From NCBI RefSeq assembly GCF_014633365.1, contig NC_068346.1, positions 30,732,639 through 30,796,638 on the forward strand: a stretch of 64,000 nt of DNA. The letters run 5' to 3'. Every line of letters starts with the position of its first letter. The first letter of the stretch is position 1. The translations under genes and the position numbers were made by a program. This document shows positions 1 through 64,000 of this stretch, in pieces. The notes under the pieces are model-generated. The model was not told the origin of the DNA. It worked only from the letters and a program-made list of their open reading frames with translations, and made no database searches. This DNA comes from Diospyros lotus (Eukaryota; Streptophyta; Magnoliopsida; Ericales; Ebenaceae).

Positions 1-280
1 CGATCAAGTGATATCGAAGGAAGCATTTGATAGCAATTTACTTTAACAATCTTACTTAATTTAAATTAAGAAAAGCCTTAACCAACTCAAATCATATCCA
101 AAATATATGTATTATATATCAAATCGAAACCCTCAAAGTCTAGTTTATAACGCTTCAAACAGATCTTAATTATGACTTCTACATTAAAAGTTATGACCAA
201 AATAGAAAAGCATGCGCAGTGCTAACAGAAATCGCTAAGTCAACTTAAGGAGAAAATAAGTAGACTGAGCCTAAGTCGAC
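1..280 (-). repeat. 3' LTR of the LARD-like element, part left of the Athila insertion
   Basis: Aligns with 20082-20362. Continues beyond the left edge of the window. Confidence 0.9.
276..280. repeat. Target-site duplication, left copy (tcgac)
   Basis: Five bases directly before the TG of the left LTR, matching 14035-14039 after the CA of the right LTR. The empty counterpart with a single tcgac is at 20358-20362. Confidence 0.95.
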
Positions 281-2303
281 TGGCTGCACTCCCACCCTGT
301 AATTAAAACACAAAACAAAACACAATAAAAATTTTATATATTTTTTTTTTATTTAGGTGAGAGGTTTATACTCGTCAGTGTACGAGTGCAGTTGTAGTCC
401 AAACTTAAATTTATATTTTCTGAATGAGTCCAGGTCGTCCACTGAGAGATTTATTTATGGCAAAATAAAAAGAATGTCACACAAGCATACACGCATTTGG
501 ACAAATTGGCAATAAGGTTTTTTATGGTTTTTTAAACAACAGATACTAGAAAATAAATTAAGGCAGTAATTGAAATAAATACTTTAAGTGAGAATATAAA
601 ATTGGATAGTACTTGAGTTAAGACAATTTCAGTGCCAACCCGTTGATTCCCAAATTTTAACAGATAAGGTTAGTAACATTAATTTAATTTCAGATATGAG
701 GGTTTGTTATTAAATGCAATTAGAGATTATGATAGTTCTAGTTTAAGCAATCCCCATACATGATATGTGAGATTCTAATTTAAGCAACTACCATAAATCC
801 AATTACAATTAATATACAAGACAACTAAATTAATCATCCGGGTTTGGGTATGATAGCGTTTCCAGTTCTAGTAACTCTCATGCGTGACATGAAAACTCTA
901 AGTTAGGCTTACGCTCCAATCCAAACCTAGTAATTTCTCAATAATTAAGATACATTCATACTGAAATTTAAATTAATGTTACTTATTTAAAGCGCAACTT
1001 TCTTTGGGAATCATTAGCGTTGGACACTGTTCTTGCCTTAACCTAAGATTAGATTTAGCTATTCATTTCCATTTAAAAGTTAATTGACATGAATTTAAAC
1101 GACGTAATTTAAATAACAGAATTTAAATGATAAGAATTAAAATAGCAGAAACTAACCGGCCATTTAGGCGGTGGATAATTAAAAAACAAGAATTAAAATT
1201 GCAGAAATTTAAAGGCATAAACTAACCGGCCATTTAGGCGGTGGATAATTAAATGACAAGAATTAAAATTACAGAAATTTAAAGGCATAAACTAATCGGC
1301 CATTTAGGCGGTGAATAATAAAATAATAATAAATGACATAAGAATTTAAAAGAAGAAATGAAGAAATAAGATCACAAGAGAAAAAAACTAAAGAAAATGA
1401 GAGAGAACAAAAGCAATTCTCAAAGAGAGAATTCTAGGGAAATAACTAAACTTTGATTCAAGAATAATAATCACACTTACAAATGCAATCAAGTGAGCTA
1501 TTTATAGGCCACAAGATGCAATACAAACTACACAATTTCAATTATTCAATTAGACATAATTATATCTAATGGGCACTCACACACTTAAAGTTAAATAGAT
1601 TTTAGCTATAATACACACCTAATATTAAATGGATTTTAGCTAAAATACATACCTAATAAAGCACTCATAAAGTTAAATAGATTTTAGCTATAATATCCAC
1701 CTAATAGTTAAATGAATTTTAGCTAAAAAACACACCTAATAAAACTCTCACATAAAAAATAAAAATAGATTTCTATAAATTGATTTTTTAATCTTCATTA
1801 GGATTAAAAATAATCCTTGGGCTTTCTCCAAATAATATTTTCCATGGGTTGCTCAAATTGGGCCTTAATTCTTCATGGGCTTGAATTCTTCATGGACTTT
1901 AATTTTTCATGGGTTTGATTTCTTCCTGGATTTGATTTCTTCCTGGACTTGAATTCTTCATGGACTTTAAGTCTTCATGGGCTTGAATTCTTCATGCCTA
2001 AAAAAATAATTTAATGTTATTAATAAATTATATATTATATATATGTATTACACATGGCACATATATATATTATATTATATTATATTATATATATACATTA
2101 CATGCATGCATATAATGATGTATATGTATTATATATAATTTTATATATTATTATTATTTACTTTAGAACTTCATTTCATTCATCTTTCAATTTAAAGTTG
2201 CATATAACCATAAAATATATATTAATATCTAATTTAAGCCATTTTTAAGATCCAAAGAAGGGTATAATTATAACAAAATTTTTACAAAATTAACCACTAA
2301 TCA
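281..2303 (-). repeat. 3' LTR of the Athila-lineage element
   Basis: Matches 12056-14034 along its length with scattered substitutions and small indels. It holds three copies of a 70-bp tandem unit (starts near 1151, 1221, 1291; core ccggccatttaggcgg), a 40-60 bp repeat rich in ttttagct (1590-1745), and short repeats of cttcatgg (1868-1997). The ORF called at 2054-2248 lies in AT repeats and is not a gene. Confidence 0.95.
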
Positions 2304-2316
2304 TACCCCCCAACTT
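2304..2316 (-). promoter_or_regulatory. Polypurine tract next to the 3' LTR
   Basis: On the minus strand this reads aagttggggggta and ends directly at the LTR boundary (2303), the place for plus-strand DNA priming. Two near copies occur at 3758-3772 and 6130-6144. Confidence 0.85.
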
Positions 2317-3757
2317 AAACATTGCTAGTCCCTTAGCAATCAGACTATACACATGCCAAGCTTTAATAACTGTATGAATGTAAAAATTTCAAATTCGAAA
2401 TCGAAATGCATAAAATTAAATAAATAATTTAGCATTCTAAATCAGATTTTTGGTTAAAGGTCATACAATCTCAGGAATGGAAATTAGGATAACCAACACA
2501 CAGACTAACTCCCTCGAAGTTTTGACTTCAAATCTTACTATGGATTTTCTCTCCAATAAAAAGGATTCCTCAAGTGTACACACAAGGGGATGCACCGTTA
2601 TAAGAGTAAATGCAGAACAAGTTCAAAACTCGGTGTCATCCCAAATACAAGAAACGTATTTTCATGAAAAAAAAAAAAAGGAAATTGACATAGCTTCATG
2701 ATTGGAATAATGCTCTAGATGAGTAACTTCTGAATTTAAACATGATTCCCTACTCCAAACTCGAATTCTGAGATCACATGATTTATAGCATCAAAAGGGA
2801 CCAGACTGGGTTGTAATGGGGCTATAAGGTTAATACGGGTTGTCAAAAAAAAGGTAGAGTGTGCAAAGGGTGTGTCGGGAATTTTTTTTTTTTTTTTACC
2901 ATTTATTTTGAAACAATTATACTGAATAGCTAAGAGAATTTGCCCCCCCTTTTTTTCACTCTTTTTTTTTTCTTCCTTTTTTTTCTGTTTTTTTCTTTTT
3001 CTCTTTAAATATGAAAATAGATAAACAGACTAATTCCCAAAATCACACCAGGTTGGATAAAATTCATATGGTTATAGGTTAAACGAGGGTAACGAAAGAA
3101 ATTATACTACAAATGGCTCAAATGGGATAGCAAATGAGGTTAATGTAAAGAAAGAAAAAAAAGTTAATAGGCCCAAAATGAAAGAAATTGATCCCTCTAT
3201 CATACTTCTACAAAACGATGTTACTCAGTCATCTAATTCAGAGTTTGAAACCAATTAAACTTATCCGCTATCATACTAGACATTCAAAGCAAATTGATGT
3301 TTTGAAACCATTGAAAAGATAAGATAAACAATAAAGCATATTGAGAGTAAGTGTTATTTCACTTAGAATTAACGGTTATTAGGCTCAAACACTCACTTGG
3401 GTAATAGTCTCCACTTCTGTTGAGGGATCATACAGTGTACTAATCAGCTAATTACTGTTACCTTTGACTTTATGACCGATAACCAATTTTTAAATTTTAA
3501 ATCCCTGATGAATGTAAATTACTTATTCTAATGCATATACGTTTTCAAATAAGAAATCAATGCATTCATATTTCATATTGCAAACTTAACCGGCCATCAG
3601 TGCATAACTTCAAAGCTTTAGGAATAGCATTATTTAAAACACATATTTTTTTTTTTAAATAAGAGCAGATAAAGATAATCAATTCACACAAGACTATAAA
3701 CTAGCAATAGCAAACTCACAGTTAAATATGAACCAGATAATTCATAACTAGACCTTA

Positions 3758-3772
3758 CACCCCCCAACTTGA
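3758..3772 (-). promoter_or_regulatory. Second polypurine-tract-like site
   Basis: The minus strand reads ttcaagttggggggtg, almost the tract at 2304-2316, but no LTR follows. It lies between the LOG-like ORF and the true 3' tract. It may be a relic of an earlier element end or a duplicated tract. Confidence 0.6.
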
Positions 3773-3934
3773 ATTGTAGTAATAAATTAGGATTGTTAGG
3801 AATACCTGTAACTCCACAAGTCCATTTTGCTGTGAACTGCTAAAACTTAAACAACAAATGAGCATACTATATAGATATATATTTATATTTTCACACCAAA
3901 ATAAAAATTTCATGCAAGTCATAAGATAAGCAAA

Positions 3935-3979
3935 ATGCGTCTCAAGAGTACAAAAAGTACTCCTTACTCAGCCATCTTA
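3935..3979 (-). repeat. 45-bp perfect direct repeat with hairpin, copy 1
   Basis: Identical over 45 bp to 4070-4114. The unit contains the inverted repeat gagtac-aaaaa-gtactc, which would fold as a 6-bp stem with a 5-nt loop. A diverged third copy is at 5104-5165. Confidence 0.9.
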
Positions 3980-4069
3980 TCAAAGACTTTGCCCAACAAC
4001 ATTCCACAGTTTTTTTTTTTTTTTTAAGAACACAACCAAGAAAAATCCTGCAAGTTGTACAATAACTAG

Positions 4070-4114
4070 ATGCGTCTCAAGAGTACAAAAAGTACTCCTT
4101 ACTCAGCCATCTTA
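4070..4114 (-). repeat. 45-bp perfect direct repeat with hairpin, copy 2
   Basis: Same 45 bp as 3935-3979. On the minus strand it lies just beyond the LOG-like stop codon (4129), so it would be the proximal 3' UTR of a LOG transcript. Confidence 0.9.
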
Positions 4115-4128
4115 ATAAAGAGCATTTC

Positions 4129-4788
4129 TCATAGTGATAAATCTAAATTAATCGGACCCCTTTGGCGCTTGTTACTAATTGCCTTAAACCAGTCTATCCG
4201 AGGCTCATGAGGATCGTACTGTGGAACATAAGCGTGTAATTTCTCTAGCAGCTTATCAATGGTGGATGCAGAAATGAGAATCTTTCTTGCTGAACGAGAA
4301 ATGAACTGTTGGTCCACAGCCTGATCAAGAAAAGAGAGTAACCCATCAAAAAAATGGTTAACATTTAAAAGTCCAATGGGTTTGGTATGGAGATTACTCT
4401 TGGCCCAGGAGATTATACAAAAGATTTCTTCAAGTGTTCCAAAACCTCCTGGTAAAGCAATGAAGGCATCTGACTGATAAATCTTACAAGCCATGCGCTC
4501 AGACATAGAAGTCGTTTCTATAAGTTGACCGCGTGTAATCCCAGAAATATGTGGTTCAGCTAAAGGGATTGGCATTACACCTACCACGGATGAATTTCCA
4601 AGATGTACAACTTGTGAAACATAACCATTCAATCCACGACTTTCCCCTCCATATACCAAATTAATTTTTTTCTCTCCTAATTTTTTACCAAGTTCGCTCG
4701 CTGCAAGTGCATAACAAATATTGCTCCCAAGTTGAGAGCCACAAAGTACACATATGGTATTGATTCGACGAACTAACTGGCCTTCCAT
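4129..4788 (-). CDS. LOG: LOG-like protein (cytokinin riboside 5'-monophosphate phosphoribohydrolase family) carried by the retrotransposon
   Basis: Uninterrupted 219-aa ORF with ATG start, close to the usual LOG length (about 210-230 aa). LOG enzymes release free cytokinin bases from their nucleoside monophosphates in the cytosol. Visible family marks: CVLCGS (13-18), NLVYGGES (43-50), SMSER with Arg98, and PGGFGTLEE (113-121) with Glu121, followed by an ISWA...KPIGLLNV block typical of the family. Arg98 and Glu121, described as catalytic in plant LOGs, are kept. The residue after Arg98 is Met instead of Lys, and the glycine motif reads GGES instead of GGGS, so activity is uncertain. The C-terminus is LDLSL, an LxLxL pattern. 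Plant LOG genes have several introns and this copy has none, so it was probably captured from RNA. It has the same orientation as gag-pol. Confidence 0.92.
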   Translation of the reverse strand: MEGQLVRRINTICVLCGSQLGSNICYALAASELGKKLGEKKINLVYGGESRGLNGYVSQVVHLGNSSVVGVMPIPLAEPHISGITRGQLIETTSMSERMACKIYQSDAFIALPGGFGTLEEIFCIISWAKSNLHTKPIGLLNVNHFFDGLLSFLDQAVDQQFISRSARKILISASTIDKLLEKLHAYVPQYDPHEPRIDWFKAISNKRQRGPINLDLSL

Positions 4789-4955
4789 GTTTGTTCCTTT
4801 TGTATGTCCTGAAAAGAAGTTTGGCGATCAAAAGTAGCTATACAACAATTCAACAAGAAATAAATACAAACAAAAATCATGCGTATGTATAAGTAGTTGT
4901 GATTGTGGCTCACATCTTCCTCTGGTTTTACGTCCAGAAACGGCTTAAACACTTT

Positions 4956-5510
4956 CTATGAAGCGGGGATAAGCTTCCCATCCAATTTTCTTATAGATTG
5001 GCAAACAGGGTCGTTTTTAGTCAGATTCCCAAGACTATAGCATTGGTGGTCACTTCTGAACTGGGTCCATAAAGCAAGAGGTTCTCTTTGCACTATTCCA
5101 CATGGATGCGTCTCAAGAGTCAATCGGATATTATCCAAAGACTCTTTACTCAGTCCATCCTTTATGAAACTAATTTTATCTTCTCGATTTATGGACGTAA
5201 ACCCCACAGATTTGCATCGTGTGTTACAGGTCCATCGAGCACCTTTGTAACAACCATTCACTCTTTTCGCTCTTCTTTTCTTCGCAAAACTACTCTTCCC
5301 TAAGCTTGGAAAATGCTTAAAACTAGGTGAAGTTTCACCAGCTAATCGAACTTTTGCTTCGATTAGCCAACGAATATCTTCAAGGATGTTATTACGCATC
5401 AACAGCCAAAGTCTTTCACACCTAGCAGCATAAATTTTTTTCAAATCATTCTGCGAGAGAGATGGATAGTACTTGTGAATTTTTGAGAGATAAAGATCCT
5501 TTTTTTTTTT
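4956..5510 (-). CDS. Uncharacterised ORF of at least 162 aa upstream of the LOG-like ORF
   Basis: Open frame ending at a stop at 4956-4958. The frame stays open upstream of 5444 to about 5510 without a clear ATG, and a 3' splice-site-like run (tctctctcgcag on the minus strand) precedes 5451, so the real start may be spliced. The product is basic and cysteine-bearing (KKRRAKR, CNTRCKS) and matches no family I recognise. It lies 167 bp upstream of the LOG-like start in the same orientation. A third, diverged copy of the hairpin motif found twice beyond the LOG stop falls inside it (5104-5165). It may be a second captured fragment, an env-like remnant or a chance ORF. Confidence 0.45.
   Translation of the reverse strand, partial: KKKKDLYLSKIHKYYPSLSQNDLKKIYAARCERLWLLMRNNILEDIRWLIEAKVRLAGETSPSFKHFPSLGKSSFAKKRRAKRVNGCYKGARWTCNTRCKSVGFTSINREDKISFIKDGLSKESLDNIRLTLETHPCGIVQREPLALWTQFRSDHQCYSLGNLTKNDPVCQSIRKLDGKLIPAS
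5104..5165 (-). repeat. Diverged third copy of the hairpin repeat inside the 162-aa ORF
   Basis: Shares atgcgtctcaagagt and tttactcag...ccatc with the 45-bp repeats. Its arms aagagtc and gactctt also pair, with a longer loop. On the minus strand it encodes part of the 162-aa ORF (around LSKESL), and the other two copies read WLSKEY in the equivalent frame before a stop, which suggests partial duplications of this segment. Confidence 0.6.
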
Positions 5511-5639
5511 AAAAAAAAAAAAATTATACTAAGAAGAAAGTAAAGAACTATAAACTTTACAAAAGGGATGAGAGTACCTGATCGGAGAATAACACAAAGG
5601 AGAGAAGATTGAGCTCAAGAGGGGTGACTTGCCTCATAC

Positions 5640-5840
5640 AGATATGGAGTCTCTTATAGAGCAATGGGCATCACTATTCTACACTCGACTCGAGGCATGC
5701 CATAATTGCACCATCAGGCTTGGCGTCTCTTTTTTTTTTTTTTCAACGCTTGGTGCCTCATTTTTCAACATTTGGCAGTGTGCCTTATCCTTTATAGGGC
5801 AGTGTGATTGCACTGCCCAAGAAAAGATGGCTACCACCAA
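5640..5840 (-). promoter_or_regulatory. Possible promoter of the cargo ORFs
   Basis: On the minus strand, TATA-like stretches occur near 5795 (ctataaagg, directly after the inverted repeat gggcagtg...cactgccc) and near 5655 (ctctataagag). A good 5' splice-site match (atcag then gtactc) lies near 5577 and a 3' splice-site-like tctcgcag near 5451. The layout would suit a captured gene with its own promoter and a leader intron. This rests on motif reading only. Confidence 0.3.
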
Positions 5841-5901
5841 CGTCAATTCTGTCTCTCTTAATTCAAATTTTTTTTATTTTTTTATTTTTATTTTTTTATG
5901 A

Positions 5902-5964
5902 TTATTATTATTTTTTTCTTGTTTAGTTTTTTAATTTTTTTTATTCTTATTCTTATTATTTTAT

Positions 5965-5995
<31 letters not shown>

Positions 5996-6426
5996 GATTT
6001 TTTTTTAATAAATATTTTGTTTTAGGGGCCCAATAAAATCATACACACCACACAAGACAATATTATCGAGTCTAACAAAATTATTTGCACAATGGATCAA
6101 TTTCAAACACCAATAAATCAAGTTCACCTTACCCCCCAACTTAAATTACGCATTGTCCTCAATCGGCAATAAAAGGATGGAAGATAGGCATACCTGGTGG
6201 TCTTCAATGCATGAACTCGTATGCAAAAAATTTTATTTAGACTGTACACAGAGAAACACTATTTGAATCAAAGTTAATTAAGTAATGCAGAAAATGAACA
6301 ACTTATATATATACTTCTTTATTATTTTATTTTTTTTATTTTTTTTTTCAAATCTATAAACATCCATTTAACCTAAATAGAAATGTGGTCTTTTAACGTC
6401 AGATTCCTAGACGACATAAACTACCT
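5902..6426. other. AT-rich spacer between cargo and integrase
   Basis: T-rich simple sequence (5868-6010) and the third polypurine-like site (6130). No coding signal. Confidence 0.5.
6130..6144 (-). promoter_or_regulatory. Third polypurine-tract-like site, just after integrase
   Basis: The minus strand reads atttaagttggggggtaa, preceded by a gaggacaatg stretch resembling the sequence before the 3' tract of simpler Athila relatives (from memory). It lies about 290 bp downstream of the integrase ORF end, where the 3' LTR would begin if the extra 4 kb were absent. Confidence 0.6.
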
Positions 6427-9400
6427 TTATTCATCAGATGATGGTGGATCATCCAAATCCACAACTCCTTCATTCTCCTCAACACTACCCTGGTATGGTT
6501 TCAACCTATGACTATTGACTGTTAGAAGCTGTCCTGACTCCGGATTTTCTATCTCAAATGCCCCATATCCTGGGATGGACTTGATTACAAAAGGGCCGAC
6601 CCATCGAGACTTCAATTTTCCTGGGAATAGATGCAATCGAGAATCATACAAGAGTACCCGTTGCCCTACCTGAAAGCTTTTTTTAATGATGTGCCGATCA
6701 TGTAACTCTTTCATGCGAACCTTGGCCAATCGTGCATTTTCAAATGCTTCATTCTGAATTTCCTCAAGTTCATTCAATTGGAGCTTCCTGGATAAGCCTA
6801 CTTCAGTTAGACTCTTGTTGATCTTATGAATTGCCCAATATGCTTTATGCTCAATTTCCACTGGCAGATGACAAGATTTACCGTATACTAGCCTATAGGG
6901 AGACATTCCCAAAATTGTTTTGTAAGCTGTTCTGTATGCCCAAAGAGCATCTACTAGTCTTAAGGACCAATCCTTACGATTAGCAGCAACAGTCTTTTCC
7001 AATATGCGCTTAATCTCCCTATTAGCTAGCTCGGCTTAACCATTGGTTTGGGGATGGTATGGTGTTGCAACCTTATGCAGTACACCATATTTCTTCATTA
7101 ATCCTGCCACAACTTTATTACAAAAATGGGAACCCCCATCACTGATGATTGCTCATGGCATCCCAAATCGACTGAATATGTTTTCTTTCAAAAATTTCAT
7201 GACAGTCCTATGGTCATTTATTCTGGCCGGGATTGCTTCTACCCATTTGGACACATAGTCAACAGCAAGTAAGATGTATTCATGACCAAATGAATTGACA
7301 AATGGGCCCATAAAATCCATACCCCAATAGTCAAAAACTTCTAACACTTGGATCGGATGTAATGGCATCATGTTTCTCCTTGACAGACTTCCTAACCTTT
7401 GACATCGATCGCAATTTGAACAGAACTTGTACACATCCTTGAACAGTGTCGGCCAATAAAATCCACTCTAAAAATTTTTTGCAACTGTTTTCTTGACAGA
7501 AAAATGGCCTCCACATGCAAGAGTATGACTAAAATTGATGACACTTTGTTGCTCATGATCGGGTATGCATCTACGGATGATTTGGTCAGGACAATACTTG
7601 AAGAGGTAGGGCTCATCCCAAAAGAAGGTTCTGACTTTTCTGAAGAATTTATGCCTATCTTGCTTACTCCAATGGTCTGGGATCAGACCAGTTGCCAGGT
7701 AGTTCGCAATGTCAGTATACCAAGGGACAACAGATGATGCACGAATAACATTCACTTCAAACAGTTGCTCCTCAGGGAAATTGTCATAAATTGGTTCATC
7801 AAATTGTGTGAGATCTTGACTTGGAATCCTTGACAAATGGTCAGCCACCATATTTTCTACTCCCTTCTTGTCTTTGATTTCAATGTTGAACTCTTGCAGG
7901 AGTAAGATCCATCGGAGCAGACGTGGTTTTGCATCTTGCTTTGTGAACAAATACTTCAAAGCAGCGTGATCAGTAAAAATGATCACTAGTGACCCTACGA
8001 GGTAAGATCGGAACTTGTCCAGGGCAAAGACAACTGCCAGTAACTCTTTCTCTATAGTGGTGTAATTCTTTTGTGCCTCATTAAGAGTTTTGCTAGCATA
8101 ATATATCACATGAGGTTTCTTATCCTTCCTCTGCCCTAACACAGCTCCTACCGCGTAATCACTAGCATCGCACATAAGTTCAAACGGGAGGGACCAATTA
8201 GGGGAATGAATGATAGGTGCTGAAATGAGTGCATCTTTCAATTTATCAAAAGCATTTTGACAGGCAAGACTCCATTCAAACGGAACATCTTGAGACAACA
8301 AATGGCATAAGGGTCTTGTTATGGTGCTAAAGGAAGCAATGAATCTCTTATAAAACCCTGCATGTCCCAAAAAACTTCTGATGTCTTTCACATTCCTAGG
8401 GATGGGGAGTTTTTGAATTATTTCAATTTTTGACCTGTCTACCTCCATCCCCCTAGATGAAACGATGTGCCCCAAGACTATGCCCTGTTTCACCATGAAG
8501 TGACATTTTTCCCAATTGAGTATCAGATTTGTTTCCTCACATCTTGCTAAAACCTTTTTCAGATTCTCCAAACAGGCCTCAAAGTTATTTCCACAAACAG
8601 AAAAGTCATCCATAAATACTTCAACAATCTGCTCAACCATTTCACTAAAAATGCTCATCATACATCTTTGAAAGGTGGCTGGAGCATTGCATAACCCAAA
8701 TGGCATGCGCTTGTATGCAAATGTCCCGAATGGACATGTGAAAGTTGTCTTCTCCTGATTTTCTAGTGCAATTTCTATCTGATTGTACCCTGAGTACCCA
8801 TCTAAGAAACAATAGTAGGCTTGGCCTGCTATTCTCTCCAGAACTTGATCCAAGAAAGGCAAAGGAAAATGATCTTTCCTTGTCACAGAATTGAGCTTTC
8901 TATAATCAATGCACATACGCCATCCTGTCTGGATGCGCGTGGGAATCAGTTCATTGTTCTCATTTTTTACAACAGTGACTCCAGACTTTTTGGGTACTAC
9001 CTGTGTTGGACTTACCTACTTAGAATCAGAGATTGGGTAAATTATTTCAGCATCCAATAGCTTAAGCACTTCTTTTCTGACAACTTCTTTCATGTTGGGA
9101 TTTAATCTCCTTTGCATTTGCCTAACTGGTTTTGCTCCTTCTTCCAAGAATATCTTATGAGTACAGATCAAAGGGCTAATACCTTGCAAATCTGAAATGG
9201 TCCATCCTAATGACTTCCTGTGTGCTTTTAGAACTTCTATCAGTTGTTGCTCTTGCTGAGGTGTCAAACTTGAAGAGATCACCACTGGGAATGCTTTCCC
9301 TTCTCCTAGAAAGACATAATTCAAATCACTGGGCAATGGCTTTCTCTTAGGCGTGGACTGATGGCTATCAGGAGCCATAAGCTTACTGTTCAAGTTCCTT

Positions 9401-10137
9401 AATGGCTCTAAACCAGGCATCCATGTAGGCTTCTCACTTTCTTTGCCTATGACTTCCACTTCTTTTATTTTTTCAAGATCTTGATTTCCTTCTTTGGGTC
9501 TTCTCATGAACTCTTCAAAATAGTCATTGGTCAGTGTTTGGATCAAGTCTACCTCCTCCACTTCACTCTCAGTGTCCTGATGTTTGGCTACCCTGAAGAT
9601 ATTCATTTCTACAGTCATGTTCCCAAAAGATAGCTTTAACACACCATTTCTACAGTTGATGATGGCATTTGATGTGGCAAGGAATGGTCGACCTAAGATG
9701 ACTGGCACAGGAGGTTGAGGCCCCTGATGCGGCTGGGTGTCCAAAACGATGAAGTCCACTAGAAAGTAGAACTTATCGATTTGTACCAGAACATCCTCCA
9801 CAATTCCTCGTGGAACTTTGACTGATCGATCAGCCAGCTGAAGGGTCAGTCTAGTGGGTTTAAGCTCACCTAATCCCAACTGTTGATACACACTGTATGG
9901 CAACAAATTGACACTAGCTCCTAAATCCAAGAGTGCCCGATCAACCTTTTGACTTCCTATGATGCATGTAATGGTTGGACAGCATGGGTTTTTGTATTTG
10001 GGAGGAGTTTTCAATTGGAGAATGGCGCTGACTTGTTCAGTCAGGAATGCCTTTTCATGCACATTTGTTTTTCTTTTGACAGTGCACAGATTTTTCAAAA
10101 ATTTTGCATATGAAGGTGTTTGTTTGATTGCATCCAA
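6427..10137 (-). pseudogene. pol: pol of the Athila-lineage element: PR-RT-RNase H-integrase (broken)
   Basis: All parts lie in one frame on the minus strand. Protease: DLGASVNLLP (residues 71-80 of the piece starting at 10137). Reverse transcriptase: the piece from 8916 with MPFGLCNAPATF and catalytic FMDD near 8610. RNase H: FELMCDASDYA, then FTDHAALKYL. Integrase: HHCC zinc finger spanning about 7520-7380, [16 protein letters not shown] near 7130, HPQTNG near 7045, and a C-terminal region to a natural stop at 6427. Four in-frame stops interrupt it: TAG 9016-9018, TAG 7468-7470, TGA 7153-7155, TAA 7036-7038. The order PR-RT-RH-IN defines Ty3/gypsy. Confidence 0.95.
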
Positions 10138-10217
10138 CAGCGGATGTTGATTCTCACTTGCTTAAATACTTCATATATATCTGCATTTTGTTGCTCTTTT
10201 TTCAAATGATTCAACCT

Positions 10218-11927
10218 TTATGGAAAAGGTGGTTTGGGCCTGTATTGAATTTCTTTCTTATCTTCTTTTTGTTTTTCATTTTTCTTATTTTTTTTTTCAT
10301 TTTTTTCATTTTTTTCATTTTTCTCCACGGTGGATTCATGATCTTTTGGTTCTTTTTCTTCATCAACATGTTGGTTTATCCTATGATCAGTTGGTTTCTC
10401 AATTATTCTTCCACTTCTTAGGGCAGTCACTGCTTGCACTTGTTCATGAGTGTTGGTTTCACTATTTGAAGCTTCTACCTGGTTGGTTTGCCTAATTGGG
10501 TTAGGATTAGTTTGGGATGGAAACCTTCCGGGTTCTCTCACACTCAATGTTTGTGTTATCTTGGTCAACTGGCTCCTAATGTCTTCTATGGCTCTGTTTG
10601 TTTGGTCTTGATTTTTGACAAGTTGAGCAACTTGATTGTTGATACCTGTTTGACTTTGGATGAACTGGTGCAAGGTATCTTCCAAAGATCTTCTATGAGG
10701 AGGTTGGTAAGTATTGGATGAAGAACCTTGATTTTGTTGGAAGGTGTGTTGTTGTGTAGGGAAGGGAGGTTGAGAATGATTTCCAGAATCATTTCTCCAA
10801 GAAAAATTGGGGTGATTTCTATTATTGGGATGGTATGAATTGTAGTTGTGATTATTCCCATAATAGGCTCCACTCTGATTTTGATTTTGTCTCCCCTCAA
10901 AGTTGTGTGAATGATTGTTATTAGTCTGCCCATACAATACCTCCTTGAAAGCAGGTAGGGTAGGACATTCTTCAGTTGAATGATCTGTTGCATCACACAC
11001 AGCACACTTTACTTCCACTTGATTAACAGATTGCACCTTTTTGGGTTGCATGTTTTCAACTTTCTTTGTTAAAGCAGTTAGTCTTGCATTTAAATCGTCA
11101 CTCTCACTCAGTTGGTATCGCCCTCTAGGTTGTGGATTTTCTCTTGAATCAAGAGCAGATGTTGGACCAACTTCTCAGTTCCTTGTATTCTCAGCCAATG
11201 TGTCAAAGAAGTTGAAAGTTTCTTCTGGAGTCTTCTCATAGAATTCTCCATTGCACATTGTAGAAACTAGCATTTTCAATTGGGGAGTGAGTGAATCATG
11301 AAAGAAACTAACCACTCTCCATTGCTCAAAAGCATGGTGCGGACAAGTGTGAAGAAGGTCTTTAAACCTTTCCCATGCTTGAGCAAAATTCTCATTTGGT
11401 TTACAAGCAAAGTTCATGATTTGTCTTTGAAGAGTAGCAGTTCTGTTGGCAGGGAAGTATTTTTTTAAGAAAGTTGTTTGCATTTCTCTCCAAGTTCCTA
11501 TAGATCTAGGTGGGAGAGTGCTTAACCATATTTTTGCCTTATCTTTCAGTGAGAATGGAAAGAGTTTTAATCTTATGACATCCTCATTTGCTGTATGGTC
11601 CATGCAAGTGCTACATACTTCCTCAAATTCTTTCATATGAGTATATGGATTTACAGAATCCATGCCATGAAAAGTTGGCAACAATTGGATTGTGCCAGGT
11701 TTGAAGTTAAACCTATGATGGTTGATGGGAAGAATAATGCATGAGGGGGTTGTCTGCCTAGGAGGATGAAGATACTCCCTAAGGGGTCTGATCATACCCT
11801 GATCAATGGGATCAGGGTCACCGTGATCACTACCATGTGCAGACATGTTGTGTGCAAGTGGCATGTTCTCATTGTGTTGAGACATGAGTGATTGATATTC
11901 TATAGTTTTACCTGACCTAAGTGTCAT
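10218..11927 (-). pseudogene. gag: gag of the Athila-lineage element (broken)
   Basis: Encodes the capsid-like part of the polyprotein. The first 250 codons (11175-11927) open with MTLRSGK, common in Athila gag proteins, and hold a retrotransposon gag domain around residues 90-200 (WLSTLPP, FLKKYFP). A TGA at 11175-11177 stops this part; the same frame resumes and reaches a CCHC zinc knuckle (CAVCDATDHSTEEC, near 11000) and a Gln/Asn-rich, then Lys/Glu-rich tail. A TAA at 10218-10220 and a one-base deletion near 10140 separate gag from pol. Upstream of the deletion the gag frame already reads into pol-like sequence, so gag and pol were probably one ORF. Confidence 0.9.
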
Positions 11928-12033
11928 ACACTATGCACAAATAAAAATAAAGTAAAAAGAAACAGAGTTACCGAATTTATCAGGAGATGCCTTTTCTTAT
12001 ATATTTTTTTTCTTTTTGTTTTTGCCTCAATCT

Positions 12034-12050
12034 CCCCGGCAACGGCGCCA
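12034..12050 (-). promoter_or_regulatory. Primer binding site, tRNA-Asp type
   Basis: The plus-strand sequence ccccggcaacggcgcca equals the last 17 nt of plant tRNA-Asp including CCA. It lies five bases inside the 5' LTR (12056), as expected for minus-strand priming of an Athila-type element. Confidence 0.93.
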
Positions 12051-12055
12051 AAATT

Positions 12056-14034
12056 TGGCTGCACTCCCACCCTGCAATTAAAACACAAAACAAAACACAA
12101 TAAAAATTTTATATTTTTTTCTTTATTTAGGTGAGAGGTTTATACTCGTCAGTGTACGAGTGCAGTTGTAGTCCAAACTTAAATTTATATTTTCTGAATG
12201 AGTTCAGGTCGTCCACTGAGAGATTTATTTATGGAAAAATAAAAAGAATGTCACACAAGCACACACGCATTTGGACAAATTGGCAACAAGGTTTATTATA
12301 GTTTTTTAAACAACAGATACTAGGAAATAAATTAAGGCAGTAATTGAAATAAATACTTTAAGTGAGAATATAAAATTGGATAGTACTTGAGTTAAGATAA
12401 TTTCAGTGCCAACCCGTTGATTCCCAAATTTTAACAGATAAGTTAGTAACATTAATTTAATTTCAGATATGAGGGTTTGTTATTAAATGCAATTAGAGAT
12501 TATGATAGTTCTAGTTTAAGCAATCCCCATACATGATATGTGAGATTCTAATTTAAGCAACTACCATAAATCCAATTACAATTAATATACAAGACAACTA
12601 AATTAATCATCCGGGTTTGGGTATGATAGCGTTTCCAGTTCTAGTAACTCTCATGCGTGACATGAAAGCTCTAAGTTAGGCTTACGCTCCAATCCAAACC
12701 TAGTGATTTCTCAATAATTAAGATACACTCATACTGAAATTTAAATTAATATTACTTATTTAAAGCGCAACTTTCTTTGGAAATCATTGGCGTTGGACAC
12801 TGTCCTTGCCTTAGTCCAAGATTAGATTCAGCTACTCATTTCCATTTAAAAGTTAATTGACATGAATTTAAACGACGTAATTTAAATAACAGAATTTAAA
12901 TGATAAGAATTAAAATAGCAGAAACTAACCGGCCATTTAGGCGGTGGATAATTAAAAGACAAGAATTAAAATTACAGAAATTTAAAGGCATAAATTAACC
13001 GGCCATTTAGGCGGTGGATAATTAAATGACAAGAATTAAAATTACAGAAATTTAAAGGCATAAACTAACCGACCATTTAGGCGGTGAATAATAAAGTAAT
13101 AATAAATGACATAAGAATTTAAAAGAAGAAATGAAGAAATAAGATCACAAGAGAAAAAAACTAAAGAAAATGAGAGAGAACAAAAGCAATTCTCAAAGAG
13201 AGAATTCTAAGGAAATAACTAAACTTTGATTCAAGAATAATAATCACACTTACAAATGCAATCAAGTGAGCTATTTATAGGCCACAAGATGCAATACAAA
13301 CCACACAATTTCAATTATTCAATTAGACATAATTATATCTAATGGGCACTCACACACTTAAAGTTAAATGAATTTTAGCTATAATACACACCTAATATTA
13401 AATGGATTTTAGCTAAAATACATACCTAATAAAGCACTCATAAAGTTAAATGGATTTTAGCTAAAAAACACACCTAATAAAACTCTCGCATAAAAAATAA
13501 AAATAGATTTCTATAAATTGATTTTTTAATCTTCATTAGGATTAAAAATAATCCTTGGGCTTTCTCCAAATAATATCTTCCATGGGTTGCTCAAATTGGG
13601 CCTTAATTCTTCATGGGCTTGAATTCTTCATGGACTTTAATTTTTCATGGGCTTGATTTCTTCATGGGTTTGATTTCTTCATGGACTTGAATTCTTCATG
13701 GACTTTAAGTCTTCATGGGCTTGAATTCTTCATGTCTAAAAAAATAATTTAATGTTATTAATAAATTATATATTATATATATGTATTACACATGACACAT
13801 ATATATATTATATTATATTATATATATATTACATGCACGCATATAATGATGTAGATGTATTATATATAATTTTATATATTATTATTATTTACTTTAGAAC
13901 TTCATTTCATTCATCTTTCAATTTAAAGTTGCATATAACCATAAAATATATATTAACATCTAATTTAAGCCATTTTTAAGATCAAAAGAAGGGTATAATT
14001 ATAACAAAATTTTTATAAAATTAACCACTAATCA
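12056..14034 (-). repeat. 5' LTR of the Athila-lineage element
   Basis: The partner of 281-2303, 44 bp shorter, mainly by one fewer ttttagct repeat near 13440. It retains the 70-bp tandem units (starts near 12923, 12993, 13063). On the minus strand this is the promoter-bearing LTR, upstream of the primer site and gag. Confidence 0.95.
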
Positions 14035-14039
14035 TCGAC
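14035..14039. repeat. Target-site duplication, right copy (tcgac)
   Basis: Directly follows the right LTR and pairs with 276-280. Beyond it the host sequence resumes, aligned with 20363 onward. Confidence 0.95.
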
Positions 14040-15170
14040 TTAAGGGAAAAATAAGTTGACTTATCTGAGAACAAGGAGAAAAATGACTGCAACAACAAGC
14101 CTCTGCATAGTCGACTTATCCCATAAATGAGTCGACTCGACGCAACCAAAAACATACCAACTGTATACCAAACACACCAAAACCCCCTCATCTAGCTTTC
14201 TAACCCACAAATACCACTCCATGAACAAAAAATGGGGTGAAATATACCCCATGGAGACTTTTAAAGAGACCCCAAACCATCTCAAATAGAAAACTCACAA
14301 GCTAAGACATTTATACAACATTTGCAACCAAATGAGAGAAGTCATTTTACCGAAAATGATTTCAACACAATGGAAAAGACAACATCTTGCACCAAATGGA
14401 AAAAGAGAGCAAAAGAAACTTGCACAAAATAAAATTTAAGTGTAAGTAGAACTTGCCTTGATTAAGCTTGAACTGAAAGAAAAGAAAAGCCTTCCAATGA
14501 AGCTGAATTCCTCACTCTTTGAAGCTCCAATTTAAGAAGAAGAAAAAGATGATGATGATGATGGATTAGTCGTCTGGAGAAGGAGAAGAAGAATGAGGAA
14601 GAAAATAAATGAAGAGAAGACAAGAGTATGGGGAGAAAAGGGGAAGAGTGGGCTGCCAACCACCCTTTTGGGGAAAATTACCATTTTGCCCTCTACTCAC
14701 ACACAGAACACAAAATATCCTCATGCCCCTTATAGTCATTTTGCATTTTCTTATTTCTTTCTCATTTTCATTATCAAACCAATTATGTAAATCTCATTTT
14801 TTTCCCACCTTTATTCATAAAGCATGCCCATTTTTAACGTTTGCCATTTTCCTTTCTTTCTTTCTTTTTTCCCATTTATTTCACTCAATCCACTTAAATA
14901 TATGGGCTCAAGCCCATTCACTAGCCCAATTCAAAGTGGCCCATTTCCATCATAGGCCCCAATGAAAATCATTCTCATTTATTAAAATACAACCTACTAA
15001 TACATGGGCTTAGGCCCAAATAGGCAATCCAATCCATTAAATTAAACAATTTACTTACATAAATTTTGCCACATAAAAATATTTTCCACATTTAATTTAA
15101 TAGGGCAAAATTTTCAATTCCCATAAATAAAATATAAATAAACTCCTAGACCCACTAACGGGTCATTACA
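14040..15170 (-). repeat. 3' LTR of the LARD-like element, part right of the Athila insertion
   Basis: Aligns with 20363-21474, ending attaca where the partner ends gttaca. Together with 1-280 this is the copy into which the Athila element inserted. It holds a (gat)n run near 14550 and is otherwise non-coding. Confidence 0.9.
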
Positions 15171-15185
15171 GTTTCTCCCCCCTTC
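15171..15185 (-). promoter_or_regulatory. Polypurine tract of the LARD-like element
   Basis: The minus strand reads gaaggggggagaaac and ends exactly at the LTR start (15170). Confidence 0.85.
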
Positions 15186-15599
15186 AAAGAATTTAGACCT
15201 CCAAATTCGGACTTGCTCATACACACAACTAGGAAGGAGATGCCTCATCTCAACTCAACTCTCGGGTAACCTCGCCCAAACAGGGACGCCACCACCAAAC
15301 CGATTCATACTAAATCAACTGACTCCTCAACACCTTCCCTCTGTAATGCTCAATGACGTTTCCCCATATGATACCTCAGTCTTAACCTCTATGGTCTAAT
15401 AGTCTACCATATGTTGAGGACTCCACACATACTTCCTTACGTCAACATATGAAACACTTCATGCACACCTGCCAAACCAGGCTAACTCATACACCAAAGA
15501 TTCAATTCACTCTAAAATCTCAAAGGATCAATGTAGTGAGGACTAAGCTTCCTTGAAATCGCAATTCAGCATACACCCATCCTGGGCATTGCCTTCTAC

Positions 15600-16560
15600 C
15601 ATGTACGATCTTTAACAGCAACTTCAAGTCACGATAACTTCTATTTCTGTAATTCCTTTGCCTATATATCTTGGGTTGTCTTCATACAACCATAGTGGTT
15701 CGGATCTTCTCCAAAGTTTACTCAATAGCTTCGGGTCCCAACAACACCCCCTATCCGACTTCCTCTCAACCCATTGGCAATCTACATGGCTTATTATAAA
15801 AATAAATGCCCCATAAGGCGACTTATCCAATGTTGGAGTGGTAACTATTATTGTAGCAACTTTCACTATCTGCAATTGATCATCCCAATTGCCATGGGAC
15901 TTCCTTACACACATTCCTAGCATATCTTCCAATATCTAAATAATCCTCACTATCCGCCTGACAACTACGAACGAAATACAACACTGGACTTCAACCTGGA
16001 CCCCCAAGGCAAAATGTCAAGCATCCTTCAAGCCCACAGATATGGTTAATACCAAAGCCCATGCCACTTAATGTTCAGGTTCTGAAACCTTCCTATCGAG
16101 GGTCTTTTCCAATAAGTTTGACCCTTTTTCCAATTCACTCAAGACAACAGAGTAGCGATGCTCAAATTCCCTTTTTAACAATCCACAGTAACGCCTTGTT
16201 ATCTAAGAAACTCCTTATATCTGCAATGATCATAAATAGTGATCATTTTTCTACCGCTCAGGCCTTGGCAAGATCCACAAAGAGACTATTTCTCTCGACC
16301 GAAATTCACATTTGCTACTCATATCATACATCTTGCAATTTCCCAACTTGGACAAGATAACCTGTAAGTACTTTGGGCGAGTTTCTTCACTTGGCGAGTA
16401 TATCCCCATCTCATCGATAAAAACTATAATACCATTTTTTGAGATGACTTACCTTCCCGTCTCACCATTCCCTGATATCATCTCGACTACATGACCATCT
16501 TAGAAAATGCCCCGCCTCAACAGCTATTCCAAGAAGTCATCCACTTACGATGGGGTCTTA
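15600..16560 (-). pseudogene. Decayed gypsy reverse transcriptase and integrase remnants
   Basis: On the minus strand, 16560-16260 translates to a reverse transcriptase piece with VFIDEMGIYSPSEE (from the gypsy VFIDDILVYS block) followed by KCEFRSREI. The ORF 15624-15932 (102 aa, MEDMLGMCVRKSHGNWDD) resembles the late integrase block (LEDMLRACV...GNWD...LPLVEFAYNN). Stops and deletions separate the pieces, and protease, most of RNase H and the first half of integrase are missing. Confidence 0.7.
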
Positions 16561-17645
16561 TCAGTCATGGTCTCTTATTTCAAATACCACCATTCATGCA
16601 CCCCACTGCACTGCCATATTTCCTCCTCTCTTTACAAATTTATCCAGTATCATCTAAGCGCTATTAACATACATTAATACCACGCATCGAATATGAATAC
16701 ACATACATACATATATATATATTTATATATATCTTGACCACATTACTATTTTAATGGTTTTAGAAAACCACACTCAGCAAAAACACAATCGACAGATGAA
16801 AGGAAACGGGCGACCGTTCGCGATCGATCATAGCTCCTCACCATCGGTCAACAGCTCTATGATAAAATAGGCTCTCACCTTATTATTTTCTTTCCCTTAG
16901 CCTACCATTAGCCTACAGAATCGCATAACATTTTTATATGGGCTAGCCTAGTCTAAGTTTTACGTATATACATACACGTGCATTCATACGGTAGCTCTTA
17001 CTCTTTCTTTTTTCCTTTAATTCACCGTGCACATCCTCATCCTAAAACCCAACCAAAAATTCAGGCAAGTAACGACACGTATCTTTCATATAATTCCAAC
17101 TTAGTTCCTCATTAATTCAATTATGTACTCGCCCAATCAACTCACTTGTGAGTACTACACACTCCTTAAACTCCCACAATTTGCTACCGAAATATCCCTA
17201 ACTCACATATTCCACATGAACATTGCCATAACTATTTACACTTCTCACTAATTCCAGTCATACCACACATATGTTACGACCATTAGCCCTTAACTATAGA
17301 TCAATGGCAATTCAATCCTCAAGCCCTTCCCTCACATAGAGACAATCTTCCCTTTTAAGGCCTTGAAGAATCAAACATGAAAACCCATAGGTTGTGCATA
17401 CTTCAATGCATACGGGTCTATAAAAAATGTAGTCTATCCAACTCAAAACCCTGTCACATTATTCACTCACCCTGCCTAGCATGTAAGACAATTTCACACA
17501 ACAAATATTTATAAATGGTCCCCATTTGTGACAAAACAAAACTCCCTATACATTTTACTACTATATATGATGCGTTTCACCCATACTTCACCTACTGCAT
17601 ATGCACAATGCCATCACTTACAACTTTAATAGCACTACATTTCTA
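16561..17645. other. Non-coding interior of the LARD-like element
   Basis: Between the RT remnant and the 141-aa ORF. AT-rich with an (at)n run near 16710. No domain found on either strand. Confidence 0.4.
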
Positions 17646-18071
17646 CTAAATAATACTCTTCTTATCCCCCTCAGCGTGGGATATGGCCTCATCTTCCAGG
17701 CAAGCCAAACCTCCCTCGCTGCCTACACTTGACTCAAGCCCAATGAGCTCTTCTCTTCGACAAGTTGGCCTCCACTTCACAGTCTCAGATGGAAATTCCC
17801 TAGAAATCGTTCTTTCCTCCTCAGTGAAACAAACTGCAGTTTGACATGGATCCCATACCTCCGCTTGTGGCTCTATAGCAAAGACAAAATCGTCATAGTG
17901 GAACCGGAGGTGCATGTCTTGCATCAGTATCCAGGTAAGCTCTTTCCACGCTTCGTTCATATATTTTCTCATGAGCAACACTTGTTTTTCCGGGAGGCCC
18001 CACACATTCCACATGTACTCATGGATGGTAGAGTGGAACACTGAATCCACCCGATGTAGATGGTCCACCAC
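17646..18071 (-). CDS. Unrecognised 141-aa ORF in the LARD-like element
   Basis: Open frame about 390 bp inside the primer site, where gag would begin. It shows no gag domain or zinc knuckle. It is acidic with clusters such as FTEEERTISREFP. It could be a remnant of an extra ORF or chance. Confidence 0.25.
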   Translation of the reverse strand: MVDHLHRVDSVFHSTIHEYMWNVWGLPEKQVLLMRKYMNEAWKELTWILMQDMHLRFHYDDFVFAIEPQAEVWDPCQTAVCFTEEERTISREFPSETVKWRPTCRREELIGLESSVGSEGGLACLEDEAISHAEGDKKSII

Positions 18072-18444
18072 ACGCTCTCATTCTCGCTATTTTCCTCCCC
18101 ATACTGTGAGCAGTTCCTTTTCCTAGCAATACCAAAGTAAATCTAGCTCCCCTAAGCTTGGGTCTGACAGCTTAGAACTCAATCCCCTAGGGTCCATGTA
18201 AAGGTGTTCTAGAGTCTGCACACAAAGCCGAGCATCAGCCAAATTACCAAAGCAAATCACTCCTCACCCAAGCACCAAATTTGGAAACATACGTCCCATT
18301 ATTAATACACCCCTAAACAAGCCATATCACATTACATACTTAGAGTACAATCTTAAATTAAATCCTTACTTCGGACTACTAAACTTAGTCCTAACTCTAC
18401 TCGACATTCATATGTGTATAGAGACTCATCTCGTCCGGACCTTT

Positions 18445-18456
18445 GCTCTGATACCA
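18445..18456 (-). promoter_or_regulatory. Primer binding site, initiator tRNA-Met type
   Basis: The minus strand reads tggtatcagagc, the standard tRNA-iMet 3'-end complement, three bases inside the LTR end at 18460. It sets the LTR boundary and the orientation of the LARD-like element. Confidence 0.92.
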
Positions 18457-18459
18457 AGT

Positions 18460-21400
18460 TGTTAGGGCCTGCTCCTAGATTTTTCTACTAACATAGGAAG
18501 TTCGAGAGAAAGTCTATTCAAGATAAATACATATACAAATCACTCAAGAATTACAAAAAAGAATCTTTTCATTTCCATATTTGTTCACTAACAATAGGAG
18601 CCATAATAAGTATTATACACATTCATTATATCATCATCTAGGTCTTACCACCCATATATTTTTAAAATAAAAGGGCATCAAGACTTTAAATACAAAATGA
18701 AACCCTCTAGTCATGCCCTCAAACTACACCCATGGATCTTTGAGGCCGGGACATCTCTGTACACATCTAACCAGAACTCACCCCCAAAACAACCTTTTCC
18801 TTTTCCTAGAATGACAAAAGAAGCAAAGTGAGCCATAAGGCCCAGCAAGTATATAGCAAAGGGAAACAACAACAAGCTCAATATACGAAGGCATGCATAA
18901 CATGGAGCCAAGGAAAAATCACTACCCGACACTAAACCTCACTTGAATTCATGCCTTCTACGCTTGACAACATCATCCCCCAAGAAAATATAATTTATTA
19001 CATTTCATCAAAACACATTTTTCAAAGTGAGCCATGAGGCTCGACAAGCGTATAAAAACAACGAAAATTAAATTTGACCAGACTTTCCCTGAACACCACT
19101 CATATCATGCCACATACGAAACACACGCCAATCTCATATGCATAAATGACACACAATCCATGCTATGTGGTTATATAAATATCCAGCCTACCCTGAATAC
19201 AAACCTACCAGTAACCCAGAAAGGCAACCAAATCAACCACATGAGCCCAAGGCTCTCGTACCACATCCATAGATGTCATATCCATCACTGGCGTCATCAT
19301 GTGTGACAGCACCCACAATCTCATCAAGGTCACAAGCTGCTATGAGCCTCCACCCACAGTCTTACGCATCACAAGATCTAGCTATTGTGGGCCTCCACCC
19401 ACAGTCTTACGCATCACATGATCTAGCTGCTGTGAGCCTCTACCCACAGTCTTACGCATCACAATCACAAGTCAACTTTCACTACCATTACCACCATGCA
19501 ATGCAGCATATAAGGAATGCAATGGCTCTTGCAGCATTAACGTGATGGCAAGGCCCCCATAAGCCAAACATCAGGCCATGCTACACCCACGTAGGAATTC
19601 ACACACACAAATGCTCTAATGCATATGCTCGCCTAACATACACAAGTTAACACTCACAGGCCAACTATGTCATGCCAATGCTCACGCTCCCATCACATAC
19701 AAAGTACGACCCCCCAATGAATGCAACTCGTGACCCATCATCATAATGCAAGATAGAATAGCATACAATGCCATGCAACACAACCACAACAATGCTATGA
19801 CAAGTGACATTCACATATCCTCAATTTTGCCCATTAAAGCTCTCGGCTCTTTCACAATTCACATTTAAATAGGTTTCACCACATCAATTAAGGGAAATTA
19901 TTTATATGATGATAGCAATGCATCATACATGAGATGCTATGGACATGCCAATCATGAACATTTCTTAACAACTTACCAAATGATTATCATCATGCTTCCT
20001 CATGCAACTCACTTATGTTATTATCACATGAACCCATGTATGTACATATAGGTATCTTTAACCACATTTTATCATTTTAGAGGATCAAGTGATATCGGAG
20101 GAAGTATTTAATAGCAATTTACTTTAACAATCTTACTTGATTTAGATTAAGAAAAGCCTTAACCAACTCAAATCATATAAAAAGTATATGATATTATATA
20201 TCAAATCGAATCTCTCGAAGTCTAGTTTATAACACTTCAAATGGACATCAATTCTAACTTCTACATAGAAAGTTATAACCAAAATAGCGAAGCATGCGCA
20301 ATGTTGACAGAAATTGCTAAGTCGACTTAAGGAGAAAAAAAGTAGACTGAGACTAAGTCGACTTAAGGGAAAAATAAGTTGACTTATCTGAGAACAAGGA
20401 GAAAACTGACTGCAAAGACAACCCTCTGTCGAGTCAACTTATCCCATAAATGAGTTGACTCGACGCACCCAAAAACATACAAAATGAATACCAAACACAC
20501 CGAAACCCCCTCTCATCTAGCTTCCTAACCCACAAATACCATTCCATGAACAAAAAATGGGGTGAAATATACCCCATGGAGACTTTCAAAGAGACCTCAA
20601 ACCATCTCAAATGGAAAACCCACAAGCTAAGAAATTAATACAACATTTACAACCAAAGGAGAGAAACCATTTTATCGAAAACGATTTCAATACAATGGAG
20701 AAGACAACATTTTGCATCAAATGGAAAAAGAGAGGAAAATAAACTTGCACAAAATAAAATTTGAAGTGCAAGTAGAACTTTCCTTGATTAAGCTTGAACC
20801 GAAAGAAAAGAAAAGCCTTCCGATGAAACTAAATTCCTCACTGTTTGAAGCTCCAATTTAAGAAGAAGAAGATGATGATGATGAAGCAGTCGTCAGGAGT
20901 TGAAGAAGAAGAATGAGGAAGAAAATAAATGAAGAAAAGTTAAGAGTACGGGAACAAAAGGGGAAGAGTGGGCTACTAACCACCCCATTGGGGAAAATTA
21001 CCATTTTACCCTCTACTCACACAAAACACAAAATATCTTCATGCCCCTTATGGTCATTTTGTATTTTCTTATTTCTTTCTCATTTTCATTATCAAACTAA
21101 TTATGCAAATCTCCTTTTTGCCCTCATCTTTATTCATAAAGCATGCCCATTTTTGACATTTGTCATTTTTCTTTCTTTTTTTTTTCCATTTATTTCACTT
21201 AATCCACTTAAATATATGGGCTCAAGCCCACTCACTAGACCAATTCAAAGTGGTCCATTTCCATCATAGGCCCCAATCAAAATCATTCTCATTTATTAAA
21301 ATACAACCTACTAATACATGGGCTTAGGCCCAAATAGGTAATCCAATCCATTAAATTAAACATATAAATTTTGCCACATAAAAATATTTTTCACATTTAA

Positions 21401-21474
21401 TTTAATAGGAAAAATTTTCAATTCCCATAAATAAAATATTAATAAACTTTTAGACCCACTAACGGGTCGTTACA
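18460..21474 (-). repeat. 5' LTR of the LARD-like gypsy element (3015 bp)
   Basis: Plus-strand ends are tgttaggg (18460) and gttaca (21474), i.e. TG...CA form. It contains three 45-bp tandem copies (starts 19344, 19389, 19434; core ccacagtcttacgcatcac) and a pocket of gtcgac-type motifs near 20330-20470. The overlapping short ORFs are not coding. The portion from 20082 on also occurs at 1-280 and 14040-15170. Confidence 0.9.
19344..19472. repeat. 45-bp tandem repeat, three copies
   Basis: Starts at 19344, 19389 and 19434 with the shared core cacagtcttacgcatcac. Located within the LTR of the LARD-like element; the corresponding part of the other LTR is outside the window. Confidence 0.85.
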
Positions 21475-22145
21475 GTTGATGTTAAGTTATATAGAAGCAT
21501 GATTGGATCCTTACTATATTTAACCACAAGTAGGCTAGACATCATTTTTAGTGTTCGCTTGTATGTTAGATTTCAATCCAATCCTGAGGAATCTTGTCTC
21601 AAGGTTGTCAAAAGAATCTTTAGGTTTTTTAAATCATCTTCTAGTCTTGAGTTATATTATCGAAAACAAATAAGCTAAATTTAATTGAATATATAGATGT
21701 TGATTATGATGGATGCAAAATTGATAGAAAGAGCATTAGTGGGTCATGCCAATTTTTAAGTGGTTCTTTAGTGTCTTGGTCTAGTAGGAAACAAAATATT
21801 GTTTCACTTTTTTCTACTAAAGCTGAATACATAGTGGCTGGAAGTTGTTGTGCACAAATTATTTGGATGAAACATCAATTGGAAGATTTTGGCATAAGAC
21901 TTAGCAGTATTCCTATCAAGTGTGACAATACGAGTGCAATAGCCTTAGTAAAAACTCTCGTATTCCATGCAAGAACAAAACAAATTGAGGTGAAACGTCA
22001 TTTTATTAGAGATCGTGTCTAAAAAGAGGACATCAAACTTGAATTCATAGACACAAATCATCAAATAGTCAATATTTTCACAAAACTATTAGATAAGAAC
22101 AAATTTGAATTCTTTAGGAGCGAACTAGGGATGATTGCTTCTTGA
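21475..22145 (+). pseudogene. pol: Copia reverse transcriptase C-terminus and RNase H
   Basis: Begins VDVKLYRSMIGSLLYLTTSR, the standard copia block after the reverse transcriptase. The ORF 21771-22022 carries SWSSRKQNIVSL, EAEY-like KAEYIVAGSCCAQIIWMK and KCDNTSAIAL, the copia RNase H signature. The frame is lost between about 21650 and 21770, and a TAA at 22021 interrupts the end, whose natural stop is at 22143-22145. It is decayed. It starts at the LARD-like insertion point, so the pol N-terminus is missing here. Confidence 0.88.
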
Positions 22146-22648
22146 AGTTACGAAATATTTGATGTTAACATCCTAAGTGAAATATTTATTGTTGTAAAAT
22201 GTATGACATATTTATGTGCATTCAAATTTGGTTATTCCTTTTGTGAAGACTGTTTTAAAATTTCTCAAAAGACAGAGAAAAATTGTCAACCATTTTTCAC
22301 TCATGTCAAAAAAATAAGAACAACATAGAATTGTCGACCATTTTCATAAGACTGTCGATTGTTTCATATAAAAGTCGATAGTTTTGCTCTATTTTTTGAT
22401 TGTTTTTATCGATTTAGGGCTATAAAAGTTAACTTTGCCAACTCATTTGTCATTTTTCCCTCTTTAAAAATCCTAGATCTTTCAACCATTCTTCCCCCAT
22501 TCCATTTGGTAGATTACTTCATTCGACTATTTCATCTTGATTTGATTGATTCCTTTTGAAAATCGAACACCCACTCAAGTTCCTTGATAGTTTCAATCGA
22601 TTTTTCCCTATTCATCAAAGGATTTGACCGATTGCATCCTCCAAATCG

Positions 22649-23812
22649 ATATGGCACGAACCAAAAACGTGGGAAAGGGTAAGGAACGCGCAAGTGATAG
22701 CCGACCACCTCTATCTCAACACGCCATAGAGCTTTTCTCTAACCCTCACTAGAAGGAAAGATTTGAGTATGGATTCGACTCACGTGAGGTATTACTCGGT
22801 TGTTATCTATATGTTCAATTCATGGGCTCAATAAAGTTTCCATACATAGACATTTTAAGGAATGTGGATGGTGGGACTTCATGTCAATTCATAGAGATAT
22901 ATTGGTGGATCTAGTTAAAGTCTTCTATTCCAATGGTAGCAATTTGTTTAATGGAAGAAGATTAGATAAAAGATTCAGAACAAATTTAGGATCCACATCC
23001 TTTGAAGTGAATATCAATATGATTCATAATTTCTTTGGAATACCAGAAAGAGGGGAAGATTACACACAATGGACTTGCAATTTTGTGGTTGTTTCTCGTT
23101 TAGTGTTTGAGGATGATTCCATAAATAAATTTATTTCCAACACCACTAAGATGTCCTTGCACAACAGATTGTTACATATCATCTACACCCCAAGTCTTAG
23201 TTCCAAGGAGTGGTAATTATGCCCAAATCACTAATGAAGACTTATGGCTAATGCAATTCATCATTGCCAAGAGGAGACCAAATTTATGCTTGCTCATAGT
23301 GAATCAAATGATTAAGGCCTTCAGCGGCAAGTCTAGGTCACTGCCATATGGTATGGCAGTTAGTTTTATATTGGATAAGATGGTGGGCAATTTGGGGAGT
23401 GCACAAAAAGCCTATATTAACCCTGCTCAACACCTCAATGCCTCCACTGCTATGAGAATTGGGTTTAAGGAAAATGACGAAGGTGAATAGATAAGAAGCA
23501 AGAAGAGGGAGTTGGTCGATGAAGCTCATGAGGATGAGCAGCCCATTCCATAGCCTGATCATGACCCTTCATCCTCATTACTTAGAGAAGAAGCAGAGCC
23601 TAGAGACAGTGATATTCAATTACTTTTTCATGGGATGACTGAGCTAAAGAGTGAGATTAGTGAACTTCGTTCCAGGCAAGACATGATCATTACTCGTCAA
23701 GATAAGATCTCCACTCAACTTGCTCAAGTTACTCAACTAATTTTTCTTGTCCACTCTATTCTTGCTCGCTTGCCTACATCAACACCATCCTCACCTCCTC
23801 GTGATCCTTAAG
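22649..23812 (+). pseudogene. Extra ORF downstream of copia pol (plant transposon protein / env-position ORF)
   Basis: Starts MARTKNVGKGKERASDSRPP. A TAG near 22751 and a frame change near 22800 lead into the 138-aa ORF 22800-23216. That ORF has FYSNGSNL and FFGIPERGEDY, resembling the 'putative plant transposon protein' domain found in SIRE elements. The 79-aa piece 23251-23490 follows (PYGMAVSFILDKMV), then a Glu-rich coiled-coil-like tail to about 23812 with two more stops. Its position after pol is where SIRE elements carry an env-like ORF; I see no signal peptide or membrane segment. Confidence 0.65.
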
Positions 23813-24144
23813 AGTTTTTATTTCTCCTTTTCTTTTCAATGTTGTTCACATTTAAATATTTTTATGTGTTACGTTTTTGAATGTATTTTGATGTTCACAA
23901 ATATATCAAATGCTTTTTAAATTGCTTAACTATATGCATTTCTTGATCTATCCACATCCTATAAATTTCTATATGCATTTTACTTTGTCTAATGATTAAT
24001 CATATCTCAAGCTTACAAGGCCATTTAGTGTCTAAGGGGGAGTACTCTTCTTTTTCAAATGTGTAAGTTTCTCTTTTTCTCAAATTAAGGGGAAGTTCTT
24101 ATTTTTTATATTAGCAATTCATTCCTATTGATTATGACAATGAG

Positions 24145-24165
24145 GGGGGGGGGGGGGGGAGGAGA
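24145..24165. repeat. Homopolymer G tract
   Basis: About 16 consecutive G between the extra ORF and the 3' LTR of the copia element. It may be an expanded polypurine tract or a sequencing-length artefact. Confidence 0.7.
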
Positions 24166-24233
24166 ATTAGAGCATGATTTTTTAATCTTCTAAAATAATA
24201 CTAGGAAGTTTTGTCATCATAAAAAATGGAGAG

Positions 24234-25581
24234 ATTATTATTATGTTTTTTAATGTAATTTTGATGATGAGAAACTTAATGGTTTTTAGAATTTGAAAAT
24301 GAAATAATTTGTATATCCTTGATCTTTCCAAATGACGTATCCATGGCTTGAAGATGCGATGTTCTTCAAATATATTGATAAGGCCATACAAAATTCTTAT
24401 TGATAAATATTTCATCTTGGAAAATATCTCTTTATCTCTTGAGAAATGTTTTACTGATCTCAAATAAAATATGTGTTGATTTTCGTCAATTTTATTCTTC
24501 AAAATCATACTCATCTTTAAAGAACAAGACAAAACTATCGACTTCTTCTTCTTATCTATCGACTTTCTTATACCTTTGAAGTATGGAATTTCTTAAGCTT
24601 CAAAATTTGTCGAATTTTTCAAAATAGTCGACTACTTTTAGTCTTTGACCTAAAACAATCGATAGTTATAAAATCTCTTAACAAACAAATTTCATGCTCT
24701 CGGTCCAAGTGATTTTAGTTCAAATAAAGTCGACAGTGACTGTATAGTGTCGACTTTCATCTTCAAATGCCAACTCTATGTTATAAAATGTTGACTTCTT
24801 TTCTAAACAAGTCGACTCTTTTCTAAAAAGTCGAATGTTTTTTAAATTCAATTTGAAATTTAAAATGTTTCAAAAGAAATAATTGACTTATTCTTATATC
24901 TATCGACAATTTCTCTTCTGACATCTTTAAAAAGACTAGTTTTCAGACATTTAAGGTAAGCAACAATCAATTAATTCGATTTTAAATGCTTTGGCTAACC
25001 AAAAATCTATAAATAGAGCATGAAGCAGTAAGAGGAGAGGCTAATGAACAAGTGCAAGTGCTCAATCTTCTTATTCTAACATTCAGTTGTCTTAAGCTTT
25101 TATTTTTATTAAAAGGCAAGTTGTAATATTTGTTTAGTCTTTGAATTTGTTTCATTGAGTTTCATTATAACTAAGAAGGTTATCTCTTATATTCACTCTT
25201 GATTATAATTTATTGTTGTATTGCCTAGCATTGAAGTTAGAGGCCCTACCAATTTTTTGGTAAGAGGATTTGTAATTCCTAACAATTGAAGCTAGAGGGC
25301 TTACTGGTTTTTAGTATGAGGTAATAGTGGATAAAAATCTCCAACAAGTCAGTTGGAGGGATGGATGTAGGCACCAGCCAAACCACTATATATCGTGAGC
25401 CTCTTTTACTTTTGTTATTGTTTTCTCTTGCATCATCTATATATTCTCAAGCACATCACTGTTATATTGTTTTATATCTTCATTTATATTTCAAAATTTC
25501 AAAGAGTTTCAAATTTTTTTAAGACATCCAATTCACTCCCCCTCTTGGGTGTATGGTGATTCAAGTGTGCTCATCACAACA
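24234..25581 (+). repeat. 3' LTR of the SIRE-like copia element
   Basis: Preceded by ttttgtcatcat then a purine run (aaaaatggagaga, 24222-24234), the usual polypurine arrangement of this branch, somewhat decayed. It contains many gtcgac/tcgac motifs (24530-24900) and the end block ggatgtaggc...aaccactata (25360-25395) and ttcactccccctcttggg (25530). The end at 25581 (caaca) is the best TG...CA guess. No 5' LTR in the window. Confidence 0.65.
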
Positions 25582-25930
25582 TCTCCTACTTTGACATGGT
25601 TGCCTCTTTCTTGCTTTACCCTAATTTGTCTATAGATGTATTGTACTAGAAGTCTTAATCCATTTTTGTGTCTATTTTGGCTTGGCTATTGAGTCGACTT
25701 TAGTCGAGATTAAAATATGGACTAATTGGTTGTTAACTTTTAACATGACTCAAGCGATCTCGCAATACCTATTGATGTGTATTTATCTATTTTCTCAAAC
25801 ATTGTCAAATGGTGTTATCAATTAGAGTTCATTGTATAATATATATCCCACAAGGATTCGAAAGGCTTAAAGCATATAAAAATCCCAAAAAGATAAATTA
25901 AAATCTTAGAAGGATTCAAGATGGAAAAAA
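25582..25930. other. AT-rich intergenic DNA
   Basis: Nothing recognised on either strand. Confidence 0.4.
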
Positions 25931-26184
25931 TACATATTTTAGTCTTTGTATTTGCACATTTTTTTCATTTAGATACTCAAACTTTTGTTATTTCAATTAC
26001 ACACTTAATCTATACAATTTTGAATTAATTGCACCCCTGAACTATGCTTAATTCATTGTCCTCAACAAATTTGTGGAGGTGTGCAATTGACTCGAAATTG
26101 CATAGTTTAAGAGTAGAATTGAAAAAACAAAAAATTCAAGTATCTAAAAAAAAAACATACAATTACAAGGACTAAAATATATAT
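25931..26184. mobile_element. MITE-like foldback element
   Basis: Two arms of about 100 bp are inverted copies: catattttagtctttgtat near 25933 pairs with the reverse of acaaggactaaaatatat near 26165, and the match continues through tttagatactc and ctatgcaat. No coding content. No clear target duplication seen. Confidence 0.65.
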
Positions 26185-28297
26185 TTGGCAATTCCATATG
26201 CATGAATCACAAAATTGTCACTTATATTTTATTGAGCTTCAATGACCATTATATGGATTATGTGGCAATTCCATGCTTTTTTGTTTGAAAATTGAAAAGG
26301 GATTTTAACATTGTGCAAAATATGTTAATTATTTGAATTTTATTAGGACTCTTGAAAAGTTCAATAAAGTTGGTAGTTATTTGTAAGAACTTGAATGAAA
26401 GATCTTGATAGAGCTAAATTTTGTCTTGTCATACAAATTGAACATTTGGCAAAGAGAAATTTTAGTTTACTAGTCTACATACAAGAAAAGGTTATCCTTT
26501 AAGCCCCCATATAGTAGTTTGATAAGAAGATGTGAAGAAAGATCTTTTTTTCCCTCAAGAAGAAGGAGAACAACTTATTGGTCCTCAAAGTACCACATCT
26601 TAGATCAATTGTTGTCTTGGGGTATCTACAAATAGCATAAGGCCAAATATTATCGTCTTGTCATTGATTTGTTAGCGACATACAGTTCAACACCAACTTG
26701 AAGACACTCGAATGGAGTCATTGGTTCCATGTCCAACCCACAAAAGGTCAAGTCTCAAGTAGAGATAGATGGTTGCAATTCATGAAGCTAACAAAAAGTG
26801 CAAGTCGCCAAAGTTACATGAAGGTAAGATTGGGATGTGTTGGTTCAAAGATATCTCTTGGAAAACAATTGAAGACATTACTGAATCTTTTTGAGAGGGA
26901 GTTATACTTTTCCCTTCAAGCAAAGATGAGTCCATCTTAGGCTTCCAGGAGATGAGTTTTTTTTTTAGGATCTTAGGCTTCAAGCAAAGTAAAACTCTCT
27001 CTCTCCCTGGTTGCCTTAAACTTTGCCTTTATTCCACATAAACCACCCTAAACATATTACATTAATTCATTAGGGAAAATCTTTTAATCATTTCTCACAT
27101 CACATCCAAAATTCATCGATTAATAGAGAATAATGAATAGTGAATAGAGCCAGCTCGCTGGCTCAATCCCATTCCTTTGTCATATATTCGGCAATGCAAT
27201 AGAGGGAACAAAACTCGATCCAAACTAAAGAATCAGAGTTTGATCCGAAACTAAATCTTTCTGATCTAATTCCTTATCCATATGTTGGCTTTTTTCAAAT
27301 TTTAATCCAATCCAAACCCCTACCCAAGACCGATTCTCCATCTCTCAATATATATATTTATATATATAAGAGAATGAAACTCAAATTAAACCCCTAACAA
27401 ATTGATGAATCTACTTGTTGCCTTACTCATATTATTATTATTATTTTTATTTGGATCAATGTATGTATTAGTGTTTGTATGCATATAGATATATATATAT
27501 ATATTTTAAATTCACATTGAAACTGAGCTGGTTATATCCAATCTAGTTCGACAGTAGATTGGTTCGGTCTTCAATCTTCACATGAGGAGCTTCTTGATCG
27601 GGGTCCAATCCAAACCAATTGCTCACCCCTATAATCCAGGGCTATTTGCAAACCACCATCCTCTTGTATCAACATGGTGCCATCTTAGAAAGTCATTGTC
27701 GTTGAAGATATAGAAATTACACCCACCCACCTAAATCAACGAAAATTCACTAGCACACAAAAAAAATATGCAAGATGCTTACAATAATAACCTTACATGA
27801 TATCACCCCACTAACCCCACTTGAAGGGAGTAACCCATGTGATGAACAATGAAGGAGAAGAGTACACAACAAAGGTACACTTGCAGTAACTTAAATACCA
27901 TTCAACCATTCAGCTATATATGGTCTACCCTGCCATCACCCTCTGTGACACCATCCCCACCATGCCTGCAACAAAATTTGCCAAATAAAGTTTTGATGAG
28001 TTCTCGAAAAAAAAAAATGCAATTGTTCTGATGTCAGATATGTCGGTCTTGAAGATTAGACAGTTAATGCTGACAACATATAAAAGTTGTTACTCTGCGC
28101 ATCTGTTTGCATGCTAAAAATGAGCATTGGTAAGCACAGATGAGTCCATTATATACTTTATCATGCCAGTCAGTTAAAGTAGCACACAAGATACAAGCAC
28201 ATTAACATAAAGAGGAAGAGAAGAGCACAGCATGTTCTCAAAGCAGAGTAAAGATCAATCAGACAAACTTTAATTAACGACTGACTACTAAGTTCAT
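26185..28297. other. Intergenic DNA downstream of TON1
   Basis: Low-complexity and repeat-like sequence with (at)n near 27350 and 27490. Short ORFs near 26700-26980 on both strands show no family. The part next to 28298 would include the TON1 3' UTR, but I could not place the polyadenylation site. Confidence 0.4.
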
Positions 28298-31200
28298 TCA
28301 AGAAGAGGACGAGGAATGCATGTGGGCACTACAAAGAGGATTTGGAAATTAAAGGAGAATTCATTCTAGGGTTGCAAACAAACCTCCAAGAACTGGTCAG
28401 ATTCCGAGCTTTTCTGTCCAATTGAAGATTTTCCAAAGCAGAAGAAGCCCGGAAGACATCATCTGTCGGTTCATCATTGTCATATCTCCAATTGTAATCA
28501 TCTTTCCTGTAGCCAGATATGGAGGATCCTCCTCTCCTATCTGAACGAAGAAACACTTCAGTTAAAAGCATTTGGAAAATGGAAGAAATTGACTATAAAA
28601 TAGTTAAAATGTTGATAACATACCAGATGCTTGGGAAGCGGCGATTGGCCTAAAACATGCACAAATTTAAGCATGTCAATGGAGATGGAAAAGGGAAAAT
28701 GAAAGAGAAAAAAAAAAAGAATAATTAAGGGCATGTTTAAGAGAGTTGTCAATTTTCAGTTTTGTTTTTAATTTTTGTTTACAGTTTTCTATGTTCAGTT
28801 TTCATTTTCTTTTTTTTTTAAACTGAGCATATTGTTTGACAACGCTATTAGTTTTTGTTTACGGGCCCATGGGCTACTAGATTGGTCCGGCCCGTCAATC
28901 TACAAGTTGGTCCTAGTTGGGCTAAGCTAACTTATTTGACATCTCTAGTGAGGAGCAAATTGGTGGTGGTGGTTGATCAATGTGAGTGAAAAAATTAGTG
29001 AAATTGGAAAGTGAATAAAAAATGAAAGTGAACAATTTTTTTGTATGTTCAAAATTTTGAAATTTTTTTAAACAAAAATAGGTAATCAAATAGAATTTTT
29101 TGTTTTTGTTTACAAAATTTTGAAAATGAAAACAATAAACTAAAAACAAAAGTGCAATCAAACAAGCCATAAATTGCTCAAGCACCTTCCAAGTGGAGGT
29201 AACCCCCCAGCAACAGATGGTGGCGGTGGTCTTCTAGAGTTACGTGATTCTAAACTGGAAGAGGATTCAGTTTCTGGAGTGATTAATCTCCTTCCAGAGC
29301 TCCTGGTTTGGGATAAATTCTGCAAGACACAACTACTTATCAGAGATATCGATTCAAACTTTGCTGTTGGAAAGCTATAGATGACACAACATGAAAACAA
29401 AGATGAAAGCAGCTCTGGATTTTTGTCTAAATGTAACCAACTTTCTAGAGTAAACCATATACTTCATAGTACTACAAACTTCAATCATTTAGAAATCTTT
29501 AATTAGATAACACAACAATAACAATCACAAACCTTGATCCCACTATGTGGAGTCACCTACAAGAATTCTAGACCTCCAGACATCTTTATCCATGCCCATG
29601 TCCTCTGTAAGACCATTAAATCTCATGTCATGTTTAAGAATTTCCCACAGTTTTATTTGATCTTCCTCTCCCTTTTTGCTACAACTTCCTCCATTTCATT
29701 CACTTGCTTCATAGGTGTACCTATTTATCTTCTTCTCACATGTTCAATACCATTTTAATTGCATTTTCCACATCATATCATCAATTGACGCCATTCCAAT
29801 CTTATTACACATAACCTCTTTATTATTATTATTATTATTATTATATTTACTTGTAAGACCGCATATCCACTATAACATCTCCATCTCAATTGCGCTCATA
29901 TTTTACACACATTAGTACTTAACTTCCTAACATTCTAAGTTACAAAACAAAGATGAGTTTATAACACTATCTGATAAAACTTCTCCTTAAGTTCTGAAGG
30001 CATTTTAAATTCATAAAATGTTGGATGCATTTTTCTGTTTTAACCATCATGGCTTGATTTAATGAGTAATATCCTTCATGTTCTGCCATTCTCTTTGAAA
30101 ATTTGATACTAGATATCTAAACTAATATGTACTTAGTATAATTTCATCTCCATGTCTCAGAATGAAAAATATATTTTTATTAAATTAACATTCCACGTAT
30201 TCAATTTTTGCCCTACTTAAACTTAAAACTTATATTATATAACTAAACAAATTATTATTCACAAAACTCACCTAAACAAATGATTGTTCACTTCCCTCCC
30301 TCTACAGAATTCAGCTGAAATTACAGATAATATTGCATAACAAGTAAAAGTCCATTAGAAAAATCATTTATATTTGTATTTAGATTTATGTATAAACAAA
30401 GAAAAACAATATATCAAGCCTTAATGCCACTCTGTGTGGAGTCAGGTTTATGCATATACAAAGAAAAAAAAAAAAAAACCACCACATGAAATCAGTCTGG
30501 ACACATCAAGGTGCAAAAGGTGAAGGGGTGCAGATCATGAATAATGGACACTTTAAAATAGATGCCATATCCATGTTCCATTGCATCTGACACAAATGCA
30601 TGTCAAACTCATTCAAAATACATCTAGGGCATACCATGCAATGTGTACATTTAGTGATGACTGGTGGGACATGTCAAATTATATGCTACACACTAAATCA
30701 TGTCCAAAATTATATGCTACACACTAAATCATGTCCAATAGTGATGACTTAGTTAAAGTTGCATCTACCTGAAGGTTAGTTGTAATAACTACAGAAATGC
30801 TATTTGGACACTCAGTTGTGACATTTTTGGTAACACTCATGCATTGATTTGTTGCACTTCGTGTCACATCAATGCAAATGTACAACACATTAATGCATGA
30901 GTGTCATCAAAAGTGTCATGATTGAGTGTCCAAATAGCATTTCCATAATAATTATTCTTTAGCACATTTTATGAATATTACATGCTAATCAGTGTTCTTA
31001 AACTGTGGTCATGTATTAGATTATAGTCCTTTAGTTGAAGTTTATCTATTTTAAGGTTGAATTAGCATTGCACTCTTATGGTTTGTTAATACTATTCTTA
31101 TATACAACATTAACAAAAAGATACTTTTTTCCATATTACCACCATACACTTATCCTCATTTTATCAAATTGCCACATACTAAATCCAGATCCATGCCTTC

Positions 31201-34200
31201 ATATTTATATCCATAGCAATCCATGTCTTAGTTCATATGATGCACTTGAACAAATTTAACACTTTGGCATGGTGCCCAGACCTGTAGAGATTGAGGATGG
31301 GAAAATGCTAGTCACCAGTATGAAGCCAATGGGAGTTATGGGGCTGAAGAGACTGAAGAAGTCTAGAGGAGGATAGTGACAATCCAATCAAAGGTCAGAT
31401 AGCTCTCTGTTGACCTGTTTACCTATTTATGGGTGACATAATACCAAGAAATTCAAGTCTGGGTAGTTGTGACTTGCAACATGACATCCCATGGAATTCG
31501 TGATACATTTGAAGGCACACCGGGGAATTTGAGATGCAATCAGCTAAAGGTTACAAAACGCCACATGGCAGAACTGGTCTCCACAGGAAACCTCCTAGAT
31601 GCCCAAGGTTTCTCTCTCGAACTCATCATGGGTGAGTATCTTGCGAGAGGATGACACCTGTGATGAGCACCAAACCAAAAAACACTCAGCAACCACAAAA
31701 GGAAGTTACTTTAACCTCTCCTCAGGATTCAAGGGTCAGAAGTTACTTGAATCACTTATTAACTTAGCTGAGCAACTGACTCCCTTAGCCAGGAGTAGCT
31801 GCTGAAGTTCTACAGCTGAGTGAGTGGGTAAAGGTCACGTGTTCAAACTTAAACCATGGCAAAATGTAACCATTTGTTGCAGCTAAACTATATCTTGCTC
31901 TGTTTTTGGTAATGCATTACACCAATTTCAAGATTTACACCAGTGAAGTGTATAACCACCTAGCAGGGTCGCACTAAATTTTTTTCTTCTCATGCAAAAG
32001 TCAACTCTCTTCTAGTTCAGCTGTCAACAAGCTTCGAAACACCACTCTTCTGTACAACCACTAGCACTGCACCACTATTCCTTCCTATCACTAAATATTA
32101 TCTGTTGATTCTATAGCTAGTTATTTAAAAATTCATATAAAGAATTCAATGGTTCAACATTTGAAAATGAGTGAAAACTGGAAAAGCAAAGTGCATTTCA
32201 CCCATCATCCAAAGATATCTTGTGGAACTGATTGTCTACCCCTAGGACACATATATGCTGTGTTGGAAGTTGGAGTTGAAGCTCTAGAACAAAGAAAGCA
32301 CGTAAATAAGCAACTGAAGCTACAACAAATGATATTTCCAAAAAGAAAAGGTAAATGGTGAAGTACTGAAGTGTAAAAGATAATATATGTTTAAAGGCAA
32401 ATAATCTCACTATAACACCCTGACCAAATTACCAATGACCTAAAGCAGATAATAGTTCATATATAAACATATATATATATAGAAAATCAAATATCAAGAA
32501 TGATCATAATGTCCCACCTCATACTTCAAGAATCCTTCAAGAACATCCAAAAGCAAAGGGCCACTATCTCCATTCCTGTTAAGATCATATCCATTATTGC
32601 TACTAAATTCTTTTAACTCAGCTTTCCAGAAATCCTTTTGCTGCAGAAGATATTAAAAAAGAATATCTCAATACCAAAAAACTAAAAGGTGACTAGAATG
32701 ATTAACACCACTCAGAAGAACATGTACCAAATTACACTCTGGCAGATAAACTTTTAGTGTGTGGCTTAATTGTGCCCAGTCCAGGTATTCACACACCAGG
32801 GCAGTTAGAAGTCTTCCTGCAATTAAGACAAACCAGTGGAAGACAGGAAATGATAGAGAAAACATGGTTATAAATAGTCGTAAGGCAAAACAAAAGTATG
32901 CTGATAGTTAAATAATTCTGAGACCAATAGTAAATCTCACTTATGAACAAGGTACTTTGGGCCAGAAGGAAATCAATATGAGATCGTGTTTTGCAAGGTT
33001 TTAGCTTCTTTCTTTTTTTTTGTGTGTGTGTGTGTCGGGGTTGGGGTGCTTGTGCTTTGGTTTGGAAGAGAGGGACGGGGGGGGGGGGGGCGCTTGGTGC
33101 CCGGTGCCCCTGAGGTTTAGACAAAATGCAAGCAATACCACTGAGGTTCTGAAATAATAATGACCTCCCTTGATTGGGCAAACCTTGTTGTAATTGAACC
33201 CCTGTTGTTAATTTATGGCCGTTAAAAGACTTTTTTATAAGAGCACTTTAATTCCTATTTATAATAACAAATAACATGTTTAAAGTTGTGAAAGTTGTAG
33301 AGTGATCAAGCTAATGAGCCAACTATGAAACTTTATGAGAGGATAGTTGAGCAAACGTTAAGGAGACAAACCAAGGTCTATCAAAACTAATTTGGTTTTA
33401 TGTTTGATAGGTCAACAATGAAAACTATCTACTTGCTGAGATGCCTAATGAAAAGGTCCAAAGGTAAACAAAAAGATTAGCAAATGATTGTCACGAACCT
33501 AGGGTTCGTGATAGGTTAAAGAGGAATTGGGGAATGAAATCAGAATTGTAGGAGGGGGAAATGGGGCAGAAATGGGGGGAAGAAATCAGTAGAAAGGGTG
33601 AGAGTAATAGAGAGAAATGTAGAGAGGAAATCAGAGATTCAATATTAATTTCAGTATCCCCTCTCTTCTTACAATGGGCCTTTTTATAGGCCTTAGCTAG
33701 CTCCCTAACTAATTTCTAACAGCACCCATGTGCTCCTAACAAACACCCAAATATCTCCTAACAAACTAATATAACTAATTACATTATTGCCCTTCTAATT
33801 ACCCTTAGTACATGACAATTTCCCCTCCTTGAAATGTTTCTTGTCCCCAAGAAACTTATTACCACCTAGCCATTGCTTCTTTATCCAATGCCCGCCTTCT
33901 CTATCTGATTTTTCTTTCTTTCTTTTCTTGTCCTTCTAGGCCTTTTCTTCTTCCTCGTTCTCAAGTATCCAAGATCAATCCTTGTCGTAATTCGGCCTAG
34001 AAGTTCAATAGGAGCAAGTTGATAGAGTTCAATTTCAATACCAGCAACAATTGTTCCTACACCTCCATGGTGCACCACAGGTGCAAATTGAAAGATATCA
34101 TCAGCATCCTTGAAATGCAGCAATGGAAGATTGCAGATTTGCCTTGGACACTCATACCAAGGCTGCTTGTGAGCATTAGCCTTAGGAGCTGGTGCAACTT

Positions 34201-37200
34201 CAATTTCAGCCAACAAATCATCCTTCCATATGTTAGACAGCAACTTGGATTTTCTAGTAGGAGCAAAAACCAACACAGCAGCGATAGTTTTGTTTTCTTC
34301 AGCAAACCCTTCGATTCCTTCCGCTATATCCCTTAGTTTTCCTCCAGCTAGTGCTGTCTTCACCTTCTCGTTGCCTATTTTAACCCAAGTCAAATCCATA
34401 TTTTGTCCCAAATGTGATTGTTCCTCAAATTTCGATAAGTCTAAAATCTGAGGAAAGGCTTCAGCACCATCATCCACACCGATGGCTGGTTCTTTAGTCT
34501 GATTTGTCTGATCCAATGTTGTCCCATTTTCCACAAACTTCTGATCTGGAGCAATCCCAAACCCTTCCGCCCCTGCACTAGCTATTGGGGGTAACAAGTT
34601 GGCTTTGGCCTCCTCTATCACTTCATCAATTGCTTCCCTAAAATTTCCTTGCAGCTTTTTAGTAGATGCATCTTGGGATATTATTTCTTCTTCAAAAAGA
34701 TCTGAAGGCTCCTTCTGATCTGCTGCCCTATCAGAATGCTTATTTTTCTGCCCAAAGTCTAGAGTAAGCAGTGAATCGGATGTTCGTAATCTTGTCTCCT
34801 CCTTCGGCTGCTCCGCTCCAAGGAATTCCTCCTTGTTAAAACTTCCATGATAATTATCAAAATATTCCACCGGAAAATTGTAATGATACTTCTTAATTAA
34901 TATCATTGCAAACTCTTGCAGCTTCTCGCGGAACATTCGACCGAATTCCTTGCACTCTTCTTGTATTACACTTCTTGTTTCCTTGTCAACTTGGCTAATC
35001 TCCTTCTCAAAATCCTTTCCCCATGTTTGATGCTTCTGGTCAACTGAAAATGCAGCATTCTTTGGCTGCCATTGAAGCTCCATTCCAGCTGAAAATGAAG
35101 CATTATTTTGCTGCAATATAGGGCCCATCTGCTCCATGTATGCACTGCTACCAATGGCCTTCTGACCAGGTCGTCCCCCTGAAAATACAGCACCCTTCTG
35201 CTGCGATTGAGACTCCATTGGACTCCTTCGTGCGCTACTTCCCAAGGCTTCACGAGCAAGACATTTCATTGAAAATGCAGCATCCTTCGGCTGCAATTGA
35301 AACCCCATTTCAACTGAAAATGAAGGATATTTCTGCTGCAATTGAGGCTCCCATGCTCTCCTACATGCACTGCTCCCCTTAGCTGATTTTTTTACAATCA
35401 GCATACTTTGAAGACCAAGGAGCTATATACATACTGCTCTTCTTCAAACAAATTATCCCAAAATTCAAGCCAAAATTAACCTTTGTTTACCTTACTAGCA
35501 GCCTAGAATCTGATTGGAATTACAACCCGTGGGATTTTCTTCACTGATTTGCTCATACGCGTTGCCGGACTTCTAAGCGGAATCTCCCAAATCACCGCTC
35601 ACACTGTTCCGATAATTGTTGAGGTCGCCTTACTCACAGCTTCCAAGTCGCTAGAGCTTTGACACTGAAATTGCTTCTATAAGCGTCTACCACAATAGCG
35701 ATCAATCTTTGCTTTTCCTCCACAAATTGAATAATACTTCTAGATCACAAGTCAAGGGTCGCCTGTAGCTCAGCTAACCCAATCGCTTTTTGCAACTCGA
35801 TCGGCTGTGAGAACCAATTACTGACCAACGTCGTCACCTACCGTGGACCAATTTCTGTCGCGACTAAGGAATTTCGCTGTAAATCAGTTGGAACCGGTCG
35901 AGATCCACTCCTACTTCTCCTTCAGATCCGAGCCGACACTCACCTCCTCTTGGGTCAGAATCAATTCCGAGATTCAACCGGAAATTTTCTAGTTGCTTCT
36001 CTGTCTAGAACGCCAAATTCACCGAAACAGTCAGAATTGCACCCAAAGAAGAAACCGAAGGCTAAGGTTCAGCTCTAAGAGTCGCCTCTGCCCCGTCTCC
36101 TCGTCTACGCCACTTTGATTATTGCCTAAACCTCCAATCCGCTGAACTGATTGCAGACCATCGCACTTGCTGGTTCAGCGATTGCTCTAGATCCTCTTCA
36201 CTAACTTGTCGGAATTCCGCCAAATCGCCAGAATTTCAGTATTGGAATCGCCTGGGCTGCTCGCCTACCTTGAGCGATTGTGATGCAACCTACAGAATTC
36301 TTCGGAATTGGAAATCGCTGGATTTACTTCTGTCGCCTTCTCGAACCGCGACTGCAGCCATTGAGGTCCACGGATTCTGTTGCGGTTAAGAAAATTCACA
36401 GGAATCCATGAATCACTGCTCAATCAATTTCAATGAGAGTCGTCGGAATCAATTTATCAAAATTGCATGAACCACAGCCGAAGAACGACCGCTCTGATAC
36501 CAATTGTCACGAACCTAGGGTTCGTGATAGGTTAAAGAGGAATTGGGGAATGAAATCAGAATTGTAGGAGGGGGAAATGGGGCAGAAATGGGGGGAAGAA
36601 ATCAGTAGAAAGGGAGAGAGTAATAGAGAGAAATGTAGAGAGGAAATCAGAGATTCAATATTAATTTCAGCATCCCCTCTCTTCTTACAATGGACTTTTT
36701 TATAGGCCTTAGCTAGCTCCCTAACTAATTTCTAACAGCACCCATGTGCTCCTAACAAACACCCAAATATCTCCTAACAAACTAATATAACTAATTACAT
36801 TATTGCCCTTCTAATTACCCTTAGTACATGACAATGATTTTTGTAGACTTGAAAAAAACCTATGGCAGAGTTCCTCGAAAAGCCTCGTGGAAGGTGTTCT
36901 AATAGAAAGGAGTTCAGATTCCTTCTGTATAGAGTATTAAGGACATGCATCATCAAACAAAAACATGTTGACCTGTAAAGAAGATACGGAGACTTTCCAA
37001 ATTAAAATTGATTTATATCAAGGATCTACATTTTGCACTTGTAATAAATTAACTCACAAAGAAAATCCAAGAAGAAGTGCCTCACATATGTAGAAACAGA
37101 TATTTGCAAAAGATATTCTCTTGGTGGATGAGACAAAAAAAACATGAATAAAAACTTCACATATGTAGAAACAGGTTAGAATCCAAATGATTTAAATTAA

Positions 37201-40200
37201 ATGGATATAAAATGAGTATGTGGAATGTAAGCTTGGTAAAAAAAGGAAGTCTGGATTGTAACACCTGAAACCATCATTAGTGACAGTTAAACATAATTCT
37301 AGGGGCAAAAAAAAAAATTTGAGCTATAATAGTTTAGGGATCCAAACGTCACTTTTTCCATAGTTTGGGGACCAAAATGAAAAGTTTAGATAGTCCAGAT
37401 TTTAGCCCTACCATGACACGAATTTCTAGAATATTCTTGGAGATTATTTGATTTTATGGATATGAATAAATTGATATGATATGATATAATTTAAAATCTT
37501 TCTAATTGATAAAAGATAAGATAAAATTTGAATTTCATTTGAATTCATCTTATGGAAAGGAGGATATTTGATTGGGATCCTTACCAAATAGGATTCTTGG
37601 AAAACAAGACTTTGGGACTATAAATATGGCTTTCCCCCTTCATAATTCTTCACTTCCCCTCTCCATAATTGGTTGACCCCCCGCCCCCCCTTTTTTTTGT
37701 CACTCCCTTATTCCTTTCTTATTACAAGCAAGACAACAAGGTGTGAAGGTTTTGATTAGGAAAAGAGAGTTAAAGAACTTTTTTATTCCAATCAAGTTGA
37801 AAGTAAGTGCATTATGAACTATCTTCGTGTTTAAATAAATTCATGAAATTAAGTTTTACGGTACCTTATGTCATGATTACAAGCAAATTTCAAGACCGGA
37901 ATTTAGTAGCTACGCACAAAGGTTCTTGCCCCCACAAGTTGGTAGAATCTATCACGTCTCCTCATGTTGCAAGTTCAAGTTACCCCATGTTTAAATACGA
38001 TTAATAGTTCATTCGTCCTTATTGAGATTTATCTCACCCTCTTATGTCCCCCCCCCCCCCCCCCCCGGTGGCTATAAATAAGGAGATTGGAGTATGGATG
38101 TGGCGAGTGGTGGCATTTTCAAAGGGATTTCAAGAATTTAATTTCAATTTTTTTAGAATATCTATTAGATAAACCATCCAAGTTTTTTTTCTTTCCTTCT
38201 TTCTATTGAAATAAAGTTTTTCAATAATAAACTCTAGATTTTATATGAATACAATAAAACAATGTTTTGAAATTTTATTTAAGTTTATGAAAGTTTGATT
38301 CTCGGTTTAAGTCCCTAGGCGTCGCACGAATAATGTTATTATGAGACTTGGAGATCTAGTCATCCTAAAAAAAATATCAATTTGGATATATTGCATCAAT
38401 TGTTCAAAAAATAGAGTAATTACGAAAGATGTTAATCATATAATATAAGCGAGATGGCTAAAGTGAAGAACTGCATCTAACATTTTATATGACCGTAAAA
38501 TCCCTTTTAATTTAAAAGAAAAGTTTTATCAAATGGCTACAAGACCATTTTTGTTGTATAACTCAAAATATTGGACAACTAAGCGCTAACATGGGCAAAA
38601 TATAAGTGTAATGAAGATGAGAATGTTGCGGTGGGCATACAACTATATAATAGACAAAATTAGAAATGAAACCATACATAATAAGGCTAGAGCAATGCCT
38701 AGTTGCCTACCAAAATTAAAATGTGAAGAAAAAATTAAAATGGTTTGGGCATACAACAACATATCCAGCCTTTATCCCACTATGTGGGGTCGGCTACATG
38801 AATTCTAAACTTCCATGTATTCCTGTCTTTTGTCATATCTTCATTTAGATCCATATACTTCATATCGAACTTTAATATCTCTCTCAAAGTCTTCTTGGGT
38901 CTACCTCTACCTCTTTTTGTGACTAATTGTTCCATTTCATCAACTCTCCTCACAGGAGCGTCTCTTAGTCTCCTTCTCACATGACCAAACCATCTTAGTC
39001 TAGTCTCTCTCATCTTCTCCTCGATTGGTACTACTCCTACCTTATTACTAATAACTTCATTTTTAATTTTATCCTTTCTTGTATGTCCGCACATCCATCT
39101 TAACATTCTCTTCTCCGCTACACTCGTCTTTTGCTCATACTGGTATTTGACTGCCCAACATTCTGAGCCATACAGCAAGACTGGTCTTATAGCTGTCCTA
39201 TAAAATTTTCCTTTCAATTTTAATGGGATTTTACCATCACATAGCACTCCCGATACATTTCTCCATTTTAGCCAACCTGCCTTAATTCTATATGCGACAT
39301 CCTCGTGAATTTCTCCATCTTTTTGAATCACTGATCCTAAATATTGAAAATGGTCTTTTCTTTGTAAGATTTGGTCTTCTAATTTTATTATAACATCATC
39401 CACTCTTTCATTTTTACTAAATTTGCATTCCATATATTCTGTTTTCTTTCTACTTAATTTAAATCCCTTAGATTCTAAATTGTTTCTCCACAACTCAAGC
39501 TTAGTGTTCACTCCTTCTTTTGTTTCATCCACCAACACTATGTCGTCTGCAAATAGCATATACCATGGCACCTCTGTCTGAATATCTTTAGTGAGTTCAT
39601 CCATTACTAGGGCAAATAAGAATGGACTTAGTGCAGTGTGAGAAGAAAACCAATAGAAAGACCTGTGAGAAGAGTATATGAAAGGAAGAAAGTTTATAGT
39701 ACAAGAAAGAGAGAAAGACCAAACAAAACCCTTAGACATGAGATAGAATATAATGGTCTTACAAAGAATATGACCATGGATAAAGATAGCACTCTAGAAT
39801 TCATGTAGCTAACCCCACCTACTAGGTTTAAGGCTTGTCATTTTCATTGTTATTGTTGTATTTTTAGGCTTTTACGAAGGTCCAACCTAGTAAAAGCTTT
39901 TAATTTGACTCAAGGGGGTGGCAAGGATAGTGGAATGTCAGATTTGGGGCATCATGCTGGAAGGTCTCCACCACCCACTAGGGGGTGTGAGGGAGGATTA
40001 AGCCAAGACTTTTTCATTTAATTTTCTCAAAGGCACGGTTCATCTGAACTTGCATGTTGCAATCTCTAACAGATGCTACTATCCTTGTAATAAAAATAAT
40101 ATAACAGAAAAAATAAAAAATAACAACATATTAATTTTAATTGCTGTAAATCCTTAAGATTCTGAAATGGCCAAGACAATATTACACATAAAGCAAGGTT

Positions 40201-41244
40201 GAAGATTTCAAAGATTAGACAACAAGAAAACAGAATAACAATCTCAGCTACAACAATAACAAGAAGAGGAGAACTGAAGAAGAACCTGAAGGAGAAGCAT
40301 GAAGTTGTTTTGCACGGTCATTACAACTACCCAACAGTGCAGGAGGTAAACCTTCTTCCTTTTCTATTGCCCTATCTTCTTCTTCTATTGCCTCAAATAC
40401 ATTTGCTCTAAGTTCAGCCTAACAGGAATACAGAACCCATCAAATATTCATGGAACTAAATGCTCCGACAAATGAACAAGAGAAAGCTGACATGTTAAAC
40501 AGATCAATTTTAAATTCTCATATCAAGCAATTAACAGCATGAATAATTTAAACACACGTTTATCTAGCAGTAACTCGGGGTACTGTTCCAACCAAATCCA
40601 CGCACATTGGTTCAAGTATACAACTTTCCCACGCATTTTTCTGAACATTACTAAGACGCCTGATCTTCGACCAATGAAGTAGCTCACTCCGACTCACATA
40701 ATTCAGATTAATACTACTCGTGTCAATTCATCAAAGCAAGACGCCATGGTCTAAACATCGAAACACTTTAATTGAAATTACCATAATCCATTACTCATCA
40801 AAGTACACATCTTAACAAGTTGATGAAAAGAAGAAACAGCAGAGCAACCCTAACGTGCAAAATGCGCATAATCATTCCTCTTAAGCACAAGAAGCTCAAA
40901 ATTTTCTAAAAACCAAAAATTACAGGAAAGCAAAGACAACAAATCAACCGCAAGAAATGCGTTCCAATCCCAGCAAAATACCAAAAATAAATTATATAGC
41001 TTAGAAAAAAACCCAGATTCGCAGATCCTTTCTGAGTCCGATGACACTCAAATTTAAATCAAGCATACACATATTGAATACAAATATGTAGCAAAAGAAG
41101 ACATCGGGAAACAAATGGAGAAGATCGAAGAGAAAAATGTGATAATGGCGGAATTACTCGGATCTTGGCGAGGACGCCCTTTTTTTCTAGGGTTCGGGTG
41201 ACGAGGGTTTTGAGGTCCATCATCTCCCGAGTGTAGTCGTCCAT
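28298..41244 (-). CDS. TON1: TONNEAU1 (TON1), 8 exons, 259 aa
   Basis: TON1 is the plant relative of the centrosomal protein FOP. With TON2/FASS and TRM proteins it organises cortical microtubules and the preprophase band. Coding exons (minus): 41158-41244, 40286-40418, 32728-32816, 32518-32640, 29186-29319, 28624-28649, 28384-28540, 28298-28328. All introns are GT-AG with matching phases, and the total of 259 aa fits known TON1 (about 260). The start MDDYTREMMDLKTLVTRTLE is diagnostic. Residues 74-100 (LLTALVCEYLDWAQLSHTLK) form the LisH motif, and a Ser/Pro/Arg-rich linker precedes YRKDD and LENLQLDRKARNLTSSW. Intron lengths are 739, 7469, 87, 3198, 536, 83 and 55 nt. The last intron is very short, so the final exon is less certain. 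No lesion seen; likely functional. Confidence 0.93.
28729..29168. mobile_element. MITE in TON1 intron 5
   Basis: Ends gggcatgttta (28729) and its imperfect inverse caaacaagcc (29168), with inner inverted T-rich/A-rich arms. Flanks read ttaa/ataa, weakly consistent with a 3-bp TAA-type duplication. Its right end is 17 nt from the 5' splice site of exon 5 (29185). Confidence 0.6.
29510..29960 (-). mobile_element. RTE-type LINE 3' fragment in TON1 intron 4
   Basis: Begins with the antisense RTE tail (gatcccactatgtggagtc) and runs into sequence collinear with 38772-39150, decayed by stops and an att repeat (29819-29845). A tail-like piece also occurs near 30420-30450. Confidence 0.6.
30793..30943. 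mobile_element. Foldback MITE in TON1 intron 4
   Basis: Arms gaaatgctatttggacac (30794) and gtgtccaaatagcatttc (30926-30943) are perfect inverses. The pairing extends inward (actcatgcatt / aatgcatgagt) with few mismatches. About 151 bp, non-coding. Confidence 0.85.
30944..32517. other. Remainder of TON1 intron 4
   Basis: No coding signal. A possible pol III B-box (gtgttcaaac, near 31840) with upstream agctgagtgagtggg could mark an old SINE; weak. Confidence 0.35.
32817..33289. other. Start of TON1 intron 2 sequence (3' side), repeat-rich
   Basis: Contains (gt)n near 33020, a run of about 14 G near 33077 and MITE-like sequence (33105-33230). No gene. Confidence 0.4.
33489..33817 (-). repeat. 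3' LTR of the 3345-bp element
   Basis: Begins tgtcacgaacctagggttcg and ends catgaca. The first bases hold the palindrome cacgaacctagggttcgtg (8-bp arms). A TATA-like tataaaaagg on the minus strand lies near 33688. Confidence 0.95.
33818..33831 (-). promoter_or_regulatory. Polypurine tract of the 3345-bp element
   Basis: The minus strand reads caaggaggggaaat and ends at the LTR (33817). Confidence 0.85.
33881..35404 (-). CDS. 507-aa uncharacterised protein of the non-autonomous LTR element
   Basis: Intact ORF that fills the 3' half of the element and ends 64 bp before the LTR. Residues 10-120 hold imperfect repeats (GSSA at 10, 55, 85; QQK...FS at 23, 68, 98; QPKDAAFS at 38 and QPKNAAFS at 113). 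The middle is Glu/Lys-rich and probably helical (130-300). Residues 443-455 read VVHHGGVGTIVAG, resembling the sugar-nucleotide-binding motif of sterol-type UDP-glycosyltransferases (HHGGAGT). The end is very basic (RTRKKKRPRRTRKERKK), suiting nucleic-acid binding or nuclear entry. It shows no gag zinc knuckle, protease or polymerase motif. It may be a gag-like structural protein or a captured host fusion; function unknown. Confidence 0.65.
   Translation of the reverse strand: MLIVKKSAKGSSACRRAWEPQLQQKYPSFSVEMGFQLQPKDAAFSMKCLAREALGSSARRSPMESQSQQKGAVFSGGRPGQKAIGSSAYMEQMGPILQQNNASFSAGMELQWQPKNAAFSVDQKHQTWGKDFEKEISQVDKETRSVIQEECKEFGRMFREKLQEFAMILIKKYHYNFPVEYFDNYHGSFNKEEFLGAEQPKEETRLRTSDSLLTLDFGQKNKHSDRAADQKEPSDLFEEEIISQDASTKKLQGNFREAIDEVIEEAKANLLPPIASAGAEGFGIAPDQKFVENGTTLDQTNQTKEPAIGVDDGAEAFPQILDLSKFEEQSHLGQNMDLTWVKIGNEKVKTALAGGKLRDIAEGIEGFAEENKTIAAVLVFAPTRKSKLLSNIWKDDLLAEIEVAPAPKANAHKQPWYECPRQICNLPLLHFKDADDIFQFAPVVHHGGVGTIVAGIEIELYQLAPIELLGRITTRIDLGYLRTRKKKRPRRTRKERKKNQIEKAGIG
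35405..36487. other. Non-coding leader of the 3345-bp element
   Basis: Between primer site and ORF on the minus strand, about 1.1 kb, with more GC than the surroundings and no long ORF. It probably holds packaging and leader signals. Confidence 0.45.
36488..36502 (-). promoter_or_regulatory. Primer binding site, tRNA-Met type
   Basis: The minus strand reads tggtatcagagcggt, two bases from the 5' LTR. It sets the orientation of the element. Confidence 0.9.
36505..36833 (-). repeat. 5' LTR of the 3345-bp element
   Basis: Same length as its partner. Visible differences include gtgag/gagag near 36617, gtatc/catcc near 36670 and gggcc/ggact near 36693. Confidence 0.95.
37257..38382 (+). mobile_element. 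Solo-LTR-like insertion within the plus-strand LINE
   Basis: The LINE frame is interrupted here and resumes at 38388. The insert starts tgtaacacctg and both borders carry tggat (37252-37256, 38383-38387). Two TATA-like sites (gactataaatatgg near 37616, ggctataaataagg near 38071) and a run of about 22 C (38047-38068) lie inside. The right end is not a clean CA. No coding content. Confidence 0.5.
38757..39739 (-). pseudogene. RTE-type LINE reverse transcriptase, 5'-truncated, antisense
   Basis: Open frame 38780-39739 on the minus strand. From about residue 35 it is RTE polymerase: FALVMDELTKDI, catalytic MLFADDIVL, LESKGFKLSRKKTEYMECKF, YLGSVIQKDGEI, GSECWAVK, RWFGHVRRR, and the end RIHVADPT, followed by the RTE 3' tail (agtgggataaaggc). 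The first ~30 residues belong to the flanking LINE read backwards, so the N-terminal endonuclease and RT fingers are missing. The retained part has no internal stop, so it is younger than the plus-strand copy that it interrupts. Confidence 0.88.
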
Positions 41245-41274
41245 TGGCGTTGTTTCTGTGGTTCCAGCTCCCAA

Positions 41275-41305
<31 letters not shown>

Positions 41306-41400
41306 CCTGAATCTCTCTCCGAGACGGAGCAGGGAGATCTTCCTTTCGGTGCGAGAGAGAGAGAAACCGTAATGTTGGTAATGTGGTACGGTGGATGATG
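41245..41400 (-). promoter_or_regulatory. TON1 5' UTR / proximal promoter with GA repeat
   Basis: Directly upstream of the ATG, with a (GA)n run on the minus strand (41275-41302) and further GA-rich sequence to 41370. Such runs are common in plant 5' leaders. No clear TATA box found. Confidence 0.5.
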
Positions 41401-41930
41401 GGTGTGTAATAATGTAAAGCCTCGGGCAAAAGTAAAATTTTCAAGTAAAAGCAAAAGAAATTATTGATTTTACTTCCCTACCCTTGATTTTGGAAATTTT
41501 CTAAGTTGCTATAACAGCCTCGAGATTTGCTTTAATTACAAAAGAGGGCCTTTATGTTTTAAAAATAACAGAAATTAATCATCGTAAACTTATTATTTTA
41601 CCCTTATCCACTCCCCTTTTTCTTTTCTTTTTTTTCTTATCTTTCCCTGTTTAAAACTATATAATATATTTATATATACTAATATTTTAAAAAAATAAAT
41701 AAATAAGAATGTGTTAGCCCAATTTTAACTACCATCATTCTTTAACCTCGTTAATAAGTTCACCTTATAAAGAAACTAACATATGTCCATACTTAAAAAG
41801 GAACGTGTAAATAATATTAAAATTAAATATAATTATAATTTATACTTAAAATTTGTGAAGAATTTATAATAATTTTGTATATATTAAACGCTTTACAAAA
41901 CTCAAATAAGAAATTGTTGTTACACGGTTA
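41401..41930. other. AT-rich DNA upstream of TON1
   Basis: No gene or repeat boundary recognised. May include distal TON1 promoter. Confidence 0.4.
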
Positions 41931-41939
41931 CAATAATAA

Positions 41940-42270
41940 ATTTGTAAAAATGGGAAATTGCTGATGGATGCCCCTCGTATGGCTGATCCGAGCGATGGAT
42001 GACTCTCGTGTGGTGTATCTAAGCGATGGGTGACTCACTCGGGGGATGGATGACTCATTCGGGTCATGGGTGACGTGTGGATTGTCCAAACGATGAGTAA
42101 TTATCGGGAGAGATGGGTGAGTCTCCCGGGGTGGAGTGACAACGATGGATGAGTCCCTTGAGAGCAATGGATGAGTCTCTCGGGGGTCATGGCAGTGATG
42201 GGTGAGTCCCTTGGCTAGTTTGAGAGCGATGGATGAGTCTTTCGGGGGTCACGGCAGCGATGGGTGACCT
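41940..42270. repeat. Degenerate tandem repeat of gcgatgg(g/a)tgagtc
   Basis: At least ten spaced copies of gatgg(a/g)tga(c/g)tc alternating with cgggggtca, irregular spacing of about 20-45 bp. No ORF in it is convincing. Confidence 0.7.
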
Positions 42271-43150
42271 GCTAGAAAGAAAATCGATTAGGGGCGCGGG
42301 TGAGAATCCCTACGTGGACCCTCCGATGCTTAAGTTAGTCCCTCGTAAAAGTGAAATGCTTGAAGACAAAAAGTAAAGTACGAGAGTGAGAGGTTGCCTA
42401 CCTAATGAGGGAAAGTAACCTCCTATTTATAGCAACAAGAGGGGCATCCATGTGTCGCGTGTTCCGAGTTTTGTGGCAAGAATCTCGGAGAGGCTTTGAT
42501 CGAGTCTCGCGGGAATAGCCTTAGGCCGACTTTCTTGGAGGTGGTGGCGCAAGAATAGGAGGCTTGCGGAGGCGAGTGTGGATCCCTGGGTGACCCTCAC
42601 TCGGGGGTATTTGTGAGCATGGGAAAAAGAGCACGAGGGGTCGTGCGAGTGGGTGCACGGGGCCAGGTACGAAGTGATTGCGTGTGCGGGGGGTCGCGCA
42701 CAAGGGTGTGCACGGGCGGCCGCGTGCTGGCAGCCGTGCGCGCGGTCGTGGCCTTACGCGGGCAGCCATGTGCTGCCAGCCGCGCAAGCGGCCAGTTGTG
42801 CGCGAGGCCTTGTGCGCGCGCGGCCTTGCGCAGGCAGCTGCACGCGCGACTGCCTTCCCCCGAGTGGGGTCACTCGGGGGTACTGTTCCCCCGAGTGAAG
42901 TCCACTCGGGGGAGGGGGGGCGCTCCCCCCAGCTGGCAGGGGCGCGGCCCCCACCAGGCAGCTGCGTGTTGCCTGGCAGCGCACGCGGCTGCCCATGGGG
43001 GGGCTGCACCTGCCATCCCCGAGTGACCTCACTCGGGGGTGGCACCCCCTGGGTGGCCTCCTTTGGCCACCCAGGGGCTGCCACGTGGCGTTCCCTCGAG
43101 GTGCCACGTGGTGCTCTCTTGACTTGATTTTTTCAACATTTACTCTACTT
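42270..43150 (-). mobile_element. GC-rich LTR-like fragment, possibly Tat-lineage gypsy
   Basis: On the minus strand, ttaagcatcggagggtccac (near 42320-42340) resembles the LTR end of Tat/Retand-type elements, and ctataaatagg lies at 42423-42433 as a TATA candidate. 42500-43110 is strikingly GC-rich, and both strands give long Pro/Arg/Ala ORFs that I regard as composition artefacts. Several cactcgggggt units and their inverses occur here. No partner LTR in the window. Confidence 0.45.
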
Positions 43151-43800
43151 TTATTTATTTTATACATAACAATTGCTCCATACTCTTTCTGTCGGGTCTC
43201 TCGGGAGGAAGAGTATTCTACCTGCAACACTGCCATATTTTTAAGAGGTTATTTTTCCTCCTTTATTTTGTAGCAATATCTTCCTTTACGTCTTTTGTAG
43301 CTATCTTTGGCATTTTGCTCCTTGTGTGCCCTTAGAAAAGAAAGCTTGAGCTTCTCATTTAGTCATTGTTTCAACAACTCTTATGTGTTATTTGTGGATC
43401 TGGTATTTTCATATTTCAACTCCACATAAACGCTATGGCTTCAAGTAGATGTGGCAGAGTCTTCGAATGATGTGTTGAAGCTCTTGCCCTTGTAGCTATG
43501 GTCCATGCATTCAGTTCTTCATCTTCTAGGAATATAAACACGATTTCTTCATACGCTCCCAGCTCTCGAGGTGACGGGGGCTCGAAAAGATCTTCAAATC
43601 AAGTCAAGGGTGACCATATCATTACTGGCTCGTATACGTATCTACATGTTGCCGAGAGATGAATTGGCGTATTGGGGAATTTTCTCCGAATCCAAAGGTG
43701 TTCGTGATGATTGTCACTCCATTTTCTACTTTGTCGGATTACTTGCAAAATGACGAATATGACATCTCTTCTTGTAGGGCAACAGTTATTGTACAGGAGA
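43151..43800. other. Unassigned sequence, possible decayed coding
   Basis: From 43436 a frame beginning MASSRCGRVFE and a shifted frame (43650-43753, LPRDELAYWGIFSESKG) look partly coding but carry stops and match no family I recognise. May be element remains. Confidence 0.3.
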
Positions 43801-43809
43801 AATTTTAAG

Positions 43810-44350
43810 ATTTTCGAGAATGTTAAGTTGAGAATTTATATTCTCATGTTTGGTACAACTTTTTCATAAAAAGAATCTTGGAAAATAAGATTCCCAAAAA
43901 TGATTTTTAAGCAACTTTCTCATAAAAAGATTTCAAATGAGGGGTTGGGAATCCAAGTTTTCCATTGACTTGGGAATATTTTTAACAAAGAAAAAGACTA
44001 AAACACTTATTACCCTTTTATAACCCCATACAAGCATATTATATATATTAAAGTAGATATTCATACAAACATATATATATTATGTATATATATTATATAT
44101 ATACACATGCATATATATACATAATGTGTAAAAAAATAATATTTTTTTAACTTCCTAAAGATGTTGTGAGTCCTAATATTTTATATAGTAGGCGGAATTT
44201 ATTATTTTTAAATAAAAAAATCAAATAAGGGTAATTTTGAAAAAAAAAACATAAATTCTCAAGAATGTTACATTTAAACCAAACATAAGAATTTAAGATT
44301 TTCATAAAAGAATATTCAACATTCTTGAGAATGTTAAAACCTAACCAAAT
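43810..44350. mobile_element. Possible MITE-like foldback
   Basis: gagaatttatattctcatgt near 43835 and the inverse-oriented aaccaaacataagaattt near 44278 suggest inverted arms around an AT-rich centre. Ends not defined. Confidence 0.35.
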
Positions 44351-44451
44351 ATAGAATTGCATAAATTCTATGAGTCAAAGATTTTCAATAGCATTCCCAA
44401 GAATCATGAATATCAGGAATTTAAAAACTCCTCCCATACCAAACACTCCCT

Positions 44452-44690
44452 AAGTATAGATTAACCAATTTTATATTTTTTAAGTATCAAATATTCAACA
44501 CCTAAAAATAAAAATATTAAATTTTGAATATCACTTCATATTTTGATATCATTATTTGAATAAAGACTTTACAATAAAAAAATGCATTTGATCATTATAA
44601 AAAAAGAGATTTTTATTTTTTTTGGAATTGAATCATCCATGATTTAAAAAAAAAACAATTCTAAATATCAAATTCTTAAATTATACATGC
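44452..44690. repeat. Direct repeat of about 235 bp, copy 1
   Basis: Matches 45001-45235 at roughly nine of ten positions by eye (shared: aagactttacaataaaaa, ttctaaatatcaaattctta). The pair encloses about 310 bp. TG...CA-type ends on copy 2 would fit a TRIM element, but no primer site was found. Confidence 0.8.
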
Positions 44691-45000
44691 GTTTGCCGAA
44701 ACTTTCTCCTCATTATTTTCTAAAACGTCTTTGTATCAACTTGTATGTATTCCCAATTAGGAACATACACAACAATATGGTAATTTGTGGAAACAAACAC
44801 ACATGGTTATGGCCATGGCGACTGCGACCATCAATGGGGGAACCCCAGATCGAGGTCAAAGGACTTTGGGTTCTCGACCGTGAGTTGTAGGAAACTCTTG
44901 TGCTCCCCCGACCCCATGGGTCGAAGAACTTTGGGTTCCATGACCGCACATGATCAAGAAAGCCTTGAGTTCTCGACCGTGAATTTTACATTTCTTTATG

Positions 45001-45235
45001 TATGGATTAATCAATTTTATATTTTTTTTAAGTATCAAAGATTCAACACCTAAAAATAAAATATTAAATTTCAAATATTGCTTCCTACTTTGATATCATT
45101 GTTTGAATAAAGACTTTACAATAAAAACTGCATTTGATCATTATCAAAAAAAGAGATTTTTATTTTTTTTTTGAATTGAATTATCCATCATTTAGAAAAA
45201 AAAAACAATTCTAAATATCAAATTCTTAAATTTTA
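45001..45235. repeat. Direct repeat of about 235 bp, copy 2
   Basis: Partner of 44452-44690. Starts tgtatggatt and ends attttaca. Confidence 0.8.
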
Positions 45236-47763
45236 CATATTTAAACAAATAAATACTTACACCGCTGGTATTTTTTATTTAAAAAAATTCAAATATTATA
45301 GTCGAATAATTTTTTTTAAAAATTAAATAGATATTTAAAATTAAGTATTATTTTTTTAAAAAACAATTAGAGCCTCGATCGTCGCTGGTCAGGGGCTCCA
45401 AAGTCCCCAACCACGATTTTTCAAAATTATAATTAATGTCTCTTTTTCCAAACCCCATCGATACCCAAATTATTGAGCGATCCGACCAGCGACAGATTGT
45501 TTGATTGCCAATGCAGTTATACTCAAAACCCAAAACACACACAACCCTCCATAGTGAGTACGACATCATTCCCAAGGAAATATGGGAGATATGAAACCCC
45601 GTGGGGGTTAGAAATAAAAATCACCAAATGTCACATATTTAGTTTAAGCCATTACTCACATACTCAACAACAACTCACATATTGTAAAATGGTTACCATG
45701 TATATTTATATAATTAATGTATAAAATCAAATCATGTTAGGGGAATGATTAAAATATATAAAACGACAGATACTTGCATAGGGATTGAAGAACACGATGA
45801 GAGGATTAGGAACTTGTCTTAAAACGACCAATTCTCGACTTGCATGCACTCTCGCTAGCTCGAAGCCCTCTTGGCTGTCACCCTATGCCTAGATTCCATT
45901 TTTCGAGTCTCTGGCACGCTCCTCGAGCCCTAAATTAATTTTTAAAATTTAAAAAAAAAATTCTTCAATTTTCAACTATTTTTCTTTTTTTTTTTCAAAA
46001 TTTTTCTTTATTTTTATTTTTTCTTCCTTTCTTTTCTTCTTCACACGCACAGCCCGCCTGCGCATAGAGTTGCCGCCGATCAGTGCCGCTTGAGCCTCCG
46101 CTTGCCACCACTACAGCCAGTCTCGCCACCGCCAGCCACCACGCGACCACCGCATTTGGCCGCGAGCCATCGTAGCTGGTCCCCTACGCCTCTAACCACC
46201 GACCATCGCTGTTACTTCAACCATCACCGACCACCGGCGCTCCTAACCGCTTCGTTGCGGCAGCCTTCCACAGTCGCTGAAACCTCGACCAACCTCCATA
46301 ACCGACCACCGCTGTTGCATGATCACCCCTGCAGCTTTCCGCTGCTTCGCCGCACAACCATGGCCGATCAATGTGTATATATATATATATGTGAGTGTGT
46401 ATATGCGTACATGTGTATGTTTGGAAGAAAGATGGTTGTGCCGGGGGCAAGAAGCTTATTAATAACAGCCATTGAAATGTATCAAAAATTCATTTCTATC
46501 ATTGAAATGTCTCTCTTAACACATTTGATATAATTTCAAAGACCCTCTTACCTTACCTTATTATATAGATGGAATGACCCAACCGTAACTTGGTTTTCAA
46601 TTTGGTGCCTGATCTATCATTACTGAAAACTAAATTCATTGTGTGATATTATTAAATCTTGTAAACATTACTGCAAATAGTAAAAGAGAAAAGTAATGCT
46701 GGCGCCTCAAATCCAAATAGAAAACCGCCGGCGGCCAACATGTTATAGAGGTCATGAAAGTCAATTGATTTTGGTAGAGATAAGTAAGAAAAAATTAAAT
46801 CTTTCAAATTGACCCGAACTATAAAAGAAATGTTAGATTATGGTTTGACAATTTTAAAAACCACAATAAAAGCATTTGGTTTGGATTTTGAGATTTAGTA
46901 AACTACCAAGCCGATCACTCACAGAAAACAAATTCATGATTTATGATTTAATGATTCTAAATAAAATATTTGAAATAATCAAAATATCGTTGTTGTTGGT
47001 ATGTTTTCTATTGATTTATTAGTTGTTACTAATTGTTATAATTGAAACCACCCAAGTTGTTGAGCTATAGTTTGAGTGGTTCAAATATGGTGATTTGTGG
47101 TCTAAAAGATACATAAATCACCTATGGTAATTTGGTTTAAAGAACATATTTCATACCACTTAAATTGATTATTGTACATCTTTAGATTTCATTAGATAAG
47201 CAAAAATCGATATATGATATCCCAACATCAACACTCTACGACTATTCTTTCAATGAGATATAAATTACAATTATCACAGTTAAAAATTCAATATAACCTC
47301 TTTACTAATCTTACCAAGAGACACTCTAATAGTTTATTTATTTAAAAGTAAATTGGCTATATATTTCTTGAACTTTAAGACTTGAGTCTCGACCATCTTA
47401 AATTTTATTTTTCATCAAATTTGTCTCTAAACTTTTTTGGAAACAATATTAAGTAAATTAATTGTAGACTTCTAATATTTTAGGTCTTTAACCCAAATAC
47501 TTGTTATTCTCTATTTTTGATTAGTTAACAACATTTATTAAACTAAAATAAGGGTAAAATTATCCATAATCTCTATGTACTATTTATAAGAACCAGTCGA
47601 CTGGTTGTAAAACCCAGTCGACTGTTTATACTAAAAAATGAGTGTTTTATTTAAAGTTTTATGAAAACAATTATCCTTATTAAAACATCATCAAAATTAG
47701 TACAACATATCCATTAATGAATTAAGTCTTTGATTTGTTTGGTTATTTTTAACTTTACTTATT
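45236..47763. other. Repeat-type intergenic DNA
   Basis: A C-rich stretch with gccaccgcc-like repeats (46040-46360) yields an ORF (46090-46533) rich in Pro/His/Thr that looks like composition only. An (at)n/(gt)n run is at 46375-46410. No gene supported. Confidence 0.4.
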
Positions 47764-48760
47764 GTGTATTTTAGGAATGGGATTCAAGAAAAATTATTGG
47801 ATATGATAAGGAGTGAGATGGATTGTACTACCTTGAGAAGACATATAGATCCATGGACATTAGTGTTCGATTCTTTCTTAGTTGCTCTTCTCGAAATTCT
47901 ACTGAAGGTCGTGTGGTTTCAAATTGTCAAAAGATTGTCAACTTGGGCATCATTCTTTTGCCTTACTTAAACAAATGTTTTTGTTTTTCATTAAAGATGT
48001 TGGTGTTAATTAGTTCCCTTCATTGTGACTCTTGTGAATTTTGCCAAACACCATAAGGTATCATTTCCAATAGGAAATAAATTTTCAATAGGAAATAAAG
48101 TGGTCTCCCAACTTTTTCTTTTATTCATACTAACATTTGAGGGGCCTTTCTAAAGTTTCAAATATAAATGGCTCTCACTAGCTTGTTTCATTTATTGATG
48201 ACTACTCTAAAACTACATGGATGTATCTTATGAAAGAGAAATGTGAAGGTAGGATGATTTTTCAATCCTTTTATAAAATGATTCACACCCAATTTGGTAT
48301 TTTTATCAAAAGATTTTAATCTGATAATGCTAAATAATACTTCAACCACGTCTTTAGTACCTTTTTTTCTAAAAAAATATATTATTCAAGAATCTTTGTG
48401 TGTTGACACCTCACAACAAAACAGGATGGCAAAACAAAAAAATTGCCATCTCTTAAATGTCACATGATATATCATATTCTAGATGAATGTATCAAAAAGT
48501 TTTTGGGGCAAGGCTATCCTAATAGCCGTTTTTCTCCTCAATTGACTCCCTTCTAGGCTATATACCTAAGAGCAGAACTCCACTTCAATCTCTTTCTGAA
48601 ACACATCCTAAATATGCTCCTTAAAATGTTCCATACCCTAGAATTTTTCATTGCATAGCCTTTGTTCAGATCCATAAACAACATCGAAACAAATTGGACC
48701 CTAGAACCCTCAAGTGCATTTTTCTCGATTACTCACCTAAATAAGAAAAAAAGAAATGAA
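47764..48760 (+). pseudogene. Ty1/copia GAG-pre-integrase and integrase fragment
   Basis: Translating in shifting frames gives a pre-integrase piece (ISSLHCDSCEFCQTP, end of 47823-48056), SFIDDYS/TWMYLMKEKCE-like integrase near 48190-48240, a decayed VDTPQQNG block near 48410 and a late integrase block near 48560-48740 (KSRTPLQSLSETHPKY, HKQHRNKLDPRTLKCIFLDY). Many stops. No reverse transcriptase follows and no LTR was found. Confidence 0.75.
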
Positions 48761-49859
48761 AAAAATTATAAAAGTTATATATAGAAAATATTCTAAAATA
48801 TTTTGAAAAATTATTCTCAAAAAATATTTTAAAACTTGGTAAATCAGGGAGTTAAGAAAGTAAATAATTGACCAGAAAATTAGAAAGTAAAAAGTACTAG
48901 CTAGAAAGGGAAAGGAGATGAGATAGTTTAATCTTAGATAAAATGTTTTAGAGCAAACCTAGTGAAGCACAATACTAGGAGTAGGTTCTGATTCGGCTAT
49001 AACTTCATTAAGTTTCTGCTCATCGTTGGTTGATGGTTAAGGGAACTATAAACTTGGAAGGACTTTCCATCTACCAAAATGAAGAAGCTAAAAACAGTAG
49101 AGGAATTTAGCCTTCTCTATCAAATATATGTAACAAGCCAAGATATATTAAGACCAGCAATTTAAACACACAGCAAGCAAAGAGATACAAACTAAGAACA
49201 ACCATTTGAACTAAAAACACTAAATGACCATACTTGTATATATGCTATAAGAGCTTGGAGAAGTTGTTGAAAAATACTACAAAAGAAGACACCTAGACCT
49301 ATTTGGAGTGGGATTTTAGCTATATAATGGCATTGAGAATGACTTTATTGCATAAGGTGTTGGGGGCTAGCATTTAATTAATTGTAGTCTGTGGTATGAA
49401 ATAGAAAAGTTGCATGATATGGTATGAAACAAATAAGTAAGTGGGCTAATGGGTTGCTTTGAATTTCACCCTGGCATGAAAAGACAAGGCCCAAATTATC
49501 TGGCCTCACAAAAATTGAGGTTGGTATGTGGTAATTCTTTGAATGGAATATGCAAGTTTTAGTAAAATTTAGGCATACTTCTCTGTTGGACAAATTTTAC
49601 TTGTATGGCACTACACATCCAAGAGAGAATTGGCTATTTTTAAAAAAAAAATTGTTTCAAGGGGTATTTTTGAAAAATAATGAGTAATATAAATGCTGAA
49701 AATGTTATAGGCATAAGGCATAAGTATGCCCTCCAACTCTTCCCTTATAGTCATTTGGCCCCCCTAACTTGAAAGTAGACCTATTATGCTGCTCAACTTT
49801 CAATTTTGCTACAATTACACATCTTATCTCTCACAAAATTGCGCGTGAGGTACACATAT
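48761..49859. other. Intergenic DNA
   Basis: AT-rich. 49690-49855 resembles a MITE or LTR border. No gene recognised. Confidence 0.35.
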
Positions 49860-50487
49860 TGTAACGACCTTAAAGTGGGTCTAGATGTTTTAATACTTAA
49901 CGTCGGTTTAATAGCATTTAAGTATTTTAATACTTGATGATAAATGTCTTTGGTAGCATAGAAATAATTTTAGATTTATATAATTTTATTTTGTGGTTCA
50001 CATAATTGCGAAATAAGTATATGGGTATAAATTTTTAATAAATTTGGAAATAATGAAATGGGCCTCAGTTAAGGGGGTCATATAATTGTTGGGTTAGGCT
50101 TGGTCCAATGATAAAGGAATTTAAATTTTTATGTGAATAAGAACAAAAAAGAATTAAAATAAAATTATGTGCCAAATATTAAAAATACCCTAAAAGTTAT
50201 CTGTTATGGAAGAAAAAGGAAGGACAAATCAGTCCTCGTTTCGAGAAGAGAGGGAGCATCGCAGGCCTGCAACTGCTCCTTCTGTTTCCTCATTTTTTCT
50301 TGCTTTTTGCCTAGATCGTACCTCCCAATTCAGCATCGTGCTCTCTTTTTTCTCTCCTTCATTGTTCCATTGTTGTCCTCATCTCCTCATTGTTCTTTTT
50401 ATACTTCACCTTCTTCTTTTATTTTTGTTCAACTTGTTACTGCGTTGCCTTTCATTGCGCTGGTGAAGCTTCTCTTGCTTGCATCTT

Positions 50488-50996
50488 CTGTTAGAATTTT
50501 TCCATTTTGTGTGCAATATTAAATGGATCTTGTATTTTAAGAATAAAAACCAGTTGGGCTATAGCTTAACAATGCCTAGAGTCCCAAATGGATTATATGT
50601 GATCATAATTGGACTTTGGGCTTGGTGCACCTTAATGGGCTTAGGCCTATTTATATACATATGGTTTGTGGAATAAGTGTAGGCCCAATAGGGTTTTGTG
50701 ATGGACAAAACCCTATTGGCTCTATATATATATGGCTAGGTCCCCTCTTCTCTCTAATCAATCTATTACACCATTTTCTTCCCATTAAGAAAAGGGTTAA
50801 GGCCTAATAGCAGAGAAGAAGAGGAAGATCTAGTTTGGTGCAGTGCATTTGTGTTACCCATTACAAACAAGACATTTCTTCGCTGCAATGGAAATGAGAG
50901 GTATTCTTCTTTTTGTAGATATCAGTGTTTTATATGATATGTGCATTTAATACATATACTGTGAAGTATTTATATGCAACATGTGGTATCAGAGCC
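50488..50996 (+). mobile_element. LTR-like end with tRNA-Met primer site (copia-type fragment)
   Basis: tggtatcagagcc at 50984-50996 directly follows a sequence ending gcaaca (50981), the layout of a 5' LTR and primer site. A TATA-like ctatatatatatgg lies at 50721. The start at tgttagaatt (50488) is a guess. No coding internal region or second LTR seen. Confidence 0.45.
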
Positions 50997-51377
50997 AACA
51001 CATATTCATATAAAATCTGGTTGCACGCACTGTTGAGTTTTCAATACATCTTCATCAGGCAAGTCTCTTAGGCAGCCTCTTTTACATTCTGCAAGTTTTC
51101 TGTTATTAATTACATATACACACAATCTTATTGAGGTTGAAGTGGGGATTCGCATCACCCCTATTTCTTTCCAATGAATGGCACCTTGGTAGGTAAGGAT
51201 GCAAACTCTCGTTCATTTGTATCTGTAGCAGCTGAGTTATATAGAGATTTATATATATATATTTATATACGCCCCACCTCTGTTTGAATGCGTTAGCTAG
51301 AAGCCAAGTTGTATACATACATATCCATATCTAGTGCTGTATATCTTTGTTTATGTACCATACCTTATTCAACTCAT

Positions 51378-51544
51378 CAAGGGCGGATCTAAGGGGGGCA
51401 GGCACGGGCTGCAGCCCGTGCCAGCTTCAGCCCTCCCAACAAATTTGTCTTGAAATTTGGACCATTTGGGAGGGGAGGGAGGCTATAATGAATGATGGAT
51501 CTGGGGTCAGCCCTCCCCTAGATCCATCTCTGAATCCGCCTCTG
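51378..51544. mobile_element. hAT-type MITE, 167 bp
   Basis: Terminal inverted repeats caagggcggatct and gaatccgcctctg, flanked by 8-bp duplications caactcat (51370-51377) and cgactcat (51545-51552), one mismatch. The interior has the palindrome cacgggctgcagcccgtg. Confidence 0.85.
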
Positions 51545-51559
51545 CGACTCATATATATG

Positions 51560-52090
51560 TATAGTCATAGCTTCATTCGAATGTCCTTGTTCCAGTCGAG
51601 CAAACCTACTTATATATATATATAAATACACGCTCAAGACATTTGGATGCCCTTGTTCCAGTCAAGCAAACCCACTTATATATATATATATCTGTATACG
51701 TACTAGAGAAGTTGTGCGTTGGGGAGCTCTCCCTTGCGGTATATCACAAGCAGGCCATTTGAACAGGCTGGGAGCCTATTCGAATGGGTGTTGCTTCCTC
51801 TAAATCGTTGCCATCATCAAGCAAAGCCCCCCTCCCATTTTGAGCAACCTCTTATAAGATGCGGATAGCCCGTACGTATACTTCTTGGTTGATTCTAATG
51901 GCCTCCCTATATATACATACCCTTTTCTGTTTCGAATAAACCACTGTAAATTGAAGTCACCCAAATAATATATATATGTATATGTATACATATGTTTAAC
52001 ACTCACGCACCCACTGTAAATTGAAGGCACCCAAATAATATATATATATATGTATATATATGTTTAGCACCCACGCACCCATTGTATATT
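51560..52090. repeat. Short tandem duplications with (at)n
   Basis: Two copies of a roughly 80-bp unit (ccttgttccagtc(g/a)agcaaac, near 51585 and 51650) and two of another (cccactgtaaattgaag, near 51940 and 52010), each separated by atat runs. Confidence 0.7.
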
Positions 52091-53193
52091 GCCACGGACA
52101 TAATTTATTTATTTAAATGATTTTTGAATATTTTCAAATTTATTAGAATTCATATCAAAATTTCCTTGCATTTTCTTCTAAATAGTCTTTAGAATATGGC
52201 CAGTAAATTAAATGCCACTATGTGTAAAGATTAATAGAGTTAATGTGCTTGGTGTGGTCATTTTAGTTGCATGGGAACTCTAATAATAAATTTGAGATTT
52301 TTTTGTGGAGATGTACTTGTCATCAATACGCGATATTAAACCATGTGGATACTTTTTTATGCATTTGAGAGCATGGCATCAAGGTTGGTAACCTTGCGTG
52401 ATTTTATAAATGGCATTTCAAAATATGATATATACTATTATTATTAAATTTTGCGCATATATTATTTTGCGCGGAAAGAAAGAGTACCCTAGAGCACCTG
52501 GCGCAAGACGAGATGCCCATAACCCAGCAAGTTGGCTCCATATTTATCTATGAGTTTTTATTTACATGATGCACTGTGGCATGTGTTGATTGATGGCTTG
52601 TGAGCCTATGAGATTTGATATTGACATTAAATTTATATGCACATTTGCATGGTGATATATGGTGGCATGATGCATTTAACTTGGAATTGATCAAGTCATA
52701 AGTTACGAATCTTGTATATAACTATTGAGTTATTGATTACTTTTTTTGGTGTTCACTATGTTTCTTGGATCTTATACATTGTTCATTGTTTCTCGAATTT
52801 GCTGAGCCTTGTGGCTCACTTGATCTTCTTTTTCATTCTAGGTAAAGAGAAGGTCGTTATTGGGGGCGAGTCCAGTGGGACTAAAGCCCAGGGATAGTGA
52901 TGTACGGAGACGCATTCTAACTTGAAGATCCTGATTTGTATTTTAGTGAGGCTTGAGATGAATTGATTTTTATTTTATTAGTTAATATTAGAGTCTCTTA
53001 TCTATTTTGTATGGCTGTCGAACCCAAACTTATGAGATATTAGAAGTGTAACTGAATTTTAATTTAGTTTCCGCTGCTAATAATGAAATGAGTTGCCTGT
53101 TTATTTATGATTTGTTCTATATCATCTCTGTGATGACCGCCTTTCAAATATCCTATACTACCGGGAATGTTCGAGAGTCGGCCTTACACACAC

Positions 53194-54400
53194 ACTGTTA
53201 GTTGGTTGTCGGCAAGAGAGAAGAGAGGAAATCGAGGTTGCCGACGAGTAAGACGATGGGTCGATCGCCATCGATCAGTGGGTCGATTGACCAAATAGTT
53301 GTATTCACTCATATTTATGCCTTATGCCAAATGCTATATTTGAAGTGTAATGTAATGAAAATCCTTAAAAAAATGCTAAAGCACCAAAGATAAAGATGAT
53401 TTTAAAATGGTTCGGCCATCCCTAGTCTGCATCCATTACTCTACCTCATCGCTAGAGATTTCCAAATCTGTTAAAAAATATTTGAGTGAATACAATTGCT
53501 AGAAAGCCACGTTAGCCTTAGGAAACTACAAGTTACAAGATTAAAGAACTAAGATATCAACTCTCAACAATAGAAATTTCTTTGAAATTTAACAATAATA
53601 AGGATAAAAATAAGATTTTACAGAGAATAAACCAAGCCTGGTGAGAGAGAACAACAAGGTAAACAATATAAGCCTATTCAAATAGTAGGTTTTGAAATAA
53701 AAAAGCTTTAACAATCTTTCTTTCTCAAATCTCTTCTTCTCTTTACTTTTGAACCTCAAGCAACTGGGTATTTATAGGTTTGAACCTTTGTTCATTTGGA
53801 AGATAAACTTGTAAGTTTTAGGCTGTAGAAAAATAGCCATTAATGATTTTCTAGATAGAAATTGTTGATAATTTCAGTAGACAGTTGCCAAGTTTTTTTG
53901 AAATTTGAAAAAAAACAATCAATAGTTTTTGCACGTTTAAAAGTCAGTTGTCTTTTTAGCCCTAAAACATTAATCTAAAAGGTATGCACTAAATCTAGTC
54001 GACTTATTTTAGGAAGTGGTTGACATTTTATCTTAACCAGTCGATAGTTTATACTAATTTTGAAGAATCAGCCGACAACCTTAGAAAGTACATCGACAGT
54101 TTTGTCATTGAATTTAATATTTAATTTATTTTTCTTCTATTTTAAAATTACTTTCTCTGTCTTTTAAAAACTTTTTTTATATTTTAGAATCCACAAGATT
54201 TCATTGATTTCAAAGACAACTCTAAAACCATTTTCAAGAAGTATTTAAAATAGTTCGAGTTTAAAGCCTTGAAGTCCAAAACCTTTAACTTCAAAACACT
54301 TATTTCAAAATCATTTAAACAACACTTATATTAAAGTTTTGTATTAAAATACTCATTATCAAAACCACATCAAAATCAAACCAACCTTCTCCAATAGAGA
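53194..54400 (-). mobile_element. Possible copia (SIRE-like) LTR fragment
   Basis: Holds tcgac/gtcgat-type motifs (53990-54110) in the style of the LTR at 24234-25581, and a TATA-like tatttatagg near 53770 with adjoining leader-like sequence. No ends defined. Confidence 0.3.
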
Positions 54401-55707
54401 TACCTTGGAACCTAGTTTCCCACATCTCAGATATCCTATTCTTGTTGGGTTCATCACCATTTTAATTGGTCTCTTCATTATGCTCCTTGGTCTCTTCATG
54501 TCAGAGGTCTTCTATAAATCTTATGAAGAGGAAAGTGGGATAGTTTTCCCTTTGGATTGGCAATTGAGACAAAGGGGTATTCACTATTTTGGTTACCATG
54601 CAATTAAATCTTTACAAAGAATTTTAATGTTCATATTGTAAAGATTTATTATTGGAAATAATGAGTAAAAATATTTTAAAATGCTTATATTTTAGCAAAA
54701 CAATTTTTTGTTGTTGATATATATAATAATTTAATTAATTTCTAGAAGATAAAATTAGCCAGCAAGATACTTCAATTGTGCCAGTGTGGACATATATATA
54801 TATATATATATATATTGCTAAGAAAACTCATTAATTAACAACCAAAAGGAACAAAGAGTACTAACCCCAACATTCAAGGGGGATCAAAGTAAAACGCAGA
54901 AGAAACATTACTGCTAACAAAATGAGCCCTTTGCCATAGAACCATGAAGGGTGGAGATATTAAATGTAAATAATTGGTAAGATTATAGGATAGACAAGTT
55001 ATGTAAATTTTGAAAGTTAGAGTAAGATTATATTCAAAAGCTATTACAATTATGAAGCAGAATTCAAATTTAATTGAGATTGAGACTCTTAATTTGATCG
55101 TGATTATGATTTTAAATTTGACTGTGATTATGACATTGTTAAATTTGATTTTATGTGAGATTTATTTTATATAGAGAAATATTCTCTTGAGTCATCTTCT
55201 AATCACAATATGATTTCCTATGTTCATCTATAGATGATTTTAGGTCTATAAATGAGTGTCAAATATTTTGGAAATATAGTTGCAACTATATTACTTTTGT
55301 ATTATCAATATTCGATTAGTGATATTTTTATTTATTTTCCTGTAATTTTTTTTATTTGAGTTTTTCACGTTTGGTTGATTGGTTTGAGTATGGTTTGTTA
55401 TCGATCTAATTTCATAATAAATCAATAAAAAAGATATTGGAAATTATAAAAAAAGTGAAGAAAAAAATAATAGAGTAGGGTATGGTAACGAAGATCTTTT
55501 ATCTTGTCTTCCATACAACTCTTTCAACTCTACATTTGTTCTATTTTTTTTTTATTTGAAAAAATTGATTTTTTTCTAAAACCCATTAAACCCAAAAGGT
55601 GTTTTCAAAATAGGGAAAAAAGGGAACTGCATGGTGAGTCACAAACCACACACAATAGAGAAAGTAGGACTCACCTCACCAAAAACGATCAATTGTTGGT
55701 GGGAAAC
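54401..55707. other. Unassigned AT-rich DNA
   Basis: A 78-aa ORF (54405-54641) has one hydrophobic stretch (LVGFITILIGLFIMLLGLFM), but nothing supports it as a gene. (at)n near 54793. Confidence 0.3.
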
Positions 55708-56650
55708 GTTGAGGATGATAGCTTGAGGATGATAGCTTGCTATGTTAGTGAAGAGGAAAGAACTCCACATTTTAGTAAATAATTATTGGTGGGAAACGTT
55801 GGAGGAATAGTCAAATTTTTATAATTCTTTACAAATATATTTGAAGGAATAATTGTTGATATTTTTCTAGTAAATAGTTATTTGTGAAAGGTTGTGTATT
55901 TCAAAAACATAATTGTTTGAATATAAGGTTGTGACTTTTCAAGAATATAATTATTTGAGCTAGTTAGTTATTTTTGAAAAATTGTAATATTTTAGAAATA
56001 TAAGGTTGCGTTCTCTTTCTTATTTTCAAATCATTCTTAGTTTTCAATTTTCTAAAATTATGAAAACGCGTTATCTTTACTGTTTTTAAAAATAAATTTT
56101 TGAAAATAAAAAAAAATTATAAAGAAAATTCAAAACAAGAAAAAATTATTTTGAGTGTTTTCATCCAAAACAAACTCTAAACTCAAAACATATTTATTTA
56201 TTTATATTTTATTATTGTAATGGGAAAAAATATTATAAAATTCATTAACTTTAAAATGTATATATATATATATTTTTAATAATATATTAACATTAAATAT
56301 TTTTAATTTACTAAATAATCAAATTTATTGAATAAAATATTATTAAAAAATTATTTTCAAAATTTCAAACAGAACGCGTTTTTTAATTTTCTGTTTTGAA
56401 AAATAATTTTTCAAAATGATAAAGAGAATGTGTTTTTAATTTTCTAAAAAAAACTACTAAAACAAAAAATTAAAAATGAATTCAAAACTCAAAATTAAAA
56501 ATTAAAAAGTAAAGAAAATGTAACCTAATTATTTTTGCATGTTAAAAGGTTACTTCTTTTAAAAAGATGACTTTATGAAGGGGTTGTGTCATTTCAAAAG
56601 GTTATGATTTCTTAGTTATAATTCAACAACCATGTCTATATACACTAGAT
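55708..56650 (+). repeat. LTR-like repeat, copy 1, with MITE inside
   Basis: Starts gttgaggatgatagc and matches 59301-59650 in order (ggtgggaaacgttggagg, aattgttgatatt, ggttgtgacttttcaagaat, aaaaatgac). Interrupted at 56004-56525 by a MITE. The right end is unclear. Confidence 0.6.
56004..56525. mobile_element. MITE (522 bp) inside the LTR-like repeat
   Basis: Terminal inverted repeats ggttgcgttctctttc and gtaaagaaaatgtaacc, flanked by taa on both sides (56001-56003, 56526-56528). The host repeat resumes after it. AT-rich, non-coding. Confidence 0.75.
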
Positions 56651-57556
56651 CTTTCCTTCAAAACCAGCCCCGGCTCAAGGCCCCCCAAGAAAGTAGGAGC
56701 TCTAAAATCACTTATTAATTAAAATATATATTTTTATTTTTTGAGATGTAAAATTATTAATTCTATTTTATGTTGATTTTTATTTAAATTTATGCTCCGT
56801 TTATTTTGTTATCCTATTTGGATGAGGAGGTCTCATTCTCTCCAAGTCCATGAATCATTTTTCATTATTAAGCAGTAAATTATAAGATGTTATTTAGAGA
56901 AGGAGACACTTCAACTCCCTAAGTTCATGTATTATTTTTTAACGTTAGATAATAGATAATGATGTGTAAACTAATAAGGTATAATAAAAAAGACAAGAAG
57001 TGACATTAGTTTAAGAAGACAATTTGATAAAATCATTTTTCGAATGACAAAAATTTAGTCTGAGGAATTCGTATTGATCGGGACATTAAGAAAAATAAAA
57101 TAAATAAATTAGTAATTTTTTAATTTGCAAGACTTAATTGTAACCTCTTCAAATTTTTTACTTATTCAACTCTTACATTTTTAAATCTTTTCCTCCTGGT
57201 TATATTATCAACTGAAAAAAAATTGCTTTCTAAACTTAAATACAAAAATTTAATTAATAATTTTGTATCTCAAAAAGTAAGTAAAGTAAAAATTAAATAA
57301 TTTTTAATATTTATTTATATTATTAAAGAACAACCAAAAAGACTCTTGCCTAGTATCACAAATATTTTTAAGCGGATTGTATTCAAAACTTACATAGTTT
57401 TTTACATAAATTCTTAGAAATCTTCAAAGGTTGTAGTCTGGAGATTTTTGTGACTGTTGTCTCCCGAAAGGGATTTGCCTTAATGCCACAACAAACATAT
57501 ATAGTGGGACGCAAATATTACTTTAAAGATAGTGCCTTAACACATCTCAAAGTCAC
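56651..57556. other. AT-rich DNA
   Basis: Nothing recognised beyond a small CG-rich patch (accagccccggctcaaggcc, near 56663). Confidence 0.35.
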
Positions 57557-57577
57557 ACAAGTAAAGATACTGCAATT

Positions 57578-57839
57578 ACCCCCACGGGCGTAGTACAGAT
57601 GGCAGTCAGGTAACAAATTACAGACAAGAATGCAGGTTCGAGTCATGCAGCCGCAGTGTGGGAGTTTCATCCTCATGTGGGGGTGGCTCTTTGTGGGCAC
57701 TATACATTGTACCTCTTATCTGGTGCGTCACCATGTACCGTGATTAATCCCTCCCACGTACGCGAGGCAATGTCCCTCCCACATACGCGGGGTAATGTGT
57801 GAGGACCCTTAAGGTGAGGGACTTCACCTTTCAGACAAG
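57578..57839 (+). mobile_element. tRNA-derived SINE, 262 bp
   Basis: Pol III promoter boxes: A-like tagtacagatgg (57591) and B box ggttcgagtc (57632). Flanked by perfect 21-bp duplications (57557-57577 and 57840-57860; acaagtaaag...gcaatt). Inside are two copies of a 24-bp unit (cctcccac(g/a)tacgcg, near 57752 and 57775). No long A tail. Confidence 0.85.
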
Positions 57840-57860
57840 ACAAGTAAAGATACTGCAATT

Positions 57861-58656
57861 GCTATAATGAATCAAGATATTGTAAGGCTGGACAGAAAAA
57901 CAAACTTGGATTCATGCCAAAAAAGCATTTAGGGAAGTTTTGTACTGAAGTGAATAATGTGGAGTCAAGCATGAATAAGAAAAATCCCAGAGGAAAGAAG
58001 ATGAAACTCTTTGATTCCAACAATTCAAACAATTCCAAAAAGTCAACAAAGAATGTTGCACAAGGCAATAATGGTCATAAACTTTTAGAAGAATTTCTAA
58101 AATGAAATGTAAAAAAATTTGTGTGGTATTTGTGATTTTAACATTTAAAATCTTGGTTTAAACTAATTGACCACCATTGACTTTGTTAAGATCTTGAAAT
58201 GCTTGGCCCCAATGGCATGATACAACGATAAAGCATAAGGAGAATAATAAGAATATCAGATGTTCGAATCCTTGTGACATCTTAGAAGATAGAATTATTG
58301 GTCGAATGCAGCATTAGCTGAAAGGCATCAGTAAGACTGAAAGGCAAATCGCCCACATGGATACAGAATTATGGCGTGCCCTGTCGTCCATTCGGAGGTC
58401 CCTTCTACACGACGTAAAGGTAGGATCCACAGAGAGGGTAATTGTTTCCCAAAAGTTCGCTCAAGTGTATATAGGTTGTAATCTCATTCAAATTTATCTA
58501 GAGAACGAGCCAAGAGAGAATATTGCTCTCCTCAAAATTAATCAAACGAATCTTAGACAATAAGTCACTAAAAAAAATCTTAAAATGCTTGCACTAACAA
58601 AAGGTTTAAATCAAAAGATACCCTTTGAAAGTATAAATCTTCTTGTGTACTAATAA
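57861..58656. other. Spacer with a possible second SINE
   Basis: gatgttcgaatcc (58259) is B-box-like, with taaagcataagg upstream, and 58200-58480 is less AT-rich than its flanks. Ends and duplications not found. Confidence 0.35.
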
Positions 58657-59275
58657 TAGAGATGGAAAAATAGGCTTGGCCTGATGGGCTGGCCCGTTGG
58701 GGCCCGGCCCGGCACCGGGCTAGGGCCAGCATTTTGCTGGCCCATTTAAGGCCGGCCGATTTGGCCCGGCGGGCCAAATGGTGGCAAGCCGGGCTGGCCT
58801 GCTTGGCCCGCTAATCGGCCACACCCCCCCCCCCCCCAAACAGCCCGCGCCCCTCACTCTCAGCCTCGCCTCTCGCCCTCACCCTTACCCTCTGTCTCGC
58901 CCTTGCTCTCAGCCTCGCCTCTTGCCCTCTGTCTTGCCCTCGCCCTCACCCTCTGTCTCACCCTCGCCCTCTGTCGCCCTCGCCATCACCCTCGTCTCGC
59001 CTTCGCCCTCTGTCTCGCCCTCGCCCTCGCTCTCGCCCTCGCCCCTCAGTCGCCCTCGCTCGCCCGCGCCCCTCGCTCTTAGTCTCGCCCCTCGCAAAAA
59101 ATGGTATCAAACAGAAAAAAAAAAAAAAAAATCTGGGCGGGTTGGGCTGGCCCGCGGGCCCGTGTAGGGTCGGGCTAGGGCCAGCAACCTGCTGGCCCGT
59201 TTTTAAGCGGGCCGATTTGGCCCGGCCCACGGGCCACTTGGTGGCGGGCCGGCCCGGCCCGTTTGCCATCTCTAG
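58657..59275. mobile_element. Non-autonomous hAT element A (about 619 bp)
   Basis: Ends tagagatgg and ccatctcta with long GC-rich inverted arms (gggccggcccg, ggccagca-tt-tgctggcc). Flanked by actaataa (58649-58656, 59276-59283), an 8-bp duplication typical of hAT, with one extra base at the right. The interior is a C-rich ctcgcc(c) minisatellite (58855-59095). No transposase. Confidence 0.88.
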
Positions 59276-59300
59276 ACTAATAACAAGTTAAGTGGGGGAT

Positions 59301-59660
59301 TGTTGAGGATGATGGCTTACTATATTCGCGAGGAAGGAAAGAATTCCATATTTAAGTAAATAATTGTTGGTGGGAAACATTGGAGGAATAAACAAATTTT
59401 TATAATTCCATGTAAATATATTTGGAGGAATAATTGTTGTTGTTTTTTTTTTTTTTTTTTTGCAAATGGTTATTTCTAAAGGGTTGTCTTGTTTAGAAAT
59501 ATAATTGTTTGAAATTATTCCTAAAAGGTTGTGACTTTTTAAGAATATAATTATTTAATTTAGTTATTTCTAAAAGGTTGTAACAGTTTAGAAATATATA
59601 TTTTTTTCATGTAAAAGATTGTATCTTTTAGAAAAATGACTTTTTGAAGTGTAATACCTC
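59301..59660 (+). repeat. LTR-like repeat, copy 2, with polypurine tract
   Basis: Starts tgttgaggatgatgg, directly preceded by aagtgggggat (59290-59300), a polypurine tract as before a copia 3' LTR. Matches copy 1 at 55708 onward. hAT element A inserted 17 bp upstream of it. Confidence 0.65.
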
Positions 59661-60156
59661 ATAGATTCTAAAGAAAGTATCAAGGAAAATGACACAAGCT
59701 GAGGAATTTCAATACATATATCCGAAACTCTTTAACTTAAGAAAATTTTAAGAATGAAATTTCTTTAAAGGGGATTGATAGTAATGCCTAGGATTTTAAA
59801 GAAAATTCGAAGAATAAGATATGGTGATTTTTTTTTTAAAGAAAATGACCTAAAAGAATTTTGGTAATTTGGATTTGATCCTAATGGTATTTTGGTCATT
59901 GTAAGAAATTAGGGGAAGTAATATAATTTCTTAAAAGATTGTGGGAAAAGTTTCTATTTTTGAAAAGTCTTAACATTTTGAGGCTTGAAGTTTGCACATA
60001 AAATTCAAGTAAACATGACCAAATTGGCCCAAGCCCATTACTGGTTTTCAAAGCCAGGTTGAAGGTGAACCTGTGGGACCTATTTCCCTCAAAAATTGTC
60101 AAAAAAGTTAAATGTTATTCAAGGTTAAAGATGGTCAAAATAGGGTTGATTGAATA
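59661..60156. other. AT-rich DNA between repeats
   Basis: No gene recognised. Confidence 0.35.
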
Positions 60157-60164
60157 GCGGGAAG

Positions 60165-60840
60165 TAGAGATGGCAAAATGGGCTTGGCCCGATGGGCTGG
60201 CCCGTTGGCGCTCGGCCCGGCACCAGGCTAGGGCCAGCATTTTGCTGGCCCATTTAAGGCCGGGCCGATTTGGCCTGGCCCGCTAAACGGCCACACCCCC
60301 TCCCTTAAACAACCCACTCCCAAACAGCCTGCTCCCCTCCCTCTCAGCCTCGCCTCTCTCCCTCTGTCTCGCCTTCGCCCTCACCTTTTGTCTCGCCCTC
60401 CCTCTCAGCCTCATCTCTCGCCCTCTGTCTCGCCCTCGCCCTAGCCCTCTCCCTTTGTCTCGCCCTCACCCTCGTCTCGCCCTCGCCCTCACCTCACCTT
60501 CTGTCTCACCCTCGCCCTCGCCTACGCCCTTCGCTCTCACCCTCGCTCGCCCTATGTCTTGCCCTCGCCCTCGTCTCGCTGCCCTCACCCCTCAGTCGCC
60601 CTCGCTCGCCCTCTGTCGCCCGCGCCCCTCACTCTCAGTCTCGCCCCTTACCAAAAATGGTATCAAACAGAAAAAAAAAAAAAAGAAATTTGGGCTGGCT
60701 GGGCTAACCCGTTTGACCCATGGGCCCGTGTAGGGCCGGGCTAGGGCCAGCAATCTGCTGGCCCGTTTTTAAGCGGGCCGATTTGGCCCAGCCCGCGGGC
60801 CACTTGGTGGCGGGCCGGCCCGGCCCGTTTTCCATCTCTA
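60165..60840. mobile_element. Non-autonomous hAT element B (676 bp)
   Basis: Same family as 58657-59275: identical end motifs, same arms and ctcgcc interior, and the same aaaatggtatcaaacag junction. Perfect 8-bp duplications gcgggaag at 60157-60164 and 60841-60848. No transposase. Confidence 0.93.
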
Positions 60841-60984
60841 GCGGGAAGGAAGGGCTTTCTCTTTTCCTTTTTCTCGCACCCGGAGATCATAGGCTATTCT
60901 CTTAATAGAACCTATGCATTATTCTTCAAATAAGAACTCAGTTCAACAACCAATGCCTTATTCTTCTTCCCCCATGGAAAGTGT

Positions 60985-63900
60985 CATGACCTAAATTCTG
61001 ATAAGTTATGACCGGCACTAATCCTTAGGCCAAATGACCTCACTATGGATTAGTAAACCTCTTTTTTTAACTCGATATACTAAAAGCATTAATACTACTG
61101 ACAAATAAGGAACAAAGAGTAAAATACCATTTCACCTTCTGTAGTAATATTTCAATATTCCATATACAACAGATGTACAAAAATCACACTGCTGTCATAA
61201 ATACATATTCAATCCCGTATCTCGGGCCTTTGGCACAAATATATGCCACAAAAATAAAAGACAAAAGATTAGACTCTATAGTACATGTATGTCTCCATAA
61301 AGCATCCTATATCACATCAGGAATCAAAAGGGGGTCTGATATCATACCAAAAGATCTGCTGGACCAATAATCAAAAAAGAGAATTCCCTGAAAATATTTT
61401 TAATAAAAAGGGGTGAGTCTTGTGGACTCGCGAGTATAAGGTATGTCATGCCCACTAGGAGAGTATACAATAAAATGCTAGGATGATTTTCATGAACACA
61501 ATAACATAATAACGGTAGAAACAATAGAAATATGTACCATAAGTTTAAATAATTTGAGATTTCAAAGGAAAACATAATGTAGGAAAAATAGGTGCCTAAA
61601 GACAACCCCCATAAGTTGTTCCCTAATCACCTAAGTCCCCTATACTTTTATATGAGATGCATGCACTGATTTTGATGACACACTAGTAGAAATTAGCCTA
61701 ATGCCTATATATACATGCACACAAATATATATATTGGCACATACGTCATCATCACACAATATCATCATAATGGCCCACGTGATAGCAGTGCTAAAACATA
61801 CTATCCGTGTCTCTCATGGCCTTGGCATGCCAAGCCTCACAGTATCATGATCTTTTCCAACTGTGAGTCACTAGGGAATCTACTAGATAGTCCTCTAATA
61901 ATAATGCAAATGATACCCTAATTTATGCACAAATCATAATCATTTATCATTTTATGTGGTGCCTAAAATACACCATATCGTTCAATATTTCACATTCTCA
62001 AGACAAGAAATCAGTTAGGGTATCTTTCAACTTATGTCTCTCCTATTAGGATGAAAATATTTCATGCAAATTAGAAACATTTAAAAGTATTTTTCTATGA
62101 TCCATATATAAAAATCATGTACAAGTTATGCATATAAAAATCAGTATAAGTTTATAATCTTTATGCATGAAACAGTATATGCATGCATAATATAAGGTAA
62201 ACATAATATATCATGTCTACTCACCTGGGAAATGATAACTCAAGTTCGAGTCTGGGGAGAAGATCGAACAAAATCCTAAGAATCCGAGCCTACAATAAAT
62301 AGAATGGGGTGGTCACATTTGGGAAATAAAAATAACGACATAAGAAAATTACCGAAAATCCTAACAATTGCCTAACACCCTGAATCGATTATTTGGTATC
62401 TTGCCCCGTGCAATATTCGAATTTGGCATCATGGAATTTGTCGAGCTTAGCCATCGACTACGTCATCATGCCTCGCCTTACATGCTACGTGTAAGTGTAT
62501 AGTGGAATTACACATCCACTCATAGGCTGCAATAACATAATAATATATATATATTTCTATATTCAACAATAAACTAGTTTTCTTTTAATATAGATAATAT
62601 ATTTTTATTTAAATTCCTCCTTTATCAAAAATACATATATATTTATATTTATAACTCAATTGATAAATTTTTAAAAACTTAATAATTAATTAATTAATAA
62701 TTTAATAAATGGTTTAAAAGGAATAAATTGCATTATTCTAGCCTCAGAATAAAATGATTCCATCAGAAATTAGGATTCGGAATAAACCCACGTCATCATC
62801 ATAGGCTAGCTTAGAACGCACTCGGGGTCAGTTTTGCTCGGCCTCGAGTCATCTAATAGGGCTTCGTCCATAGGACTCTGATCAACAAAATGACTCACCA
62901 ATCACATCGCCAATTCCAAGAGACTTAAAGAGAACCAAAATTAGACTGATATCGATATCCTGAGTAGGACTAACCTAACCAAGTCATCCTAGGTCCGCGG
63001 ACAAGTGACAAGAAGAGAGAACAAGTCGAGTGGGCCAACCCAAGGGCTACCACAACTGGGTCAAGTCATGCCCAACATATTAGGCCATCCTATAACCCAA
63101 TCGAGCCCCGCCATCCTAGGCCAAAACCTAACCCAACATGCCTAACCTCAAAAGCCCTCATTTCTTTTTTCTTTATATTTTATTTATTTTTATTTTCTTT
63201 CCTTTTATTTTTTTTCTTTTCCTTTTCTTTTCTTTCTTCCCAACAAACTGCCGCCGCCTACGAAAAATGGCCGACCATCATATCGATATGAAGCCCTCAC
63301 CACGAATAACAACATATCTCAAAATGAGACCCATCGGACGATCAGATTTTAATAGATCTAAAAATTAATTTTCGGCCAAATAGGGGTGCGTTCTGGCCAT
63401 CGCCGTTCGCTGGCCGTCGACTATTTTTTTTAATGATCAGAGGCTACCACAAGGTGCACAACACCTAAGCGACCAACATACCTGAAAATAACAAGGATCG
63501 GACGGTTAGATCTTCGTAGATCTAGAGTCAAACTCTCAGCCAAAAAGAGAATAACCCATTGCCAACATCGCCGGCCACCATAGCCGGTGATTTCCGGCGA
63601 TCCAAGACCGCCACCCAACTCCCTCAAGCAAACCGACAATCAAAATTCAATGGTTGGATCTTCGTAGATCTGCCCTTAAACAATCGACCAAAAACCCACA
63701 TTGCGCCTCAACATACATCTCACGAAAACAATAAGAAAAACCGACAAGATCAAGCCAAAATGCTTACCTCTTTGTAGATCGGGGGTGTTTTAATGGTGAA
63801 AATGAAGTCAGATCGAACGGCTGGATCCCGAGGAATCGGCAAGAATCCGAGAGGAAACAAGAGAGAAAATGAGAGAGAGATATATATTTCGGGGGGGGGG

Positions 63901-64000
63901 GGGGCTACCCGAGTGCCTCCCCATTTTCTTTAAATATTTTTCCCATTTTTTAATTATTATATATATTTTATTTAATTTAATTATTATTATTTTTTTCATC
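60985..64000 (-). mobile_element. LTR-like sequence of a gypsy element, running to the window end
   Basis: Starts tgtcatgacc (60985). Its general layout resembles the 18460-21474 LTR (ggtgagtcttgtggactc near 61413; on the minus strand cttctccccagactcgaac near 62240; gccgccg/ccggcgat leader-like sequence at 63240-63610). The right end, partner LTR and coding part are outside the window. A run of 15 G/C-type bases is at 63890-63905. Short ORFs here look like chance. Confidence 0.4.

Follow-up and report, generated by a model that had tools for sequence, protein, structure and literature searches.

Why does a LOG-family gene lie inside a plant LTR retrotransposon? We analysed a 64,000-nucleotide stretch (here called the window) of contig NC_068346.1 of the Diospyros lotus genome, for which the original prediction proposed that an Athila-lineage element carries a captured LOG gene as inherited cargo and that its product would make active cytokinin.

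The open reading frame (ORF) in question (4129..4788, minus strand) is intron-less, runs from ATG to stop and encodes 219 amino acids. It matches PF03641 (E 2e-32), PF18306 (E 2.8e-10) and TIGR00730 (141.8 bits, cutoff 96.35) and contains the PGGxGTxxE motif. Its nearest solved relative, by sequence as well as by fold, is Arabidopsis LOG3 (2a33): the predicted model, with a mean pLDDT of 87.7, aligns to this structure in Foldseek with a target TM of 0.96 and 47% identity. When the bases of the stretch were shuffled 5000 times, the frame never stayed open, which together with the Pfam matches rules out a chance ORF. The LOG-family ORF is thus real and uninterrupted, as predicted. Under simulated neutral drift since insertion, the ORF is still open in 2431 of 3000 runs, so a single open copy is silent on selection.

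The ORF sits within an LTR retrotransposon of 13,754 bp (281..14034, minus strand). This element is delimited by a 5′ LTR of 1979 bp (12056..14034, minus strand) and a 3′ LTR of 2023 bp (281..2303, minus strand), both with TG...CA ends, and by a perfect 5-bp target site duplication, TCGAC, on both flanks (276..280 and 14035..14039). The junction sequences contain a polypurine tract adjoining the 3′ LTR (2304..2318, minus strand) and a stretch like a primer binding site, TGGCGCCGTTGCCGGGGA (12033..12050, minus strand), which we take to resemble the 3′ end of tRNA-Asp. The two LTRs differ by a K2P distance of 0.0243 (41 transitions and 6 transversions over 1979 columns), presumably corresponding to an age of ~0.9 to 1.7 million years under the two rates that we assume. 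The insertion is nested in the LTR of another element (2-280 and 14035-15173), whose partner LTR at 20083-21477 is ~90% alike.

All coding regions of the element are on the minus strand. They comprise gag (11175..11927; Retrotrans_gag, PF03732, E 1.4e-20), a second gag ORF (10218..11051), an aspartic protease with the start of the reverse transcriptase (RT) (9016..10137; PF13650, E 2.6e-6), the RT with a single RNase H (7468..8916; PF00078, PF17917 and PF17919) and an integrase with two premature stop codons (6427..7467; PF00665, E 5.6e-14, and PF17921, the stops being read as X). The second gag ORF is nucleocapsid-like by its position and by a Cys-rich stretch seen by eye; it matches no Pfam family at E 0.01 and gives a weak zinc-knuckle match (E 0.23). 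As originally described, LOG is located between the integrase and the 3′ LTR, on the same strand as gag, protease, RT-RNase H and integrase.

Two LTRs, a target site duplication, gag, RT, RNase H and then integrase identify a Ty3/gypsy element. The only RNase H stretch found with Pfam is in the RT ORF, and none is found in the integrase stretch. An additional RNase H (aRH) is described as the mark of the Tat lineage (PMC6317226), so its absence fits Athila rather than Tat. The Athila ORF-1 domain PF03078 is absent from the Pfam matches of seven ORFs; it is not a required feature, and just 16% of Athila elements are reported to have it (PMC6317226). Gene content without an aRH fits the Athila-type assignment and upholds the lineage named in the original prediction.

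The LOG ORF is not the only accessory gene. Upstream of it, with 167 nt between the stop of the one and the start of the other, we found an ORF for a zinc-finger protein like the nucleic-acid-binding proteins (NABP) of carlaviruses (4956..5498, minus strand; PF05515, Viral_NABP, 29.2 bits, cutoff 23). Against PF01623 (Carla_C4) the window protein scores 16.3 bits, under the cutoff of 20.9. Among 40 relatives, 36 match PF05515 and 36 match PF01623 at E 0.01 or better; the relatives match these viral families only modestly, with a best E of 1.2e-8. In an alignment of 120 relatives, the finger C-x2-C-x4-C-x3-C is kept in 110 to 119. The window copy has one finger Cys replaced by Gly and no ATG at the start used by the relatives. 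Because this Cys is present in 43 of the 44 copies in which the motif was found (window counted), its loss is private decay of the window copy. The predicted structure is a poor model (mean pLDDT 57.5), and a search of a plasmid collection returned no NABP match. Downstream of LOG, two 52-nt copies (3935-3986 and 4070-4121) resemble a stretch internal to NABP from which an inner segment is missing (local score 50; the highest of 500 shuffles scored 36.5) and are perhaps small duplications of NABP. The original prediction was silent on the NABP-like ORF, as it was on the pol-less derivative described below.

NABP and LOG are found together across the genome. Searching the 630-Mb assembly of the same genome with LOG gave 1129 first-look candidates, and the 150 that were scored all have 95-100% identity; the NABP search gave 950 first-look candidates, of which 150 were likewise scored. 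NABP is present on the same strand in all 48 LOG-selected copies (window included), with one exact spacing in 45 of them. Conversely, LOG is present in 39 of 40 NABP-selected copies. In the lone copy without LOG (L194) the likeness to the element merely stops before LOG, and none of the 40 shows the clean scar of an empty copy. Many copies at one NABP spacing rule out LOG as a one-off insertion, and the proposal of inherited cargo is borne out.

Outside Diospyros, we infer linkage from gene models and from contigs of equal size. Gene models join NABP to LOG in Orobanche (P0167 and P0219), integrase to NABP in Rhamnella (P0199) and LOG to a gag/protease piece in Xanthoceras (P0005 and P0006, two of the three examined). 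The LOG and NABP match lists have four contigs of equal size in common compared to 0.22 expected, in a comparison that covers the 84 of 120 LOG rows and 77 of 120 NABP rows that were typed. Single clusters at 90% identity, one of 566 NABP sequences (P0146) and one of 327 LOG sequences (P0058, from Pterospermum), suggest that other plants also have many copies. Four IMG/VR scans were empty, and another returned 24 loci, none above 47% identity and most of them matched over short stretches.

Where does the LOG gene come from? A 39-row tree separates three groups: 19 element-type LOGs (support 100/99), 13 host LOGs (98/88) and 7 bacterial LOGs. A 69-row tree concurs, with an SH-aLRT of 99 for 41 element-type rows. 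The 7 to 9 bacterial LOGs included fall away from the element LOGs, which join the plant LOGs, and this rules out a bacterial origin or contamination. The host LOGs in these trees are mostly LOG1/LOG3-like, with two LOG8-like rows. This phylogeny, the route suggested for finding the donor, thereby resolves one element clade beside the sampled host LOGs, but given the limited host sampling it does not settle the precise donor gene.

The window LOG retains Arg99, Glu122 and the PGGxGTxxE motif, while H97, K100 and E125 (CgLOG numbering) are replaced by Ser, Met and Cys. The latter three residues are proposed to form the prenyl pocket and are reported to be identical in CgLOG, AtLOG3, OsLOG and CpLOG (PMC4979012). 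Among 111 element-type LOGs, which are the nearest matches to a derived-pocket query and are assumed to be element-borne as a clade, not row by row, T119 is kept in 111, E122 in 109 and R99 in 108, compared to 31 for H97, 10 for K100 and 9 for E125. K100 and E125 are both kept in 9 of the 111. All three pocket residues are invariant in 108 of 108 host LOGs. The 111 rows derive from 120 listed rows after removal of P0005-P0007 (doubled models), P0118 (a Taxus host-type LOG) and five rows outside 190-260 aa; the host rows are the best-scoring matches to a LOG3/LOG8/Taxus profile, of which the 108 of 116 within 200-260 aa were used. Because the patterns used to retrieve the bacterial LOGs include positions H97 and K100 but not E125, the H97 and K100 columns say little for bacterial LOGs.

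In the 39-row tree, five of these nine rows with both Lys and Glu branch first, before a 14-row group (98/84) that has neither. Some of the rows that keep Lys and Glu are Xanthoceras proteins, and P0005 and P0006 have the same Arg-Lys motif. The simplest reading of this branching order would be that LOG was acquired first and the pocket changed later. A close descendant of the ancestral-pocket type was sought in this genome and rejected: the 150 scored matches to P0031 have only 50-52% identity. The NCBI equivalog NF058542 is uninformative as a substrate test, since the host LOGs P0344 (131 bits) and P0305 (116 bits) fall below its cutoff of 300 bits just as the window LOG does (86.5 bits). 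Annotation calls for caution as well, as the D. lotus gene set labels such a copy (P0001) 'cytokinin riboside 5′-monophosphate phosphoribohydrolase LOGL10'.

The cassette also occurs without pol. Twelve copies were read with 8.6-8.8 kb of context, seven LOG-selected and five NABP-selected, which is a non-random sample. Ten of the twelve have an LTR on either side of NABP and LOG with no RT or integrase between, and the other two have RT and integrase as in the window element. Finer mapping of four of the ten pol-less copies confirmed the absence of RT and integrase. The LTR-to-LTR period of these copies is 7.3 to 7.7 kb; given LTRs of ~2 kb, a whole pol-less element would be ~9.4 kb. In nine of the ten, the LTR pieces are 99.4-100% identical (95-98% in L199), and this near-identity shows that the pol-less form has been mobile recently.

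The first ORF of the pol-less form (~416 aa) aligns to the second gag ORF of the window element (42% identity, E 1.7e-54) and also to the start of the first gag ORF (E 4e-8). It has no Retrotrans_gag match up to E 0.5, and a CCHC pattern is seen by eye. Accordingly, this ORF is gag-derived, with no recognisable capsid. All three ORFs (gag-derived, NABP and LOG) are full length in four of the ten pol-less copies. In genome G000, head-to-tail ladders of pol-less-type units, with two to four LOGs at 7.2-7.5 kb spacing, occur at C14:18448121-18471026, C11:16479278-16494645, C10:29875577-29883534 and C3:5055990-5064028. These ladders fit LTR-to-LTR arrays.

Shared LOG variants among the Diospyros copies show purifying selection. 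Identical copies were merged and out-of-register copies dropped, which reduces 87 LOG copies to 70 distinct sequences. Across all 70, N/S is 0.87 for singletons and 0.25 for shared variants (Fisher p = 3e-5), with the proviso that LOG-selected copies are ranked by protein similarity, lowering their N/S. In the NABP-selected set, which serves as the control (28 distinct sequences), the values are 0.77 and 0.29 (p = 0.004). The neutral expectation, based on the LTR mutation spectrum, is 0.61-0.65. NABP has the same trend, which is not significant (0.58 for singletons, 0.34 for shared variants, p = 0.14). Between pol-less and RT-bearing copies, the dN/dS of LOG is 0.16-0.23, with seven of the ten pol-less copies in register.

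Of 90 distinct places (duplicates of one place taken out by hand), 22 have a broken LOG. Some of the lesions are common to 2 to 5 separate places, and three pol-less copies with shared lesions have LTR pieces that are 99.6-100% alike. Lesions shared among places indicate that LOG-defective copies still spread and therefore that LOG is not strictly needed in cis.

Taken together, we consider it likely that NABP followed by LOG forms an accessory cassette passed down within an Athila-type retrotransposon lineage. LOG would have been acquired once with its phosphoribohydrolase chemistry kept, and its base or side-chain preference would then have been altered in the main branch of the clade. Given that the catalytic columns have been retained and the side-chain pocket has changed, the protein is presumably still a phosphoribohydrolase. 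In the main branch it probably acts on something other than a cytokinin ribotide, or on more than that. By analogy with its viral relatives, NABP may bind nucleic acids and modulate silencing or transcription; one such relative, p12 of chrysanthemum virus B, is reported to activate transcription in the nucleus and to suppress silencing in the cytoplasm (PMC7588395). Both proteins could render the host cell more permissive. NABP may have passed between virus and retrotransposon in either direction.

The pol-less form may take protease, RT and integrase from full elements and still make the accessory proteins; TR-GAG elements are likewise described as served in trans by full elements (PMC8704663). 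Pol-less copies would then be the main source of NABP and LOG, or else these proteins would favour the RNA or the cell of their making. As a tentative extension, to which we give less than even confidence, an asterid and rosid Athila-type lineage would carry a two-protein host-manipulation cassette, composed of a zinc finger of RNA-virus type and a LOG with its pocket rebuilt for a different nucleotide. The pol-less form (capsid-less Gag, NABP and LOG) would be a satellite that trades accessory functions for the replication enzymes of full elements.

Other explanations account for part of these data. Dividing cells benefit retrotransposons, and an element LOG that still activated cytokinin would, through free cytokinin, drive host cell division and offer a better setting for replication. 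The LOG fold, the catalytic Arg and Glu and PGGxGTxxE are all retained as this would require, and nine of the 111 clade members keep the ancestral pocket (Lys and Glu). However, the window protein has S, M and C at the pocket positions, most of the clade differs there as well, and every host LOG keeps the pocket; moreover, replacing the AMP-binding residues by alanine is reported to leave CgLOG nearly inactive (PMC4979012). We regard this explanation as unlikely, and cytokinin activation by the element LOG, given the changed prenyl pocket, appears doubtful. The claim of active cytokinin is unsupported as originally worded: although the catalytic residues remain, the window protein and most of the clade have replaced two prenyl-pocket residues that do not vary among 108 host LOGs. 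A LOG acting in nucleotide metabolism or on an immune signal would instead clear a nucleotide that either interferes with reverse transcription or serves as a defence signal, in a logic akin to that of retroviral dUTPase or of viral enzymes that destroy defence signals. Conservation of the hydrolase core alongside remodelling of the base pocket is consistent with such a role, the relatives of the LOG fold include the general nucleotide nucleosidase PpnN, and the NABP partner resembles viral counter-defence proteins. The argument is nonetheless one of analogy, and the literature matches listed held nothing relevant on LOG and TIR signalling; a role of this kind is possible, though we would not expect it.

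Finally, LOG and NABP might be passengers, captured sequence that is copied along without benefit. Frame-broken LOGs have indeed been copied, and drift alone is expected to leave a young ORF open. Against this, shared LOG variants have an N/S of 0.25-0.29, below both singletons and the neutral expectation, the catalytic columns are invariant across deep divergence where other columns vary, and the pol-less form dropped pol and retained NABP and LOG. These observations disfavour passengers, which we hold to be improbable, and we return to the inherited accessory cassette.

The original prediction left it undecided whether this family had been described. Athila-like elements with similarity to LOGL4 are reportedly mentioned in the abstract of Steinbauerova et al. 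2011. A LOG (YgdH) domain is in print for Gypsy elements of Citrus sinensis, C. clementina and Populus trichocarpa, in a paper that cites that study (PMC9289625). These elements share with ours a LOG-family extra domain in a plant Ty3/gypsy element. The section of that paper that reports them does not name the NABP partner, the pocket change, the single clade or the pol-less derivative (PMC9289625), which our analysis adds. Likewise, no report of a retrotransposon with an NABP-type partner was found among the open-access literature matches listed. With the minimum of 250 codons that Neumann et al. 2019 set for scoring extra ORFs (PMC6317226), NABP and LOG would both be passed over. The LOG domain as such is thus already known from Gypsy elements, whereas the NABP partner, the remodelled-pocket clade, the pol-less form with NABP and LOG, and the purifying selection on LOG look new.

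Comparison with known systems places the cassette further. Plant LOGs (AtLOG3 and AtLOG8) have the same fold, catalytic Arg and Glu and PGGxGTxxE, but the element LOGs form a separate clade with the prenyl pocket changed in most members. With the Cys-rich proteins of carlaviruses and the Viral_NABP family, such as chrysanthemum virus B p12 (PMC7588395), the element NABP shares PF05515, PF01623 and a basic stretch followed by a four-Cys finger. It differs in being retrotransposon-borne and longer (181-182 aa in most relatives among the matches listed), and its function is predicted. Non-autonomous TR-GAG elements resemble the pol-less form in their LTRs, a gag-type ORF, lack of pol and recent mobility (PMC8704663), whereas the pol-less ORF lacks a Retrotrans_gag match and NABP and LOG are kept as further conserved ORFs. 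An orchid Ty3/gypsy element with an RNA demethylase domain is similar in its acquired extra enzyme with a parallel in RNA viruses (AlkB); the enzyme and partner are different, and the orchid enzyme has been assayed while the element LOG is known from sequence (PMC9289625).

Extra ORFs are common in plant retrotransposons, and few have a known role. In this cassette an enzyme can be recognised and its active site is conserved, selection can be measured, the partner is of viral type, and there is a natural deletion form in which pol is gone and both genes are kept. Together, these features make the role of accessory genes in a plant retroelement directly testable.

Elsewhere in the window, a direct repeat of 333 bp (33487-33819 and 36503-36835, 98.8% alike) surrounds 2.7 kb that include a 507-aa antisense ORF (33881-35404) with no Pfam match; this arrangement is possibly a small unclassified LTR-type element. 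A reverse-transcriptase fragment, LINE-like by eye, is found outside the LTR element at 38780-39739 (PF00078, E 8.5e-11).
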